DNA of 64,000 nucleotides from NCBI GenBank assembly GCA_949358305.1, contig OX442314.1, positions 27,637,118 to 27,701,117 on the forward strand, read 5' to 3'. This document shows positions 1 to 64,000 of the stretch, one piece after another. Origin of the DNA: Strigamia acuminata (taxonomy: Eukaryota; Arthropoda; Chilopoda; Geophilomorpha; Linotaeniidae). Both the position numbers and the translations under genes were made by a program. Below the pieces are notes generated by a model. The model was not told where the DNA came from, made no database searches, and was given only the letters and a program-made list of their open reading frames with translations. Position 1 is the first letter of the stretch; each line of letters starts with the position of its first letter.

Positions 1-230
1 TTCGGTTCCTCTCCTTCCATTTGAACGACTAATCCAAATGGAAAAGAAAAACGAAAATTAATTTATTAGTTTTTCCTTGGAAAATTCCAAAGAAAAAACT
101 ACTTACAATTGAAGAATCCCGTTGAAATAATCCAGTTGTTTCGCTTTTGGTTTTTTGGGGATGAGCACTTAGCACACGTGTGAGATCGAAGTGAACTCAG
201 ACGCGAAGTGATCAGTTCAAATACCGGAAG
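1..230 (-). other. gypsy 3' untranslated region with candidate polypurine tract
   Basis: This stretch follows the pol stop codon on the minus strand and holds no gene. Plus-strand 5-20 is pyrimidine-rich, so the element strand has a purine run (GGAAGGAGAGGAA) at the window edge. That is what is expected just before the 3' LTR, which should therefore begin at or just left of coordinate 1. None of the LTR sequence is visible here. Confidence 0.6.
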
Positions 231-3200
231 TTACGTTTGGGTAACGTCGCTGTTAGTGACGTCATCCAATCTTACTGTTTGATTGGTTTGAGTATGGCTT
301 GAGGAATTGCTCCTTACGTCATACGGCTGATCCCTGGATCTCGAGGTTATCGAGGGGAGAAGACACATGTTGTTTTTTCCTCTCGGTTTACGAGTCCGAA
401 GATTATATCTCTTTGTCGGCGAGGGATTTATTGTATTTAAATCGCCGTCTTCATTGTCATCGGAGACTGAGTCAGATGAGTCTTTTATTTCAGATGTTTT
501 TTGTTTCTTTTCTAAAAACACCTTTTTATTTATTTTTTTAGCAATTTCAAGCTTTTTGAAACTGTCACGAAGTTCAACGTCGTTATTCACGAGGTCTGAC
601 TCCATTTGTGGTTTGGATGAATTATCGACAGGTATTTTCTTTAATTCATCGTCATCTAACGTATTAATTATATTTTCAGTCTTTTGACCGACTTCTTCGC
701 CTTCTAACCATACTTCCTGGTCGAAACTCGGGAAATACGGAGTTAATTCAGACGAATGGACAGCTGGAAATATTTCGTTATTTTCTAGCTTTCTCAATTC
801 TACTGAACCTCCCTGTAATACTTTGGTTATTACATAAGGTCCTGTTCTTTTATCAGCGATGCCAGCTGCAATGCCGCGGGCAGCGCTCGACAAAACATGA
901 GAATCTCTCCAAACTAAATCGTTTAATTTAAAATTGGAGAACTTCTCACCTTCTTTTTTAAGATTAACTCGTCTACGCAAATCTAACACGTGCGACATCA
1001 TGTGCTGATATGTTTCGGCGATAACGGCTTCTAATTTTTGCACGTATAAATGTGGGTTTTTTGGATCTACGACCAAAATTCCTTCAGGTATTCTTGGATC
1101 CCAAGGTACTCTGAGTTCGCGAAAAAAGTTAAGAAATGCGGGAGAGAAGTCTCTTCCTCTCGTCACCGTAGTTCTCAAACTAAATGCAAATTCACGCAAA
1201 TATTCGTCCCATTTGGAATGAACAGATGAATAAATTGCAACCAAATATTTGATGTCACGGTTAACCCTTTCAACCGGGTTAGCTTGTGGGTGATACGTTG
1301 AAGTTGGTGTTGGAACCATCTTGAACTTTTCACAAAATTTTTTAAAGACTTGGGCACGAAATTGCGGGCCGTTGTCAGAAATAATTTTACGAGGGAATCC
1401 CATGCTCATGGAAAGGTGATAAATGCAATTTGCTACTTTTCCAGCAGTGGGGTTACACATTGGATATAATTCTGGCCAATGAGTTGCCACATCAAGTATG
1501 ACTAAAATATGTGTGTTGTTTTTGCGCGTCCGAGGTTTTGGGCCGGTCAAATCAACACTTAGACAGTCAAATGGGCTGTAAGGACCCATTTGCGCTGCTT
1601 CAATTTGTCCTTTCGTTCGAGGTTTGCAAGCTTGACAACGCTCACAATGTCGAATGAATCTCGTAATGTCCGATTTCATGCCTTTCCAGGTATAAATTCG
1701 GCGTGCTCGATAAAGAGTCCTTGCAATTCCTGGGTGGCCAGAAAGTGGGTGGCCATGCATCAGCCAAATAATTTTATACTTCAATGTCTGAGGTACAAAA
1801 ACTTTGAGTGCTCTCCCATCCTCCCCCAATTCATCAGACATTGTGGGATGAAATTGCATTAATAAGTCATCTTCAATTAAGAAGGTGGTTGCGTGTTTTC
1901 TATATTGTTTCCTCTGGAGTCGCGTTGTGACGTCAGGCGGAAATTGATTACAATTTAAAAAATTACGCATCAATTGGCAAACTTTATCTTCTTTTTGGGC
2001 CTTGATTATGTCTTCCCTTGTGGGAGGTTCACAATCAAGACGTTCTACAATTTTGGCGACAAATGCTTTTATTAAAACATTTGACGAAGGAACTTGGAAT
2101 TTCCTTGAAATTTGCGCTCTTATGACGTCATCTGATTCCTCAGAGGAGTCATAAATTTTAGTCCAATAGTTGACGAATTCATGATCTTCCTTTTCCTCTA
2201 ATGTGGAGACAGGAAGCTCATGGAATTTTCCCATTTTCCATTTTCGTTGTGGTGATGGACAGTAAGATAATAATTCGTCATTATCTCCATCATCTTCAGG
2301 ATTTTCTGGTTTATCAATCGGTGATCTGGATAAAGCATCCGCTAAAACATTTAGTGGACCTTTAATATATTGTATTTCGAAAGAGTAGCGCATTAGCTCC
2401 ATTTGCCAACGCGCTAACCTTCCAGCAGGTTCGTCCAACTGCATCAACCATTTTAATGCTTGATGGTCAGTCCTTACTATGAATGTTGTAAATTCCAAAT
2501 AATGTCGAAATTTACGTAATGCCCAGATTACCGCTAGGCACTCCAATTCTGTGGCGCTGTAATTTATCTCAGCAGGTTGTAAACTTCTGCTGGCATAAAC
2601 ACAAGGCACTTCGATATTTTGATCATCGATTTCTCTCATTTGCATAAGCGCGGCGCCTAGTCCTTTTCTGCTGGCGTCGGTATGCACAATAAATGGTTCT
2701 GTCAAATCAGGCATGGCCATTGTTTCTGCATTCGTTAAAGCATCTTTTATTTGATCAAAAGCTTCTTGATGAATTTCTGACCAAATAAATTCCACATCCT
2801 TTTTGAGTAAAGGACGTAGAGGTTCTGTCATTACTGCCAGATTTTTAAGTAATCGGTGAAAAAAGTTCACCATTCCCAAAAACCTTTGCAACTCTTTCAA
2901 ATTTGAAGGAGCTGGCATTTCTTTAATGGCGGCGACTTTTTTAGGGTCGACACTAACTCCTTGAACACTTAACTTGTAACCAAGAAAAGTTAATTCTTTT
3001 CTGCCAAATTTCGATTTTTCTGGATGAACATGAAGATTTGCATTTTCAAGTTTACTCAGAATTTCTTCCAGATGAATCATGTGTTCTTCAAAATTTTTAG
3101 ATATAATGATTATATCATCGAGGTATGCCCATGCAAATTTTCGATAGGCGTCCCCCAAAATTTTTTCTATTAACTTCTGGAAAGTTGACGGCGCATTTAC

Positions 3201-4679
3201 GAGACCAAAGGGCATGACTCGAAATTGTAGTCGACCCAAAGGGCTCCAAAATGCAGTTTTAGCACGGTCGTTCGGATGAACCTCTATCTGCCAATAGCCT
3301 TTTGACAAATCTATTGTTGTGATCCATTCAAACCTTCCGAGTTCTCGCAAGATTTCCTCAATGCTGGGCATTTGAGGAGGGTCGTATAATGTATGTGCAT
3401 TGAGTGGTCTAAAATCAATGCAGAGTCTTGGATCACAATCCGGACGCATCACTAGAACTATTCGCATCCCATAGTCTCCAGTGGCTTGTTCAACGTATCC
3501 ATTATCCAACATATCTTGACAGATTTGACGGATAATTTCACGTTTCTGTGGATTTACGCTTTTAAACGGAACTCTAATCGGAACTTTAGTGTCCAGTTTA
3601 ATTTCATGCCTAACGAGGTGTGTTCTACCTGGTCGGCGTGATAAAATCTTTTCATGTTTCTTTAATACTTTTTCAAGCATTAAATTATTTTCCATTGACA
3701 AATTAGCATCGCTAACAAGTCTTTGTACTATATTTTCTTCATCGGCAACTTTAGCTTGACATGCAGTGGCGGAACCAGCTTTCATGTGATTTGCTTTAAT
3801 AAAGTCGCGTTTCATGATTTCTTCGGGTGGATCAAGAAACTCTTGATAACGATCAAGAATCGCTTGAGGAACAAAAGGTAAATCTTCTTTCAAAGACTTG
3901 ACAAAATTCCAAGACATGGTCTTAGGATTTGGTTGAATATTGAGTCGATTCATGAAATCACATCCTAATAAAATAATAGGATATTTATTTCTTAAAATTA
4001 TGAATGGATGACTTAACATCCCGTGTGTCCATGCAAAAGAAAGTAGGAGAGTCCCTTCAGGGACTACATCTTCTGAAGCAGTCGTAACTCTCACATCCGG
4101 TCCTATTGGTCGAATTTCATCTTCCAGTTTCAGCGAAATTACTACGGAGTAGGCCATGAAGCTTCGATTAGCTCCAGAGTCTAACATCCCTGTTATCATA
4201 CCGTTTGCCGTCTGCAATCGAATCGTCGGCAAATCATTGCTGTTTGGTATGTCCGCGTACTTGCATTTAAAACGTCGCGGTGGCTTAATTTCTATTGGCG
4301 GATCCAATGGTAATTCGTCCAATAAATCATTAGTGACTAGCGTTGTAGCCATTAATTTTTCAATGCATTCATCAAGACCAGGTAAATCAATTTTACCTGA
4401 CCTTTCAACAATTTCAGGTGTGGGCCTAGCTTTTCCATCTAGTAAAGTAACAGCATCTTTTATTTTAGATTCCCAATCAACTTTTATTTGTTGAACTTTT
4501 TCTTTAAAAAATTCTTCAGTGATGTTTTCATTTTGCAGCACAAGCCTTAAACTGGAAACATCAATTTTTGGAAATACTAAATTATTTTCTAATTCTAATT
4601 TAATCTGGGTATTTAAAAATTCATCTAAAATCTGAGATGGTGTTAGTTCATTTTCCGAGGCGGTAGGCGTCGCATCCAC
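231..4679 (-). CDS. pol: gypsy Pol polyprotein: protease, reverse transcriptase, RNase H, integrase
   Basis: The frame of about 1482 codons has domains in the usual Ty3/gypsy order. Protease comes first with a Leu-Asp-Ser-Gly-Ala catalytic loop near residue 165. RT has Tyr-Leu-Asp-Asp near 515, and RNase H has His-Thr-Asp-Ala-Ser, a conserved Glu, Thr-Asp-His and Ala-Asp-Ala-Leu-Ser. Integrase has an HHCC zinc module (HPLSGHPGIARTLY, then CERCQAC), then the Asp, Asp (SDNGPQF) and Glu (NPVERVNRD) triad and a C-terminal GPY/F-type module. The apparent start at 4679 is GTG, and the frame stays open further upstream into the end of gag. I therefore infer that Pol is made by -1 frameshifting at 4706-4712 rather than by its own start. 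The tail beyond the GPY module is acidic and unrecognised. Confidence 0.95.
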   Translation of the reverse strand: MDATPTASENELTPSQILDEFLNTQIKLELENNLVFPKIDVSSLRLVLQNENITEEFFKEKVQQIKVDWESKIKDAVTLLDGKARPTPEIVERSGKIDLPGLDECIEKLMATTLVTNDLLDELPLDPPIEIKPPRRFKCKYADIPNSNDLPTIRLQTANGMITGMLDSGANRSFMAYSVVISLKLEDEIRPIGPDVRVTTASEDVVPEGTLLLSFAWTHGMLSHPFIILRNKYPIILLGCDFMNRLNIQPNPKTMSWNFVKSLKEDLPFVPQAILDRYQEFLDPPEEIMKRDFIKANHMKAGSATACQAKVADEENIVQRLVSDANLSMENNLMLEKVLKKHEKILSRRPGRTHLVRHEIKLDTKVPIRVPFKSVNPQKREIIRQICQDMLDNGYVEQATGDYGMRIVLVMRPDCDPRLCIDFRPLNAHTLYDPPQMPSIEEILRELGRFEWITTIDLSKGYWQIEVHPNDRAKTAFWSPLGRLQFRVMPFGLVNAPSTFQKLIEKILGDAYRKFAWAYLDDIIIISKNFEEHMIHLEEILSKLENANLHVHPEKSKFGRKELTFLGYKLSVQGVSVDPKKVAAIKEMPAPSNLKELQRFLGMVNFFHRLLKNLAVMTEPLRPLLKKDVEFIWSEIHQEAFDQIKDALTNAETMAMPDLTEPFIVHTDASRKGLGAALMQMREIDDQNIEVPCVYASRSLQPAEINYSATELECLAVIWALRKFRHYLEFTTFIVRTDHQALKWLMQLDEPAGRLARWQMELMRYSFEIQYIKGPLNVLADALSRSPIDKPENPEDDGDNDELLSYCPSPQRKWKMGKFHELPVSTLEEKEDHEFVNYWTKIYDSSEESDDVIRAQISRKFQVPSSNVLIKAFVAKIVERLDCEPPTREDIIKAQKEDKVCQLMRNFLNCNQFPPDVTTRLQRKQYRKHATTFLIEDDLLMQFHPTMSDELGEDGRALKVFVPQTLKYKIIWLMHGHPLSGHPGIARTLYRARRIYTWKGMKSDITRFIRHCERCQACKPRTKGQIEAAQMGPYSPFDCLSVDLTGPKPRTRKNNTHILVILDVATHWPELYPMCNPTAGKVANCIYHLSMSMGFPRKIISDNGPQFRAQVFKKFCEKFKMVPTPTSTYHPQANPVERVNRDIKYLVAIYSSVHSKWDEYLREFAFSLRTTVTRGRDFSPAFLNFFRELRVPWDPRIPEGILVVDPKNPHLYVQKLEAVIAETYQHMMSHVLDLRRRVNLKKEGEKFSNFKLNDLVWRDSHVLSSAARGIAAGIADKRTGPYVITKVLQGGSVELRKLENNEIFPAVHSSELTPYFPSFDQEVWLEGEEVGQKTENIINTLDDDELKKIPVDNSSKPQMESDLVNNDVELRDSFKKLEIAKKINKKVFLEKKQKTSEIKDSSDSVSDDNEDGDLNTINPSPTKRYNLRTRKPRGKNNMCLLPSITSRSRDQPYDVRSNSSSHTQTNQTVRLDDVTNSDVTQT

Positions 4680-4712
4680 TAGACCGTCTGGATGCGCGCT
4701 TACAAGTTTTTT
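4671..4712 (-). promoter_or_regulatory. programmed -1 ribosomal frameshift signal between gag and pol
   Basis: The gag frame ends CTA AAA AAC TTG TAA. The heptamer A AAA AAC (minus strand of 4706-4712) is a classical slippery sequence, in the correct phase, one codon before the gag stop (4700-4702). Nine bases further on is a perfect 8-bp stem (CGCATCCA / TGGATGCG, plus coordinates 4671-4678 and 4689-4696) closing a 10-base loop. The -1 frame is open through this region and leads directly into pol. Slippery site, spacing and stem are all seen in the sequence; that the signal works is inferred from the known retroviral mechanism. Confidence 0.85.
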
Positions 4713-7591
4713 AGAAGCTCGCCGATTGATTTCATCGATTTTTCGAACTCCTCAATGATCTTGTCTTTGCTCGATTTCCTATCAGGACATTCTTTAGCCC
4801 AATGTCCCAATTTTTTACAAATATTACACGGGTCAGTAGCAGGCGATTTCGCGACTTTTGGCGAAGGCGAACTTGAACGTTTGGCTTCGTCCTTTTTAGG
4901 GGTCGGCGACTTCGATCTACTGAGCGCGTCTGTCTTTGGTGAACCAAAAGTAACGTTTTTAGGCGCCATCTTTGGTCCAAATTTTCGAGCTACTGCGTTA
5001 TTACGGGCTAATAAAGCAGCTGCAGCCTCGCTTTCTGGTTCCGAGTCAGATTTCTCTGGTTCAGAAGCAGTTTCCATTTCAGTCACTTCGGCTAAGTGAG
5101 CTTTAGGGGTTGGATGTGGATTTTTCCCATCCGATCCCTTTTTAGATTCCTTAGCAGTCTCTGCCAAAAAATCTCCTCGTTTTGGGGGTTGCAAAAGAGG
5201 GGTGTTAGCAAAACGTGTGTCTTTTGCTAATTCCTTTCTCCGTTGCTGTCGCTTAGCGTACGCAACTTTTTCATCAGCTGGTAGATAAGCTTTATAATTT
5301 TCGTCAATCCTTATTTGATTGGCTCGCATAAATTTGGCTAATTCAGCGAAACCACCCGGATAAGGTGCTCGTACTGAAAGTAGAACATTTTTTGAATAAT
5401 CTGTCAATCCACGTCGGAATTGACGATCAATGGCTGCATCTCCCATTGTATAAGGGAGAGTGACCAATAAATCCTCAGTCCTTCTTAAATAAGAGCGAAG
5501 ACTTTCGCCTTTATTTTGAGAAAGATTATCCCACATTTGTAGTAAGTCTTCACTTGACTCCCCATATTCAGTCATGAATTCCTCTACAAAGTGATTCCAG
5601 TTTTGAAATTGTTTAGAATAAAACCATTTCTCAGCTCGATCTATAAGAGCTTTTGGTACTACTCTTTTCAAAGCAGTGTGACATGCAATGCCATTCAACC
5701 TTGAAATTCGTAACACTTCATCTAAAAGAGTGGATCCAGCTTCCCATTCTCCATCGAATAAAGCGGGTTTGATGTGATCCCATCTAATAGTTCTTTCATC
5801 AACTAGATCGTGAGTCCAGTTGTTGGCAGTATATTGTGCAATTTTTTGTCGTAATGCAATATCAGCATTATCGGCAGTAGCGTCAGATCGATCGGAAGAT
5901 CGACGATCAGCTAATAATCGATCAATTTCTTCAGCAGTGTAATAATGTGTATTACGCCGAGAAGAATGGCCTCGATGTCGACGTCGATGAGATCGATGTC
6001 GATTATCGCGTTCTTGTTGCGCATTCACATCAGAATCCGACCTTGAATCAGATTGTGAATTTGAAGGCGTGTTAAAATGTGGTGTTTCAGGTGGGTCGGG
6101 TGGGTCGCCGTCATCGTCGGGCGGTCGACGTCCACCTCCAGGTGGTCCATCTCCATGTCCATCTGGATTTCCTCCATCTGGTGGATTTCTTCTATACTGA
6201 CCCCCACCTGGCGGGCTTTCATGTCCGTCCGGCGGTTCGCGTGTTGGATTGGTGTCTCGTCGACTTCTTTTTGACGAGTCTTGCTGTTGAGTCAGTGGTA
6301 TCGTTCGAGTAACATGAATACCAGTTTCATGCCGTCTATTTCGATCGTCTACTATCCCCAACAGTCGGTCACTGTTGTGAAAAATAGGGTTTCGATTACC
6401 AGGGAGCGGATTGCGATCAGCTCTCCGTTCCTCAGAATCTGAAGGACGTTTTCTTTTTGAGCGATGGCGACGACGCGAACGTTGGTCGTCATCACTCGAT
6501 AATCCAGATTGGCTACTTAACTCTGAAACAACAGAAATTGTTATTGTTTCGGGAGTCAAAATAGGGACAGTTGGCGCAGCCATTTCTGGTTGCACCAATT
6601 GGTCAGTATAATTTCTTGCTTGCAAACGGTCTTTCATTTCTGCAAGCTCTTCTTGAGCGCGTAACAAGTCAGCTCGGAGAATTTCATTCTCGTTTATTTG
6701 ATTTTGCGATTCTGGTTGTAATCGCTTAGCAGGGCCGCTAGACTTGACTTGTCCGCTCGTACTGGGTTGATCCAGCGAGTGGAAAATCTCGTCTTCACGC
6801 TTAGCTATTTTGCTTTCGCGAGTACGCTGTGTTTTAGCACGTGTGTCTAATTCAGCAGCATATCTCACTAGTTGATTATGATTGCGTTGGTAGTGGTCTG
6901 CCAAATCAATCAATTCTTTATTTTTCTGCTCCAGCTTACTTTTGGTAAGCTCGAGCTGTCTTCGCGCCTCTTGGTGTGAGCGAATTGAAAGTTCATTTCT
7001 AGTATTCATTTTAGAAAGATCTTCCACTTCACCTTTTAATCTGTATTCTCTAGCTTTTTGGGCTAGAAATTCCTCATTTTGTCGATTGAGTTCCATGTGT
7101 TGAAGCTCAACCTCCGCTTTTTGTTGTTGAAGCTCAGCTTCTTTTCGTTCCATTTCAAATTGTAAATTTGAAACGGCTCGGTCAGTGTGAAGTCGTATCA
7201 TGGCGCGATGAATCTCTTCCACCGTCATGTCGTCCGTTATTTGGGCGCCATCTTGGCGTGCTTGATTTCTCAAAGCATCCAACATGGTCATGCGAGGAGG
7301 TGATTCGTGAGACGATTCACTTTCCATTTCACGTAACGTATTTTCCACTTCCTCCAGTGGAAGTGGCGGGAGTTCTTGGTCGTTAGAACTCGCACTTGAA
7401 GCGCTTAATGCTCTAGCAACTTCATTTTCAGCATCCTTAAGTTGTTTCGGATCTGGAACTGGTGTTATTTCTTCAGAAATAATTTTCTCCATAAGCATTT
7501 CAGGCTCGAGAGCCGGCAAAACCGTCGCTGCTCGTTTCTGAGTGCTTGGTCGACCTCGTTGTCGTTTTACAATTTGCATTGGCGTCGCCAT
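4700..7591 (-). CDS. gag: gypsy Gag polyprotein
   Basis: The 963-residue protein starts at an ATG (7591) 71 bases after the primer binding site. Residues of about 140-330 are rich in Glu, Gln, Lys and Leu and look like long coiled coil. A low-complexity Arg/His/Ser/Pro/Gly stretch follows (about 360-560), with SR-like and Pro-Asp-Gly repeats. A helical capsid-like region (about 590-760) leads to one CCHC zinc knuckle near the C-terminus (CNICKKLGHWAKEC). The length is large for gypsy Gag because of the coiled-coil and low-complexity parts. The last codons carry the frameshift site. A basic N-terminus (KRQRGRPSTQKR) could be a nuclear or RNA-binding segment. Confidence 0.92.
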   Translation of the reverse strand: MATPMQIVKRQRGRPSTQKRAATVLPALEPEMLMEKIISEEITPVPDPKQLKDAENEVARALSASSASSNDQELPPLPLEEVENTLREMESESSHESPPRMTMLDALRNQARQDGAQITDDMTVEEIHRAMIRLHTDRAVSNLQFEMERKEAELQQQKAEVELQHMELNRQNEEFLAQKAREYRLKGEVEDLSKMNTRNELSIRSHQEARRQLELTKSKLEQKNKELIDLADHYQRNHNQLVRYAAELDTRAKTQRTRESKIAKREDEIFHSLDQPSTSGQVKSSGPAKRLQPESQNQINENEILRADLLRAQEELAEMKDRLQARNYTDQLVQPEMAAPTVPILTPETITISVVSELSSQSGLSSDDDQRSRRRHRSKRKRPSDSEERRADRNPLPGNRNPIFHNSDRLLGIVDDRNRRHETGIHVTRTIPLTQQQDSSKRSRRDTNPTREPPDGHESPPGGGQYRRNPPDGGNPDGHGDGPPGGGRRPPDDDGDPPDPPETPHFNTPSNSQSDSRSDSDVNAQQERDNRHRSHRRRHRGHSSRRNTHYYTAEEIDRLLADRRSSDRSDATADNADIALRQKIAQYTANNWTHDLVDERTIRWDHIKPALFDGEWEAGSTLLDEVLRISRLNGIACHTALKRVVPKALIDRAEKWFYSKQFQNWNHFVEEFMTEYGESSEDLLQMWDNLSQNKGESLRSYLRRTEDLLVTLPYTMGDAAIDRQFRRGLTDYSKNVLLSVRAPYPGGFAELAKFMRANQIRIDENYKAYLPADEKVAYAKRQQRRKELAKDTRFANTPLLQPPKRGDFLAETAKESKKGSDGKNPHPTPKAHLAEVTEMETASEPEKSDSEPESEAAAALLARNNAVARKFGPKMAPKNVTFGSPKTDALSRSKSPTPKKDEAKRSSSPSPKVAKSPATDPCNICKKLGHWAKECPDRKSSKDKIIEEFEKSMKSIGELLKNL

Positions 7592-7662
7592 TTTGTCAAA
7601 TTGAAAAAGAACAATGGAAATAAAGGATTTTTTCGCAAAAATCGGATTTTAATAATCAAAAC

Positions 7663-7681
7663 AATCCCGGACGGGCCCCCA
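7663..7681 (-). promoter_or_regulatory. primer binding site, tRNA-Pro type
   Basis: The plus strand reads AATCCCGGACGGGCCCCCA, which has the form of a tRNA 3' end with terminal CCA. Its complement is very close to the tRNA-Pro primer site known from murine gammaretroviruses. It lies two bases from the LTR end at 7684, as expected for minus-strand primer placement. Confidence 0.85.
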
Positions 7682-7683
7682 AG

Positions 7684-8761
7684 TGCGGCGATCCGGGTTT
7701 TTACTTATTAAATTATATAAATTTAATAAGCAATCGTCGGTGAGATGCCGTACAGGACTTCTACTCTGTGGCCAAATGGTTGTCTAGGGGAATGATTTTA
7801 CACAGAGTAAAGGAAAAATTAGATTGTTTTAATCGTTTTAAATACACCCGAATATAATGCGAAATAATAAGTGTAATGACTGGGTCGATCTGGTTTCTCT
7901 TCGTACTTGGACACTCACAGTTGACCGTTGGCTCCAAAATGGCGTCGATGGCGTCGTGTGAGCGCGGGATTTTAGCGGAGTAAACTCGACGCTAAAATAC
8001 TTTGCTAAAATATACTAAAAATCCTCGCGGAGCAAGCTCAACACGAGAATACGTCTTGCACACAGCGATTTGATTATTACGGAGCAAGCTCGACGTAACA
8101 ATCCGTCTTAACACAATTCGCCTTGTGGAGTTAAACTCGACACAAAGCCTTCAAACTAACAGAGTAAACTCGATGTTAGTTTCACACACAGAAATGGCTT
8201 AAATTACTCGTAGTAATTCAAGCTAGAAAGTTGCTATTCCGTACAGTGGGTACAGACCAGCGATGAAACTCAATTCGTCCAAGAATCACAGATCACACTT
8301 TGCAGTTTTGGCAGAAGTTTGACACGGTTGTGAACAGTTTGGAGGTGGAATCAAGAGTGCGGGAAGAGTGGGCCAAAACCGTTTGGCTCACTTCTAAATC
8401 TGCTCAGAAAAGCTGCGCAGATGACGAGTTGCATGAAGATCACACACGGCCGCCTTCGGGTCGTGTGCAACAATCGAGCCGGGCACGCGCGAGGGGAAGG
8501 GATGCTCCGCCCAGGCACACGCCTAGCAGCATCATCAAAGCAATGCACGCTGCAGCGCGATTGGTTGACGCTGTTGCTGGGCCAAAACTTGCTGCAAAAC
8601 ACAATATTATTTGGGTAATATTGTGTCTTGTTTTATATTTTATTAATGTATGTTTTATTTCAATTTACATTGAAACAAAACATATAAGTTTGTTGAATAT
8701 GTTTATAAGACAATTTGGAAATATGGTGCGCACTCAAATAGGAATATTTGAGGTCACCACA
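7684..8761 (-). repeat. 5' LTR of the gypsy element
   Basis: The right LTR spans TG (7684) to CA (8761), about 1078 bp. Its limits are fixed by comparison with the solo LTR at 49696-50742. The two differ mainly by small indels, including an extra segment near 7930-7955 that contains ATGGCGTCG repeats. The LTR contains a hairpin array (7969-8223) and a GC-rich block near 8440-8590. An open frame on the antisense (plus) strand, 8300-8896, runs off the LTR end; its portion inside the LTR is also open in the solo copy. I do not call it a gene. Confidence 0.92.
7969..8223. repeat. array of five core-conserved hairpins plus one more palindrome inside the gypsy LTR
   Basis: Five units at 7969-7998, 8024-8047, 8072-8103, 8123-8145 and 8153-8182 share the core GAG-YAAR/TAAA-CTCRA (for example GGAGTAAACTCGA). 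Each core is flanked by a different self-complementary arm: ATTTTAGCG/CGCTAAAAT, CTCG/CGAG, TTACG/CGTAA with an outer GATT/AATC, TTGTG/CACAA, and AAACTAACA/TGTTAGTTT. A sixth palindrome without the core is at 8197-8223. All six recur in the solo LTR (49954-50204). Function is unknown; an RNA structure or protein-binding array is possible. Confidence 0.85.
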
Positions 8762-9034
8762 AAATGTTTCTTTAATTATTTTGTAAAGACGACCAAATTG
8801 GGAATTTTACTATCAAAAGCGAGGGTCAATTTTGACCCAATGAGCAAATCAATTATTAGACATTTGATTGTTAGACGCTTGATTGTTGGATGTTAAGTTA
8901 GAATCATTGATCCTCGAGTTTGTGAGTAAACTTTAACAATTTGCGTTCTCTGTTTGGTCGTGAATTTTTCCATGATTAATCTTCAAAATCTTCTTAACAA
9001 AATAGTCAAAGTTCGTGATTTTTGACCCACCCTG
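8762..9034. mobile_element. MITE fragment (Tc1/mariner-like end), cut by the gypsy insertion
   Basis: The segment ends with TTTGACCCACCCTG before TA, a mariner-type terminus. It matches the complete relative at 56113-56502 over motifs such as TTTACTATCAAAAGCGAG, GATCCTCG and the shared end. The other end should lie beyond the gypsy element, outside the window. Confidence 0.7.
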
Positions 9035-9113
9035 TACTATTCTACTAAACTAACTGTAAGTGAATCTTGATGTGCAATAATTGACGTGTACGTTTAAACA
9101 AATTCTACATTAC

Positions 9114-12100
9114 TTCAAGCTCATGCTGATTACATTGACTTCTCAATTGTCGTAAACTAAAAAATATCACTGAGGCAGCTCCTGCGTATTTCAATGGACC
9201 TGCAACAAGATAATGCTCGTATAAATATTTTTTATATAATTTTTGTAAAATGTCTAGTTAAGTACCGATGTCAGATTGATAGCACGTTCCAGTGGGCATA
9301 GCTATTTTCCTCCACAACACATTAGCTTTTACTCCAGCCTGCTGAAAAAACATTTATGATCAACTTTCAGTTAAATTGCCATCATGACATACATTTGCAT
9401 ATATTCTCTAGATAAAAAATTGAAGAGTTCTCATTGTTTGAATACAGTACTTGTATGTGCAACATTTGAGCTATGCGATTATTTTAAAGAAAGAGCTCGA
9501 CTATATTTTGAACGTCCGTAAGTCGAATTTATGAACATTTATAGTTTAAAAATCTTCCGGCTTTGCAAAATATTTTATTTCGAAAAGCCTGAAGGTCGAT
9601 AAAATAAGAACAAGTTTATTGTAACTTTTTTGGGGTTCTCAAACACAAATTTGAGGAAACAAGGGGTTATTTCTAGGGGGCGCCGTACTGGGCACAACAT
9701 GCCTAAGAGCAACTTTGCGCTTAGGCATGTGATTTCACTAGCTGCATTCAAAAACTAAAATATTTTGTGTTTTACTTAAATTATAAACCAAAAATGACAT
9801 CATTTCCTGTTTAAACCCATGTTAAAACTTAAAATACACTTAAACTAAAATTGTTATTTTAATTTTTGAATGCAGCTACTGATTTGTATGTGTACCGTAT
9901 ATCTTTGATTTGTACGCGGGCCTTTAATAACCCGCGGACCTTATTTAACACGCGGGGCCGAACTTTTTTTTACAAATAAGGCGCGGGCCTTGTTTAGCAC
10001 GCGGGGCCAATTGTTACGTTTCCGAAACGTACCATAATTGTTGTTATGTCTCGGAAACGTTCCAATTGTAGGCAGAAAATTTTTGAAATGTGCCGAAAAA
10101 GGATGATAAATGGAACGTTTTGCATATGTTTCAGTAGAAATTAGACCGAAACACATGCAAAACGTTTCATTTATCACACTGTTTTCGTGATTTTCGTCGC
10201 AAATTGGCCGATCTTTTTTTCCAATTCGGAATAAACCGCGGGCCTTAAATAGCGCGCGGATCAAAATATTTTTTTGCAAATAGCGCACCCGAATCCAACA
10301 CCCACTTCCCGTTATTTTCACTGCATTGTCCCGCGCGTTTGTTCCTTGCTGCGAGGCTTCGTTCTCCGATTTATTCTCCGATTTCCTCTTGTGGTTGGTC
10401 GTTTTCGTTGAGTTCAAGTGCTTCAAAAGCTTGCAGCGTCTTTTGTGGTTTCTTCAGACTGTTTCTTTGGTTCGGCTTCTTCGCATTTAGTCTGCCATTT
10501 TTGCCCTCTTTCTTCGGTTGTGTGCATTCGCGCAATGTCCTGTCCCACGACAGTTGAAGCATAACGTCATACCTACCCGTATATCTTCCATTTGTCCGCG
10601 GGCCTCTATTTGCCCGCGGACCTCAATTAACGCGCGGGGAAAAAATTGGCGGTGTAAATAGCACGCGGACCTCGAACAACGTTTTGCATACGTTTCGGCA
10701 GAAAAGTACCGAAATGTATGAAAACGTTTCATTTGCCAAACGTTTTGCATATGTTTCGGCAGAAAAGTACCGAAACATATGGAAAACGTTTCATTTGTCA
10801 CCCTTTTTTGCTGTTTTTTTCCAGCATCGGCCAATTAGCCAATGCTGCGTTTTTTGAACGTGTAAATAACCCGCCCCCTCAATTACCGCGCGGGCCTCGA
10901 TTAGCGCGCGAATTTTTTTGCAAATAGCGCACGGGGGCGCTATTGGAAGATATACGGTATATTGGCAGTCTCCCGTCACATGTCCCAGCATGTCATAATT
11001 GTACAATTCGTAGGATGGTGCTTTTCTCAAAACGTTTGTTTTTGGTCTCGTAGGTCGCATCTGGTGCTCGTGCTTCGGTGACTTTCTTCTCTTCCTGTAT
11101 TTTGGTCTGCTTCAGCATTGTTCGAACTTCTCATTTGGTCAGCGATTTATTTGCTCTAATCGCTAAAACGGCTGGCTCGAATTCTTGTCGTAATCCGAAT
11201 AGGGTATAAAAATGTCACTTCTTAATTTTTATCTCCTTTCCCAACTGGAGGCTTTTAGTCTTCAACACCTCGATCCGATTGTGGTAGTGGTCAACTGTCT
11301 CTGCTTTCTCCAGTTTGCAATGTGTAAGTTGTTGTATTTCGAATGTCCAAATCAAATGAAAGACCACACGTTAACGGAACAGAAAATAACACGTCTTTAC
11401 TCTTCAAAAACAGTTTTTACAATAATGGAATGACACGCGCATAACGTGTCGTGAACGTTACAAAATCAGATAAAACGTCAAACCAATGATAATTTACAAC
11501 AATTAAATCTAACAAACCCTGCTTATAAATTATCATGAGTTTCAAAACAAACTTAAAATTAACATTCAACAATATCAAAAACACGAAAAATGAATAAATT
11601 ATTATTTGTCTTCACTCTTCTCTTTCTCCTCGACCTCGTTCATCTTCTCCTCGTCCTTCAAGTTTACGCCCTTTCGCCCCTTTGTGAATTTATCTTTTGC
11701 CACAGCTTTGGTTAAAAAGTCCGCGATCATTTCTGTTGAAGGTAAATGAATTAGTTTGATATTGCCGAGCTTCAGCTCGTCTTTAATAAACATTAAATGT
11801 CTATTAATGTGTTTTGTGCGGCCAAATTGGTTCGCCCCACACAAAACTTGAATCGCTGGTGAACTGTCGGTGTAGATTGGCACACTTCTTTGGACACTGC
11901 TCCCTTCTCCGACTTCACTTAGAAAATCACGTGCCCACTTTACGGATTTGAGCAGTTCGCAGATGGCCAAAATTTCGCTCTCTGTCGACGACATCGCAAC
12001 GAGACGTTGTTTTTTCGTTTTCCAACTTATTGTTGAAAGTCCAATTTTTAAAATCATTCCCGTGTATGATTTCGCTTCTTGGGTTGAGCACCAGCTCGCA

Positions 12101-15100
12101 TCAGCAAAACCTTGTAGATTTCCATCTTCGCTTGGGAAAAATAGTCGCGTTTCACTCGTCTTTTTCAGGTAACGCAGGACACGTTTAGCTGCCCTGAAAT
12201 GCACTTGACGTGGGTCCCTTGCATACGTCGACAATGCGCTTATCGCAAATGATAGATCCGGTCGAGTGACCACCATCACGTGCATCAGTGATCCCAATAT
12301 TTGTTGGTATAATTGCTGATCAATTTTCTTCGAATTTTCAAAATCATTCAGGTCCTGACCGGTCGCCATCGGCGTGTTCGCGACGATCCCGTCAAATAAG
12401 TCGTACTTCACCAAAATTTCGCTAATGTATTTCTGTTGACCAATAAAGACTCCTGCTTCCGTAATTGAAATTTCCATCCCAAGTAGGAAATGCACTTCAC
12501 CCATGTCGATCACTTCAAAAACTCTTTTTAAACGTCTCATTATTCGGTCCAAAATTTTTGGTCGGGTGAACGCTGCTAAAATATCGTCCACATACACTCC
12601 CAAAATAAGATAGTCTTTCTTCCTTTTGTAAATATAAACACACCTGTCGTTTACTAGCGGTATCAGGCCTATTTTCGTCAGTTCTTCGTCCAGTCGTTGA
12701 TTCCAACATCTGCCCGATTGGCGCAGGCCATACAGGCTGCGTTCGAGCTTGCAAACGAAATCCTCTTGCTCATACCCCTCTGGCTGTTCCATGAAGATTG
12801 TTTCGTCAAGCAGACCGTAAAGGTAAGCTGTCTTGATATCAAATTGTCTTGTGAATAATTTGTGCTTCGCGACCATGGACAAGATGATTCGAAGCGACTC
12901 CAGTCTGACCACTGGTGAGAAGGTTTCTGTAAAATCTATTCCGGCTCGCTGTGAATATCCCACCGCCACCAACCTCGCCTTGTATTTGTTCACGCTTCGA
13001 TCGGCGTTCAGCTTAATGCGAAATATCCACTTACTCTTGATTGTTGTCATTTTCTTCTCCCTCTTGACCAGGGTCCACATGTTGTTTACGTGTAACGAAT
13101 CAATTTCGCTGTTCATTGCCTCTTTCCATCTTTCCTTGTCGGCACAGTTCATTGCTTGGTCAAAGGTTTCCGGTGTAAAAAACTCATCTACTAATAGTTC
13201 ATCTACAGCTTCGACCGCTGCATTGACCGCTTCATGCTGCGCTGCAATTCTCTGTGAGCGGCGTACTCCCTCTTGTTGCAATTGTTGTTCACGCAGTTCG
13301 AGTTGCTCTGCGTGGCGCTGTTCGAGTACGGCCTTCGTCGATCCCACTGGCCTCCCAACTCGTGCTGGTTGATCCAATTGTTGCTCCGCCTGTTGCTCTG
13401 GTTGTGGTTCGTCTTCGACTGCAACCGCTGGCTGTTGGTTGTTGTCATCCACGTTCGGCTCTGCAACAATGATTTCATCCTCGATTTCTTGGCAAAATCG
13501 TCGTTTTTCATTTTTCTCGTTTAAACTAAAAATGTCCGCTCCCCGAATTTTCTCGTTAAATATAACTGTTCTTCCTTCTTGTACCTTCTTGTCATCCGGA
13601 ACGTAGACTCTGTACGCTTTTCTATCAACCGAATAGCCAATAAAAATCCCATGTTTCGCCTTTTGGTCGAGTTTTTGTCGTTTTTCTGCTGGGACGTGCA
13701 GGAAAGCCTCGCATCCAAAATTTCTCAAAAAATTTATTGCTTGCTTGCGTTTCGTCCACATCTCCTCCGGTACTAGATCCCCGTTTGGTTTGGTCAAAGA
13801 GCGATTCTTCACGTACACCGACGTGGCTAAAGCCTCTGCCCAAAAACTCAATGGTAATCCTGATTCCAACAGTAATGTCCGCGTCGCCTCCACGAGCGTT
13901 CGATTCGTCCGTTCCGAAATTCCGTTGCCGGACGGATTAAATGGCACCGTCAGTTCGTGGATTATGCCCTCTTCATCGCAAAAACGTTTAAAATTCGCGT
14001 TCACAAACTCGCCTCCATTGTCACTTCTGAATTTTTTCAATTTTTGTCCAGTTTGTTTCTCCGTCATCGCCTTAAACGTTTTAAAAAACTCAAATGTCTG
14101 CGATTTTTCCTTTAAGAAATAAACGAATTTCTTGCGTGTGAAATCTTCCGTCATTATTAATGCGTATTTGCTTCCCGCCAAAGATGAAACCTGAATCGGT
14201 CCTATTAGATCTGCATGCACCAATTGTAAAATCTCGTTTGATTGTTTTTCCTTGATTTTCTTGTAGGGACTTCTGGTCATCTTGCCCAAAATGCATGCCG
14301 TGCATTTTTCCAATTGTGCATCTACGTACTCCAAACCGTGAACCATTTCCTTTTTGGTCATTTTATCCATCGTCTGCTCGCTCATATGACACAAGCGTTT
14401 ATGCCATAATTCCTTCGATTCCTTGGTTGTCGTGGTTACTGCATTCACCTGTTCTTCTTTTGTTAACTGCAACAGGTACATGTTCCCATCTCTTATTCCT
14501 TTAGCAATTGTTTCTCCATTTGGGCTCTTTATGTCTGCCCAATTTCCTTTGAAGAAAATTCCGTAATTTTTCGCCGTCAAACGTGGAACCGACATCAAAT
14601 TCCCCTTTAGTTCTGGAATAAACAGCACATCCATCAACAAAATCTTCATTGTCTGTCCTCCATCCAATTGGCAATTTAAAATCACGTTGCCCTTTCCTGT
14701 AGAAATGAGCTTCACTCCTTTCTTTGCTGTCGTGACTATTGTTTCCATTTCAACAAATGAACTGAACAATCCACGTTTACTTGACATGTGTGCAGAAGCG
14801 CCCGAATCCAAAATCCAATCATCAATGTGGTCCTCGTTCTCCAAATCAACAATGAGCGCATGCTGTATTGTTGCTTCTTCCACTTGCGCAATTTTTGCCG
14901 TTTCTTTGGTTCGTTGCGCTGCCTGTGCAGGTCGCTTCTCAGGATAGCGCTGCCAACAATTTTTGGCAATATGGCCGCTTTTGCCACACTCGTAACATAC
15001 TATTTTAGTCCCACCTTTCAACTTTTTGCCGCCAGAGTTCTTGCCAACTTGCGCCCGAAATGCCATTGTTGTGTTTTCCATTGCTGGTCCCCTCGTTCGG

Positions 15101-18100
15101 AATATTGAGTGTTGCTCTTCTAGTTTCAACGCCCGCCGCAACTCTTCAATTGTCGCCGTCACATTTGTTCGGGAATTCCTCGCGATATGCTCGTGTTTTT
15201 GCAAAAGTCCGCGTGTAACAAATAACATCAACTCACGATTTTTCACGTCTCGACCAACTGCTTTAGACCTGGCTTGAATGGACTTGGCTCTGTTCAAGTA
15301 GCTGTCCACGTTTTCGTCATTTTTCATACGCAATTCCGCCAGTTCAGTTGCCGCGTCGATTTGCTGTTCCTCGGTCGCACCGGCATATAATGCTTTTAAA
15401 GCATCCCAGACCACTTTTGCCTCAGTCATTTCCATGCAGTTTGCTGCCTCCTCGTCCGACATTGTTAAAACGATGATGCCGAGCGCCTCGTTGTTCTTTT
15501 TCGCCCAATCGTCGTACGTGACGAGTTTATTCGCATAGTCTGCATCACCTTGGATGGGCTCCACCACCGCTGGTTCGGTTATCATTTTTGTCAAGTTCTT
15601 TGCAGCCAATAAAGTCTTTACCTTGAACTGCCAGATGAAGTAGTTGTTTGGTTTCAAAAGTTCAATTCGATTTAACGAACCGCCCGGAACCACCCTCTGC
15701 TACCACTTGTTGTATTTCGAATGTCCAAATCAAATGAAAGACCACACGTTAACGGAACAGAAAATAACACGTCTTTACTCTTCAAAAACAGTTTTTACAA
15801 TAATGGAATGACACGCGCATAACGTGTCGTGAACGTTACAAAATCAGATAAAACGTCAAACCAATGATAATTTACAACAATTAAATCTAACAAAAGTTGC
15901 ATATTGCATTCGAGTTGCAGTTTTACGTTATCAGTCGCCATGTTGTCCTCGATTTTATTCCAGAGCTTTTTTGCATTTCTTGGTGCTTGATATTGAAGCA
16001 CTTGGTCACCCGTTAGTGTGTCGACGATTATCTCAATCGCGCTTCGGCTTTCTTGATATTGCAGGTTTTCCATACTTGCTCCTTGGCTTCGCAATTTTAC
16101 ACTCCGGGGTTGCCACGTGGTGGTTCGACTGCAGTAATGGCCGTACGGCAAAGAATTATTTTGAGTAAAATTACTATGATTTATTATGAGGAAATATCTG
16201 ATTTGTATATCTATTAAAAAACATATACTGTATGTGCTACAGTATTTGGTCGCATAAAAACTTCTGGGGCGCGAGGGAAAAAGGATTGAGAAGCCCTGGG
16301 CTAGTTGACGAAGTAGATACAATACTTACAGAAATAGCAGTGTTCATTGTTGCTTTATCCATATAAGGCGTTTGGTATCGCCACACTTCTTCTATTGACA
16401 GTTTTTTGTTCTTTTTAGTCATATTCATTAAATTGATAAAATGAACCTTGCATTCATGCACGCCAATTTCTTTTGCATATGTCTGCCTGTATTTAGTCAT
16501 TATTGATCCATCCCCACATGCAATTAAATTGGGCAAATATAATGTGTTATTTTCTTGAATAATTACTACATATCTTGTTGGCTCACTCAGATATAATGTG
16601 ATTCTTTCTTTGCTCACATAAACTGCCAATACTGCAGAAGTAAATATAAGAAATAAATTCAGTGCAGATTGCAGCAGAAGTCGTATTGGAGGCTGCTGTA
16701 TCATAACCCGTGAAACACCTTTCTTTTTCTCAATGGCCAAATGTATTTGCTTAGTAATATTCTTTTTTATGCCGGCTTTAAGTTGAACAGGTCTGACAAA
16801 TTTAGACAAAATGAGAAGAAACATTTGTCCAATTTCAATCAAAGATAGAAGAGAAAATCCCAAAGAGAATCCCAAATTGCCCCCAAAATCGACTAACAAG
16901 TCTGGAATAGTGTAAATGTAGACTTCTGTCAGTCTGACAAACAATTCTTCCAATACTTTCAAATTTAGGCTAAATAGATCTTTGCCTTTTGGTTCATCTT
17001 CAAAATCTATCAAAAACATTCTATTAATTATGCAACAAAATAGAAGCGATTATAGTTTAACTTGTATCAGTATGCATTATAAACAGATAAGCACTCTGTT
17101 CACAAGGTCTCAAGCAACCACATTCTTCCGCTGATTGTGTAGTCATTGCAAATGCTTTGACATACATGTCAGCCACAATTGATTTGTTTGGCTCTAAACT
17201 GCAATCTATCAAATTTTTGTTGGACATGTAAGGCAACCTAACTTAAAAATCTATGAGTATATCAATGTTGCAATGTTCAATGCAAGTCTGACCTGCATCG
17301 TAGAGGATTTTTTCTTGTCATACAGTCTTGGTAACATTGGATTTCTTTTTTCTTATCCGGTTCGCAAGAAGGGTTTCTTGAAGGTAAAAATTGATACTGC
17401 CATAAAAGAAATGCAGCATTACTATGTTTTGCTGAGCAATCACAATAAATAAGATGAATTAGTGTTATCTGATACACTTACTTTTCGAATGAGAAATTGC
17501 GTGTCTGATTCAATTCCTGACATCACCGAAAAAGTATATTTGTATGGCATGAGGTCAGTTAACACAGCCACCTAATATTCAATTATGTAAAAATAAAAGT
17601 ATATGTTCACACTGTAGTAATAAAATAGTAAAAGCTGAGATTTCTTACCGAAATCTGTGGATTTTCACAACTTCCATTCTTTTTAAGAAGCATATGTATT
17701 TTCATATACTGCACTAATTTTCTATCTATTTAAACTCAAAAGCAAAATTGATTTTTTTATTTTTCTAACCAGAATTAAGGACCAATGATTTTCCTGTTAT
17801 GTAATCTCTATAGGTTACTGAAATTTCTGTGTTATCTTTTCTAGAAATTCCTTCTTTAATTGTTGTTTCATGCAATACAGTTTTACCCTGAAAAAATTAT
17901 ACATCTGTAAGCCTATATGTAATTCAACAAATTATAAGGACAACATAAATGAATATTAATAAATAAATGAATAATTTATGTCCGTTTGTTCTTACGTCAT
18001 TCCCGTCTGTTTTACCGCCTAGGGCGATAAAAGACGTAGTTCTACGACAAAATTATCGCTTCTGTACTTTGTAGTGACCATGAGGAGGGTCAGTGAGGAG

Positions 18101-19854
18101 AATTTGCTCACTTTTGCCTCGTGAGAGGAGTGGGGGTGCCTCAACTCGCTCCTCGTTGGTTGATGCATGTCACCTGACAAAATGGCCTTTGGGGCGAGAA
18201 ATTTGCCTCGCTCCAAACAGCAGAACCGATTCAGCAACAAACCAACATGCACGTGAAAAAACTAAGTCCTACTTTTTAGGCCCTTACCACAAAGAAAGGG
18301 ATTGATACAGGACAGAAGATAATTCTAACATGACTAACATTTCCCTGAATACATCTCCGTAGCCGGTTAGCTGTGTTAACTACTTAACCCCAGCGTCTTT
18401 TCTCATAACAGTGAGGAATAGCCAACATAGCACTAAAACTACCGCCATCAGCGAGTTGTGAGAATATCGCCTCACGAGCCTAATTGGTAGGACGACTTAA
18501 GCCTTTGTGTGAGCGGTCACAGAAGTGAAGCAAGCCTTCTTGTTAGTATTGTAACAAAAATGTAAACAATATTAGAAATATTATGTGCGTCTTACAACCG
18601 ACAGCTAACTTTTTTTTCTCTAAAAAATCAAGTCTAACAGTGTGAGATGCGTCATAGAATGTATGTATACTTTTAATGACAATGGTGTAGAATGCTGGAC
18701 TCCAATTACTTGGCCAACATGATTCCCATCCAATTTTATGAAAGTAACAGTGTGTGTTCGGACGGACACCACATGGTCTGGGGAGGGCCACGAGACGCTG
18801 GATGCAACACACACTATGAAATTATACACAAAATACACAAGAGACACAAGATAGTTTTAGTTATTGACTTTAGGGGGTATGATGGGTGTTTCACAGTGCA
18901 TTTCCCAAGGCGATGGCTACTAGAGCCATCCCTAATCAGACTGCGTGTCACGGCGACCATTGGGAGGCATGACACGCGAGGTCGGTAGTACGGATTCGGT
19001 CGCGTCATTGTGACGTTCGTAGAACTTGTGGCGAACGCGACTTACTCAGACGCTCAGGACCCGGTGGGTGACAGAGTCGCCACACCGACCGTTTGAGTCA
19101 CTATCATAGTCAGTTTAGAGGAGCGGTCATAATGCGACCGTTCGCCTTGCTGGCTTGAAGAACAACACGTGAGCCACTATGGGGCCCACCCACTTCCGGA
19201 AGGTGACTTCTGGGGCCTGATTCCACCAATCAAAGGCCCGCAGCTCTACCTGTTGCAGAGAACCGCAACCAGCGCGCGAGAAATGCAAGGAGCGCGAGAG
19301 CTGCATAAGTGCATTGTCATTGCAGTGCAGTGAGCAGCCTGCAGGGGCAGCTGGTCACAACAGAAATTAAATACCTGTCTTATCTTTATGTGTTGTAAAT
19401 TGCTTGAAATGTTGCTTTTCAGCCAGAAATCCGTATAATTCTCAACATTGACTCCTTTAGAAATCATTGCTTTCAGTGGTAGATAACAAAGACGGCTTTT
19501 TCCTTTTGAACCTTCACCTAATTTTTGCCAGTAGTCGGACAAAGATTTGGTATCGAGGCCAAAGTACATCAGTTCCGGGAATGTCAGTTCACCTATTGGA
19601 ATATATTCGATTTCAACTTTGAAAGGTCCTTGAAAGTAGTATTGAATTCTTTCCATTGTTTGGTAACAGCAAATGGTGCCACAAACGATCAAACCTACTA
19701 ACCAAACCGCACGGACTAAACCACTCTTATTTTTGTTATAAACATTGTCAATAAATTTCAAACTGTCACAGCCTGACACTGAAGTTTGAATTTCTTGCTG
19801 CACGAAACGACGAATAAGACTACGACGAAAACGCAAACCTTCTAATTCTTTCAT
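9114..19854 (-). CDS. double-subunit DEG/ENaC channel, copy 1 (exons 1-9 of 12 visible)
   Basis: Exons, by homology to copy 2 and by splice signals: 19854-19375, 17887-17770, 17725-17649, 17571-17482, 17396-17293, 17237-17062, 17006-16330, 9341-9266, 9199-9114. They sum to 628 in-frame codons with no stop. Unit 1 has TM1 (residues about 47-65), a Cys-rich ectodomain (ECGCLRPC) and the pore helix DFGGNLGFSLGFSLLSLIE. In the same 677-nt exon a basic linker leads into TM1 of unit 2 (LNLFLIFTSAVLAVYV). Exon 8 holds the start of ectodomain 2 (KIAMPTGTCY). Exons 10-12, with the last pore, should lie left of the gypsy insertion and are not visible. Intron 7 is about 7 kb because of copia and MITE insertions. 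The exon 6 donor (GTTAAA) is weak. The gene may still be functional with long introns, or may be interrupted. Confidence 0.85.
9342..9738. other. intron sequence of DEG/ENaC copy 1, no gene seen
   Basis: AT-rich intron 7 sequence. The first part next to exon 8 resembles the same intron of copy 2 (near 49316-49400). The rest contains no convincing open frame, and no known repeat could be named. Confidence 0.6.
9739..9878. mobile_element. short MITE with TAGCTGCATTCAAAAA ends
   Basis: The 140-bp palindromic element has terminal inverted repeats TAGCTGCATTCAAAAACTAA and its complement. The same termini bound a longer element at about 46408-47272. No clear target duplication was seen. It appears to sit inside the old copia remnant. 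Confidence 0.65.
9894..10292. mobile_element. GC-rich MITE, first copy (one end degraded)
   Basis: It starts ACCGTATATCTT and alternates CGCGGGCC-type GC clusters with AT-rich sequence, with internal palindromes around AAACGTTTTGCATATGTTTC. It is related to the complete copy at 10577-10957. It interrupts the protease codons (Trp-Val-Leu-Asp-Ser-Gly) of the old copia remnant. Confidence 0.6.
10577..10957. mobile_element. GC-rich MITE, complete copy
   Basis: The 381-bp element is bounded by CCGTATATCTTCC and GGAAGATATACGG. Inside are GCGCGGGCC clusters and a duplicated AAACGTTTTGCATA...TTTCGGCAGAAAAGTACCG palindromic module. It is inserted between the two zinc-knuckle codon blocks of the old copia gag. 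No transposase is encoded. Confidence 0.75.
11330..11514 (-). repeat. copia 3' LTR
   Basis: 185 bp, TG...CA, matching 15708-15892 with no difference seen by eye. It lies on the gene-end side of the minus-strand polyprotein. Confidence 0.92.
11602..15693 (-). CDS. copia Gag-Pol polyprotein
   Basis: The single frame of about 1363 codons, in copia order, has a Gag N-terminal domain and a CCHC knuckle (CYECGKSGHIAKNC). Protease (WILDSGASAHMS) follows, then integrase with HHCC (HKRLCHMS, CTAC) and a DDE core including RSDNGGEF and a later Glu. RT carries DIKTAYLYG and YVDD, and RNase H has GFADASW, STESE and TKHINRHL. All catalytic residues are present. The frame starts after a TAG inside the primer binding site, and the first codon available is GTG. 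The first ATG (near residue 36) would cut off the conserved Gag start LLKPNNYFIWQFKVKTLL. Initiation is thus unclear: non-AUG start, splicing, or a lost start codon. Confidence 0.94.
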   Translation of the reverse strand: MVPGGSLNRIELLKPNNYFIWQFKVKTLLAAKNLTKMITEPAVVEPIQGDADYANKLVTYDDWAKKNNEALGIIVLTMSDEEAANCMEMTEAKVVWDALKALYAGATEEQQIDAATELAELRMKNDENVDSYLNRAKSIQARSKAVGRDVKNRELMLFVTRGLLQKHEHIARNSRTNVTATIEELRRALKLEEQHSIFRTRGPAMENTTMAFRAQVGKNSGGKKLKGGTKIVCYECGKSGHIAKNCWQRYPEKRPAQAAQRTKETAKIAQVEEATIQHALIVDLENEDHIDDWILDSGASAHMSSKRGLFSSFVEMETIVTTAKKGVKLISTGKGNVILNCQLDGGQTMKILLMDVLFIPELKGNLMSVPRLTAKNYGIFFKGNWADIKSPNGETIAKGIRDGNMYLLQLTKEEQVNAVTTTTKESKELWHKRLCHMSEQTMDKMTKKEMVHGLEYVDAQLEKCTACILGKMTRSPYKKIKEKQSNEILQLVHADLIGPIQVSSLAGSKYALIMTEDFTRKKFVYFLKEKSQTFEFFKTFKAMTEKQTGQKLKKFRSDNGGEFVNANFKRFCDEEGIIHELTVPFNPSGNGISERTNRTLVEATRTLLLESGLPLSFWAEALATSVYVKNRSLTKPNGDLVPEEMWTKRKQAINFLRNFGCEAFLHVPAEKRQKLDQKAKHGIFIGYSVDRKAYRVYVPDDKKVQEGRTVIFNEKIRGADIFSLNEKNEKRRFCQEIEDEIIVAEPNVDDNNQQPAVAVEDEPQPEQQAEQQLDQPARVGRPVGSTKAVLEQRHAEQLELREQQLQQEGVRRSQRIAAQHEAVNAAVEAVDELLVDEFFTPETFDQAMNCADKERWKEAMNSEIDSLHVNNMWTLVKREKKMTTIKSKWIFRIKLNADRSVNKYKARLVAVGYSQRAGIDFTETFSPVVRLESLRIILSMVAKHKLFTRQFDIKTAYLYGLLDETIFMEQPEGYEQEDFVCKLERSLYGLRQSGRCWNQRLDEELTKIGLIPLVNDRCVYIYKRKKDYLILGVYVDDILAAFTRPKILDRIMRRLKRVFEVIDMGEVHFLLGMEISITEAGVFIGQQKYISEILVKYDLFDGIVANTPMATGQDLNDFENSKKIDQQLYQQILGSLMHVMVVTRPDLSFAISALSTYARDPRQVHFRAAKRVLRYLKKTSETRLFFPSEDGNLQGFADASWCSTQEAKSYTGMILKIGLSTISWKTKKQRLVAMSSTESEILAICELLKSVKWARDFLSEVGEGSSVQRSVPIYTDSSPAIQVLCGANQFGRTKHINRHLMFIKDELKLGNIKLIHLPSTEMIADFLTKAVAKDKFTKGRKGVNLKDEEKMNEVEEKEKSEDK
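15688..15705 (-). promoter_or_regulatory. copia primer binding site, initiator tRNA-Met type
   Basis: The element strand reads TGGTAGCAGAGGGTGGTT. It differs by about one base from the complement of the arthropod initiator tRNA-Met 3' end. It starts two bases from the LTR and overlaps the first possible gag codons. Confidence 0.8.
15708..15892 (-). repeat. copia 5' LTR
   Basis: 185 bp, TG...CA, equal to 11330-11514 by eye. It directly adjoins the primer binding site. Confidence 0.92.
17888..19374. other. intron 1 of DEG/ENaC copy 1, enlarged by insertions
   Basis: Copy 2 has only 185 bp here, so about 1.3 kb (roughly 17990-19350) has been inserted. The inserted part contains a dispersed repeat (18546-18925, matching 36872-38060) and GC-richer unrecognised sequence at 18940-19340 with inverted blocks such as GTTCGCC/GGCGAAC. 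No gene was found. Confidence 0.6.
18546..18925. repeat. dispersed repeat, uninterrupted copy
   Basis: It shares GTATTGTAACAAAAATGTAA, GAATGCTGGACTCCA and CATGGTCTGGGGAGGGCCAC with 36872-38060. This copy represents the empty site for the foldback MITE inserted in the second one (TA at ACACACACTA). Confidence 0.8.
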
Positions 19855-20345
19855 TTTGTTGTGACTATTAACTAAACGTGTGCTCTTGTTAAGTAGAGTT
19901 TTCTGACTAAAAGTGTAAGGAGCAGCAAGAGAGGAAAAAAAGTTCAAACTGGAAAATGTAAACAAAAATGTCAGTTTGCTTTTTAAAAAAATTGCTAAAT
20001 TGTTTGAGAAAACGTCAAAGTTTGTTTCAAAATTGAAAATATAGGAAGAACTGGCAAAACTTAAAAAAAAAATTGTATTTACCGTTTTCAGTGTTTGACA
20101 GTAGTTTGACGCGAGAAGTCTAATCATACAGACAGCTGCTGACAACTTTTGCTGCAAAGTATGGATTAACTGTCTGTAATTTTTTTGTCAACATAAACAC
20201 AGATATAGATTATTTACACTACCTGTATGATGTAACCCGGTTTGTCAACCATAAAGGAACTATAATATAAATTAAATTACTACTACGGTAGAATGCATCA
20301 TACACCATCATAAACCTTTTTACAATAAACAAACTTCTTGGTGGA
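19855..20345 (-). promoter_or_regulatory. upstream region shared by the two DEG/ENaC copies (5' leader and promoter)
   Basis: The sequence just upstream of the copy 1 start codon is nearly the same as 54623-55130 upstream of copy 2, down to short runs such as GACTATTAACTAAACGTGTG. Regulatory signals and the first exon were thus duplicated together or kept alike by gene conversion. No specific motif was identified. Confidence 0.5.
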
Positions 20346-21135
20346 TACATTATCTCAAGTTTGTCTGGTTTAAGATAAAATTTGGACTAAAATAGACGTC
20401 CAAATGTCTATCAGTCCAATTAGAATGTCCCTGTTCCTGGGATGTCTGCACCGGTGTCCTACCTGGAAGCTGGGTAGCCTCTTTAAAGGTCGTAAACATC
20501 GGAAATCCACCACAAGTTACCGAAACGTCGCTAAAACCTATCTGTCGCTCATGTGCTACGTCGCTTAAACGAAGCACTGAGCTGGCATAAGAATACTCTG
20601 GCGTCGCTAAAGTGGGGTCGCTAAAAAGCATCTTTTTTGGAATTACCAACTCCCTTCAGCACAAATTTGAAGCTTTTGGGGCAAAGAAAAAAATTCTAAC
20701 TTGTGGAAAAAGTATTATAAGAAGCGAAATCCACAGTGTAAAATGATAAGCAGTCATAGAATCAGAAAAACCTCTAGTTGAAGTACTCTGTGCACATAAT
20801 CCAGGTCTCAGAAGTTGTCTGAAGTAACAGGCTGTCCGGATGGGATAGGGAATTTAACATTGCTGGACATACTAGTAGGTTGGGTCGAGCAAACTTGTCC
20901 AGACCACACTGCTTTACGGAGGAGCACCAGGGCCGTCTTAGCACTTTTCAGCACCCCGGGCTTAAAAAAAAAATCAGGCGCCCCTTGCCCCTTGTCATAA
21001 TTAAAAAAAAATTACATTTACTATTTCACAGGCCTGTTCCTAGAGTATAATTGTAGTCCACTTGTGTTTTTTGAGCATGCTGGCACCCCACTCCCACCCC
21101 CCTTCAAAAGAAGCAGCAGTGAGCATTTTTGTGAA

Positions 21136-21312
21136 AAATAAATTCGAACCAAAAAATGCATTTTTGAACCTAAAAATGCTTTTTCTGACCTAAAAATGTA
21201 TTTTCAAACCTAAAAATGTATTTTCGGATCTAAAAATGTATTTTCGGGCCTATAAATGTATTTTCGGACCTATAAATGTATTTTCAGCCCTAAAAATGCA
21301 TCTTTAGAGAAA
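21136..21312. repeat. 20-bp tandem satellite, copy A
   Basis: About nine units of the type CCTAAAAATGTATTTTCGGA. The same array is at 38524-38700 (B) and 43600-43776 (C), and a shorter version is at 55478-55535 upstream of DEG/ENaC copy 2. Confidence 0.9.
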
Positions 21313-21471
21313 AAATGCCACCCGGGGCGTGGCGTCCATGTGTTTTACACAATATCAACAATGTGAAGGAACTGGTCTAGAAGTTCAGCTTTTATTTGAA
21401 CACTCACGAAGACTTTGTAGGAGGCACCTGGCACCCCTCTCTGCCTGGTGTTCCTCTCACCTAACGTTCCT

Positions 21472-21652
21472 CTTGCGCTTAAGTTGTGATTTATCTGCAT
21501 ACTTTTATACAGAAATAACAAAATACATGTTTACATGCATCCAACCACGTGAGGCAAACACGGGGTGTCGCCACAAATGCCACAAGGTTGTGCATCGATT
21601 GAAATAGCACTTTTTGACTTTGGTAGAAATTTGAATTTTCCTCGTGTTCAAC
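21472..21652 (-). pseudogene. PEX2 RING-exon fragment, copy A
   Basis: The fragment matches part of PEX2 exon 7 and its intron 3' flank (57416-57600), including the codons for CKHVFCYFCIK. A 4-base insertion after the Val-Gly-Cys codons shifts the frame, and the rest of the gene is absent. Copies B and C are at 38860-39040 and 43936-44116. Confidence 0.85.
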
Positions 21653-22352
21653 GTTTAGGGGTTGTTCGGGAGTCGTATAAGAGTTGTTCAGGGGTCGTTC
21701 GAAAGTTGTTTGAAGGTTATTTGAAGGTCGTTCAAAGGTCATTTGAAGGTCGTTCAAAAGTCATTTGAAGGTCGTTCAAAGGTTATTTGAAGGTCGTTCA
21801 AAGGTCATTTGAAGGTCGTTCAAAGGTCATTTGAAGGTCGTTCAAAGGTCATTTGAAGGTTGTTCAAAGGTCATTTGAAGGTCATTCAAAGGCCATTTGG
21901 GGATTGTTCAAGAGTTGTTTGGGGGTCATTTGAGGATCATTCAAAGGTCGTTCTGGGTTCGTTCAGGGATCGTTCAAAGGTCATTTGGGGATTGTTCAGG
22001 GGTCATTCGGGAGTCGTTTGGGGGTCGTTCGAAGGTTGTTTGAAGGTTATTTGAAGGTCGTTTAAAGGTCGTTTAAAGGTCGTTCGGGGATTGTTCAGGG
22101 GTTGTTCGGGAGTCGTTTGGGAGTCATTCAAAGGTCGTTCTGGGTTCGTTCAGGGATCGTTCAAAGGTCGTTTGGGGATTGTTCAGGGGTCGTTCGGGTG
22201 TCGTTTAAGAGTTGTTCTGGGGTCGTTCGAAGGTTGTTCAAAGGTCATTTGAAGGTCGTTTGAAGGTTGTTCAAAGGTTGTTCGGGGGTCGTTCAAGGGT
22301 CGTTCGGGGGTCATTCGGAAGTCGTTCGAGGTTCGATCGGGGATCAATCGGG
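21653..22352. repeat. degenerate minisatellite, copy A
   Basis: Imperfect units of about 21 bp of the form GGTCGTTCAAAGGTCATTTGAA run for 700 bp, drifting to GGGGTCGTTCGG-type units. Copies are at 39041-39740 and 44117-44940. Open frames here only reflect the repeat. Confidence 0.92.
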
Positions 22353-22354
22353 AT

Positions 22355-22687
22355 TCCCCAGTAAAAGTGGACTAGTCACTAGTCCACTTTTACTGGGGAT
22401 GCATATTTATATCATTTACTCTATGAGAATTTGAAAAAATGGCTCCAATTAAGGAAAACTCTTGATCCGTTTAGCACAGTGACTAGATGCACTATCATCT
22501 TGAAAGATAACATCGTCATCACTGAACTGGTCCTCGATGCTGGGAAGAAGAAAGAGGTCTAAAACTTCTTCATAAGCTTCCGCATTAACTGTTCCTTTAA
22601 TAATGCACATTTTTCCAGGTCTTTTAGCTGACATACAGCCCCATATCATTAAGCTGTGAGGAAACTTGGTTTTGCTCAGCAAACAAT
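22355..22687 (-). mobile_element. Tc1-like transposon, left part, with head-to-head termini
   Basis: Minus-strand 22687-22449 encodes the middle of a Tc1-family transposase (FPHSLMIWGCMSAKRPGK, later VIFQDDSASSHCAK, matching the second catalytic Asp region). It is continuous with 36000-36536 once the large LTR-type insertion is excluded. The C-terminal third is missing. Instead 22378-22448 is an inverted copy of the transposon's own 5' end. At 22355-22399 two termini meet in a 45-bp perfect palindrome with one central base. Confidence 0.85.
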
Positions 22688-23285
22688 TGTGACCGTCAGG
22701 CCACCTGGGTGACCTGCGGCACTGCCACACACCACCATACGGCCCCAAAGGTCAACCCCTCTGTGGGTGATTGACCTAGCCCGGGGAGGAGGGAGTGGAG
22801 TGGTGTGGTGAGGAGGGAGTGGAGTGTGTGAGGAGAGTTGAGTGTTGGACACGGCCTGAGAAGGACGTGTCTGCAGCGGCTCCCAGAGAGGAGAAGTAGT
22901 CATCGAGAGGGACGAGAAGTGTCCCAGGTTGAACCCCACACTCCTCACCATTCACCACGTTGATCCTCAGTGCTATGGCGGAGTCCGTAGTGCAGCCTCC
23001 ATGAGCGGATACGCGGGTCGCAGGTAAGCGCGACATGAATGTTAAGTCGAACCGACCACGTCACACATTGGACTTCTGCCCAGTGTGTGACGGGTCGGTT
23101 GCCGGTGCGGCGCGCCTTCGTGGCGCCCCTGCAACGGGTAACGGGATTCCCCATACCCCTAGACAACGACAATAAAGGCCAACCAACCAATATTGTGGGA
23201 ATCTCTGTTATTATTACGTGATGTATGCGTCCCTACCCAGTGTGATTAGTCCCCTAGTTACATTGGCGAGACCATACCAGTCACA
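22688..23285 (+). repeat. 5' terminal repeat of the 13.3-kb element
   Basis: It begins TGTGACCGTC, ends CCAGTCACA, and contains AATAAA near 23172. Only 23040-23285 is shared with the other end. The left 352 bp carry purine-rich GGAGGGAGTGGAGTG repeats and a CAG-GTAAGC donor-like site near 23020. After the repeat the sequence reads ATTGAGGGCCCTGTCCGAG, complementary to a tRNA acceptor/T-arm-like sequence and possibly the primer site. Confidence 0.7.
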
Positions 23286-26276
23286 ATTGAGGGCCCTGTC
23301 CGAGATTTGAACTTGGAAAGTTTTTTTTTTGATCCGCCATTTTGTTTTGCCTTGTGCTCAACCCTTTGTTTCATTGTGGTTAGCTTTTTGTCTCAATTTT
23401 ATCGTTGTCACGTATTGTTTTACTATTTGTTTCAGGTTTTGTTGCATTTTGCTTTATTTTTTGGCGGGGGTCAATTGTATTGTTTTCCATTTTTCTTTGT
23501 TTTGGACTTGGGTTAATTGCTTTTTTATGACCGGAATTGAAGGGGTGTTCTGTTTACCACTTTGGGTCCTGGTGGGTTTAGTTGTGGGAGGCGGGGTGCT
23601 TTTTCGTTTGAAGGTTGTTGAATTGTATTTTTCTCAGTGCTGGTGTGGTTGGGGCTCTGAAATTAATTTTTTCAGACGCACTGCAACCAGCCAAAACATT
23701 GTGATATGTGTTTCTCTAATTGGCTTTGGGAGATTTGCTCACCCCTCGGTCAGTCACAGGGGTGCATGTCACGGTGTCTTATCTTTTGTGTTTTTCTCCC
23801 CTTGTACTGACTTGACCTCGCAGTGCTTTTGTCTTTATTTTTCAATTGCACTGTGTGTCTATTTTGGTGCCGGGTTGGGAAACATTTGTTTTTCTTCGGC
23901 CACATTTTTTCCTTGGTTTGAGCTGGGTATTGCTCAGATTTTTGGGAGATTTGTGCAATTTTCTTTTGTTTTATGGTAATTTTTCTTTTTGCTGGTCTGG
24001 CTGGAATTTGTTTGACTTGTTTTTTTTGTGTTCTAATTGAGGTCCACTTTACAATGACAGTAGCCAACCAACACATTGGTCTAATACCATTCTTTATTTT
24101 TTTTTAGGTATGTTTTGTTTGTGTGCTTGGCTTTGGCTAGAGTCGACCTGGATGTTTCCTTTAATCATCTTGGGGCGACAAAAGCTGACCAACACATGAG
24201 CTTGATACCATTTTTTATTATTTTATGATTTTTCATTTCTTGGTGTGCAACCTATAGAGGGAGGAACCAGTTGGGGGTGCTCAGTTTTTGTGGTTTGGGG
24301 TGTTGGAATAGATCTGTTTCATCATCTCAAGGGCAATTGAGAGTGGCTGTTGAGTGTCTTAGAGGGTCGGCACCACACCGGACAATTGGTGGATTTGGTT
24401 CTTTGATTCCTCTCTCAGGGTCGGGCGATTTGGTTCCTTTTCCGAGTGTGTTTTTTTTGGCGGGAAACGTGGTTGTGGTGTTGTTGTGGTGGGCGGGCAT
24501 GCTGCTGGGTGCAGTATATCCCAGTTCAGCCCTGTGCCTCGCCCGGACGATGATAAACTAATGCGGTATATTTAGGGGAGCTCTGTTCATTACTGGCCAG
24601 AGGTACATTCCTGGTTTCAGCGGTTTGAGTAATCTTTTGAATCACAGGCGCACGTACTTCCTTGGAGCACACGGAGACTGGGTTTCCAACCCTGTCCCGG
24701 GCACTGGTGGAAGCAGTTTGGCATGATTTTGGCTTTTTTGTGTTTTTGTGGCCACTTATGGCACATTTTTGTCAATTTCGCTGCCGTTCTGTCGAAATTG
24801 GGTCTCGGATAGCGGGGAAGGCGGCCCTTGCAGGGGACTGCTTGGGTGTCGAGCCTAACGGTGTTTGCTCTCGGACCGCGCGTGGGATGTTTGCAAACAC
24901 GAATTGGGTGGCTAACGGCTTTGAAAAGAGACCGTGAATCCAGCCCAACATCTTTTTTATCTTTGTTTTCAATGTGCTGTGTGTAGATCATTTTGTGATA
25001 CACGCCACATTTTTCTCCTAACCTTTCTCTTATACTATTTCTACTCTATTTTCATAACCGGATTGGATTGGGAACGTGACACTCCTGGGGTGTGGACCTA
25101 ACACATCCTGGCATTGGGCCGTGTTCAACAGTACTCTGCCCGGTCTAATCCAGATTCAGTCGCCGATTTCTCTTCACTCTTTGTCTGAGGTGACTGAGTC
25201 GATTTTTGCCTCATCAGGGTTATCGCGACCTTGATGGTGTTTTGGGTGTGAATTTGGTGCTTGAGCTAGCTATGCCAAAGGAAGCCTAAGATACGCGATT
25301 TTAGCGTTTTCAGCAGGGGTTAAAACTGGTGGCAGATGTATACACCAGCGCAAAGGAAAACGTACGACCTTAGCATCGAAGCTGTGGGGCGCGATGAGAA
25401 AATGCCACGAAAAATCGATATACGCAGTTTTTTCTACTTGGTTCTGGCGCGAATAATTTAGAACACGAAGGGAAAGACGAACCATGCATTGTGTTTGTTA
25501 GTTTGGGAGTGTCAGTAAACTTCCAGTCGCCCATTTCTATCTTCTGGGGCGTGGATAAATGCCGGAAAGGTGTTCGCCAGTTTCTATCTTCTGGGGCGTG
25601 GATAAGTACCAGAAAGGTGTTCGCTAATTTTTTATTTTTTGGGGCGTGGATTAAAAATACCAAAAAGTGTTCGCTAATTTTTTATTTTGGGGCGTGGATT
25701 AAAAATACCAAAGTTTAACCGCTAATTTTATGTTTTGGGGCGCAGAGAAAAGCCAAAATTTGTTGTTTTGATTGTTGTTCAATAATTAAAACTATCTTGT
25801 AATAATTTATTATGTTTTATTCTTTATAGTACATTTTAAATCAGTGACAGATTTGCATGACGCGGTCAGGGTATTGAACCATTGACCTCGCAGCTCTTCT
25901 GTTCAATCGACTTTTAACCCTAAGAGCGTGAACTCTGATGAAAGAACAGGATGACACCCCTGGTGCATACCTTTTGTCTTCACCAGATGCTTCATTGCCA
26001 AATTACTAAAACTAGCCTGGTAGATCTTTGAAGCACCGTTAAGGCGCCCGAAGGTCCAACACATGGCCGGTGGTTGGACATTCCATCTGAAGGGGAACTG
26101 GAACCTTTTTGCAAATTACGGTTGACCTAGTTGTGGGCGGCAGTGATTGGTTAAGGTGACCCTGACGTTTGTTTGTTTATAGGAAGTGGAGAAGTTTTCG
26201 AATAATTCCCCACTCCTAGCTTGTGCGTGGTCTTGATCACACTCACGAGATACCACTGACAAGAATCGGAAAAAGA
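23286..26276 (+). other. T-rich leader of the 13.3-kb element, no convincing gene
   Basis: 23300-24560 is strikingly T-rich and A-poor on the plus strand, so long hydrophobic frames arise by composition alone. 24600-25800 is mixed, with short repeats of GGGGCGTGGATTAAAAATACC (25540-25740). 25850-25930 shows a tRNA-like patch (B-box-like GGTTCAATACC on the minus strand). A TTTATAG acceptor-like site lies at 26176-26182, ahead of the ORF. Confidence 0.55.
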
Positions 26277-27233
26277 ATGGCAAGCACGGAACTTGACCCG
26301 GCTTGGGCCAGAGAACTGGCCATTCTGTGCGATGTTTATCCATGCGAGATGAAGACGCAGGATGACGTCGTGAGAATCATTAAAAAATATCAACGCGACA
26401 GGCGGCAGGCAGTGCTTGGCGCCGCCGCTGCCCGTAGCAGCGCGCGTTGGTCCAACTTTGCAGCGAAGCGGGCGCGTAAAGCAGCTGCTCGCGCTCAGAA
26501 GGAAGTTACCGAAATGGTGGAAGCTTGGGCAAGATCCACCGTTTCACTCCGGAACGATTTTTCAAAACGCATTTTTGAATTGTCCAGGAGAGCGGCTATT
26601 GCCCAAGCCGTTGCTCAGGACGACTCGGATGTCGAGGGTGAGCAGGAAGATGCGCCAGATTTGATCGCGGGGAACGACGTGGTTGACCCCGCCGAACTCT
26701 ACGACCGGATCTCGCCCTTCCAAACTCTAAGAACGACTGAAGCAGACGAAGGCGTCATAACAGACGGCTCGTCGCCCGGTCAAGTTTGTTTTGTCGGCTT
26801 AGCCGTTGGTGCGGTCTGGGATACTGTGAACGTGGCCGGACTGGGGAAGGATCTGCCTCTCCCGTTCGTTGACATTCATTTTTCCGACCGCAGCGCGGTG
26901 GCACTCATGGATTCTCGTGCTTCTGGGCAGTATATGAGTAGTGCCGCGGCCGAGGAATACGGACTAACAGCCTCGATTGAACCCTGCGATGATTTTGTTA
27001 GGGTTATGACAGGCGGTAGAGTCACCAGTCCCGTCGGGACGGTGAACGTGCATGTCAGCTGGCAGACGGGAGCTGATTGGTTACGGTTTGCAGTGCTACC
27101 TTCCGCGTCTAACTTCATCCTTCTCGGGTGCAGTTGGCTCGGCGAGAATGGCATTGTAATTCGCATCGCCCGGAATGATTGGTATCATATCGACAATCCG
27201 GGAGAGTACCAGTCCGAACGGCGAATCGCCTAA
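26277..27233 (+). CDS. Gag/protease-like ORF of the 13.3-kb element, protease active site altered
   Basis: The ATG at 26277 opens a 318-residue frame. The N-terminal part is helical and very rich in Ala, Arg and Lys. Residues of about 200-310 align by motif with a retroviral-type aspartic protease, including a strand before the active site and the later ILLGCSWL flap/core segment. The catalytic loop reads Asp-Ser-Arg-Ala (codons 26910-26918) instead of Asp-Ser/Thr-Gly-Ala, which should abolish activity. The stop lies inside the foldback element beginning at 27212. If that element is left out of account, this frame is in phase with the RT frame downstream. Confidence 0.75.
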   Translation: MASTELDPAWARELAILCDVYPCEMKTQDDVVRIIKKYQRDRRQAVLGAAAARSSARWSNFAAKRARKAAARAQKEVTEMVEAWARSTVSLRNDFSKRIFELSRRAAIAQAVAQDDSDVEGEQEDAPDLIAGNDVVDPAELYDRISPFQTLRTTEADEGVITDGSSPGQVCFVGLAVGAVWDTVNVAGLGKDLPLPFVDIHFSDRSAVALMDSRASGQYMSSAAAEEYGLTASIEPCDDFVRVMTGGRVTSPVGTVNVHVSWQTGADWLRFAVLPSASNFILLGCSWLGENGIVIRIARNDWYHIDNPGEYQSERRIA

Positions 27234-28466
27234 GGTCGAATTTTTGAGATTCGCCCTTGGAAATGTAATTGTACCTTTCTAATGGCGAATCTAGGAAAAT
27301 TCGCCATTGGAACTGTAATCGCACCTTTCTAATGGCGAATCGATTTTAATGTTGACCAATTCGCCATTAGAAATGTAAATTGTACCTTTCTAATGGCGAA
27401 TCGATTTTAATGTTGACCAATTCGCCATTAGAAATGTATTTGTACATTTCTAATGGCGAATTGGTTTTAGTGTTGACCAATTCGCCATTAGAAAGGTACA
27501 ATTTACATTTCTAATGGCGAATTGGTCAACATTAAAATCGATTCGCCATTAGAAAGGTACAATTACATTTCCAATGGCGAATTATAATAAATTGGCCATT
27601 GGAAATACATTGTAATTCACATTGTAATTCGCCTTTTCGTAACGTCCCCTAAACAGTTCATGCTTCAAGGCCCCAAATATGTAGTTCCACCTGTGTGTAA
27701 TAATATTTTTAACAGCAGAAAACCTTTTCTTAAGTGACTGAGTTTATTTCTATTACTTGGGTTGAAGTTTTATTTCCTACAGTACTTCATCACACTCATA
27801 TCACATCTAAAACTACAATGTTGGCCTTGTGGTAGGGCTGGTAAGCATCCGACTAATAAAAGTACAATAGGTCAACATGCAAAACAATTGAGAGAAATCA
27901 ATCTAACAAGCATTTTGTTGCCAAAAAATGGCGACAAAATTATCGACGAGAAATTTATCAGAGCCTGTGGCAGCTGGCCCAACCCTGTACATGAATTACC
28001 ATAGTTCAATCACCGATAAGAAACTTTGTACACAGGAATTGTTTTCTTTATTTGTTTCTTTCTAATACAAATTATTGCTGCAAATTTTATATAGTTTCAA
28101 CCTCCACCAGCCGGTGGTCTTGTAGTAGCAGCTGCTAGTGCTGGTGCTGGTAGATTTTGTATAAATGGAACTACACAAAACTACACAAAACAGTATTGAC
28201 CGATTCGCCATTGGAAATGTCCAATTACATTTCCAATGGCGAATCGATTTAATTTTACACCGATTCGCCATTGGAAATGTAATTGGACATTTCCAATGGC
28301 GAATCGGTTTAATTTTACACCGATTCGCCATTGGAAACCTGTTTGGTCATTTCCAATGGCGAATGTGTGCAAATTCGCCATTAGGAATGTTTTTGGCAAA
28401 AAAATAAATTTTTTCGCCATTAATCATTATGGCGAGATTCGCCCTTAGGCGATTCGCCGTTCGGAC
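27212..28466. mobile_element. foldback element made of hairpin arrays
   Basis: The 1255-bp element has perfect 24-bp terminal inverted repeats (27212-27235 and 28443-28466, beginning GTCCGAACGGCG). Both arms are arrays of about 40-bp hairpins built from TTCGCCATTRGAAATGTA and its complement: about seven in the left arm (27245-27600) and four in the right (28198-28440). The unique centre (27630-28190) has one unrecognised small frame (27762-28004). No direct target duplication is visible. It separates the protease and RT frames of the host retroelement. Confidence 0.8.
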
Positions 28467-30465
28467 GGCACCCCATCCGGGAGTAACGTTTCCTTTCGCC
28501 CCTCAGCCTGATCAGCTGGACGAAAAAGGCGCGGATGTTGACAAGTGGGCAAGGGTCACGCTGGAACACGGCGTTGATGCGGCCGCACTGTCGATGTCAT
28601 CCAATCAATTAGATCTATTGGAAGCCTGTAAAATAGAAGACATGCGGAAAGTGAGACTGACTCGTGTTCTCGACGAGTTTGGACACACCTTCAGCGAGAC
28701 GGGAGGTTGTCATCCAACGGTAGAGTTGTTAATTCCCACGGGTGATACGCCGCCTTTCTCGTGCAAAGTCAAACACACATGCCCAGCGGAGGCGAGAGCT
28801 CTCCGCCGTTTAGTGCGTAATGCGCTGAGAAGGGGCGAAATAGAAGAAAGCGTCAGTGTTTATAGGAGCCAGCCAGTCGTAAGTATGTTACCTGATGGAA
28901 CCTTTGATGCTTGTATAGATTTCAGACAACTGAATGCTATCACGGAGAGGGATGGGTATCAGGTCCCGTCGATCCCCATGATTTTGGCTTGTCTGGAGGG
29001 GAGTATATTTTTCTCGACGTTAGATCTGGCGATGGGGTGTTTCCAATTACGGATTGCGCCGCTCGACAGACCTAAAACAGCATTTTATACACCCCTTGGT
29101 ACTTTTCAATTTGTGAAGTTACCTTACGGTTTGTTGAATACTCCTATGGCGTTTCAACGACTGATGGACAAAGTACTCGGCGATGCGAAGTTTAAGTGGG
29201 CATTGCCCTACCTGGACTCGATCGTCGTGTTCAGTAAAACATTCGAAGAACATTTAACGCACTTGTCAGATGTGCTAGGCAGGTTGAACAAGCATTGTTT
29301 GACCGCCAGCCCGTCTGGTTCGTGTATTTTATCGACCTCTTGGGATTTTCTGGGCTATTCGATGACTCGGTATGGTTTCCGACCGAACGAACGCCGCGTT
29401 CAGGCGATTGTGGATTATCCGCAACCGAGGAATGTTGCTCAGCTGCGACGTTTCCTTGGCATGTTCGGCGGAGACACACCGGCGATCGAGGGTCTCGAAC
29501 ATTCCTCGAATCCACTGGAAGCGCTGCTTAATGACGGCGCTGCGTGGAATTGGTCTAATGAGTGTCAGGGTGTGTTCCAGCTCTTCAAGGATCATCTTGC
29601 GCGTGGGAGCTTGCTTCCTATGCCTGAGTTCAACAGAACTTTTGTCATCCAGGCTGCCGCAAGTAGAGTTGGGCTCGGAGCAGTCCTCACACAGATGGAT
29701 CATCAAGGAGTCAAAAGGCCCGTTGCCTATGCGAGTCGTGCGCTGCAAGGCACCGAGACAGCGTTCAGCCTGTCAGAATTGGAATGTCTGGCGGTTCTGC
29801 AGGCAGTCGCTTCCTTTCGACCATTCATCGCGTACTCGAAGTTCGTCATCGAAACAGGTTGTATGGCGTTGCTCTGGCTTTTGTCATCAACAAGCGCGTC
29901 AGGTCGCCTGGTGCGATGGGCGATGCAACTGCAACAGGTGAGATTTTCGATTAAGTTTAACAAGCGTGCGGACGACAGGATCGCGGTCGCTCTTTCAAAG
30001 GTTGGCCTAGATGACGTGGAAACGACATCGGCGGCTACGCCCGAGGAAGAAGCTGCAATCATGCTGGCCCACACGCTCGTTACGGAGAGTTTCGCTGGTA
30101 CGATCATGTCTTACGACGAGGTTAGACAGGTCCAGCGAGATGACCCGGACTGTAGCGCTGTCATAAAGTGGTTAGATGAAGGGCAAAGAGACGACCATCT
30201 TTTGTCCCAACTCCCACCATCCATGACGCAATACAAACCAGATTTTGTGTTCGGTGGGTGCGGAGAATTGTGCTTAAATACCCCAATCTCACCCGACACG
30301 CCGCTAAGCAGAGCGGAGCACGGCTCGGATGTAAAAATCTTGATGCCTGCACCACTGCTTGATCGCTGCCTTGACGTCATTCGACTGCATCCTCGTTATG
30401 CGCAGGATAACGCGGCCGACATGGTGAAAAGGTTGCGACGAATGTTTTTCTGGCCAGGAACGTAG
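28467..30465 (+). CDS. RT/RNase H-like ORF with inactivated catalytic sites
   Basis: An unbroken frame of about 665 codons follows the foldback element; the open frame itself begins at 28429 inside it. Gypsy RT motifs are clear (DACIDFRQLNAITERDGYQVP, FFSTLDLAMG, FVKLPYGLLNTP). Catalytic motif C reads Tyr-Leu-Asp-Ser (29209-29220), not Tyr-Leu-Asp-Asp. In RNase H the first Asp is Ala (29656-29658), Asp-His is Gly-Cys (29857-29862), and the last Asp is Val (29986-29988); the Glu (SELECLAVL) stays. The frame ends just inside the integrase zinc module, whose Gly-His is also lost (HPRYAQDN). Family assignment is secure; lack of activity is inferred from these residues. Confidence 0.88.
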
Positions 30466-32816
30466 TTTTCCTTGTTCCGGTCGGACTCAAAACTAATGAA
30501 ACGTTTATCAGGCGTAGACACGACGATGCTCTCGTTACTGTCACGCCGGCGAACATAATTTTGGAGTAATAAATTGCCCTGGAACGGTGACTAATTTGTA
30601 ATGGTTGTATGTTTTTTTTTAAATCACACTCACCCATGTTCAAACACGCCACCTGTTGCTCGGCGAAATCGGTGCGTCGATCGGGAGGTCCGTGGCTAGT
30701 CGCAGTGGCCGCCGATCGATCGGTACCAGTCACAAGCATGTGATGCTGCCAAAATAGGTAGAAAAAATTGCTAAAATTGGTCGGAAAAGTTGATTTAATT
30801 ACCGACTTCCCGAGGCCAGTTTCAGCGGTCACGTGCAATCTTCACCGATGAGCTCGCGACGCTCTTATGACGTCACGAATATCACGGCAGATCGTAGCCA
30901 TGGCAACGGTCTTAAACAGCACGGCCGCAATTTTTGAGCGTGTTTTCTTTCACTGCCCGAAAATCGTGGGAATTTTTTCACTGAAGAATTCGAGAAAATG
31001 CTGTGGTTATGAAACAATTTTTTTTTATGAACTTTTATGGTGTTTTTCTCCACATCTGTTGCAAAGGATCGTCTTTCAACTAGGGGATTGTTTATTTCAC
31101 CAATTAGAGGGGTGAGGGTGTCGTGAGACCCAATCACAGGTCACGGGTCGGGGATTGTTCTATGTTTAGACAAAGTTTCTTGTTTCTGGACATCACCCCG
31201 TGTGTCACTTGTTTTCGTGAGAGCGAGCCGACAACATCAGTTTACTGTTCTTGTCTGCGTTTTTCTTTCGAGGCGTTTTTTCGTGTGTTTTCTGATCAAT
31301 GAAGGTAAGCTGCAATTTTTTACATCATTTGTTGTGCTCTTCCCTCGATCTACGCCCGTGACCGATTGTTTTCTTACACCCGGACCCCGATCTTGTATAA
31401 ACTAGCGTGCGGGCTGGCAGCCTTTGGCCGCCGCTCACCGCTAGAGATGCTGGCGAATTGAATGGTTTTTCGACTCGCCGCATCCGAATATCTTCACTGA
31501 AACACGGTTGATTACGATCAACATGTGTTCGGCGAGTATTTCAAAGCAACTTTTGTGTGAGGAAACCCGAAAATTTTTGCTGTTCCCTCTCACAAAACAC
31601 TTCGTAACAATTTCTTTTGCATTGGTTTCGATTTACCATTCCATTGTTTCCCTGATTTTCTATCACTTCCGTTTCATTTTCTTACTTCGTTTTCTTCCAA
31701 TGTTCCTGTAAAAGTTTTCTTTTAAAATTTTTTAATTAATCATTTCTAATTTTTTTTTTTTTTTTGCGCTTTATTTCTTTTTTGCTCTTATCTTTTTTTT
31801 TGTTTTTTGCCTCCATTCGCCGTGTCCCCGGTTTTTTCTGTGAAACAGGTGGGTATCGGCGACAGATTCACGAGTAGAGTGGCAGAGGTTAATTTTTTTT
31901 GGCCCACGCCTAACCCCTCGGAATCTGTGCATCCCCATTTCTATTGTCCCTAATTGAGGTCAAAGACCCGCAGCTGGTCACTTGAGTCATCGGCGGCTTG
32001 ATCAGAGACTGTCAGTCTAGGGGAACAATAGCATGTGGCGAGGGGTCGACGCCGCGGTAAGAGGAGCCGGGAAGTTCGCTTTCCGACTCACTCGTCACTG
32101 CGGCGCGGCTCGAAGAAATCAAAGTCCGCATCTGTTTGGAGCTTTTCGTTCTTTTCTTTATTCTTCGACCCCTTCTTTGCTTATTTTGCCCCGAACTCGA
32201 GTTTTTCGCTCTCGTTCGGTTTGATTTTGTTTTTTTTGTTCACGTTTAAATTGGAGTTTTATTATTTCTTTTCTCTTTTCGCTCGCTCCGGGTTGAAAAG
32301 GTGTCTTTTCACTTTTTCACCCGCTCGCGTGCTTTCATTAATGTAATCCTCTTTGTCATCATCGATGTTCTGCTCGTGTGCTCGCGACTTGACTGGGTTT
32401 TGGTGCCGACGCCAAGGACTACCGGCATGCCGGGCCGTTGTGCAGAACGGTCCGCCATGTTGGTTGCGATTTACGTTGGAGTCACCATCCCTTGCCTTGT
32501 CGTGTCTGGAACTCGAGCAACCATCGTACCGCTAACCGTCATAATCCCGGTTCAATTTTCTTGAACCCAGGAAGGACTTTCGCTCACATCGACGATTGTG
32601 TAACGTCCGGTTACGTCACGCGCTCTGCGCATGATCGAGCACTTGGCGCTGCGAGGCCGAGTTGGTCGCCCCCGCGTGCCAAGTTTTGTCCCCATGATTT
32701 CCTCAATTCTCATTCTTTACTCTACACTATTTTTCAATTGTTCTTTTTCAATCCCATGCGTTTTTCAGTGGTTTTGACGGTTTTATTAATTGATTTATTT
32801 TCTGTTTATTCTTTAG
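30466..32816 (+). other. non-coding part of the 13.3-kb element, T-rich, with a likely leader exon
   Basis: No convincing frame of gene size was found. 31270-32350 is T-rich like the 5' leader. At 31299 an ATG-AAG is followed directly by GTAAGC, a good splice donor. Joined to the acceptor before 32817 it would supply a start codon in the right phase for the zinc-motif ORF. This is inference from splice signals only. Confidence 0.5.
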
Positions 32817-33926
32817 AAATCAGGAGATTCTGGTGATGATGGTTCGGACCAGTGGCGCATCTGTCCCGTTTGCCTCGGCGAACGGTGTCAGGTTGCGGCC
32901 AGCGGCTGGGAGTCCCCTTGCGGGAATTGTTTGGGACACGGATTAGTCCATTTCTCCGTGCCCAGACAAAGATGGTTCGTGCGACATTTGTCGAGGCAGG
33001 GTGGAGATCGTCATCACACCCGCCCGACAACGACGTGGATGCAGGTGGATTCCTGGGAGTCCAGGACACAGACCCTGGTGAGGAACGGTTTCGCGCTTCT
33101 CCCGCGTTGGCTGACGGTCGAGGCGGTGAGGATTCGGGACCAGCTGACTGCCCCGTCGAGTATCCCACAACCAGCGCGCCAGGTTCAGGCTGGACGAGCA
33201 GCGTCTGCAGAGGCGCCAGCCCAGCCGAGCCCGAAGCGCCAGAGGCAGGAGCCACCGCCCTCCACTTGGACGGAGGAGATGACCGTGCGGCACGCAGCCG
33301 CGATGGTGGATTGGCGTGCCACTCACCCCAAGGCCACGCCGTTCCAGGTGGAGTGCGAAGAGAAGCGTCTGCGTCGCCGCTTCAAGAAGGCGGCGAGAAA
33401 GGCGCGTGCCGACGCCATACGGGCAAAGGCGTTGGAAGAGGCCGAAGCTGCTGCCGTACCGGCAGTAGCCCAACCGGTCGGGGAACCTGGAGTCAGCGAA
33501 CAGGCCGCACAGGCCGTGTCCGTTGCTCTGGATCGCCCCGACAGCGTCATCAAGCTGCTAGCGGGGGAACCCGGAGTCGAGGAGCAGGCTATTGCAGCTA
33601 TGCCACTCGCTTTGGTCCTTCCTGTGGTTTCCGACGAACCGGTGATCGGAGCGTGCTCGGAGGAAGCGATTGCTTGCGCGTCGTTTGCTCTCGGCCTTCC
33701 GGTGGACTCGTTCAACGGAACAGGCGGCCTTCCGCACCGTACCTGGGGTAGCCTCGCATCGCTGGCAGGATGGTCGGCTCAGTCCAATCCTCTGCCTCGG
33801 TGGAGGAAGAATTTCAGATGGCTGTTTCGGAGGACGACGTGCTGGAGTTGTCAGTCTTGGAGGGCTTGTCTCTCAAGGCGCAACTTCTGCGACTCGCCGA
33901 CCCCGAGACGGTCGACATGGAACTAG
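32817..33926 (+). CDS. zinc-motif, Gag-like ORF (N-terminal part)
   Basis: The frame opens right after a splice-acceptor-like TTCTTTAG and has a stop just upstream, so it is probably an exon. It begins with an acidic stretch and a four-Cys pattern (CPVCLGERCQ, then CGNC), a possible zinc ribbon. A Gln/Pro-rich linker, a basic helix (RLRRRFKKAARKARADAIRAK) and internal repeats around GEPGV-EQA-A follow. From about 33750 the real coding signal seems to pass to the -1 frame, so the end of this frame (after about residue 310) is likely a shadow. No known family was recognised with certainty. Confidence 0.6.
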   Translation, partial: KSGDSGDDGSDQWRICPVCLGERCQVAASGWESPCGNCLGHGLVHFSVPRQRWFVRHLSRQGGDRHHTRPTTTWMQVDSWESRTQTLVRNGFALLPRWLTVEAVRIRDQLTAPSSIPQPARQVQAGRAASAEAPAQPSPKRQRQEPPPSTWTEEMTVRHAAAMVDWRATHPKATPFQVECEEKRLRRRFKKAARKARADAIRAKALEEAEAAAVPAVAQPVGEPGVSEQAAQAVSVALDRPDSVIKLLAGEPGVEEQAIAAMPLALVLPVVSDEPVIGACSEEAIACASFALGLPVDSFNGTGGLPHRTWGSLASLAGWSAQSNPLPRWRKNFRWLFRRTTCWSCQSWRACLSRRNFCDSPTPRRSTWN

Positions 33927-35068
33927 AAACGGCGACGGGGAGTGAGGAACCTGCCCAGGTACCACACCCCCCTGAGCAGCGGGGAGGAGCGGAGTTCCTC
34001 GAGCCCGTAGGGGGCCCGACGCCGCTCGAGATCGCCGAATTGCCGCCCGGAGCCCCAGTTGTTTGTGCTGAGCTGCTCATACGGGGTGTTCCCCGTCTTG
34101 AGCACGCGCACGGGCAGACATTGGCGCTCTGGGTTGCCGAGGCGAAGCGCTGGAGGGAGCTCCACCTGCGCTTCGAGGATGCCAGGGGAAGTGACATCCG
34201 AATGACCCGAGCGGTGGCACTGATACGGCAGAGAATGTGGATTATTCTCAACATCCCCTCTGTCGAGTCAGCAGCAGCAAGGAGGCTCAGGTGGTTCGAG
34301 ACGGTCCGGATCGTCGCGTGGACGGTCGGGTCGGCAATGAACGCCTGGTACCTCCATCTGCCGTCACCGTTCGCAGTTCAGGAATGGACGCTGGAGGAGA
34401 CTGTCGGAGCAGATTTCGCCGACATCGATCCATCGGTCTGTCGCGGCTACGTGGAGACGCTGGCGAGTCTACCCAAGCTGGTGGACAACCATGGCCATCA
34501 GCGGGTATTCAGACCGGCATCCCACGAGCCCGTTCCGATCGAGATGCCTCCGGAGCTGGCAACACTATCACCGCCACCCCCACCTACTTACGAGGAGGTG
34601 ATCGTCAAGCGGGTGCATAGGCGGAAGGCCTACAAGGACGACTTCAGCACCGAAGTTTGGGACCCGGTGGAGGCCGAGTACGATGAGCACAAGAAGGAGG
34701 TGGAACGCGAGCGGAAGAAGAAGGGGAAGGGGAAGAAGTCCCGCAAGGCCGCACCCGGTTCCACTCCAACGAAGGGCGAGAAGGGAGCGCACTGCGCACC
34801 ACCTTCGCCAGTGTCGACGGCTGCTGCGCCAATGGTGGAGAAGGTTCGATCGCATCCTTCCCCATCGACGTCAGCAGCTGAAGCGGAGGACAGGCGACTG
34901 ATGCCACCACCACCATCCATACGGTCCGTACTGGAGGCAGCGAGAACCTCTCCAGCCCCAGCAAGGTCCACACGAGAAATCGCGCCGGAAGTCGCGGCTG
35001 CGTCCGAAGAGGAGCCCCGAGGCCCCTCTCAACCGCAACCGCCGTCCGAGGATGCGCCGGAGCCGTGA
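33752..35068 (+). CDS. Gag-like ORF with PPTY late-domain motif
   Basis: This frame (first ATG 33770) lies -1 relative to the preceding one and overlaps it by about 170 bp. An acidic N-terminal part leads to a helical, Trp-containing central region (LALWVAEAKRWRELHLRF, later IVAWTVGSAMNAWYLHL) that looks capsid-like. PPPPPTYEEV follows at 34571-34600, a PPxY motif of the kind that recruits NEDD4-family ligases for budding in retroviral Gags. The C-terminus is basic and low-complexity (KEVERERKKKGKGKKSRK), then Pro/Ser-rich. The link with the upstream frame could be a frameshift signal or a mutation; no canonical slippery heptamer was seen. Confidence 0.6.
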   Translation, partial: PRIAGRMVGSVQSSASVEEEFQMAVSEDDVLELSVLEGLSLKAQLLRLADPETVDMELETATGSEEPAQVPHPPEQRGGAEFLEPVGGPTPLEIAELPPGAPVVCAELLIRGVPRLEHAHGQTLALWVAEAKRWRELHLRFEDARGSDIRMTRAVALIRQRMWIILNIPSVESAAARRLRWFETVRIVAWTVGSAMNAWYLHLPSPFAVQEWTLEETVGADFADIDPSVCRGYVETLASLPKLVDNHGHQRVFRPASHEPVPIEMPPELATLSPPPPPTYEEVIVKRVHRRKAYKDDFSTEVWDPVEAEYDEHKKEVERERKKKGKGKKSRKAAPGSTPTKGEKGAHCAPPSPVSTAAAPMVEKVRSHPSPSTSAAEAEDRRLMPPPPSIRSVLEAARTSPAPARSTREIAPEVAAASEEEPRGPSQPQPPSEDAPEP

Positions 35069-35749
35069 AAAGCCCCGATCGTCGTCCTTGGACGCCGGAA
35101 TTGTACAAACGACAGACCTCTGGTCCCGATAATATTTTTTTTTCCCTGAACAGGATTCCATGAGATGCCTGTCCCAAGACATGGACGCCGAGCCAGTGCG
35201 AGTGACGAGACGGTGACGCCGCGCCACGCGCTCAGATGCCCGACGAAAGATGACGTCGGAGGTTTCCAATGTTCCCGGAACCTCCCAACCGTGGGTCTTG
35301 GTCAGATCCCGGTTGATGTACATAGTTATTTATGTTTTTCTTTCTTTTTCTCGTTTGTTTAACGTAATTTTTTTTTTAGACGTTCTTGAGAGGCTTGACC
35401 AACCTCTCCCATCCTTGTTTTACCTTTTAATTTAATTCGTTTATTATTATTTTATGTCAATATTTTTCTTTTTGTTTTGTTTTATGGTTTGCTCCCGGGC
35501 TTGTTACGTTCAGGCCCGGTGAATTATTATTTGCATTGTAATACCATCAATAGTTTGTTTTGTTTTCGGCCAGTCTAGGGTTGGGGGTTTTCCGTTGCCC
35601 AACGTTGCTCGAACATCGTGGACCGACGGTGCGGTGATCCTTTGGACAACCGGCACCGGAAGTCAGCGCCGGTAGCCCGACAGTGTGTGGTCTTTGACCG
35701 ACACTATTGCCGTGCTTGCCTCGACTTGCGTGTCCCCGTTGGTGTTGTG
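35069..35749 (+). other. 3' region of the 13.3-kb element before the shared terminal block
   Basis: No frame of gene size. It has T-rich sequence (35330-35500), then a GC-rich part with inverted blocks (CCGGCACCGG, GGCACCGGAAGTCAGCGCCGG). If the terminal repeat is longer than 246 bp, its U3 would lie here, but it does not match the left end (22688-23039). Confidence 0.5.
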
Positions 35750-35995
35750 TGTTAAGTCGAACCGACCACGTCACACATTGGACTTCTGCCCAGTGTGTGA
35801 CGGGTCGGTTGCCGGTGCGGCGCGCCTTCGTGGCGCCCCTGCAACGGGTAACGGGATTCCCCATACCCCTAGACAACGACAATAAAGGCCAACCAACCAA
35901 TATTGTGGGAATCTCTGTTATTATTACGTGATGTATGCGTCCCTACCCAGTGTGATTAGTCCCCTAGTTACATTGGCGAGACCATACCAGTCACA
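35750..35995 (+). repeat. 3' terminal repeat block of the 13.3-kb element
   Basis: 246 bp equal by eye to 23040-23285, with AATAAA and the GTCACA end, followed by the CAAT target duplication. A hairpin (TCACACATTGG / CCCAGTGTGTGA) lies near its start. A third copy at 40428-40673 differs by one base in this hairpin. Confidence 0.85.
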
Positions 35996-35999
35996 CAAT

Positions 36000-36580
36000 C
36001 ATCATTAAATTTTTTATTTGTTTGCTGTCAAACAAATTTTCCTGCATCATCTCCACATCCAACACAAATCCCACTCTCATCTGAAAAAATAATTTGATTC
36101 CAGTCATCTACAGTCCAGTTTTTGTGCAACCTAGCCCATTTTAGGCGATTTTATTTATGGAGTTTGGTCATGAAGGGTTTTGTTTTAGCTTTACAAAATG
36201 AATAGCCCCTGCTGTTTAACCTGTTCCTGACTGTTCGATCACAAACATTGGTCTTGTTCTTCTTCCATTCTGCATTTAGTGTTTTGATGTCATTTTTCGA
36301 TTTTTTAAGCAAATTTTCCTTAGTGACCTGTCTTGAATTTTGCTCGTTTTTTTGGGTCGGCAGCTTCTTGGGCGATTTGTTGTGTCTCCTGTCTCCTGAA
36401 ATGTTTTCCAAGTGTAATTGACAGTCGATAGGGCACAACCTACAGCTTTAGCAACTTCTCTCTGGGTTTTCCCCTCTTTTACGAGACACACAATTCGGTT
36501 TTTAATGTCTTTGTCGTATTCCTTAATTGGAGCCATTTTTTCAAATTCTCATAGAGCATCCCTGGTAAAAGTGGACTAGT
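36000..36580 (-). mobile_element. Tc1-like transposon, right part (transposase N-terminus)
   Basis: The start codon is at 36536. The product has a paired-type helix-turn-helix (KEGKTQREVAKAVGCALSTV), a second DNA-binding part in a shifted frame (NVCDRTVRNRLNSRGY) and the first catalytic Asp region (NQIIFSDES). A TGA replaces the expected Trp codon, and frame changes show it is dead. The terminus GTAAAAGTGGACTAGT ends at 36580. The coding sequence resumes at 22687 across the inserted 13.3-kb element. Confidence 0.85.
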
Positions 36581-36871
36581 CAAATTAATTTCGCTGCCAA
36601 AAATTTGCTTATTAATTTCATGTTTGAAAACTTTTTTCCAACATTTATCATGTTCTAATATTTTTTTCCCTCCTAGGTCGGACAGAAAAATTTTTCTGGA
36701 CAAACGGTTTGACCTTTTCATTTGAATTTTTGGCCACAAACTATCAATACATGAAGGAATAAAGTGTATATTCTGAATTGTCAATAATGTCTCTTATTTA
36801 AGAGTAAAACGGGTCCAAACTCAATTTTTAATAAATCGTACCTCATGTTTGAATACTTTTTGCCAGGGGCT
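36581..36871. other. unassigned sequence, no gene seen
   Basis: AT-rich sequence between the Tc1 end and a dispersed repeat, without a credible frame or recognised repeat. Confidence 0.5.
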
Positions 36872-38060
36872 GTATTGTAACAAAAATGTAAACAATATTA
36901 GAAATATTATGTGCGTCTTACAATCGACAGCTAACTTTTTTTTCTCTAAAAAACCAAGTCTAATAGTGTGGGATGCGTCATAGAATCGATACGGTACTAA
37001 CGATTTTTGGAAGGGTATGTAGACTTTTAATGACAATGATGCAGAATGCTGGACTCCAGCGTCACAGTAACCAATTACTTGGCCAACATGATTCCCATCC
37101 AATTTTATGAAAGTAATAGTGTGTGTTCGGACGGACACCACATGGTCTGGGGAGGGCCACGAGACACTGGATGCAACACACACTACAGGGTGAGTCAAAA
37201 GTCCAGAAACACCTTTTTTTCTTGAAAATGATCGAAGATATATCATTTCTGTTGATGTAGACATACAGGAAGTCGATGGTGGGCTATCCAGTGGTCACCT
37301 TAAATTTGACCCACAAGGTCATTTTCAAGGTTATTCACTTTCTAACTTTTAAACTGTTGGAGATACAGAAAAATTTCCAATTACAAAGTTGTAGAACACC
37401 ATCGAATTAGTACTATCCAACTTATCTTAGACATCTTCATTTTAATGTTTTCATTTTAAAATGAAAACAAATCAGTTGAAGTAAAGCCAGCATTGTGGCA
37501 AAACTTCAATTTCTACTGCAAAAGTACTAAATTTCTTCAATAAATGTATTCAAATTTGCATTATTATGTAAGTAAACAAGAAAAACCACTGTCTTTTTTT
37601 AAATGTCTAAATTATTTTATTTTCATAGGAATAAAAAATTTCAATTTGCTGATTTGTTTTCCTTTTTTAAAAAAAAAACCATTTAACTTAAGGTGACTAG
37701 GATAATTTGGATAGTACTAATTTGATGGTGCTCTGCAACTTTGTAATTGGAAATTTTGCTGTATCTTAAACGGTTTAAAAGTTAAGAAGTGAATGACCTT
37801 GAAAATGACCTTCCGGATCAAATTTAAGGTGACCACTGGATAGCCCACTATCGACTTCCTATACGTCTACATCAACAGAATTGATATATCTTCAGTCATT
37901 TTCAAGAAAAAAAGGTGTTTCTGGACTTTTGACTCACCCTGTATAAAATTATACACAAAATACACAAGAGACACAAGATAGTTTTAGTTATTGGCTTTAG
38001 GGGCTCTAGGGGTATGGTGGGTGTTTCACAGTGCATTTCCCAAGGCGATGGCTACTAGAG
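36872..38060. repeat. dispersed repeat, copy interrupted by a foldback MITE
   Basis: It matches 18546-18925 outside the MITE at 37186-37941 and joins unit B at 38059. Small additional insertions relative to the first copy are present near 36985-37015 and 37060. Confidence 0.8.
37186..37941. mobile_element. foldback MITE with mariner-like ends and TA target duplication
   Basis: The termini CAGGGTGAGTCAAAAGTCCA and their complement are flanked by TA on both sides. The arms are imperfect inverted repeats of about 245 bp (37186-37430 and 37690-37941). No transposase is present. The undisturbed target is visible at 18810-18830. Confidence 0.9.
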
Positions 38061-38859
38061 CTTTTGGGGCAAAGAAAAAAATTCTAACTTGTGGAAAAAG
38101 TATTATAAGAAGCGAAATCCACAATGTAAAATGATAAGCAGTCATAGAATCAGAAAAACCTCTAGTTGAAGTACTCTGTGCACATAATCCAGGTCTCAGA
38201 AGTTGTCTGAAGTAACAGGCTGTCCGGATGGGATAGGGAATTTAACATTGCTGGACATACTAGTAGGTTGGGTCGAGCAAACTTGTCCAGACCACACTGC
38301 TTTTCGGAGGAGCACCAGGGCCGTCTTAGCACTTTTCAGCACCCCAGGCTTAAAAAAAAAATCAGGCGCCCCTTGCCCCTTGTCATAATTAAAAAAAAAT
38401 TACATTTACTATTTCACAGGCCTGTTCCTAGAGTATAATTGTAGTCCACTTGTGTTTTTTGAGCATGCTGGCACCCCACTCCCACCCCCCTTCAAAAGAA
38501 GCACCAGTGAGCATTTTTGTGAAAAATAAATTCGAACCAAAAAATGCATTTTTGAACCTAAAAATGCTTTTTCTGACCTAAAAATGTATTTTCGGACCTA
38601 AAAATGTATTTTCGGATCTAAAAATGTATTTTCGGGCCTATAAATGTATTTTCGGACCTATAAATGTATTTTCAGCCCTAAAAATGCATCTTTAGAGAAA
38701 AAATGCCACCCGGGGCGTGGCGTCCATGTGTTTTACACAATATCAACAATGTGAAGGAACTGGTCTAGAAGTTCAGCTTTTATTTGAACACTCACGAAGA
38801 CTTTGTAGGAGGCACCTGGCACCCCTCTCTGCCTGGTGTTCCTCTCACCTAACGTTCCT

Positions 38860-39040
38860 CTTGCGCTTAAGTTGTGATTTATCTGCATACTTTTATACAG
38901 AAATAACAAAATACATGTTTACATGCATCCAACCACGTGAGGCAAACACGGGGTGTCGCCACAAATGCCACAAGGTTGTGCATCGATTGAAATAGCACTT
39001 TTTGACTTTGGTAGAAATTTGAATTTTCCTCGTGTTCAAC
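38860..39040 (-). pseudogene. PEX2 RING-exon fragment, copy B
   Basis: Same fragment and same 4-base insertion as at 21472-21652. Confidence 0.85.
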
Positions 39041-39740
39041 GTTTAGGGGTTGTTCGGGAGTCGTATAAGAGTTGTTCAGGGGTCGTTCGAAAGTTGTTTG
39101 AAGGTTATTTGAAGGTCGTTCAAAGGTCATTTGAAGGTCGTTCAAAAGTCATTTGAAGGTCGTTCAAAGGTCATTTGAAGGTCGTTCAAAGGTCATTTGA
39201 AGGTCGTTCAAAGGTCATTTGAAGGTCGTTCAAAGGTCATTTGAAGGTTGTTCAAAGGTCATTTGAAGGTCATTCAAAGGCCATTTGGGGATTGTTCAAG
39301 AGTTGTTTGGGGGTCATTTGAGGATCATTCAAAGGTCGTTCTGGGTTCGTTCAGGGATCGTTCAAAGGTCATTTGGGGATTGTTCAGGGGTCATTCGGGA
39401 GTCGTTTGGGGGTCGTTCGAAGGTTGTTTGAAGGTTATTTGAAGGTCGTTTAAAGGTCGTTTAAAGGTCGTTCGGGGATTGTTCAGGGGTTGTTCGGGAG
39501 TCGTTTGGGAGTCATTCAAAGGTCGTTCTGGGTTCGTTCAGGGATCGTTCAAAGGTCGTTTGGGGATTGTTCAGGGGTCGTTCGGGTGTCGTTTAAGAGT
39601 TGTTCTGGGGTCGTTCGAAGGTTGTTCAAAGGTCATTTGAAGGTCGTTTGAAGGTTGTTCAAAGGTTGTTCGGGGGTCGTTCAAGGGTCGTTCGGGGGTC
39701 ATTCGGAAGTCGTTCGAGGTTCGATCGGGGATCAATCGGG
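39041..39740. repeat. degenerate minisatellite, copy B
   Basis: Same array as 21653-22352 with very few base differences; it ends at the Tc1 palindrome (39743-39787). Confidence 0.9.
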
Positions 39741-42700
39741 ATTCCCCAGTAAAAGTGGACTAGTCACTAGTCCACTTTTACTGGGGATGCATATTTATAT
39801 CATTTACTCTATGAGAATTTGAAAAAATGGCTCCAATTAAGGAAAACTCTTGATCCGTTTAGCACAGTGACTAGATGCACTATCATCTTGAAAGATAACA
39901 TCGTCATCACTGAACTGGTCCTCGATGCTGGGAAGAAGAAAGAGGTCTAAAACTTCTTCATAAGCTTCCGCATTAACTGTTCCTTTAATAATGCACATTT
40001 TTCCAGGTCTTTTAGCTGACATACAGCCCCATATCATTAAGCTGTGAGGAAACTTGGTTTTGCTCAGCAAACAATTGTGACCGTCAGGCCACCTGGGTGA
40101 CCTGCGGCACTGCCACACACCACCATACGGCCCCAAAGGTCAACCCCTCTGTGGGTGATTGACCTAGCCCGGGGAGGAGGGAGTGGAGTGGTGTGGTGAG
40201 GAGGGAGTGGAGTGTGTGAGGAGAGTTGAGTGTTGGACACGGCCTGAGAAGGACGTGTCTGCAGCGGCTCCCAGAGAGGAGAAGTAGTCATCGAGAGGGA
40301 CGAGAAGTGTCCCAGGTTGAACCCCACACTCCTCACCATTCACCACGTTGATCCTCAGTGCTATGGCGGAGTCCGTAGTGCAGCCTCCATGAGCGGATAC
40401 GCGGGTCGCAGGTAAGCGCGACATGAATGTTAAGTCGAACCGACCACGTCACACATTGGACTTCTGCCCAGAGTGTGACGGGTCGGTTGCCGGTGCGGCG
40501 CGCCTTCGTGGCGCCCCTGCAACGGGTAACGGGATTCCCCATACCCCTAGACAACGACAATAAAGGCCAACCAACCAATATTGTGGGAATCTCTGTTATT
40601 ATTACGTGATGTATGCGTCCCTACCCAGTGTGATTAGTCCCCTAGTTACATTGGCGAGACCATACCAGTCACAATTGAGGGCCCTGTCCGAGATTTGAAC
40701 TTGGAAAGTTTTTTTTTTGATCCGCCATTTTGTTTTGCCTTGTGCTCAACCCTTTGTTTCATTGTGGTTAGCTTTTTGTCTCAATTTTATCGTTGTCACG
40801 TATTGTTTTACTATTTGTTTCAGGTTTTGTTGCATTTTGCTTTATTTTTTGGCGGGGGTCAATTGTATTGTTTTCCATTTTTCTTTGTTTTGGACTTGGG
40901 TTAATTGCTTTTTTATGACCGGAATTGAAGGGGTGTTCTGTTTACCACTTTGGGTCCTGGTGGGTTTAGTTGTGGGAGGCGGGGTGCTTTTTCGTTTGAA
41001 GGTTGTTGAATTGTATTTTTCTCAGTGCTGGTGTGGTTGGGGCTCTGAAATTAATTTTTTCAGACGCACTGCAACCAGCCAAAACATTGTGATATGTGTT
41101 TCTCTAATTGGCTTTGGGAGATTTGCTCACCCCTCGGTCAGTCACAGGGGTGCATGTCACGGTGTCTTATCTTTTGTGTTTTTCTCCCCTTGTACTGACT
41201 TGACCTCGCAGTGCTTTTGTCTTTATTTTTCAATTGCACTGTGTGTCTATTTTGGTGCCGGGTTGAGAAACATTTGTTTTTCTTCGGCCACATTTTTTCC
41301 TTGGTTTGAGCTGGGTATTGCTCAGATTTTTGGGAGATTTGTGCAATTTTCTTTTGTTTTATGGTAATTTTTCTTTTTGCTGGTCTGGCTGGAATTTGTT
41401 TGACTTGTTTTTTTTGTGTTCTAATTGAGGTCCACTTTACAATGACAGTAGCCAACCAACACATTGGTCTAATACCATTCTTTATTTTTTTTGAGGTATG
41501 TTTTGTTTGTGTGCTTGGCTTTGGCTAGAGTCGACCTGGATGTTTCCTTTAATCATCTTGGGGCGACAAAAGCTGACCAACACATGAGCTTGATACCATT
41601 TTTTATTATTTTATGATTTTTCATTTCTTGGTGTGCAACCTATAGAGGGAGGAACCAGTTGGGGGTGCTCAGTTTTTGTGGTTTGGGGTGTTGGAATAGA
41701 TCTGTTTCATCATCTCAAGGGCAATTGAGAGTGGCTGTTGAGTGTCTTAGAGGGTCGGCACCACACCGGACAATTGGTGGATTTGGTTCTTTGATTCCTC
41801 TCTCAGGGTCGGGCGATTTGGTTCCTTTTCCGAGTGTGTTTTTTTTGGCGGGAAACGTGGTTGTGGTGTTGTTGTGGTGGGCGGGCATGCTGCTGGGTGC
41901 AGTATATCCCAGTTCAGCCCTGTGCCTCGCCCGGACGATGATAAACTAATGCGGTATATTTAGGGGAGCTCTGTTCATTACTGGCCAGAGGTACATTCCT
42001 GGTTTCAGCGGTTTGAGTAATCTTTTGAATCACAGGCGCACGTACTTCCTTGGAGCACACGGAGACTGGGTTTCCAACCCTGTCCCGGGCACTGGTGGAA
42101 GCAGTTTGGCATGATTTTGGCTTTTTTGTGTTTTTGTGGCCACTTATGGCACATTTTTGTCAATTTCGCTGCCGTTCTGTCGAAATTGGGTCTCGGATAG
42201 CGGGGAAGGCGGCCCTTGCAGGGGACTGCTTGGGTGTCGAGCCTAACGGTGTTTGCTCTCGGACCGCGCGTGGGATGTTTGCAAACACGAATTGGGTGGC
42301 TAACGGCTTTGAAAAGAGACCGTGAATCCAGCCCAACATCTTTTTTATCTTTGTTTTCAATGTGCTGTGTGTAGATCATTTTGTGATACACGCCACATTT
42401 TTCTCCTAACCTTTCTCTTATACTATTTCTACTCTATTTTCATAACCGGATTGGATTGGGAACGTGACACTCCTGGGGTGTGGACCTAACACATCCTGGC
42501 ATTGGGCCGTGTTCAACAGTACTCTGCCCGGTCTAATCCAGATTCAGTCGCCGATTTCTCTTCACTCTTTGTCTGAGGTGACTGAGTCGATTTTTGCCTC
42601 ATCAGGGTTATCGCGACCTTGATGGTGTTTTGGGTGTGAATTTGGTGCTTGAGCTAGCTATGCCAAAGGAAGCCTAAGATACGCGATTTTAGCGTTTTCA

Positions 42701-43221
42701 GCAGGGGTTAAAACTGGTGGCAGATGTATACACCAGCGCAAAGGAAAACGTACGACCTTAGCATCGAAGCTGTGGGGCGCGATGAGAAAATGCCACGAAA
42801 AATCGATATACGCAGTTTTTTCTACTTGGTTCTGGCGCGAATAATTTAGAACACGAAGGGAAAGACGAACCATGCATTGTGTTTGTTAGTTTGGGAGTGT
42901 CAGTAAACTTCCAGTCGCCCATTTCTATCTTCTGGGGCGTGGATAAATGCCGGAAAGGTGTTCGCCAGTTTCTATCTTCTGGGGCGTGGATAAGTACCAG
43001 AAAGGTGTTCGCTAATTTTTTATTTTTTGGGGCGTGGATTAAAAATACCAAAAAGTGTTCGCTAATTTTTTATTTTGGGGCGTGGATTAAAAATACCAAA
43101 GTTTAACCGCTAATTTTATGTTTTGGGGCGCAGAGAAAAGCCAAAATTTGTTGTTTTGATTGTTGTTCAATAATTAAAACTATCTTGTAATAATTTATTA
43201 TGTTTTATTCTTTATTCTTTA

Positions 43222-44799
43222 AGAATCAGAAAAACCTCTAGTTGAAGTACTCTGTGCACATAATCCAGGTCTCAGAAGTTGTCTGAAGTAACAGGCTGTC
43301 CGGATGGGATAGGGAATTTAACATTGCTGGACATACTAGTAGGTTGGGTCGAGCAAACTTGTCCAGACCACACTGCTTTTCGGAGGAGCACCAGGGCCGT
43401 CTTAGCACTTTTCAGCACCCCAGGCTTAAAAAAAAAATCAGGCGCCCCTTGCCCCTTGTCATAATTAAAAAAAAATTACATTTACTATTTCACAGGCCTG
43501 TTCCTAGAGTATAATTGTAGTCCACTTGTGTTTTTTGAGCATGCTGGCACCCCACTCCCACCCCCCTTCAAAAGAAGCACCAGTGAGCATTTTTGTGAAA
43601 AATAAATTCGAACCAAAAAATGCATTTTTGAACCTAAAAATGCTTTTTCTGACCTAAAAATGTATTTTCGGACCTAAAAATGTATTTTCGGATCTAAAAA
43701 TGTATTTTCGGGCCTATAAATGTATTTTCGGACCTATAAATGTATTTTCAGCCCTAAAAATGCATCTTTAGAGAAAAAATGCCACCCGGGGCGTGGCGTC
43801 CATGTGTTTTACACAATATCAACAATGTGAAGGAACTGGTCTAGAAGTTCAGCTTTTATTTGAACACTCACGAAGACTTTGTAGGAGGCACCTGGCACCC
43901 CTCTCTGCCTGGTGTTCCTCTCACCTAACGTTCCTCTTGCGCTTAAGTTGTGATTTATCTGCATACTTTTATACAGAAATAACAAAATACATGTTTACAT
44001 GCATCCAACCACGTGAGGCAAACACGGGGTGTCGCCACAAATGCCACAAGGTTGTGCATCGATTGAAATAGCACTTTTTGACTTTGGTAGAAATTTGAAT
44101 TTTCCTCGTGTTCAACGTTTAGGGGTTGTTCGGGAGTCGTATAAGAGTTGTTCAGGGGTCGTTCGAAAGTTGTTTGAAGGTTATTTGAAGGTCGTTCAAA
44201 GGTCATTTGAAGGTCGTTCAAAAGTCATTTGAAGGTCGTTCAAAGGTCATTTGAAGGTCGTTCAAAGGTCATTTGAAGGTCGTTCAAAGGTCATTTGAAG
44301 GTTGTTCAAAGGTCATTTGAAGGTCATTCAAAGGCCATTTGGGGATTGTTCAAGAGTTGTTTGGGGGTCATTTGAGGATCATTCAAAGGTCGTTCTGGGT
44401 TCGTTCAGGGATCGTTCAAAGGTCATTTGGGGATTGTTCAGGGGTCATTCGGGAGTCGTTTGGGGGTCGTTCAAAGGTTGTTTGAAGGTTATTTGAAGGT
44501 CGTTTAAAGGTCGTTTAAAGGTCGTTCGGGGATTGTTCAGGGGTTGTTCGGGAGTCGTTTGGGAGTCATTCAAAGGTCGTTCTGGGTTCGTTCAGGGATC
44601 GTTCAAAGGTCGTTTGGGGATTGTTCAGGGGTCGTTCGGGTGTCGTTTAAGAGTTGTTCTGGGGTCGTTCGAAGGTTGTTCAAAGGTCATTTGAAGGTCG
44701 TTTGAAGGTCGTTCAAAGGTTGTTCGGGGGTCGTTCAAGGGTCGTTCGGGGGTCATTCGGGAGTCGTTCGAGGTTCGATCGGGGATCAATCGGGATTCG
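43222..44799. repeat. partial duplication unit C
   Basis: It corresponds to 20758-22335 of unit A and shares B-specific bases (for example TTTTCGGAGG and CCCCAGGCT), so it is closer to B. It has satellite (43600-43776) and PEX2 fragment (43936-44116). Its minisatellite runs on without the Tc1 insertion, so C may show the array before that insertion. One minisatellite block is shorter than in A and B. Confidence 0.88.
43936..44116 (-). pseudogene. PEX2 RING-exon fragment, copy C
   Basis: Third copy of the captured exon fragment, with the same 4-base insertion. Confidence 0.85.
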
Positions 44800-44940
44800 A
44801 TTGGGGTTCGATTGGGGTTTGATTGGGGATCAATGGGGATCAATGGGGGGTCAATGAGGAGTCAATGAGGGGTTAATGGGAAGTCAATGAGGCGTCAATG
44901 GGAAAACCAATGGATAACACAGTGCTGGACTGGCCCGGCA
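44117..44940. repeat. degenerate minisatellite, copy C (extended)
   Basis: After the part shared with A and B it continues as GGGTCAATGAGG/GGGATCAATGGG units up to about 44910, apparently the natural end of the array. Confidence 0.88.
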
Positions 44941-46265
44941 GGCTACCGGGAGTTTTCCGGTGGCAGGAAAGCAAGCAATTTTGGAATTTTTTTATTGGTT
45001 GTTTTGCCTGGGAAGTATTCAAAATGTCAGCCAGAGTAATTTGATCTATTTTTTGGTATCACTACACTAGTGAAATGACTGGACAAAATGAAAAATTAGC
45101 GCACTCTTATACTCGGCCAGAGTATAGCCACGTTGAAAAGCTACACATATTTCTCGCCTAATTGTGTGGATCTGTGGTCGACATATGTGCGTTGTCACTC
45201 AAGGCCACCTTCCCATTACCATCATCTGGGTCAAAGACATCACATCAGGACGAGCAATTCTCAAGATCCCTCCCTTTCTCCGGCAAAATCTTCATCATTC
45301 TTTCTTTCTCTTTTAATTTCCTGTGCATCTTGTTTGCATTGAAACTGACCAATTTTTATCTTGCCTTTAAAACGATGCAAACTGGATCTAAAATATCGGG
45401 ATTAAACTTAGAATTAGAGAGGAGACAATGAGAAATTAATCCGCAAAATGTCTGTTGTCATTTCTTTTGGTTTGCTATTGCAAGGAAAAGAATTTGCTGT
45501 TTTTCTAATACAATTTACTTGATGAATGTTTGAATGATTCATGGCCACTAACAACACAGAACCTACAGGGCCAATCCAACCCTACCCTGCCAGGTGGAGT
45601 TGATGGTTAAGTGACAGTGACCCTGATGACATCACATCCGGTCACAACCCCAATAACCAATGGGAAAGGTATCCTAGTACACATGGTGCAAAAGTGGCAG
45701 TACAAAGGGTCCCACTTCTTGTTTGGACCCCAGAGTTACTTAGGAACAGCACGGTTCTCCCCAAGCCGTGGTGAAGCTTGGGGAATGTGCCGGTATGCCA
45801 TTCCCATAGTCCTGGAATAACAACTGCACATGGGTTAATTCTAACCCTAACCATGTGCCATGTATGGCTGCAGGTTTGCTGCAGCAATAGCAATAGGAGA
45901 GGCATGAGATACTAACCCCTAGACACTGAATAAAGGCCATAAACAGAGTCTCTTGTATTCATTTTTATCAACGTGTCATGTGTCCAGCATTCTCGTACCC
46001 TAATAGTGTCCAGTCCGTCCACTCTCACAGATTGACGTTTGCGACTAAATTCCACTTGATTTGGCTACTGCAAGTGACAATCCGGCATTACGACAAGTTT
46101 GCAAAGCGAGAATATTTGATCCGTGGTCAAAAAACGTTTCCTTCAGTACCTTAAAATTACTGTAACCAAGGGCAATTTTTTTTGTCCACGGGTGAACAGT
46201 TACGTTGTGGTTATAAAAATCGTCCCAGTCCAGCTTAAAGCTCACCTGTAAAATGAGCGTTTTTG
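44941..46265. other. intergenic sequence, no gene recognised
   Basis: Short frames only, none with recognisable content. 45590-45960 is less AT-rich and has an AATAAAG near 45930, so it might be the end of an unrecognised retroelement. Nothing firmer can be said. Confidence 0.45.
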
Positions 46266-47304
46266 GCTGTATGCACCAGGTAGTGCAAAAACTCACTGAT
46301 ACATAGTGACAAATTGACATTTAAATTATGTCACTTAATCACCTTCACATGGTTTTAGATGATTGTATGATATCATTTAAATGTCAATTTGTCACAACTT
46401 ATCACTAGCTGCATTCAAAAATTAAAATACTTGTGTTTTAACAATTGTAGTTTAAGTGTATTTTAAGTTTAAATTTTGAGTGTGAGAATTTTAACTCTAT
46501 TTTATAAAATTGACAACATGTGAAAGCTTTAACATACATGTTTGATCACCTGATATGTAATAAATTCTCAAAACGTAGCATATAATACTCTCCAAGTGAT
46601 TAGAAAGTAGTATGCATTGTTGGAATGTTATTATTTTTAGTAAGATTTAAAATTTTTATGCCTTGCTAGTAGAAGAGAGGAAGAAATTTTAACAGAGTAT
46701 GACCAACTGCCACCAGAGGTCATTGACAGCATCAATTCAAATATGGAGTGATTGGACAAGAAAGAAGAAATAATTAATAAGGCATCTAAGTAATATTTAT
46801 ATCAATCTTAGTTAGAAAAATACCAAAATTTATGGTTTGAATAAGAATAATGAAAAATTAAAAAAAAAAACAATTTAAAAACAAGTTCACATGTGACATA
46901 CCTATTTTCATGAAAATTCTTCAGAAATTGAAATTCAAAATTTTTGTATTTATGTTTTAAGAGTGTGTAGCACAAAAATTTAAAATACAACAGGAAGTGA
47001 TGTGATAAGTTGTGAAGTGATGTCATATAACTACAGATAACATTTTAATTTGTGAGTGCTTGAATTTTAACTGAATTTTGCTTCAATTTTCATAAAACTT
47101 TGTATAGAAATGTAATGCATTACTAAACTTAAAATTGAAGTAAAATAGAGTTTTGTGAAATTGTATTTTAGTTTGTATTTTAACCAATTTTAGTTTTATA
47201 GACAGGAAATAATGTCATTTTTGTTTTAAAATGGAACTAAAACACAAAATGTTTTAATTTTTGAATGCAGCTAGTGAGTTTTTGCACTACCTGGTGGATA
47301 CAGC
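46266..47304. mobile_element. nested foldback elements downstream of DEG/ENaC copy 2
   Basis: Three sets of inverted repeats: an outer pair GCTGTATGCACCAGG...CTCACT (46266-46297 / 47273-47304), a palindromic pair GTGACAAATTGACATTTAAAT (about 46305-46400), and TAGCTGCATTCAAAAATTAA ends (about 46408-47272) shared with the MITE at 9739-9878. The inner 860 bp are AT-rich without a transposase. Confidence 0.7.
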
Positions 47305-47638
47305 AGAAAATGCTCATTCTGTTAAGTGTTTCTGCTAATGGTTTTCTTGATGTAAATGAATGTAGAAATAAATGGACTACGAAATGACCATTCTATTAGA
47401 GCTTATTTGCATAAGTGTTTATTCTGCAGTTTAACATAGGTGGTGCTGCAATCGTGCGGCGTCAAAAATTAACATAAATGAGGTTATACAGAATTGGAGT
47501 CTGGAACACTCCAGTCATAAGTGTAGCTACAGTATATTTATCTACGGATTGTTTCAATCAATGCAATTAGACAAATACAGTAATAATTAGAAGGCTAGAC
47601 ATTTTAAGCGATTTCAGATTAAATGCTTTTGCTTTGAA

Positions 47639-50600
47639 TTAATATCTGGCATTTTTGTTTATAATTATAAACTGATGAAGTATCTTTTGCAATAGTTCTG
47701 GAATTGCAAGAATAGAAAGGCCAAGCATTAATGCAAAAGAATTTCCAATATCACAACACAATGCAACTGGTGTGTAAGATAATATTTGTGTAATCTGTTC
47801 AATTATGTTATTCACTGGAATTATACCAAGAACTTTGAGTGGAAATGCTTCAGGATGTTGAAAGTAAACGTAAGAGTCAAATATTTGTTCTTTGCAAGGT
47901 GGATGACAACCACAGTCTTTCATTACATCAACTTTTAAAGAATTGTTCATGAACAGGTGCAATGAATTAATGGCTTCTTCAGCATTAACACAGTTATTTT
48001 TTGTATTAGTGAAAAATGGCAACCTAATGTTATAAAAATGTATTATACTAGTAAGTCCTGGGTTGAAATATTACTTTTAAAAACTCAATTGCACTATACA
48101 TATACAGTGTGAAATTAACCACACAAGTGAGACGTATTTAAGTTTCTCATACTTTGTCAATAAAATGTAAGAAAGTTATTTGCCTGTGAAAAATTACTAC
48201 TCACTTGCATTGAACAGAATTATAAATCATTTTTTTGTAACAATAATCTTGGCATCGTTTGTATTTGTCAGGGTCAAGGCAAGGTCGTGCTCGCAAGTTT
48301 AATCGAACGGTCTAAATTAGAGAAAATGTTTGATCAAGTTCTATATAATAATCTGATGTATTACTTTAAGCATTTTAAATGTAATAAGGATATAGGTGTT
48401 AGCTGTAACACTTCTTCTACTTCTGAGAATTGCTGGTATTTCAGCATCATTTTGTCGGAAGTACACCTAGAAAGAAAGAGATAACAATTTATGGGGATAA
48501 ATTAAAAAAAACCCCTAATTTTACTGAATTTCCCATTAAATTAATATTAAATTTACACCACTTTACTATATTTTCTACTAAATACATTTTTTCTTTCCAC
48601 TAATTTAACTTAACCTAAATTAATTACTTTTTCCTCTAAAAAAGTTTATTTCAATCATACTGATTGTATCACTAAAAAATTGGTTGCATACACCATTTTC
48701 ACTATTGTGCAATGAATGCCTTCGTGGCTTTCGACAATCTTCCTCGCTTGCGTTTCTGGCCCAAAGGCACGTTCTTGACCTCACTTGGAACACTGAGGGA
48801 GAAAAAAATTTAAGTGGGAAATTCAGTAACTGGAAAATTTAATATTTATTTAGTGACTAATTTCTGGGAAATTAGGGGGGTAATAAATGGAACCCTTTAT
48901 ACTCTAATAAAGTGAGTTAGTTAGCAGCTACTTTTCTACTAAACTGAATTAGTGGCTACTATTCTACTAAACTGAATTAACAGCTATTCTACTCATATCC
49001 AACTAAAGCACTTGTTAAAAGTATTAGTTGAGTCTTGATGTGCACTAATTGAAGTTGACATAAATTCTACATTACTTCAAACTCATGCTGATTACATATT
49101 TGATGTCGCAATTGTACTAAACTCAAAAATATTGCTGGGAAAGATCCTATATATTTTTGTGGAGCTACAATAATACAATTTTAATACATATAATTTCTGT
49201 GATTTTTATAGAATGTTTAGTTACTGTATATACCGATGCTAAATTGAAAACATGTTCCAGTGGGCATAGCTATTTTCCTCCATGAAACTCTATCATTTAT
49301 TCCAAAAGGCTGCAACTATATTTATGATCAATTTTCAGTTAGATTAACACATATTTTCATTTTTCAATCGCTCTAAATTATTGGCTGGTGTCTTGATGTC
49401 ACATTCACTATTCTGCTAGGATTACCAAGCTTATTGCAAGATGGTGTGTGCATAATCTGGTGGTCAAATGATATGATTCTGAATGTTGGGTGCAATCATA
49501 TCTAATCCTCGATATTGACCCCCTTTAAACAATCACTGGTGCCAAGTTTGTTTAATGTGCATAGATTAAAATTTCATTTGTTTAAAGTGCATAACATACT
49601 GGGTGGCCCACAGAAAACCGGCCCCACAATATAAGGAGGGTTACGAAGGGTGTTTCAAAAAATTTATACACGCACAAAATTAAATATACTAGTACTGCGG
49701 CGATCCGGGTTTTTACTTATTGAATTTATATAATTTAATAAGCAATCGTCGTAGAGATGCCGTACAGGACTTCTACTCTGTGGCCAAATGTTTGTCTAGG
49801 GGAATGATTTTACACAGAGTAAAGGAAAAATTAGATAGTTTTAATTAGTTCAAAAATACACAGGAGGTATATGCAAAATAATAATGTTTGGGGTCGATCT
49901 GGCTTCTTCTACACCAATATAGACTCACAGTCGGCCGTTGGTGTGAGCGCGGGATTTTAGCGGAGTAAACTCAACGCTAAAATACGCCTCTAAATATTCT
50001 AAAATCCTCGCGGAGCAAGCTCAACACGAGAATACGTCTTGCACACAGCGGTTCGATTATTACGGAGCAAGCTCGACGTAACAATCGGTCTTTACACAAA
50101 TCGCTTTGTGGAGTTAAACTCGACACAAAGCCTTCAAACTAACAGAGTAAACTCGATGTTAGTTCCACACAGAAATGGCTTAAATTACGTGTAGTAATTC
50201 AAGCTAGAAAGTTGCTATTCCGTACAGTGGGTACAGACCAGCGATGAAACTCAATTCGTCCAAGAATCACAGATCACACTTTGCAGTTTTGGCAGAAGTT
50301 TGACACGGTTGTGAACAGTTTGGAGGTGGAATCAAGAGTGCGGGAAGAGTGGGCCAAAACCGTTTGGCTCACTTCTAAATCTGCTCAGAAAAGCTGCGCA
50401 GATGACGAGTTGCACAAAGATCACACACGGCCGCCTTCGGGTCGTGTGCAACAATTGAGCCGGGCACGCGCGAGGGGAAGGGATGCTCCGCCCAGGCACA
50501 CGCCTAGCAGCATCATCAAAGCAATGCACGCTGCAGCGCGATTGGTTGACGCTGTTGCTGGGCCAAAACTTGCTGCAAAACACAATATTATTTGGGTAAT

Positions 50601-53600
50601 ATTGTGTCTTGTTTTATATTTTGTTAATGTATGTTTTATTTCAATTTACATTGAAATAAAACATATAGGCTTGTTGAATATGTTTAAAAGACAATTTGGA
50701 AATATGGTGCGCACTCAAATAGGGATATTTGAGGTCACCACAGTACATAAATCTTTAGCTGTGGGCAGGGTTCTTTGATTAACTTTTCTAGTGCAGTTTT
50801 TACCGCTCTTTCGTTTGGTGTTTAGTTTTTCACAATTCGAGCTTTTGTTCTGGATATATTTGCATTTTTTATCAATTTTTGTCCGAATTCACCAAGTTTA
50901 ATCAAGGATATATCCTTGGTTTGATTGCACTAGTCAATCCTGAATTTTGTGATATTTTTTGAATCTCTTCAATGGTACTTTTGTAGATTTCTTCAGATGT
51001 ACTAGTACGAGATTTTGCTTGATTTTGCTTGATTTTGCTTGATTTTGCTACTTCTTTTGAGATTTTGCTAAAGTAAAGTCGTATGGTATCAAAAAAGTGT
51101 TAAAGGTACGGTACCAGTCCCACAAATTGCAGTATTTTTTGAAAAGTACTGTGTACTTGTACAGGTACCGGTACTGCTGAAGAAATCCACAAAAGTACCT
51201 ACCACAAAATCTAAAATTCAAGCTGACTAGTGCCATCAAACTTGGAAAATTCGGACAAAAATTGATGAAAAATGCAAATATCTCGAGAACAAAAGCTCGG
51301 ATTGTGAAAAACTAAACACCAAACGAAAGAGCGGAAAAAACTGCACTAGAAACGTTAATTAAACAATACTGTCCACAGCTAATGATTAATGTATATTTAA
51401 TTTTGTGTGTACACACTTTTTTGAGTCACCCTTCATAACCCTCCTAGTATTGTCGAGCCGGTTTTATGTGGGCCACCCGGTATAACTCCGTAAACATTGT
51501 ATGTATAAATTAAAATTTCAAGCTAGTGCTCAAATTTTTATTTGGCTTTATCTTTCAAACCTACACTGCAAAAAGTTTGGATTTCCAAAAAAAATCATTG
51601 GATAAATTTTAGTTTGGAAATAAAATGGATAGGAAATGAGAAATATTTTATAGAAAGTGACAACTTACACTTTTAGCTAACTCCATGGAAAAAATATCCA
51701 TTCTGGGTGTTTGATAGCGCCATACATTCTCAATTGATGGTTTTTTGCCTCTGATTGTCGCATTCATTAAATCAATGAAGTGAATTTTGCATTCAGGAAT
51801 TCCTGTAGTTTTGGCATATTTCTTCCTGTAGTGCGTCATTATGAGACCGTCCATACATGCAATAACATTGGGCAAATATATTGTGTCATTTTCTTGAATA
51901 ATTACCACATGTCTTGTTGGTTCACTGAGATAAAATGAGATTCTTTCTTTGCTCACATAAACTGCTAATATTGCAGAAGTAAATATCAGTATTAAATTCA
52001 ATGTTGATTGCAGCAGAAGTCTCTTTGGTGGTTGCTGTATCGCATCCTGTATCACACCTTGTAAAACATCCTTTTTCTCAATGGCTAACTTTTGCAAATA
52101 CTTAGTGATTTTCTTTTTTACGCTAACTTTCAGTTGAACAGGTCTGATGTATTTAGACAAAATGAGCAGAAAGATTTGTGCAATTTCAATTAAAGACAGA
52201 AAAGATAATCCCAAGGAGAATCCCAAATTGCCCCCAAAATCGATCAACAAGTTTGGAATAGAGTAAATGTAGGTTTCTGTCATTCGGACAAATAATTCTT
52301 CCAAAACTTTAAGATTTAAACTTATTAGATCTTTGCCACTTTGTTCATCTTCAAAATCTAATAAAAAACATTGATAATTTTGATAATTACGCATGATAAT
52401 AACAGAGATTCTAGTTTTACTTGTATCAGAATGGATTATAAAGAGATAAACACTCCGTTGACAAGGTATCAAGCAACCACATTCTAATGATGACCGGGTA
52501 GTGGTTTCATGATAAAATGCATTCTCATATATGTCAGCCACAATTGATTTATTTGGCTCTAAACTGCAATCTTTCACATTTGTATTAGACATGTAAGAAA
52601 ATCTAAGCCAAAAATAAAAACCTATGAGTATATCAATATTTAGAAGCTGTAAGCTATTCCGACCTGCATCGCTGAAGATTTTTTTTTGAAACACAGTCTT
52701 GGTAACATTGGGTTTCTTTTTTCTTATCTGATTCGCAGAAGGGATATCTTGAAGGTAAAAATTGATACTACCAAAAAGTATAATAGCAGCATTACCATTT
52801 TATACGATAATTAATAATAAGCTAAACTAATAATGACTAGAAAGAGATGAGTAATGAAATGGGTACAACGTTTGTTGTACGCGAAAATGGCCGGAAAGTT
52901 GTTTCCCACCAAAAACTCACTCACATGGCTGACTCCGGAAACGGAAACGTTCACGGTGGTGCTCGATTGCGGCGGCGAGTGAGAGCACTGCTGTTTAGCA
53001 GAGATCACTGAATAACAGTGGAAATCCATGTATCAACTGTGGCTGATATACACTAAAGTGCTGGCTTTGCAAACTTAGCAGAAAAATAGCAGGAAATATC
53101 CCAAATCACCTAAACCGAAACACGGTCAATACTTGCAGTGGCAGAGCAGTGGCAAAGTGTGTTATTTGGTTGTAGGTGAATTCAAGAGTGTGCCAATAAA
53201 TTATAGCCCAGCACACTTCGGATCTGCTCAGCAGATATGCGCAGTGAGCGCATTTTGGTGCATCAAAAGAATAATTGCACCAAAACGGTTAATTTGCAAC
53301 CCACCCCAGCCAAATTTGGATGAAGTGTGCCTTGGGAGTTTTCACCCCCAAGACACAGCAGGCTGGTTTGGCGTGTGCCAAACCAGAGTAATTAAAAATA
53401 ATAAATTTTTTTAAGTGGTGACAACAAATATATAAAAATACACCTGAGATCACAACAACTTATACACTTTTGTAATTCACTATTAATTCCACAATATCTA
53501 CAATGGGTTAATTAAGCTTACATTTCGAATAAAAAATTGAACATTAGATTCAATTCCTAACTGCCCTGTAAAAGTATGTTGGTAAGGATTGACGCCATTC

Positions 53601-54622
53601 ATCACAGACATCTAATATTCAATTATTTAAAAAAAAAAGTCGAAGTTACAAATTGTAATAAAATAGTAAAAGTTGAGATTTTTACCAAAATTTGTGGATT
53701 TTCACAGTTTCCATTCCTTTTAAAGAGCATATGTAGTTTCATACATTGTGCTAATTTTCGATCTAAAATTGCCAAAAATATTAGACCTTAAAAATTATTT
53801 TTTGTTTTTGTTTTTATTTCTAACCAGAATTAAGAACCAATGATCTTCCAGTTATGTGGTTCCTATAGCTTACTGAAATTTCCGTGCTATCTTTTTTAGA
53901 AATTCCTTCTTTAAATGTCGTTTCGTGCAATACAATTTTGTCCTAAAAATATTATATTTATTTGTTCATGAATATTTTTTTTTTATTAAATTTTAATTTT
54001 TTTAAAATTCATATTTTAACCCATAATACTGTTATGATGCTGGTCTCGGGCATCACAACATGACATGATCCCCTGGTGAACATACGATGTCCCTTCCAAC
54101 ATTAAGAAACTAATAGGAATTAAATACCTGTCTTATCTTTATGTGCTGTAAATTGCTTGAAATGTTGGTATTGAGCCATAACTCCGTATAATTTTCAACT
54201 TTGACTTTTTCCAGAATGATTTCTTTCAGTGGGAAATAACAAGCAATTAATTTTTTCCTGTTGTCCTGCATTGAAGAACCTTTTCCCATTTCATTCCAGT
54301 ACTTGGACAAAGATCTGGTATCAAGACCGAAATACATCACTTCTGGGAACGTCATTTCACCTATTGGAACAAATTCGATTTCAACTTTGAAATCTGCTTT
54401 AAAGTAGTATTGTATTCTTTCCATTGTTTGGTAACAGCAAATGGTGCCACAAACGATCAAACCTACTAACCAAACCGCACGGACTAAACCACTCTTTTTT
54501 TTGTTGAAAACATTGTCAATAAATTTCAAACTATCACAGCCTGACACTGAAGGTTGAATTTCTTGCTGCACGAAACGACGAATAAGACTACGACGAAAAC
54601 GCAAACCTTCTAATTCTTTCAT
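47639..54622 (-). CDS. double-subunit DEG/ENaC cation channel, copy 2 (complete, 12 exons)
   Basis: Exons: 54622-54128, 53942-53825, 53762-53686, 53611-53522, 52767-52664, 52602-52421, 52357-51669, 49315-49234, 49164-49076, 48466-48365, 48311-48205, 48023-47639. All use GT-AG sites, and the sum is 2520 nt (840 codons with stop). Unit 1: TM1 about 47-65, ectodomain with CYQDC and ECGCLIPC, pore helix 396-421 with Gly-Leu-Ser at 405-407. A Lys-rich linker (about 424-468) follows. Unit 2: TM1 about 470-490, ectodomain with TGTCFQF, CQDYC and CGCHPPC, and a terminal pore helix with Gly-Leu-Ser at 813-815. Linker and both flanking helices lie in one 689-nt exon. Known DEG/ENaC proteins are single subunits forming trimers. 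The usual His-Gly before TM1 is Ser-Gly here. Likely a plasma-membrane Na+ channel; its stimulus cannot be inferred. Confidence 0.9.
49696..50742 (-). mobile_element. gypsy solo LTR with 4-bp target duplication
   Basis: The 1047-bp LTR is of the same family as 7684-8761, TG...CA, flanked by GTAC (49692-49695 and 50743-50746). No internal sequence remains, so it arose by LTR-LTR recombination. It lies inside the foldback element, so it is younger than that insertion. Confidence 0.95.
49954..50204. repeat. hairpin array in the solo LTR (second copy)
   Basis: The same five core hairpins and the sixth palindrome as in 7969-8223. The fourth stem is longer here (GCTTTGTG/CACAAAGC), and the third gains an outer C-G pair. 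One core differs (CTCAACG for CTCGACG), outside the stem. Confidence 0.85.
52768..53521. other. intron 4 of DEG/ENaC copy 2, enlarged
   Basis: The intron is 754 bp against 85 bp in copy 1, so about 670 bp (roughly 52820-53480) was inserted. Short inverted blocks are present, for example TGGTTTGGC/GCCAAACCA near 53362-53383. No coding sequence recognised. Confidence 0.55.
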
Positions 54623-55130
54623 TTTGTTGTGACTATTAACTAAACGTGTGCTCTTGTTCAGTAGTTTTCTGACTAAAAGTGTAAAGAGTAGCAAGAGAGG
54701 AAAAAAAACTTCAAAATGGAAAATGTAAACAAAAATGTCAGTTTGCTTTTAAAAAAAACTGCTAAATTGTTTGAGAAAACGTCAAAGCTTGTTTCAAAAT
54801 TGAAAATATAGGAAGAACTGGTAAAACTAAAAAAATATTGTATTTACCGTTTTCAGTGTTTGACAATAGTTTGACGCGAGAAGTCTAATCGTACAGACAG
54901 CTGCTGACAAAACTTTAGCTGCAAAGTATGGATTAACTGTCTGTAATTTTCTTGTCAACATAAACACAGATATAGATTATTTACACTGCATGTATGAAGT
55001 GACCCGGTTTGTCAACCATGAAGGAACTATAACATAAATTAAATTACTACTAGGTAGAATTCATCATACACAATCATAAACCTTTTTACAATAACAAACT
55101 CCTTGGTGGATACATTATCTCAATGTAAAA
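54623..55130 (-). promoter_or_regulatory. upstream region of DEG/ENaC copy 2
   Basis: Close match to 19855-20345. It is followed by the single-copy-like version of unit A's beginning (55110-55690), suggesting this locus is nearer the ancestral arrangement. Confidence 0.5.
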
Positions 55131-55690
55131 TGATAAGCAGTCATAGAACAGGAGCATAGAACAGGCTGTCCGGATGGGATAGGGAATTTAACATTGCTGG
55201 ATATAGGTTGGGTCGAGCAAACTTGTCCAGACCACACTGCTGTACAAAGGAGCACCAGGGCTGTCTTAACACTTTTCAGCGCCCCGGGCTGAAAAAAAAA
55301 TCAGGCGCCCCTTGCCCCTTGTCATAATTAAAAAAAAATTTACATTTACAATTTCACAGGCCCGTTCCTAGGGTACAATTGTAGTGCACTCGTGTTTTTT
55401 GGGCATGCTGGCGCCCCACTCCAACCCCCCTTCAAAAGATGCACCAGTAAGCATTTTTGTGAAAAATAAATTCGAACCAAAAAATGCATTTTCGGACCTA
55501 AAAATGTATTTTCAGACCTAAAAATGCGTCTTTAGAGAAAAAATGCCACCCGGGGCGGCGACCACTGACCTGTGGCGTGGCGTCCACGTGTTTTACACAA
55601 TATCAACAATGTGAAGGAACTGGTCTAGAAGTTCAGCTTTTATTTGAACACTCACGAAGACTTTGTAGGAGGCACCTGGCGTTCCTCTCA
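55110..55690. repeat. diverged relative of the unit A/B/C start
   Basis: It matches 20740-21471 with many differences, and a shorter 20-bp satellite (55478-55535). In A-C the match jumps from the GTTCCTC at about 55690 straight to PEX2 sequence at about 57416, so A-C carry a 1.7-kb internal deletion relative to this locus. Confidence 0.8.
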
Positions 55691-55835
55691 CCTGACGTTC
55701 CTCTGCCCATAACCCCTCTCTGCACCCCTGAGCTGCAGCCCAGTTAGCCGAATAGTAAAGGTGGGCCTGACTCTCCAGTCCAGTCTGTAATACAGAGTAA
55801 ACTGCATTTGCTTGTCTGGTGATTTAAATATATTA

Positions 55836-55989
55836 CAGTGTACTCTGTGTAGCCCGGACATAACGCCATACAGACAGCTGTGAGGTCCAGACAGATTTAA
55901 AAGTCTCGACTTATATGAATCCGGACAGCTTGTTAATCCAGTCAACTTTCTAGTACCGGTCCTATGTCCGGGCTACACAAAGTACACTG
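55836..55989. mobile_element. 154-bp MITE with CAGTG...CACTG ends and TA target duplication
   Basis: The inverted termini CAGTGTACTCTGTGTAGCCC and AGCCCGGACATA-type arms are flanked by TA (55834-55835, 55990-55991). Pogo/Tigger-like ends; non-autonomous. Confidence 0.85.
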
Positions 55990-56112
55990 TATGTAAATTT
56001 AAATATATAAATATAATTTTAGTTTTTGGGTGTTGTAAAGGAAGGCTCAAGTAACTTCTATTTCTGTTTTCAAATCCAATCTGTTGCATAGTTGTAGATT
56101 TATAGATTTATA

Positions 56113-56502
56113 CAGAGTGGGCCAAAAGTCACAAACTGATCTTAAGTCTTACTAACTTTTTTTTAAAATAGTTTTTTTTTAATTTTTCTTTACCTTTTTT
56201 CTAAGCAGACGAAGGAGATTAATCATAGTAAAATTCACGACCAAACAGCGCGCACAAATTGGACATTTTACTATCAAAAGCGAGTGTCAATTCTGACCCA
56301 ACGAGCACATCAATGATTAGATGTTTGTTTGTTGAGTGTTGGGTCAAAATTGGGTCAAAATTATTGATCCTCGGGTTTGTTAGAAAATTTAACAATTTGT
56401 GTTCTCTGTTCTTTATAAAATAAATTTTAAAAAAAATTTAAATAAATTAATTAAAAGAAAGTTATTAAGACTTCAAACCAGTTCGTGACTTTTGGCCCAC
56501 CA
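56113..56502. mobile_element. 390-bp MITE with mariner-like ends
   Basis: The ends CAGAGTGGGCCAAAAGTCAC and their near complement are flanked by TA. It is the same family as the fragment at 8762-9034. The internal part holds GGGTCAAAATTGGGTCAAAATT repeats. Confidence 0.85.
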
Positions 56503-57293
56503 TATGATAGGAGCTGGAAAAAAATATTAAATCATTAAATTATCACAGATAACCACGATTGACCCTTTCCACACAAACAATCAAACCAAACATCCAACAG
56601 TCCACCACCATCACCGGCCAAAACACAGTCTATACAACTCCTACACATCCACAACAACAAACAAACTGGACCACAACTACCCATGGAAAGAAAGGTCCAA
56701 AAATGTGTCTGTTTGCTGATCCCCTGGTTTGATTTGTAATCTTTTCTGAGCACGTCTTACTCCACGTGTGTTGACAGCTGTGCCGTTTCTGGCATAATAC
56801 AAATTACAGTAAGTGCCCAATTACATTTTTAACACCAATTAATACCAAAAGATATGCATTTAAACGTGTGGTGGCTGGTGGAAGTAGCTATTAAATAAAA
56901 TTGCTATCTGAAAACGATTAGAAACATAAAATATTTTATCTTCGTGTTACATCGTCCGTTGCTTTGTGCACAATCAATTCTAGGCCCTTTCGATAAAGGC
57001 ACTCACCACTGTGAAGCGTCTCTCCGAGAGACCGAGCGTGACACCCAATTTAGATTTTGGTTTTAACAATTTGAATGAAAGGAATTACAATCACTGAGCA
57101 CAACAAATAATCTTCATTAATAACTTGATGGTTAAATCAAACCGAAAAATCCCTATCGCACCCACACAAACACAACAAATACATGATTTATAGAATATAA
57201 TAACAGGTTAGTGGCACTGCTCGTCTTTTCGTGCACAAAAATAAAATTTAGTGTTTGAATTTGGCAATAAACCGTAAGAATGAAATAATATCT
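56503..57293. other. intergenic, between a MITE and PEX2
   Basis: No gene seen. The PEX2 3' untranslated region and its polyadenylation signal should lie in 57200-57293 on the minus strand; no unambiguous signal was picked out. Confidence 0.5.
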
Positions 57294-58561
57294 TCATGTG
57301 TACAGCAAAGGCACAACGTTTTCGTACTCCAAACTGTAATTGCAAACTGGACAAACACTTTTCAAGTCATCAGCAACAGAGGTCTGAAAAAGTACAAATT
57401 AAAGATTAATATTTCTTGCGCTTTAGTTGTGATTTATCTGCATACTTTTATACAGAAATAACAAAATACATGTTTACATCCAACCACATGAGGCAAACAC
57501 GGGGTGTCGCCACAAATACCACAAGTTTGTGCGTCGATTGAAATAGAACTTTTTGACTTTGGTATAAATTTGTTTATGTACATTTGAATTCTCCTCGTGT
57601 TCAACAGTGGGATGATAACGGTTAAAAACTCAGCGAATCCATGCCACAGAATTTCTCTCATCATGTACTGATACGTCAACTGAAATGACACAAATTAATT
57701 ATCAATAATTAATCGTAAAATAGATCGTCATTGCGTATTAACTTGTCTCAAGTTATGCGGAGCTGCGGGCACACTGCGAATGCATAGAAATCTTTCCAAA
57801 ATCGATAAATATCTTCCATTTTGAAGAAATATTAGAAAATTTACAATCGACGATGTTTTTATGAAGATCTCGCTCCAATCTAACACCTACGAAGAAAATA
57901 AGAACATTAATATTCATCGAAAACCAAATTACGTATTGTTTACTTTATGCAGCCATGATAAACGAGGTCGTCTGCTAATGTGTAGACCTAAATATGGCCG
58001 CCTCTCTTTCAACCAATGAGATGCCACGACACAAAATGTGTAGGCAGTCATTTGAAAAGAAGACGGGTTGTGATTGGTCCATGCGTCGACATATTTAATC
58101 AGCAACAGCTGTTGACCTTTTGAAGAAAAAATTGTTGTTATGACGTATGAAAATGTCTGATAAACTGTTACGAACCTACAGATGCGTGAACGGCTTGAAG
58201 ACTGAACTGGAATTACAAGATTTCAATAGCTTTGTTTAAATAAAATGTAATTGTTATCTTACTTTGCAAATTACAAACCGGAGAATGGCATTTAATTCCG
58301 GTTCCAAGATAGTAATTATTTCTGGCTGAAAATAAAATATATTTTTCAAATTTAATTCGACAAAATGATAATTTCCGCTTTACTTTTAGATATTTAAAGA
58401 TCAATAAAATTTGTGATTTGTAAATGGAGTATAGTTCTGTGTTGAGCTCATTCGCGTCAACCTGAAAACCGTAAAAATAAAATTAATACACGTTCGTATA
58501 TACATTTTCTAAATAGATTTGCCTGGTCAACTCGGGAAACAAAATCACCGTCTTCCGCCAT
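57294..58561 (-). CDS. PEX2: peroxisome biogenesis factor 2 (peroxin-2, RING ubiquitin ligase)
   Basis: Eight exons: 58561-58523, 58461-58384, 58325-58263, 58206-58176, 58116-57944, 57886-57743, 57679-57446, 57383-57294. They total 852 nt, a 283-residue protein (human PEX2 about 305). Recognisable blocks are SIVNFLIFLQNGRYLSILER, YMMREILWHGFAEFL and the C-terminal RING CGICGDTPCLPHVVGCKHVF...CYFCIK...CPVC. PEX2 is a peroxisomal membrane protein that, with PEX10 and PEX12, ubiquitinates the import receptor PEX5 for recycling. Intron 1 appears to be GC-AG (CAG|GCAAAT); exon 4 is a 31-nt microexon. Three partial copies of exon 7 occur in units A-C. Confidence 0.9.
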
Positions 58562-58588
58562 GTTGTTATTAAATCCCAGAACTAGCTC

Positions 58589-58816
58589 TCACACTGCGAC
58601 GTCATTTTTTCTCAAAACCGCCACCGCTCTGGCATAAAAGTCCGGAGAAACAGAAATTCGATAACACAAATAAAGATTTCCAGAATCCCAATCATGTGAA
58701 AAAATCAATTGTGGTACTTCCCCCTTAAAAACCGCGATGTAAATATATTTATCAATTAATGCATTTACTTTTCCATTAAATTTTTGGCGAAAAGCAATTC
58801 CCACATTCTGTTTCAT
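58589..58816 (-). CDS. small ORF just upstream of and in frame with PEX2, unrecognised
   Basis: 75 codons with an ATG start (58816) and a TGA stop 27 bases before the PEX2 start codon, in the same frame. Content is protein-like (KYIYIAVFKGEVPQLIFSHD, then YARAVAVLRKNDVAV), suggesting a small beta-rich domain, faintly like an Sm fold. It might be a separate small gene, the last exon of an upstream gene, or chance. No similarity could be confirmed. Confidence 0.35.
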   Translation of the reverse strand: MKQNVGIAFRQKFNGKVNALIDKYIYIAVFKGEVPQLIFSHDWDSGNLYLCYRISVSPDFYARAVAVLRKNDVAV

Positions 58817-59068
58817 TTTTAATGATGTTTTTCTAACTTATCAATGTAAAACTTTATGGTTTTACATAACCAACCAGGGATTTTAACCCAAAATTTAAAA
58901 TAAATTATGCGTACACTTAAAATTTGTTTTCGAAATTTATTTCCTAAAATAAAATAATTCAGGAAAAAAAAAAATTTTAAACTTTAACAGTCAGTTGACT
59001 ATGATGTGATCAAGTCTACTTTGATAGAAATTTTTTCCTTCCTATTTTCAACAGAATAAAAAACATTT

Positions 59069-59302
59069 TTAAAACTGGTTGCAGCTTGAAAGTGTAAAAA
59101 TGACTATACAGAACCCTTTTTCATAGAAGTAGGACAGCGCAGCCGCCCCACCAAAATGGGGGTTGCCAAAACGAGTGTTTGCAGACGTCAATCCGCTGTC
59201 GAGCCAAACTAAAACTAAACACTCGACATGACTGGCAATTGCTTTAAATAGTACTTTATTTTCAAATCCATTTTCCAATACTTTTACCCCTAAATCCGCC
59301 AA
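59069..59302 (-). CDS. small ORF, unrecognised
   Basis: 77 codons from ATG, beginning MADLGVKVLENGFENKVLFK followed by a hydrophobic strand (HVECLVLVWLDSG). The first half looks protein-like; a GT-containing site could end an exon there. It may be the first exon of a small gene continuing to 58589-58816, but no good acceptor/donor pair was established. Confidence 0.3.
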   Translation of the reverse strand: MADLGVKVLENGFENKVLFKAIASHVECLVLVWLDSGLTSANTRFGNPHFGGAAALSYFYEKGFCIVIFTLSSCNQF

Positions 59303-59655
59303 ACAACATATATAAATGTAGAAAGATTTCAGTAGAATTTCAAAAAATCAAAAAAATCAAAAATTCGAGTAATTTATTATAACTACAGAGCGCGCTTTGC
59401 ATGCAAACTTACTTTATTGACATAGTTTAAGCCTATTTGTCAAACTCAAACCTAAATAGAGATGCGCGGAGGAGTTTCGGCTTTAAAATTGCTCGTATAT
59501 TCAGATGGACGCTGCGGTAATATTATAATTGTGGTTAAAAGAATTAATGCAGCTAAATGTGTGTACACAATTAATGTGATACTGCATAAATCGTGCACGT
59601 AGATTTGATTTGTATTAATTTTATTTAATTTTACGATTTTATAATTGCTGGGCAT

Positions 59656-60526
59656 TTAAATTTTGAACGTGGAAACTTTATGATACGCACTACTATTATA
59701 AACATTTTAAATAAAATTTAGATATTTTTCTAGAGATTCTTTTTCCTCCTGAATATTTGCGTTTGTATTTTTTCCCTTAAATCCATAAAAAACAATGAAA
59801 TAAATATAAATATTGAAAATTTTTATTTGAATTATACTAATATTTACCCTTGATTTTCAAATTCAACGCTAGAAATGACAAATTGCAATAAATAACCAAA
59901 TTCGTACTATTAAATGGAAGAAACCAAAACAAAACAAAAATCATTTCCCTATAGAATCTGCAGTGATGGAGCCCATTCAAAAGGGTCAAAAGACTCAAAA
60001 CCGGCCCCAACCGGGCACTGGAAGTCAATACTTTGTGTTGTCAATGGCAAAAACAACAACAACAACAATAGCAAACAAATGTTTTCAAAACTACACATCT
60101 AGCAGGCCCAAAAAAAAACGCCAGAGAATCCAACCTAACCCATTGACAAAAATCGCCACCCACACAGCACTACAAAACATTCAATCCAAGCCCTAAATAC
60201 CAAATAAAATACTGCGTCAATCCACGACATCCACTCGTAGCACCTTTCACATTAATGATGAATAGTCTGCGAGCTATTGACGACATTTCTGGATCTTCCA
60301 CGAACTCAAACACGTCCACAAGGCATCCTGCTGTGTGGGCGACGTCTCTTCCCACCCCCATCTCTTAAAAAACAAAAAAAATAATAAATAAAGAGAAAGA
60401 AAAATTTACAAAATCATTCCATTGCTTATAAAATAGATATAAAAACTTTATTCAATCAAACTAAGAGCGAAATCAGCCAAGTTTAGTGACTAAAAAAATG
60501 AAATCAACCTAGGAAATGAACGTTTA
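59656..60526. other. intergenic between small ORFs and the K2P gene
   Basis: AT-rich. A 67-codon minus-strand frame just left of it (59452-59655) has one hydrophobic segment but no other support. At 60170-60361 a 63-codon minus-strand frame (MGVGRDVAHTAGCLVDVFEF) is of unknown meaning. The K2P 3' untranslated region is expected in 60400-60526. Confidence 0.4.
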
Positions 60527-61857
<1,331 letters not shown>

Positions 61858-62412
61858 TATCTTAAATTTAATTTTTCAGTCTAAAATTTAATTTTTCTGC
61901 CTAAAATTTAATTTTCCTGCCTAAAATGTAATTTTCCTGCCTAAAATTTAATTTTTCTGCCTAAAATTTAATTCTTCTGCCTAAAATTTAATTCTTCTGC
62001 CTAAAATTTAATTTTTCTGCCTAAAATTTAATTTTTCTGCCTAAAATTTAATTTTTCTGCCTAAAATGTAATTTTTTTCTGCCTAAAATGCAATTTTTCT
62101 GCTTAAAATTTAATTTTTCAGCCTAAAATTTAATTTTTCTGCCTAAAATTTAATTTTCCTGCCTAAAATGTAATTTTCCTGTCTAAAATTTAATTTTTCT
62201 GCCTAAAATTTAATTCTTCTGCCTAAAATTTAATTCTTCTGCCTAAAATTTAATTTTTCTGCCTAAAATTTAATTTTTCTGCCTAAAATTTAATTTTTCT
62301 GCCTAAAATGTAATTTTTTCTGCCTAAAATGCAATTTTTCTGCTTAAAATTTAATTTTTCAGCCTAAAATTTAATTCTTCTGCCTAAAATTTAATTTTTC
62401 TGCCTAAAATAT
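61858..62412. repeat. 20-bp tandem satellite in the K2P intron
   Basis: About 27 units of TGCCTAAAATTTAATTTTTC with higher-order pattern: a block of about 11 units recurs once (e.g. the GTAATTTTTTTCTGCC and TGCTTAAAATTTAATTTTTC variants in the same order). Period and consensus resemble the CCTAAAAATGTATTTTCGGA arrays near the DEG/ENaC genes. Confidence 0.93.
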
Positions 62413-64000
62413 AATTTCTTTAATGTCTTTTATGTCTATGTTACAATCTACCACTTTAGGGTTGCAAAGCGGCACGAAAAGACACCGGATTTAGTGCAAC
62501 CGACTACTTGAATTTCCATTTGTGAGCTAAAAATAATGAGAAACGAAACCATTTTACTCAACCGACACATGAATTGGAGTGTTTGAATTGTTGTCTATGG
62601 GTCATTGAAAGCTTCAAATTCGCATTCACACTCCATACATCAAACCCAGCAATCTAATTTGAGTACAAATTGAAAATTCCACCAACCAAATAACCCTACA
62701 AACGACACATTGCCCATCACCCTCCAACCTTTTCCATCTCACCTTCCTTTTCCAGAATGTTTACGACACTTTCAGATCACATTTAAGATTGACTCGCACT
62801 TGACAACTGCACATACCCATCCATGATCCTATAAGGAGCACCGAGAGTAATCTTATAAACCTCGAGTGTCCATCAATTTTTTCCCCCGACCCCTGAGGTT
62901 TCAAATCACTTCACAAGTCAAAACCTCAACGCTAATTCTTACCACGAATTAATTAAAACCGCTTCACTGCAATTCACTGAAATAAAATACACTTTTAAAA
63001 CCAAACAAAACAAAGTCCAAACCAAACCGTATCAGCAATTTAACACCTAATATAATAACTACACATGTGCTGGCAATTAGATAACACAACATTGTCAGCT
63101 CTTAAATGCTTTCCACGCTTCAAACCAAGTTTTATTCTTTTTTAATCAGACACAATCACACAGACAACGGGTTATCGAACCAGCAGTGTCACGCGCTTGT
63201 GTGATGACTTATTTCACTATCCAATAGATGGCTGAAGATCAATAGTCGGTTCCACCTGCTCGAGATTGAGAAAAAGGCCAAGCCTTCGTGCTATATATCT
63301 ATTTATATGAGAAGCCATCAAGGGCTGAGGTTTCCAATACTTAGTGTATGACTTTTCCACTTTATTGGCGAGTTCATTTTCTTTGATTCCCACACGGCCA
63401 AGTCTCGCGCAGACATGACACTCGCGACACAAGCCTCTATCAATTCCCTTTGAGACGCAAACCGGGAACAAACCGGATTAACTAACGCTTGGGGGGCTAT
63501 TAATGTATGCTAATTTTTGTGTAAATAACTCAATAAAATCACACAGGCGCGGTCCAGGAATGTCGGTTATGTAGTTATTTATATTTGCCAGCTTGTGCTG
63601 GTGCGTTGGAAATGCACCATTCGTGTAATTATATTGGAAATTTGCATTTACAATGCGGTGAAACACTGTTTTATTTATATTTGTTGCAAATAACTCTCCG
63701 CTTTAGTGCTTGAAATTCAATTTTTTCGCGTGTGTGTGTATAAAGTGCGAAGCGGCTCTTTAAAGTGCACATTTGCATGTAAACAGTGCAGTTGCACCTA
63801 TCCAGTGGCCCCTTGCCCTTAAAAATTGTTTGGAATTTCAATTCTTCCTTAATTTATTGCATCCAACATAAAAGTGTGCAGAATATTACATTGCAGAATT
63901 TTTATCCGCTAATTTCAGATAAAAGCACTTTCCATTTGTTACTCTGCGTCCAGGTGAAAACTATGTCCACAAATTAGCTTTAATTGATGAACGACGCAAT
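62413..64000. other. K2P intron or upstream sequence, no gene supported
   Basis: No recognised exon. A minus-strand frame at 63217-63471 has several Cys (GLCRECHVCARLG) but no family match and no clear splice sites. CA-rich sequence is present at 62590-62800. Confidence 0.45.

Follow-up and report, generated by a model that had tools for sequence, protein, structure and literature searches.

The window analysed here is a stretch of 64,000 nucleotides from chromosome 1 of the centipede Strigamia acuminata (C1:27637118-27701117). On its reverse strand lie two paralogous tandem genes of the DEG/ENaC channel family, here termed A and B (Table 1). A preliminary description of this DNA had proposed a 12-exon frame for gene A, and an enumeration of GT-AG sites reproduced it: 840 codons including the stop, which give a stop-free protein of 839 residues containing both of the GLS pore motifs that had been reported. 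Three open reading frames at the coordinates of the gene match the Pfam ASC profile. The same enumeration yielded a 10-exon version that is likewise open, with 782 residues. The two frames differ by the small exons 8 and 9, which lie in the 3.2-kb gap 3' of exon 7. The block containing these exons is 74% alike in gene B and 71% alike in a further locus (L039), and exon 8 encodes GTCFQFS, which we take to be the DEG/ENaC finger motif. Sequence alone leaves the borders of both exons unfixed, with 120 frame-compatible splice combinations. Intron 7 is largely occupied by a 1.9-kb stretch that by eye has inverted ends and is probably a mobile element; a second copy of 754 of its bases, 97% alike, lies at positions 8008-8761 of the window.

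Table 1. Features of tandem genes A and B, in positions of the window unless a chromosomal position is given
Feature	Position	Strand	Basis or remark
Gene A (DEG/ENaC tandem)	47639..54622	-	12 GT-AG exons
Exon 1: start codon, cytoplasmic N-terminus, unit 1 TM1	54128..54622	-	Pfam ASC match to ORF
Exon 2: unit 1 ectodomain	53825..53942	-	77% identity to gene B
Exon 3: unit 1 ectodomain	53686..53762	-	splice model
Exon 4: unit 1 ectodomain	53522..53611	-	45% identity to gene B
Exon 5: unit 1 Cys-rich part	52664..52767	-	66% identity to gene B
Exon 6: unit 1 thumb, ECGCLIPC	52421..52602	-	65% identity to gene B
Exon 7 (join exon): unit 1 TM2, linker, unit 2 TM1 and early ectodomain, one frame	51669..52357	-	
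GLS pore motif, unit 1 (residues 405-407)	52203..52211	-	
Linker, residues 425-468: 44 aa, 11 K+R, 3 D+E, no Met	52020..52151	-	
Unit 2 TM1 (residues 470-488)	51960..52016	-	hydropathy
Exon 8: unit 2 finger, GTCFQFS; borders uncertain	49234..49315	-	block conservation
Exon 9: unit 2; borders uncertain	49076..49164	-	block conservation
Exon 10: unit 2 ectodomain	48365..48466	-	
Exon 11: unit 2 Cys-rich part	48205..48311	-	
Exon 12: unit 2 thumb (DCGCHPPC), TM2, stop	47639..48023	-	Pfam ASC ORF match, splice model
GLS pore motif, unit 2 (residues 813-815)	47714..47722	-	
Gene B join exon	16336..17004	-	protein 74% identical to gene A
Gene B exon 1	19375..19854	-	
Gene B last exon	C1:27631833-27632210		beyond window

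Taken alone, unit 1 scored 71.4 bits and unit 2 47.7 bits against Pfam ASC (PF00858), both above the curated cut-off of 23.6 bits. Hydropathy analysis of the 839-residue protein found four membrane segments, so that a pair of helices around a large cysteine-rich ectodomain is present twice (45-63 with 404-422, and 470-488 with 801-827, the last being a merger of two overlapping hydropathy windows). The selectivity-filter site G-x-S in TM2 is GLS in both units, and the CxC...C ectodomain motif that had been described for each was found in the thumbs, as ECGCLIPC and DCGCHPPC. A His-Gly motif ahead of TM1 is a usual feature of DEG/ENaC proteins. It is absent here, unit 1 having SG (SVSGCDSLKFI) and unit 2 no clear counterpart; by eye, four single-unit loci have TG (L002), IG (L007 and L008) or no G (L005) at that position. 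The family's rule of one subunit per polypeptide does not hold, two units being read in one frame. Among solved structures the best relatives of unit 2 were PDPNaC1 (1.4e-11) and BRTNaC1 (9e-11), both of the centipede Scolopendra, and those of unit 1 were FaNaC1 (1.6e-8) and BRTNaC1 (1.8e-8). BRTNaC1 could be aligned along most of unit 2, and PDPNaC1 through its second half. A search for the ASC family scored 93 of 2097 candidates, and a match was also obtained in one of 14 control genomes, that of Thermotoga maritima.

The join had been placed within a single exon, and this is where it was found: exon 7, of 689 nt, holds TM2 of unit 1, the basic linker and TM1 of unit 2, and is stop-free over 229 codons, for which the chance at its own base composition is ~1e-8. 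There is no in-frame ATG between the pore helices, and methionine is absent from residue 381 to residue 524. The preliminary description had named, as a finding that would refute the tandem, transcripts that always stop after unit 1 or begin at unit 2, with a promoter or poly(A) site inside this exon. A check with simple patterns gave no AATAAA or ATTAAA and no acceptor-like pyrimidine-AG site in the exon; it gave three donor-like sites, one of which is within the linker at 52121, so that an isoform with unit 1 alone is possible.

Gene B, the first and join exons of which lie within 19854-16336, is only one of many relatives. A search of the whole genome (237,517,015 bases in 157 contigs) with exon 7 gave its best 150 places, with 38 on C1 at 59-100% identity, here called the close clade, and the remainder on C1, C3, C4, C5, C6, C8, C9 and C11, down to 22% identity. 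The small contigs C32, C50 and C68 duplicate chromosomal copies with no difference in score, possibly as haplotype duplicates. With queries from three divergent copies added there were at least 356 distinct places. The fused TM2-linker-TM1 segment spans both helices in at least 343 of these, of which 332 are stop-free and 11 carry a stop in some aligned match; prior to the fourth query there had been at least 313 places, 304 of them across both helices and 298 stop-free. All of these counts are lower bounds because each search scores about 150 places (one gave the best 150 of 157 matches). The overlap between the query lists was also small, with 15 places common to all of the first three, so the true number of fused segments is larger. 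An alignment drawn from 12 sources, which represent about nine subfamilies, contained 13 rows with TM2, linker and TM1 and neither stop nor intron; one of these rows (L047) has lost part of TM2. It is predicted from these matches that the genome holds hundreds of fused two-unit genes.

Exon 7 was open in all 30 of the close copies examined (30 of the 38 in the clade), and GxS was present in unit 1 of every one, in 29 by pattern and in L029 by eye. Their linkers are 33-44 residues long with a net charge of +2 to +11; 25 open with YIRP and five lack methionine. Pooled dN/dS was 0.37 for the unit 1 part of exon 7, 0.60 for the linker and 0.33 for the unit 2 part, values that come from at least 188 of 435 pairs, non-independent and kept at an overall pS of 0.02-0.5. 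Between the linkers of genes A and B it was 0.48 (40 codons). Weak purifying selection spans the join in the close clade. That the linker is less constrained than the units could equally mean that it is a spacer, or a joint that is cut.

The number of units per gene was read from the order of exons along the chromosome. On C1, where the top 39 first-exon, 38 fused and 37 last-exon matches of the close clade were ordered, 36 of the 38 fused exons stood in the order first-fused-last; one lacked a last exon, one lacked a first exon and two first exons stood alone. On C6 (3.6-4.3 and 13.2-13.4 Mb, partial matches included) the order was found for 38 of 42 fused exons, with a few unpaired partial matches. 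These two clades are mutually distant. Together they have 74 of 80 fused exons in first-fused-last order, and in neither does a first exon ever meet a last exon without a fused exon between them, from which it follows that there are two units per gene in both. A succession of two fused exons was seen at a single place on C6, where both matches are partial and were taken for a single broken exon. The two ordered clades thus showed no gene with three units and none with one. Single-unit genes are found elsewhere in the genome, where at L002, L007 and L008 the frame stops after TM2 and exon 1 of the next gene comes after it, and where there are further last-exon matches of the single-unit kind.

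When the fused segment was used as a query against UniRef, four predicted proteins of Strigamia maritima were recovered, all of them fragments from automatic annotation. T1ILX1 shares 53% identity with the C6 type and extends into the second Cys-rich part of unit 2; T1JC02, T1JF29 and T1JFH9 have 43-46% identity to the C5 type. A fifth match is a 127-residue piece with one TM2 only. Since the segment occurs in four S. maritima proteins the fusion is probably older than the split between S. acuminata and S. maritima, and at least two fused types probably predate it. No full-length two-unit protein was found in the protein database by word-limited searches, one with the full-length protein and one with an alignment of joined pieces; these two negatives say little, since the fused-segment query did find the S. 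maritima proteins.

Phylogenetic analysis was confined to the 23 units with both helix segments, those with one segment being dropped. Eight unit 2s fell on one side of a branch with support of 75/43, which was present in 74% of 200 bootstrap trees. The best tree did not unite the unit 1s in a single clade, although such a clade was not rejected (p-AU 0.31). The pore helix reads D-x-G-G-N in nine of 11 unit 1s (D-A-A-G-N in two) and in seven of eight single units (D-V-G-G-T in one). In unit 2 it reads C-D-I-G-[NS] in five of eight, with C-D-F-G-N, S-D-I-A-N and C-E-V-G-S in the rest, and the GG is found in none. The unit 2 filter is GxS in seven and GMC in one, and by eye an acidic residue follows it in two of eight unit 2s as against ten of 11 unit 1s. 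The altered pore helix common to the eight unit 2s, together with their grouping, fits one old fusion, and these comparisons lend moderate support to a single origin. The superfamily would then probably descend from one old fusion that was later multiplied in arrays.

To our knowledge, DEG/ENaC channels are known only as three separate subunits. The preliminary description had held that a natural concatemer was undescribed, and searches of the open PMC library did not speak against this: none of the matches listed (the best 20 of 91-6,964, most subscription papers lying outside) dealt with a two-unit DEG/ENaC protein occurring in nature. Automated databases may well contain unremarked entries with two ASC domains. 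K2P channels, two-pore channels and voltage-gated sodium channels have several repeats per chain and separate subunits in their relatives, and the Strigamia protein is like them in being one chain with repeated units. It is unlike them in that their repeats split a four-fold pore evenly, whereas two repeats do not split a three-fold pore. The insect pickpocket proteins are also an arthropod radiation of DEG/ENaC channels, but a far smaller one of single-unit proteins. In Drosophila the family has 31 members, for which taste roles have been proposed (PMC12304301). PDPNaC1 is described as a single subunit of 421 residues that forms a homotrimer (PMC12714832), and both it and BRTNaC1 were described from the antennae of Scolopendra (PMC12714832, PMC12804983). 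Each half of the Strigamia protein is like these two in its ASC profile match, thumb cysteines and G-x-S or similar filter; the difference from PDPNaC1, as described, is the presence of two units on one chain. In ASIC and ENaC channels, the stoichiometry of which has been disputed (PMC4529235), covalent tandems have been used in the laboratory to set the order of the subunits. Engineered concatemers of two, three or four linker-joined ASIC1a subunits gave currents in oocytes and, like the Strigamia chain, join the C-terminus of one subunit to the N-terminus of the next (PMC4529235). They are, however, laboratory constructs in which identical copies are joined by an N1Q7 linker (PMC4529235), whereas the Strigamia tandem is natural, combines two different units through a basic linker of 33-44 residues (in the close clade) and is predicted in hundreds of genes. 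In the main text of the S. maritima genome paper (PMC4244043), where chemosensory families are treated, the family goes unmentioned: the terms pickpocket, ENaC, sodium channel and amiloride are absent.

Judged from its sequence, gene A codes for two covalently linked DEG/ENaC subunits and belongs to a two-unit superfamily of Strigamia. The natural two-subunit concatemer first proposed is borne out at the level of the gene by the single exon, the constraint on the linker and the hundreds of paralogs, and further by the two units per gene in two ordered clades and by the second species. It is very probable that the fused gene is real and translated as one chain, and likely that this chain acts as a sensory channel. 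The product would be a single protein that crosses the membrane four times and has its basic linker in the cytoplasm; unit 1 would supply the canonical pore helix and unit 2 would be a specialised neighbour. If the termini of each unit are cytoplasmic, as in the family, the linker could join neighbours in one trimer. The preliminary description had inferred a pore of six units or a mixed trimer. On the reading preferred here the pore would still be trimeric, with one tandem setting the unit 1 - unit 2 pair. Since a two-unit chain fills three places unevenly, there must be a second chain, a single-unit partner or no simple trimer; the third place may go to a single-unit subunit or to unit 1 of another chain. 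This exact filling of the trimer is offered tentatively, as a serious candidate that may well prove wrong. A cue meeting the variable ectodomain would evoke a cation current in sensory cells, and the size of the family would reflect a receptor repertoire. A sensory role of this kind is suggested by how many genes there are, by their arrangement in arrays and, by analogy, by the expression of the closest centipede relatives in antennae.

The same chains could be assembled in other ways. Three of them might place a pore of unit 1s beside a trimer of unit 2s with three linkers between, which would use every unit and require no partner. Two units per gene without a three-unit gene in either ordered clade, a difference between units 1 and 2 that is consistent across the sampled genes, as if each made contacts with its own kind, and the GxS retained in seven of eight unit 2s all accord with this. 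It is nevertheless quite improbable, since the absence of GG from all eight unit 2 pore helices and the rarity of the acidic residue after the filter (two of eight, against ten of 11 unit 1s) recall a helper subunit more than a pore former. Alternatively, the unit 1s of three chains could form the pore at the centre, with the unit 2s tethered around it as regulators that have no part in its lining. In favour of this, D-x-G-G-N occurs in nine of 11 unit 1s, seven of eight single units and none of eight unit 2s. Such an arrangement is unlikely in view of the full ectodomain, CxC...C thumb and mostly GxS filter of unit 2, the exon 7 part of which is as constrained as that of unit 1 (0.33 and 0.37). 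Because these two readings differ from the preferred one in assembly only, the likelihoods given to the readings overlap.

The fusion might instead be only a device for making the units in equal amounts, with linker cleavage or splicing freeing unit 1. The linker is basic, shows the weakest constraint within exon 7 (dN/dS 0.60) and contains one donor-like site, but its length is kept at 33-44 residues in 30 close copies, 25 of which start with YIRP, and neither a stop nor an intron separates the units in any of those 30 or in the 13 aligned rows, so that a polyprotein is very unlikely. Two separate genes wrongly joined, a pseudogene or a fault of the assembly could account for the stop in some aligned match at 11 of 343 places and for the three small contigs that duplicate chromosomal copies. 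This is hardly credible for a join that lies within one exon, is constrained, recurs at least 332 times without a stop and is present in a second species; on these grounds an artefact of assembly, a pseudogene and an error in the linking of exons were all rejected.

On the preferred reading, a covalent DEG/ENaC dimer most likely underlies a large repertoire of sensory receptors. A bolder version, which is rather unlikely, has a single covalent dimer giving rise to a geophilomorph superfamily of chemoreceptor size, in which three chains form a six-unit complex and not a plain trimer; this would provide either two pores that differ in kind or one pore with fixed regulators, and an even number of units in a three-fold family. 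A natural tandem of two diverged units in hundreds of genes offers a ready test of how a three-fold pore is reconciled with a two-unit chain, and the fused family suggests that myriapods have a repertoire of receptors that has gone uncounted.

Gene B, the second tandem DEG/ENaC gene in the window, has a Copia-type frame in its intron 7 and a Gypsy-type pol frame before its last exon, which lies outside the window, so that the gene extends over about 25 kb. Intron 7 of gene A, the other tandem gene, holds a stretch of ~1.9 kb (49601-51480) whose inverted ends match as judged by eye, and 754 bases of this stretch are 97% identical to 8008-8761, inside the span of gene B. About 6 kb from gene A lies an exon resembling a two-pore-domain potassium channel, a class of channels that are themselves internally duplicated.

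Features in the window around the two tandem genes
Feature	Position	Strand	Remarks
Gypsy-type pol ORF	231-4751	-	between exon 8-9 block and last exon of gene B
Exon 8-9 block of gene B	about 9061-9377		
Copia-type ORF	11602-15699	-	inside intron 7 of gene B
Further Gypsy-like gag-pol remnants	26220-30465	+	
Two-pore-domain potassium channel-like exon	60527-61366	-	Pfam Ion_trans_2, two stretches

Elsewhere in the genome, the search found numerous matches resembling the last exon on contig C10, and no fused segment (TM2 of unit 1, linker and TM1 of unit 2) on that contig was among the matches listed in four fused-segment searches. At one locus on chromosome 1 (L047, C1:26439000) the fused exon lacks the GxS part of the unit 1 pore helix with its frame intact, and this copy is possibly a non-conducting unit or one in decay.
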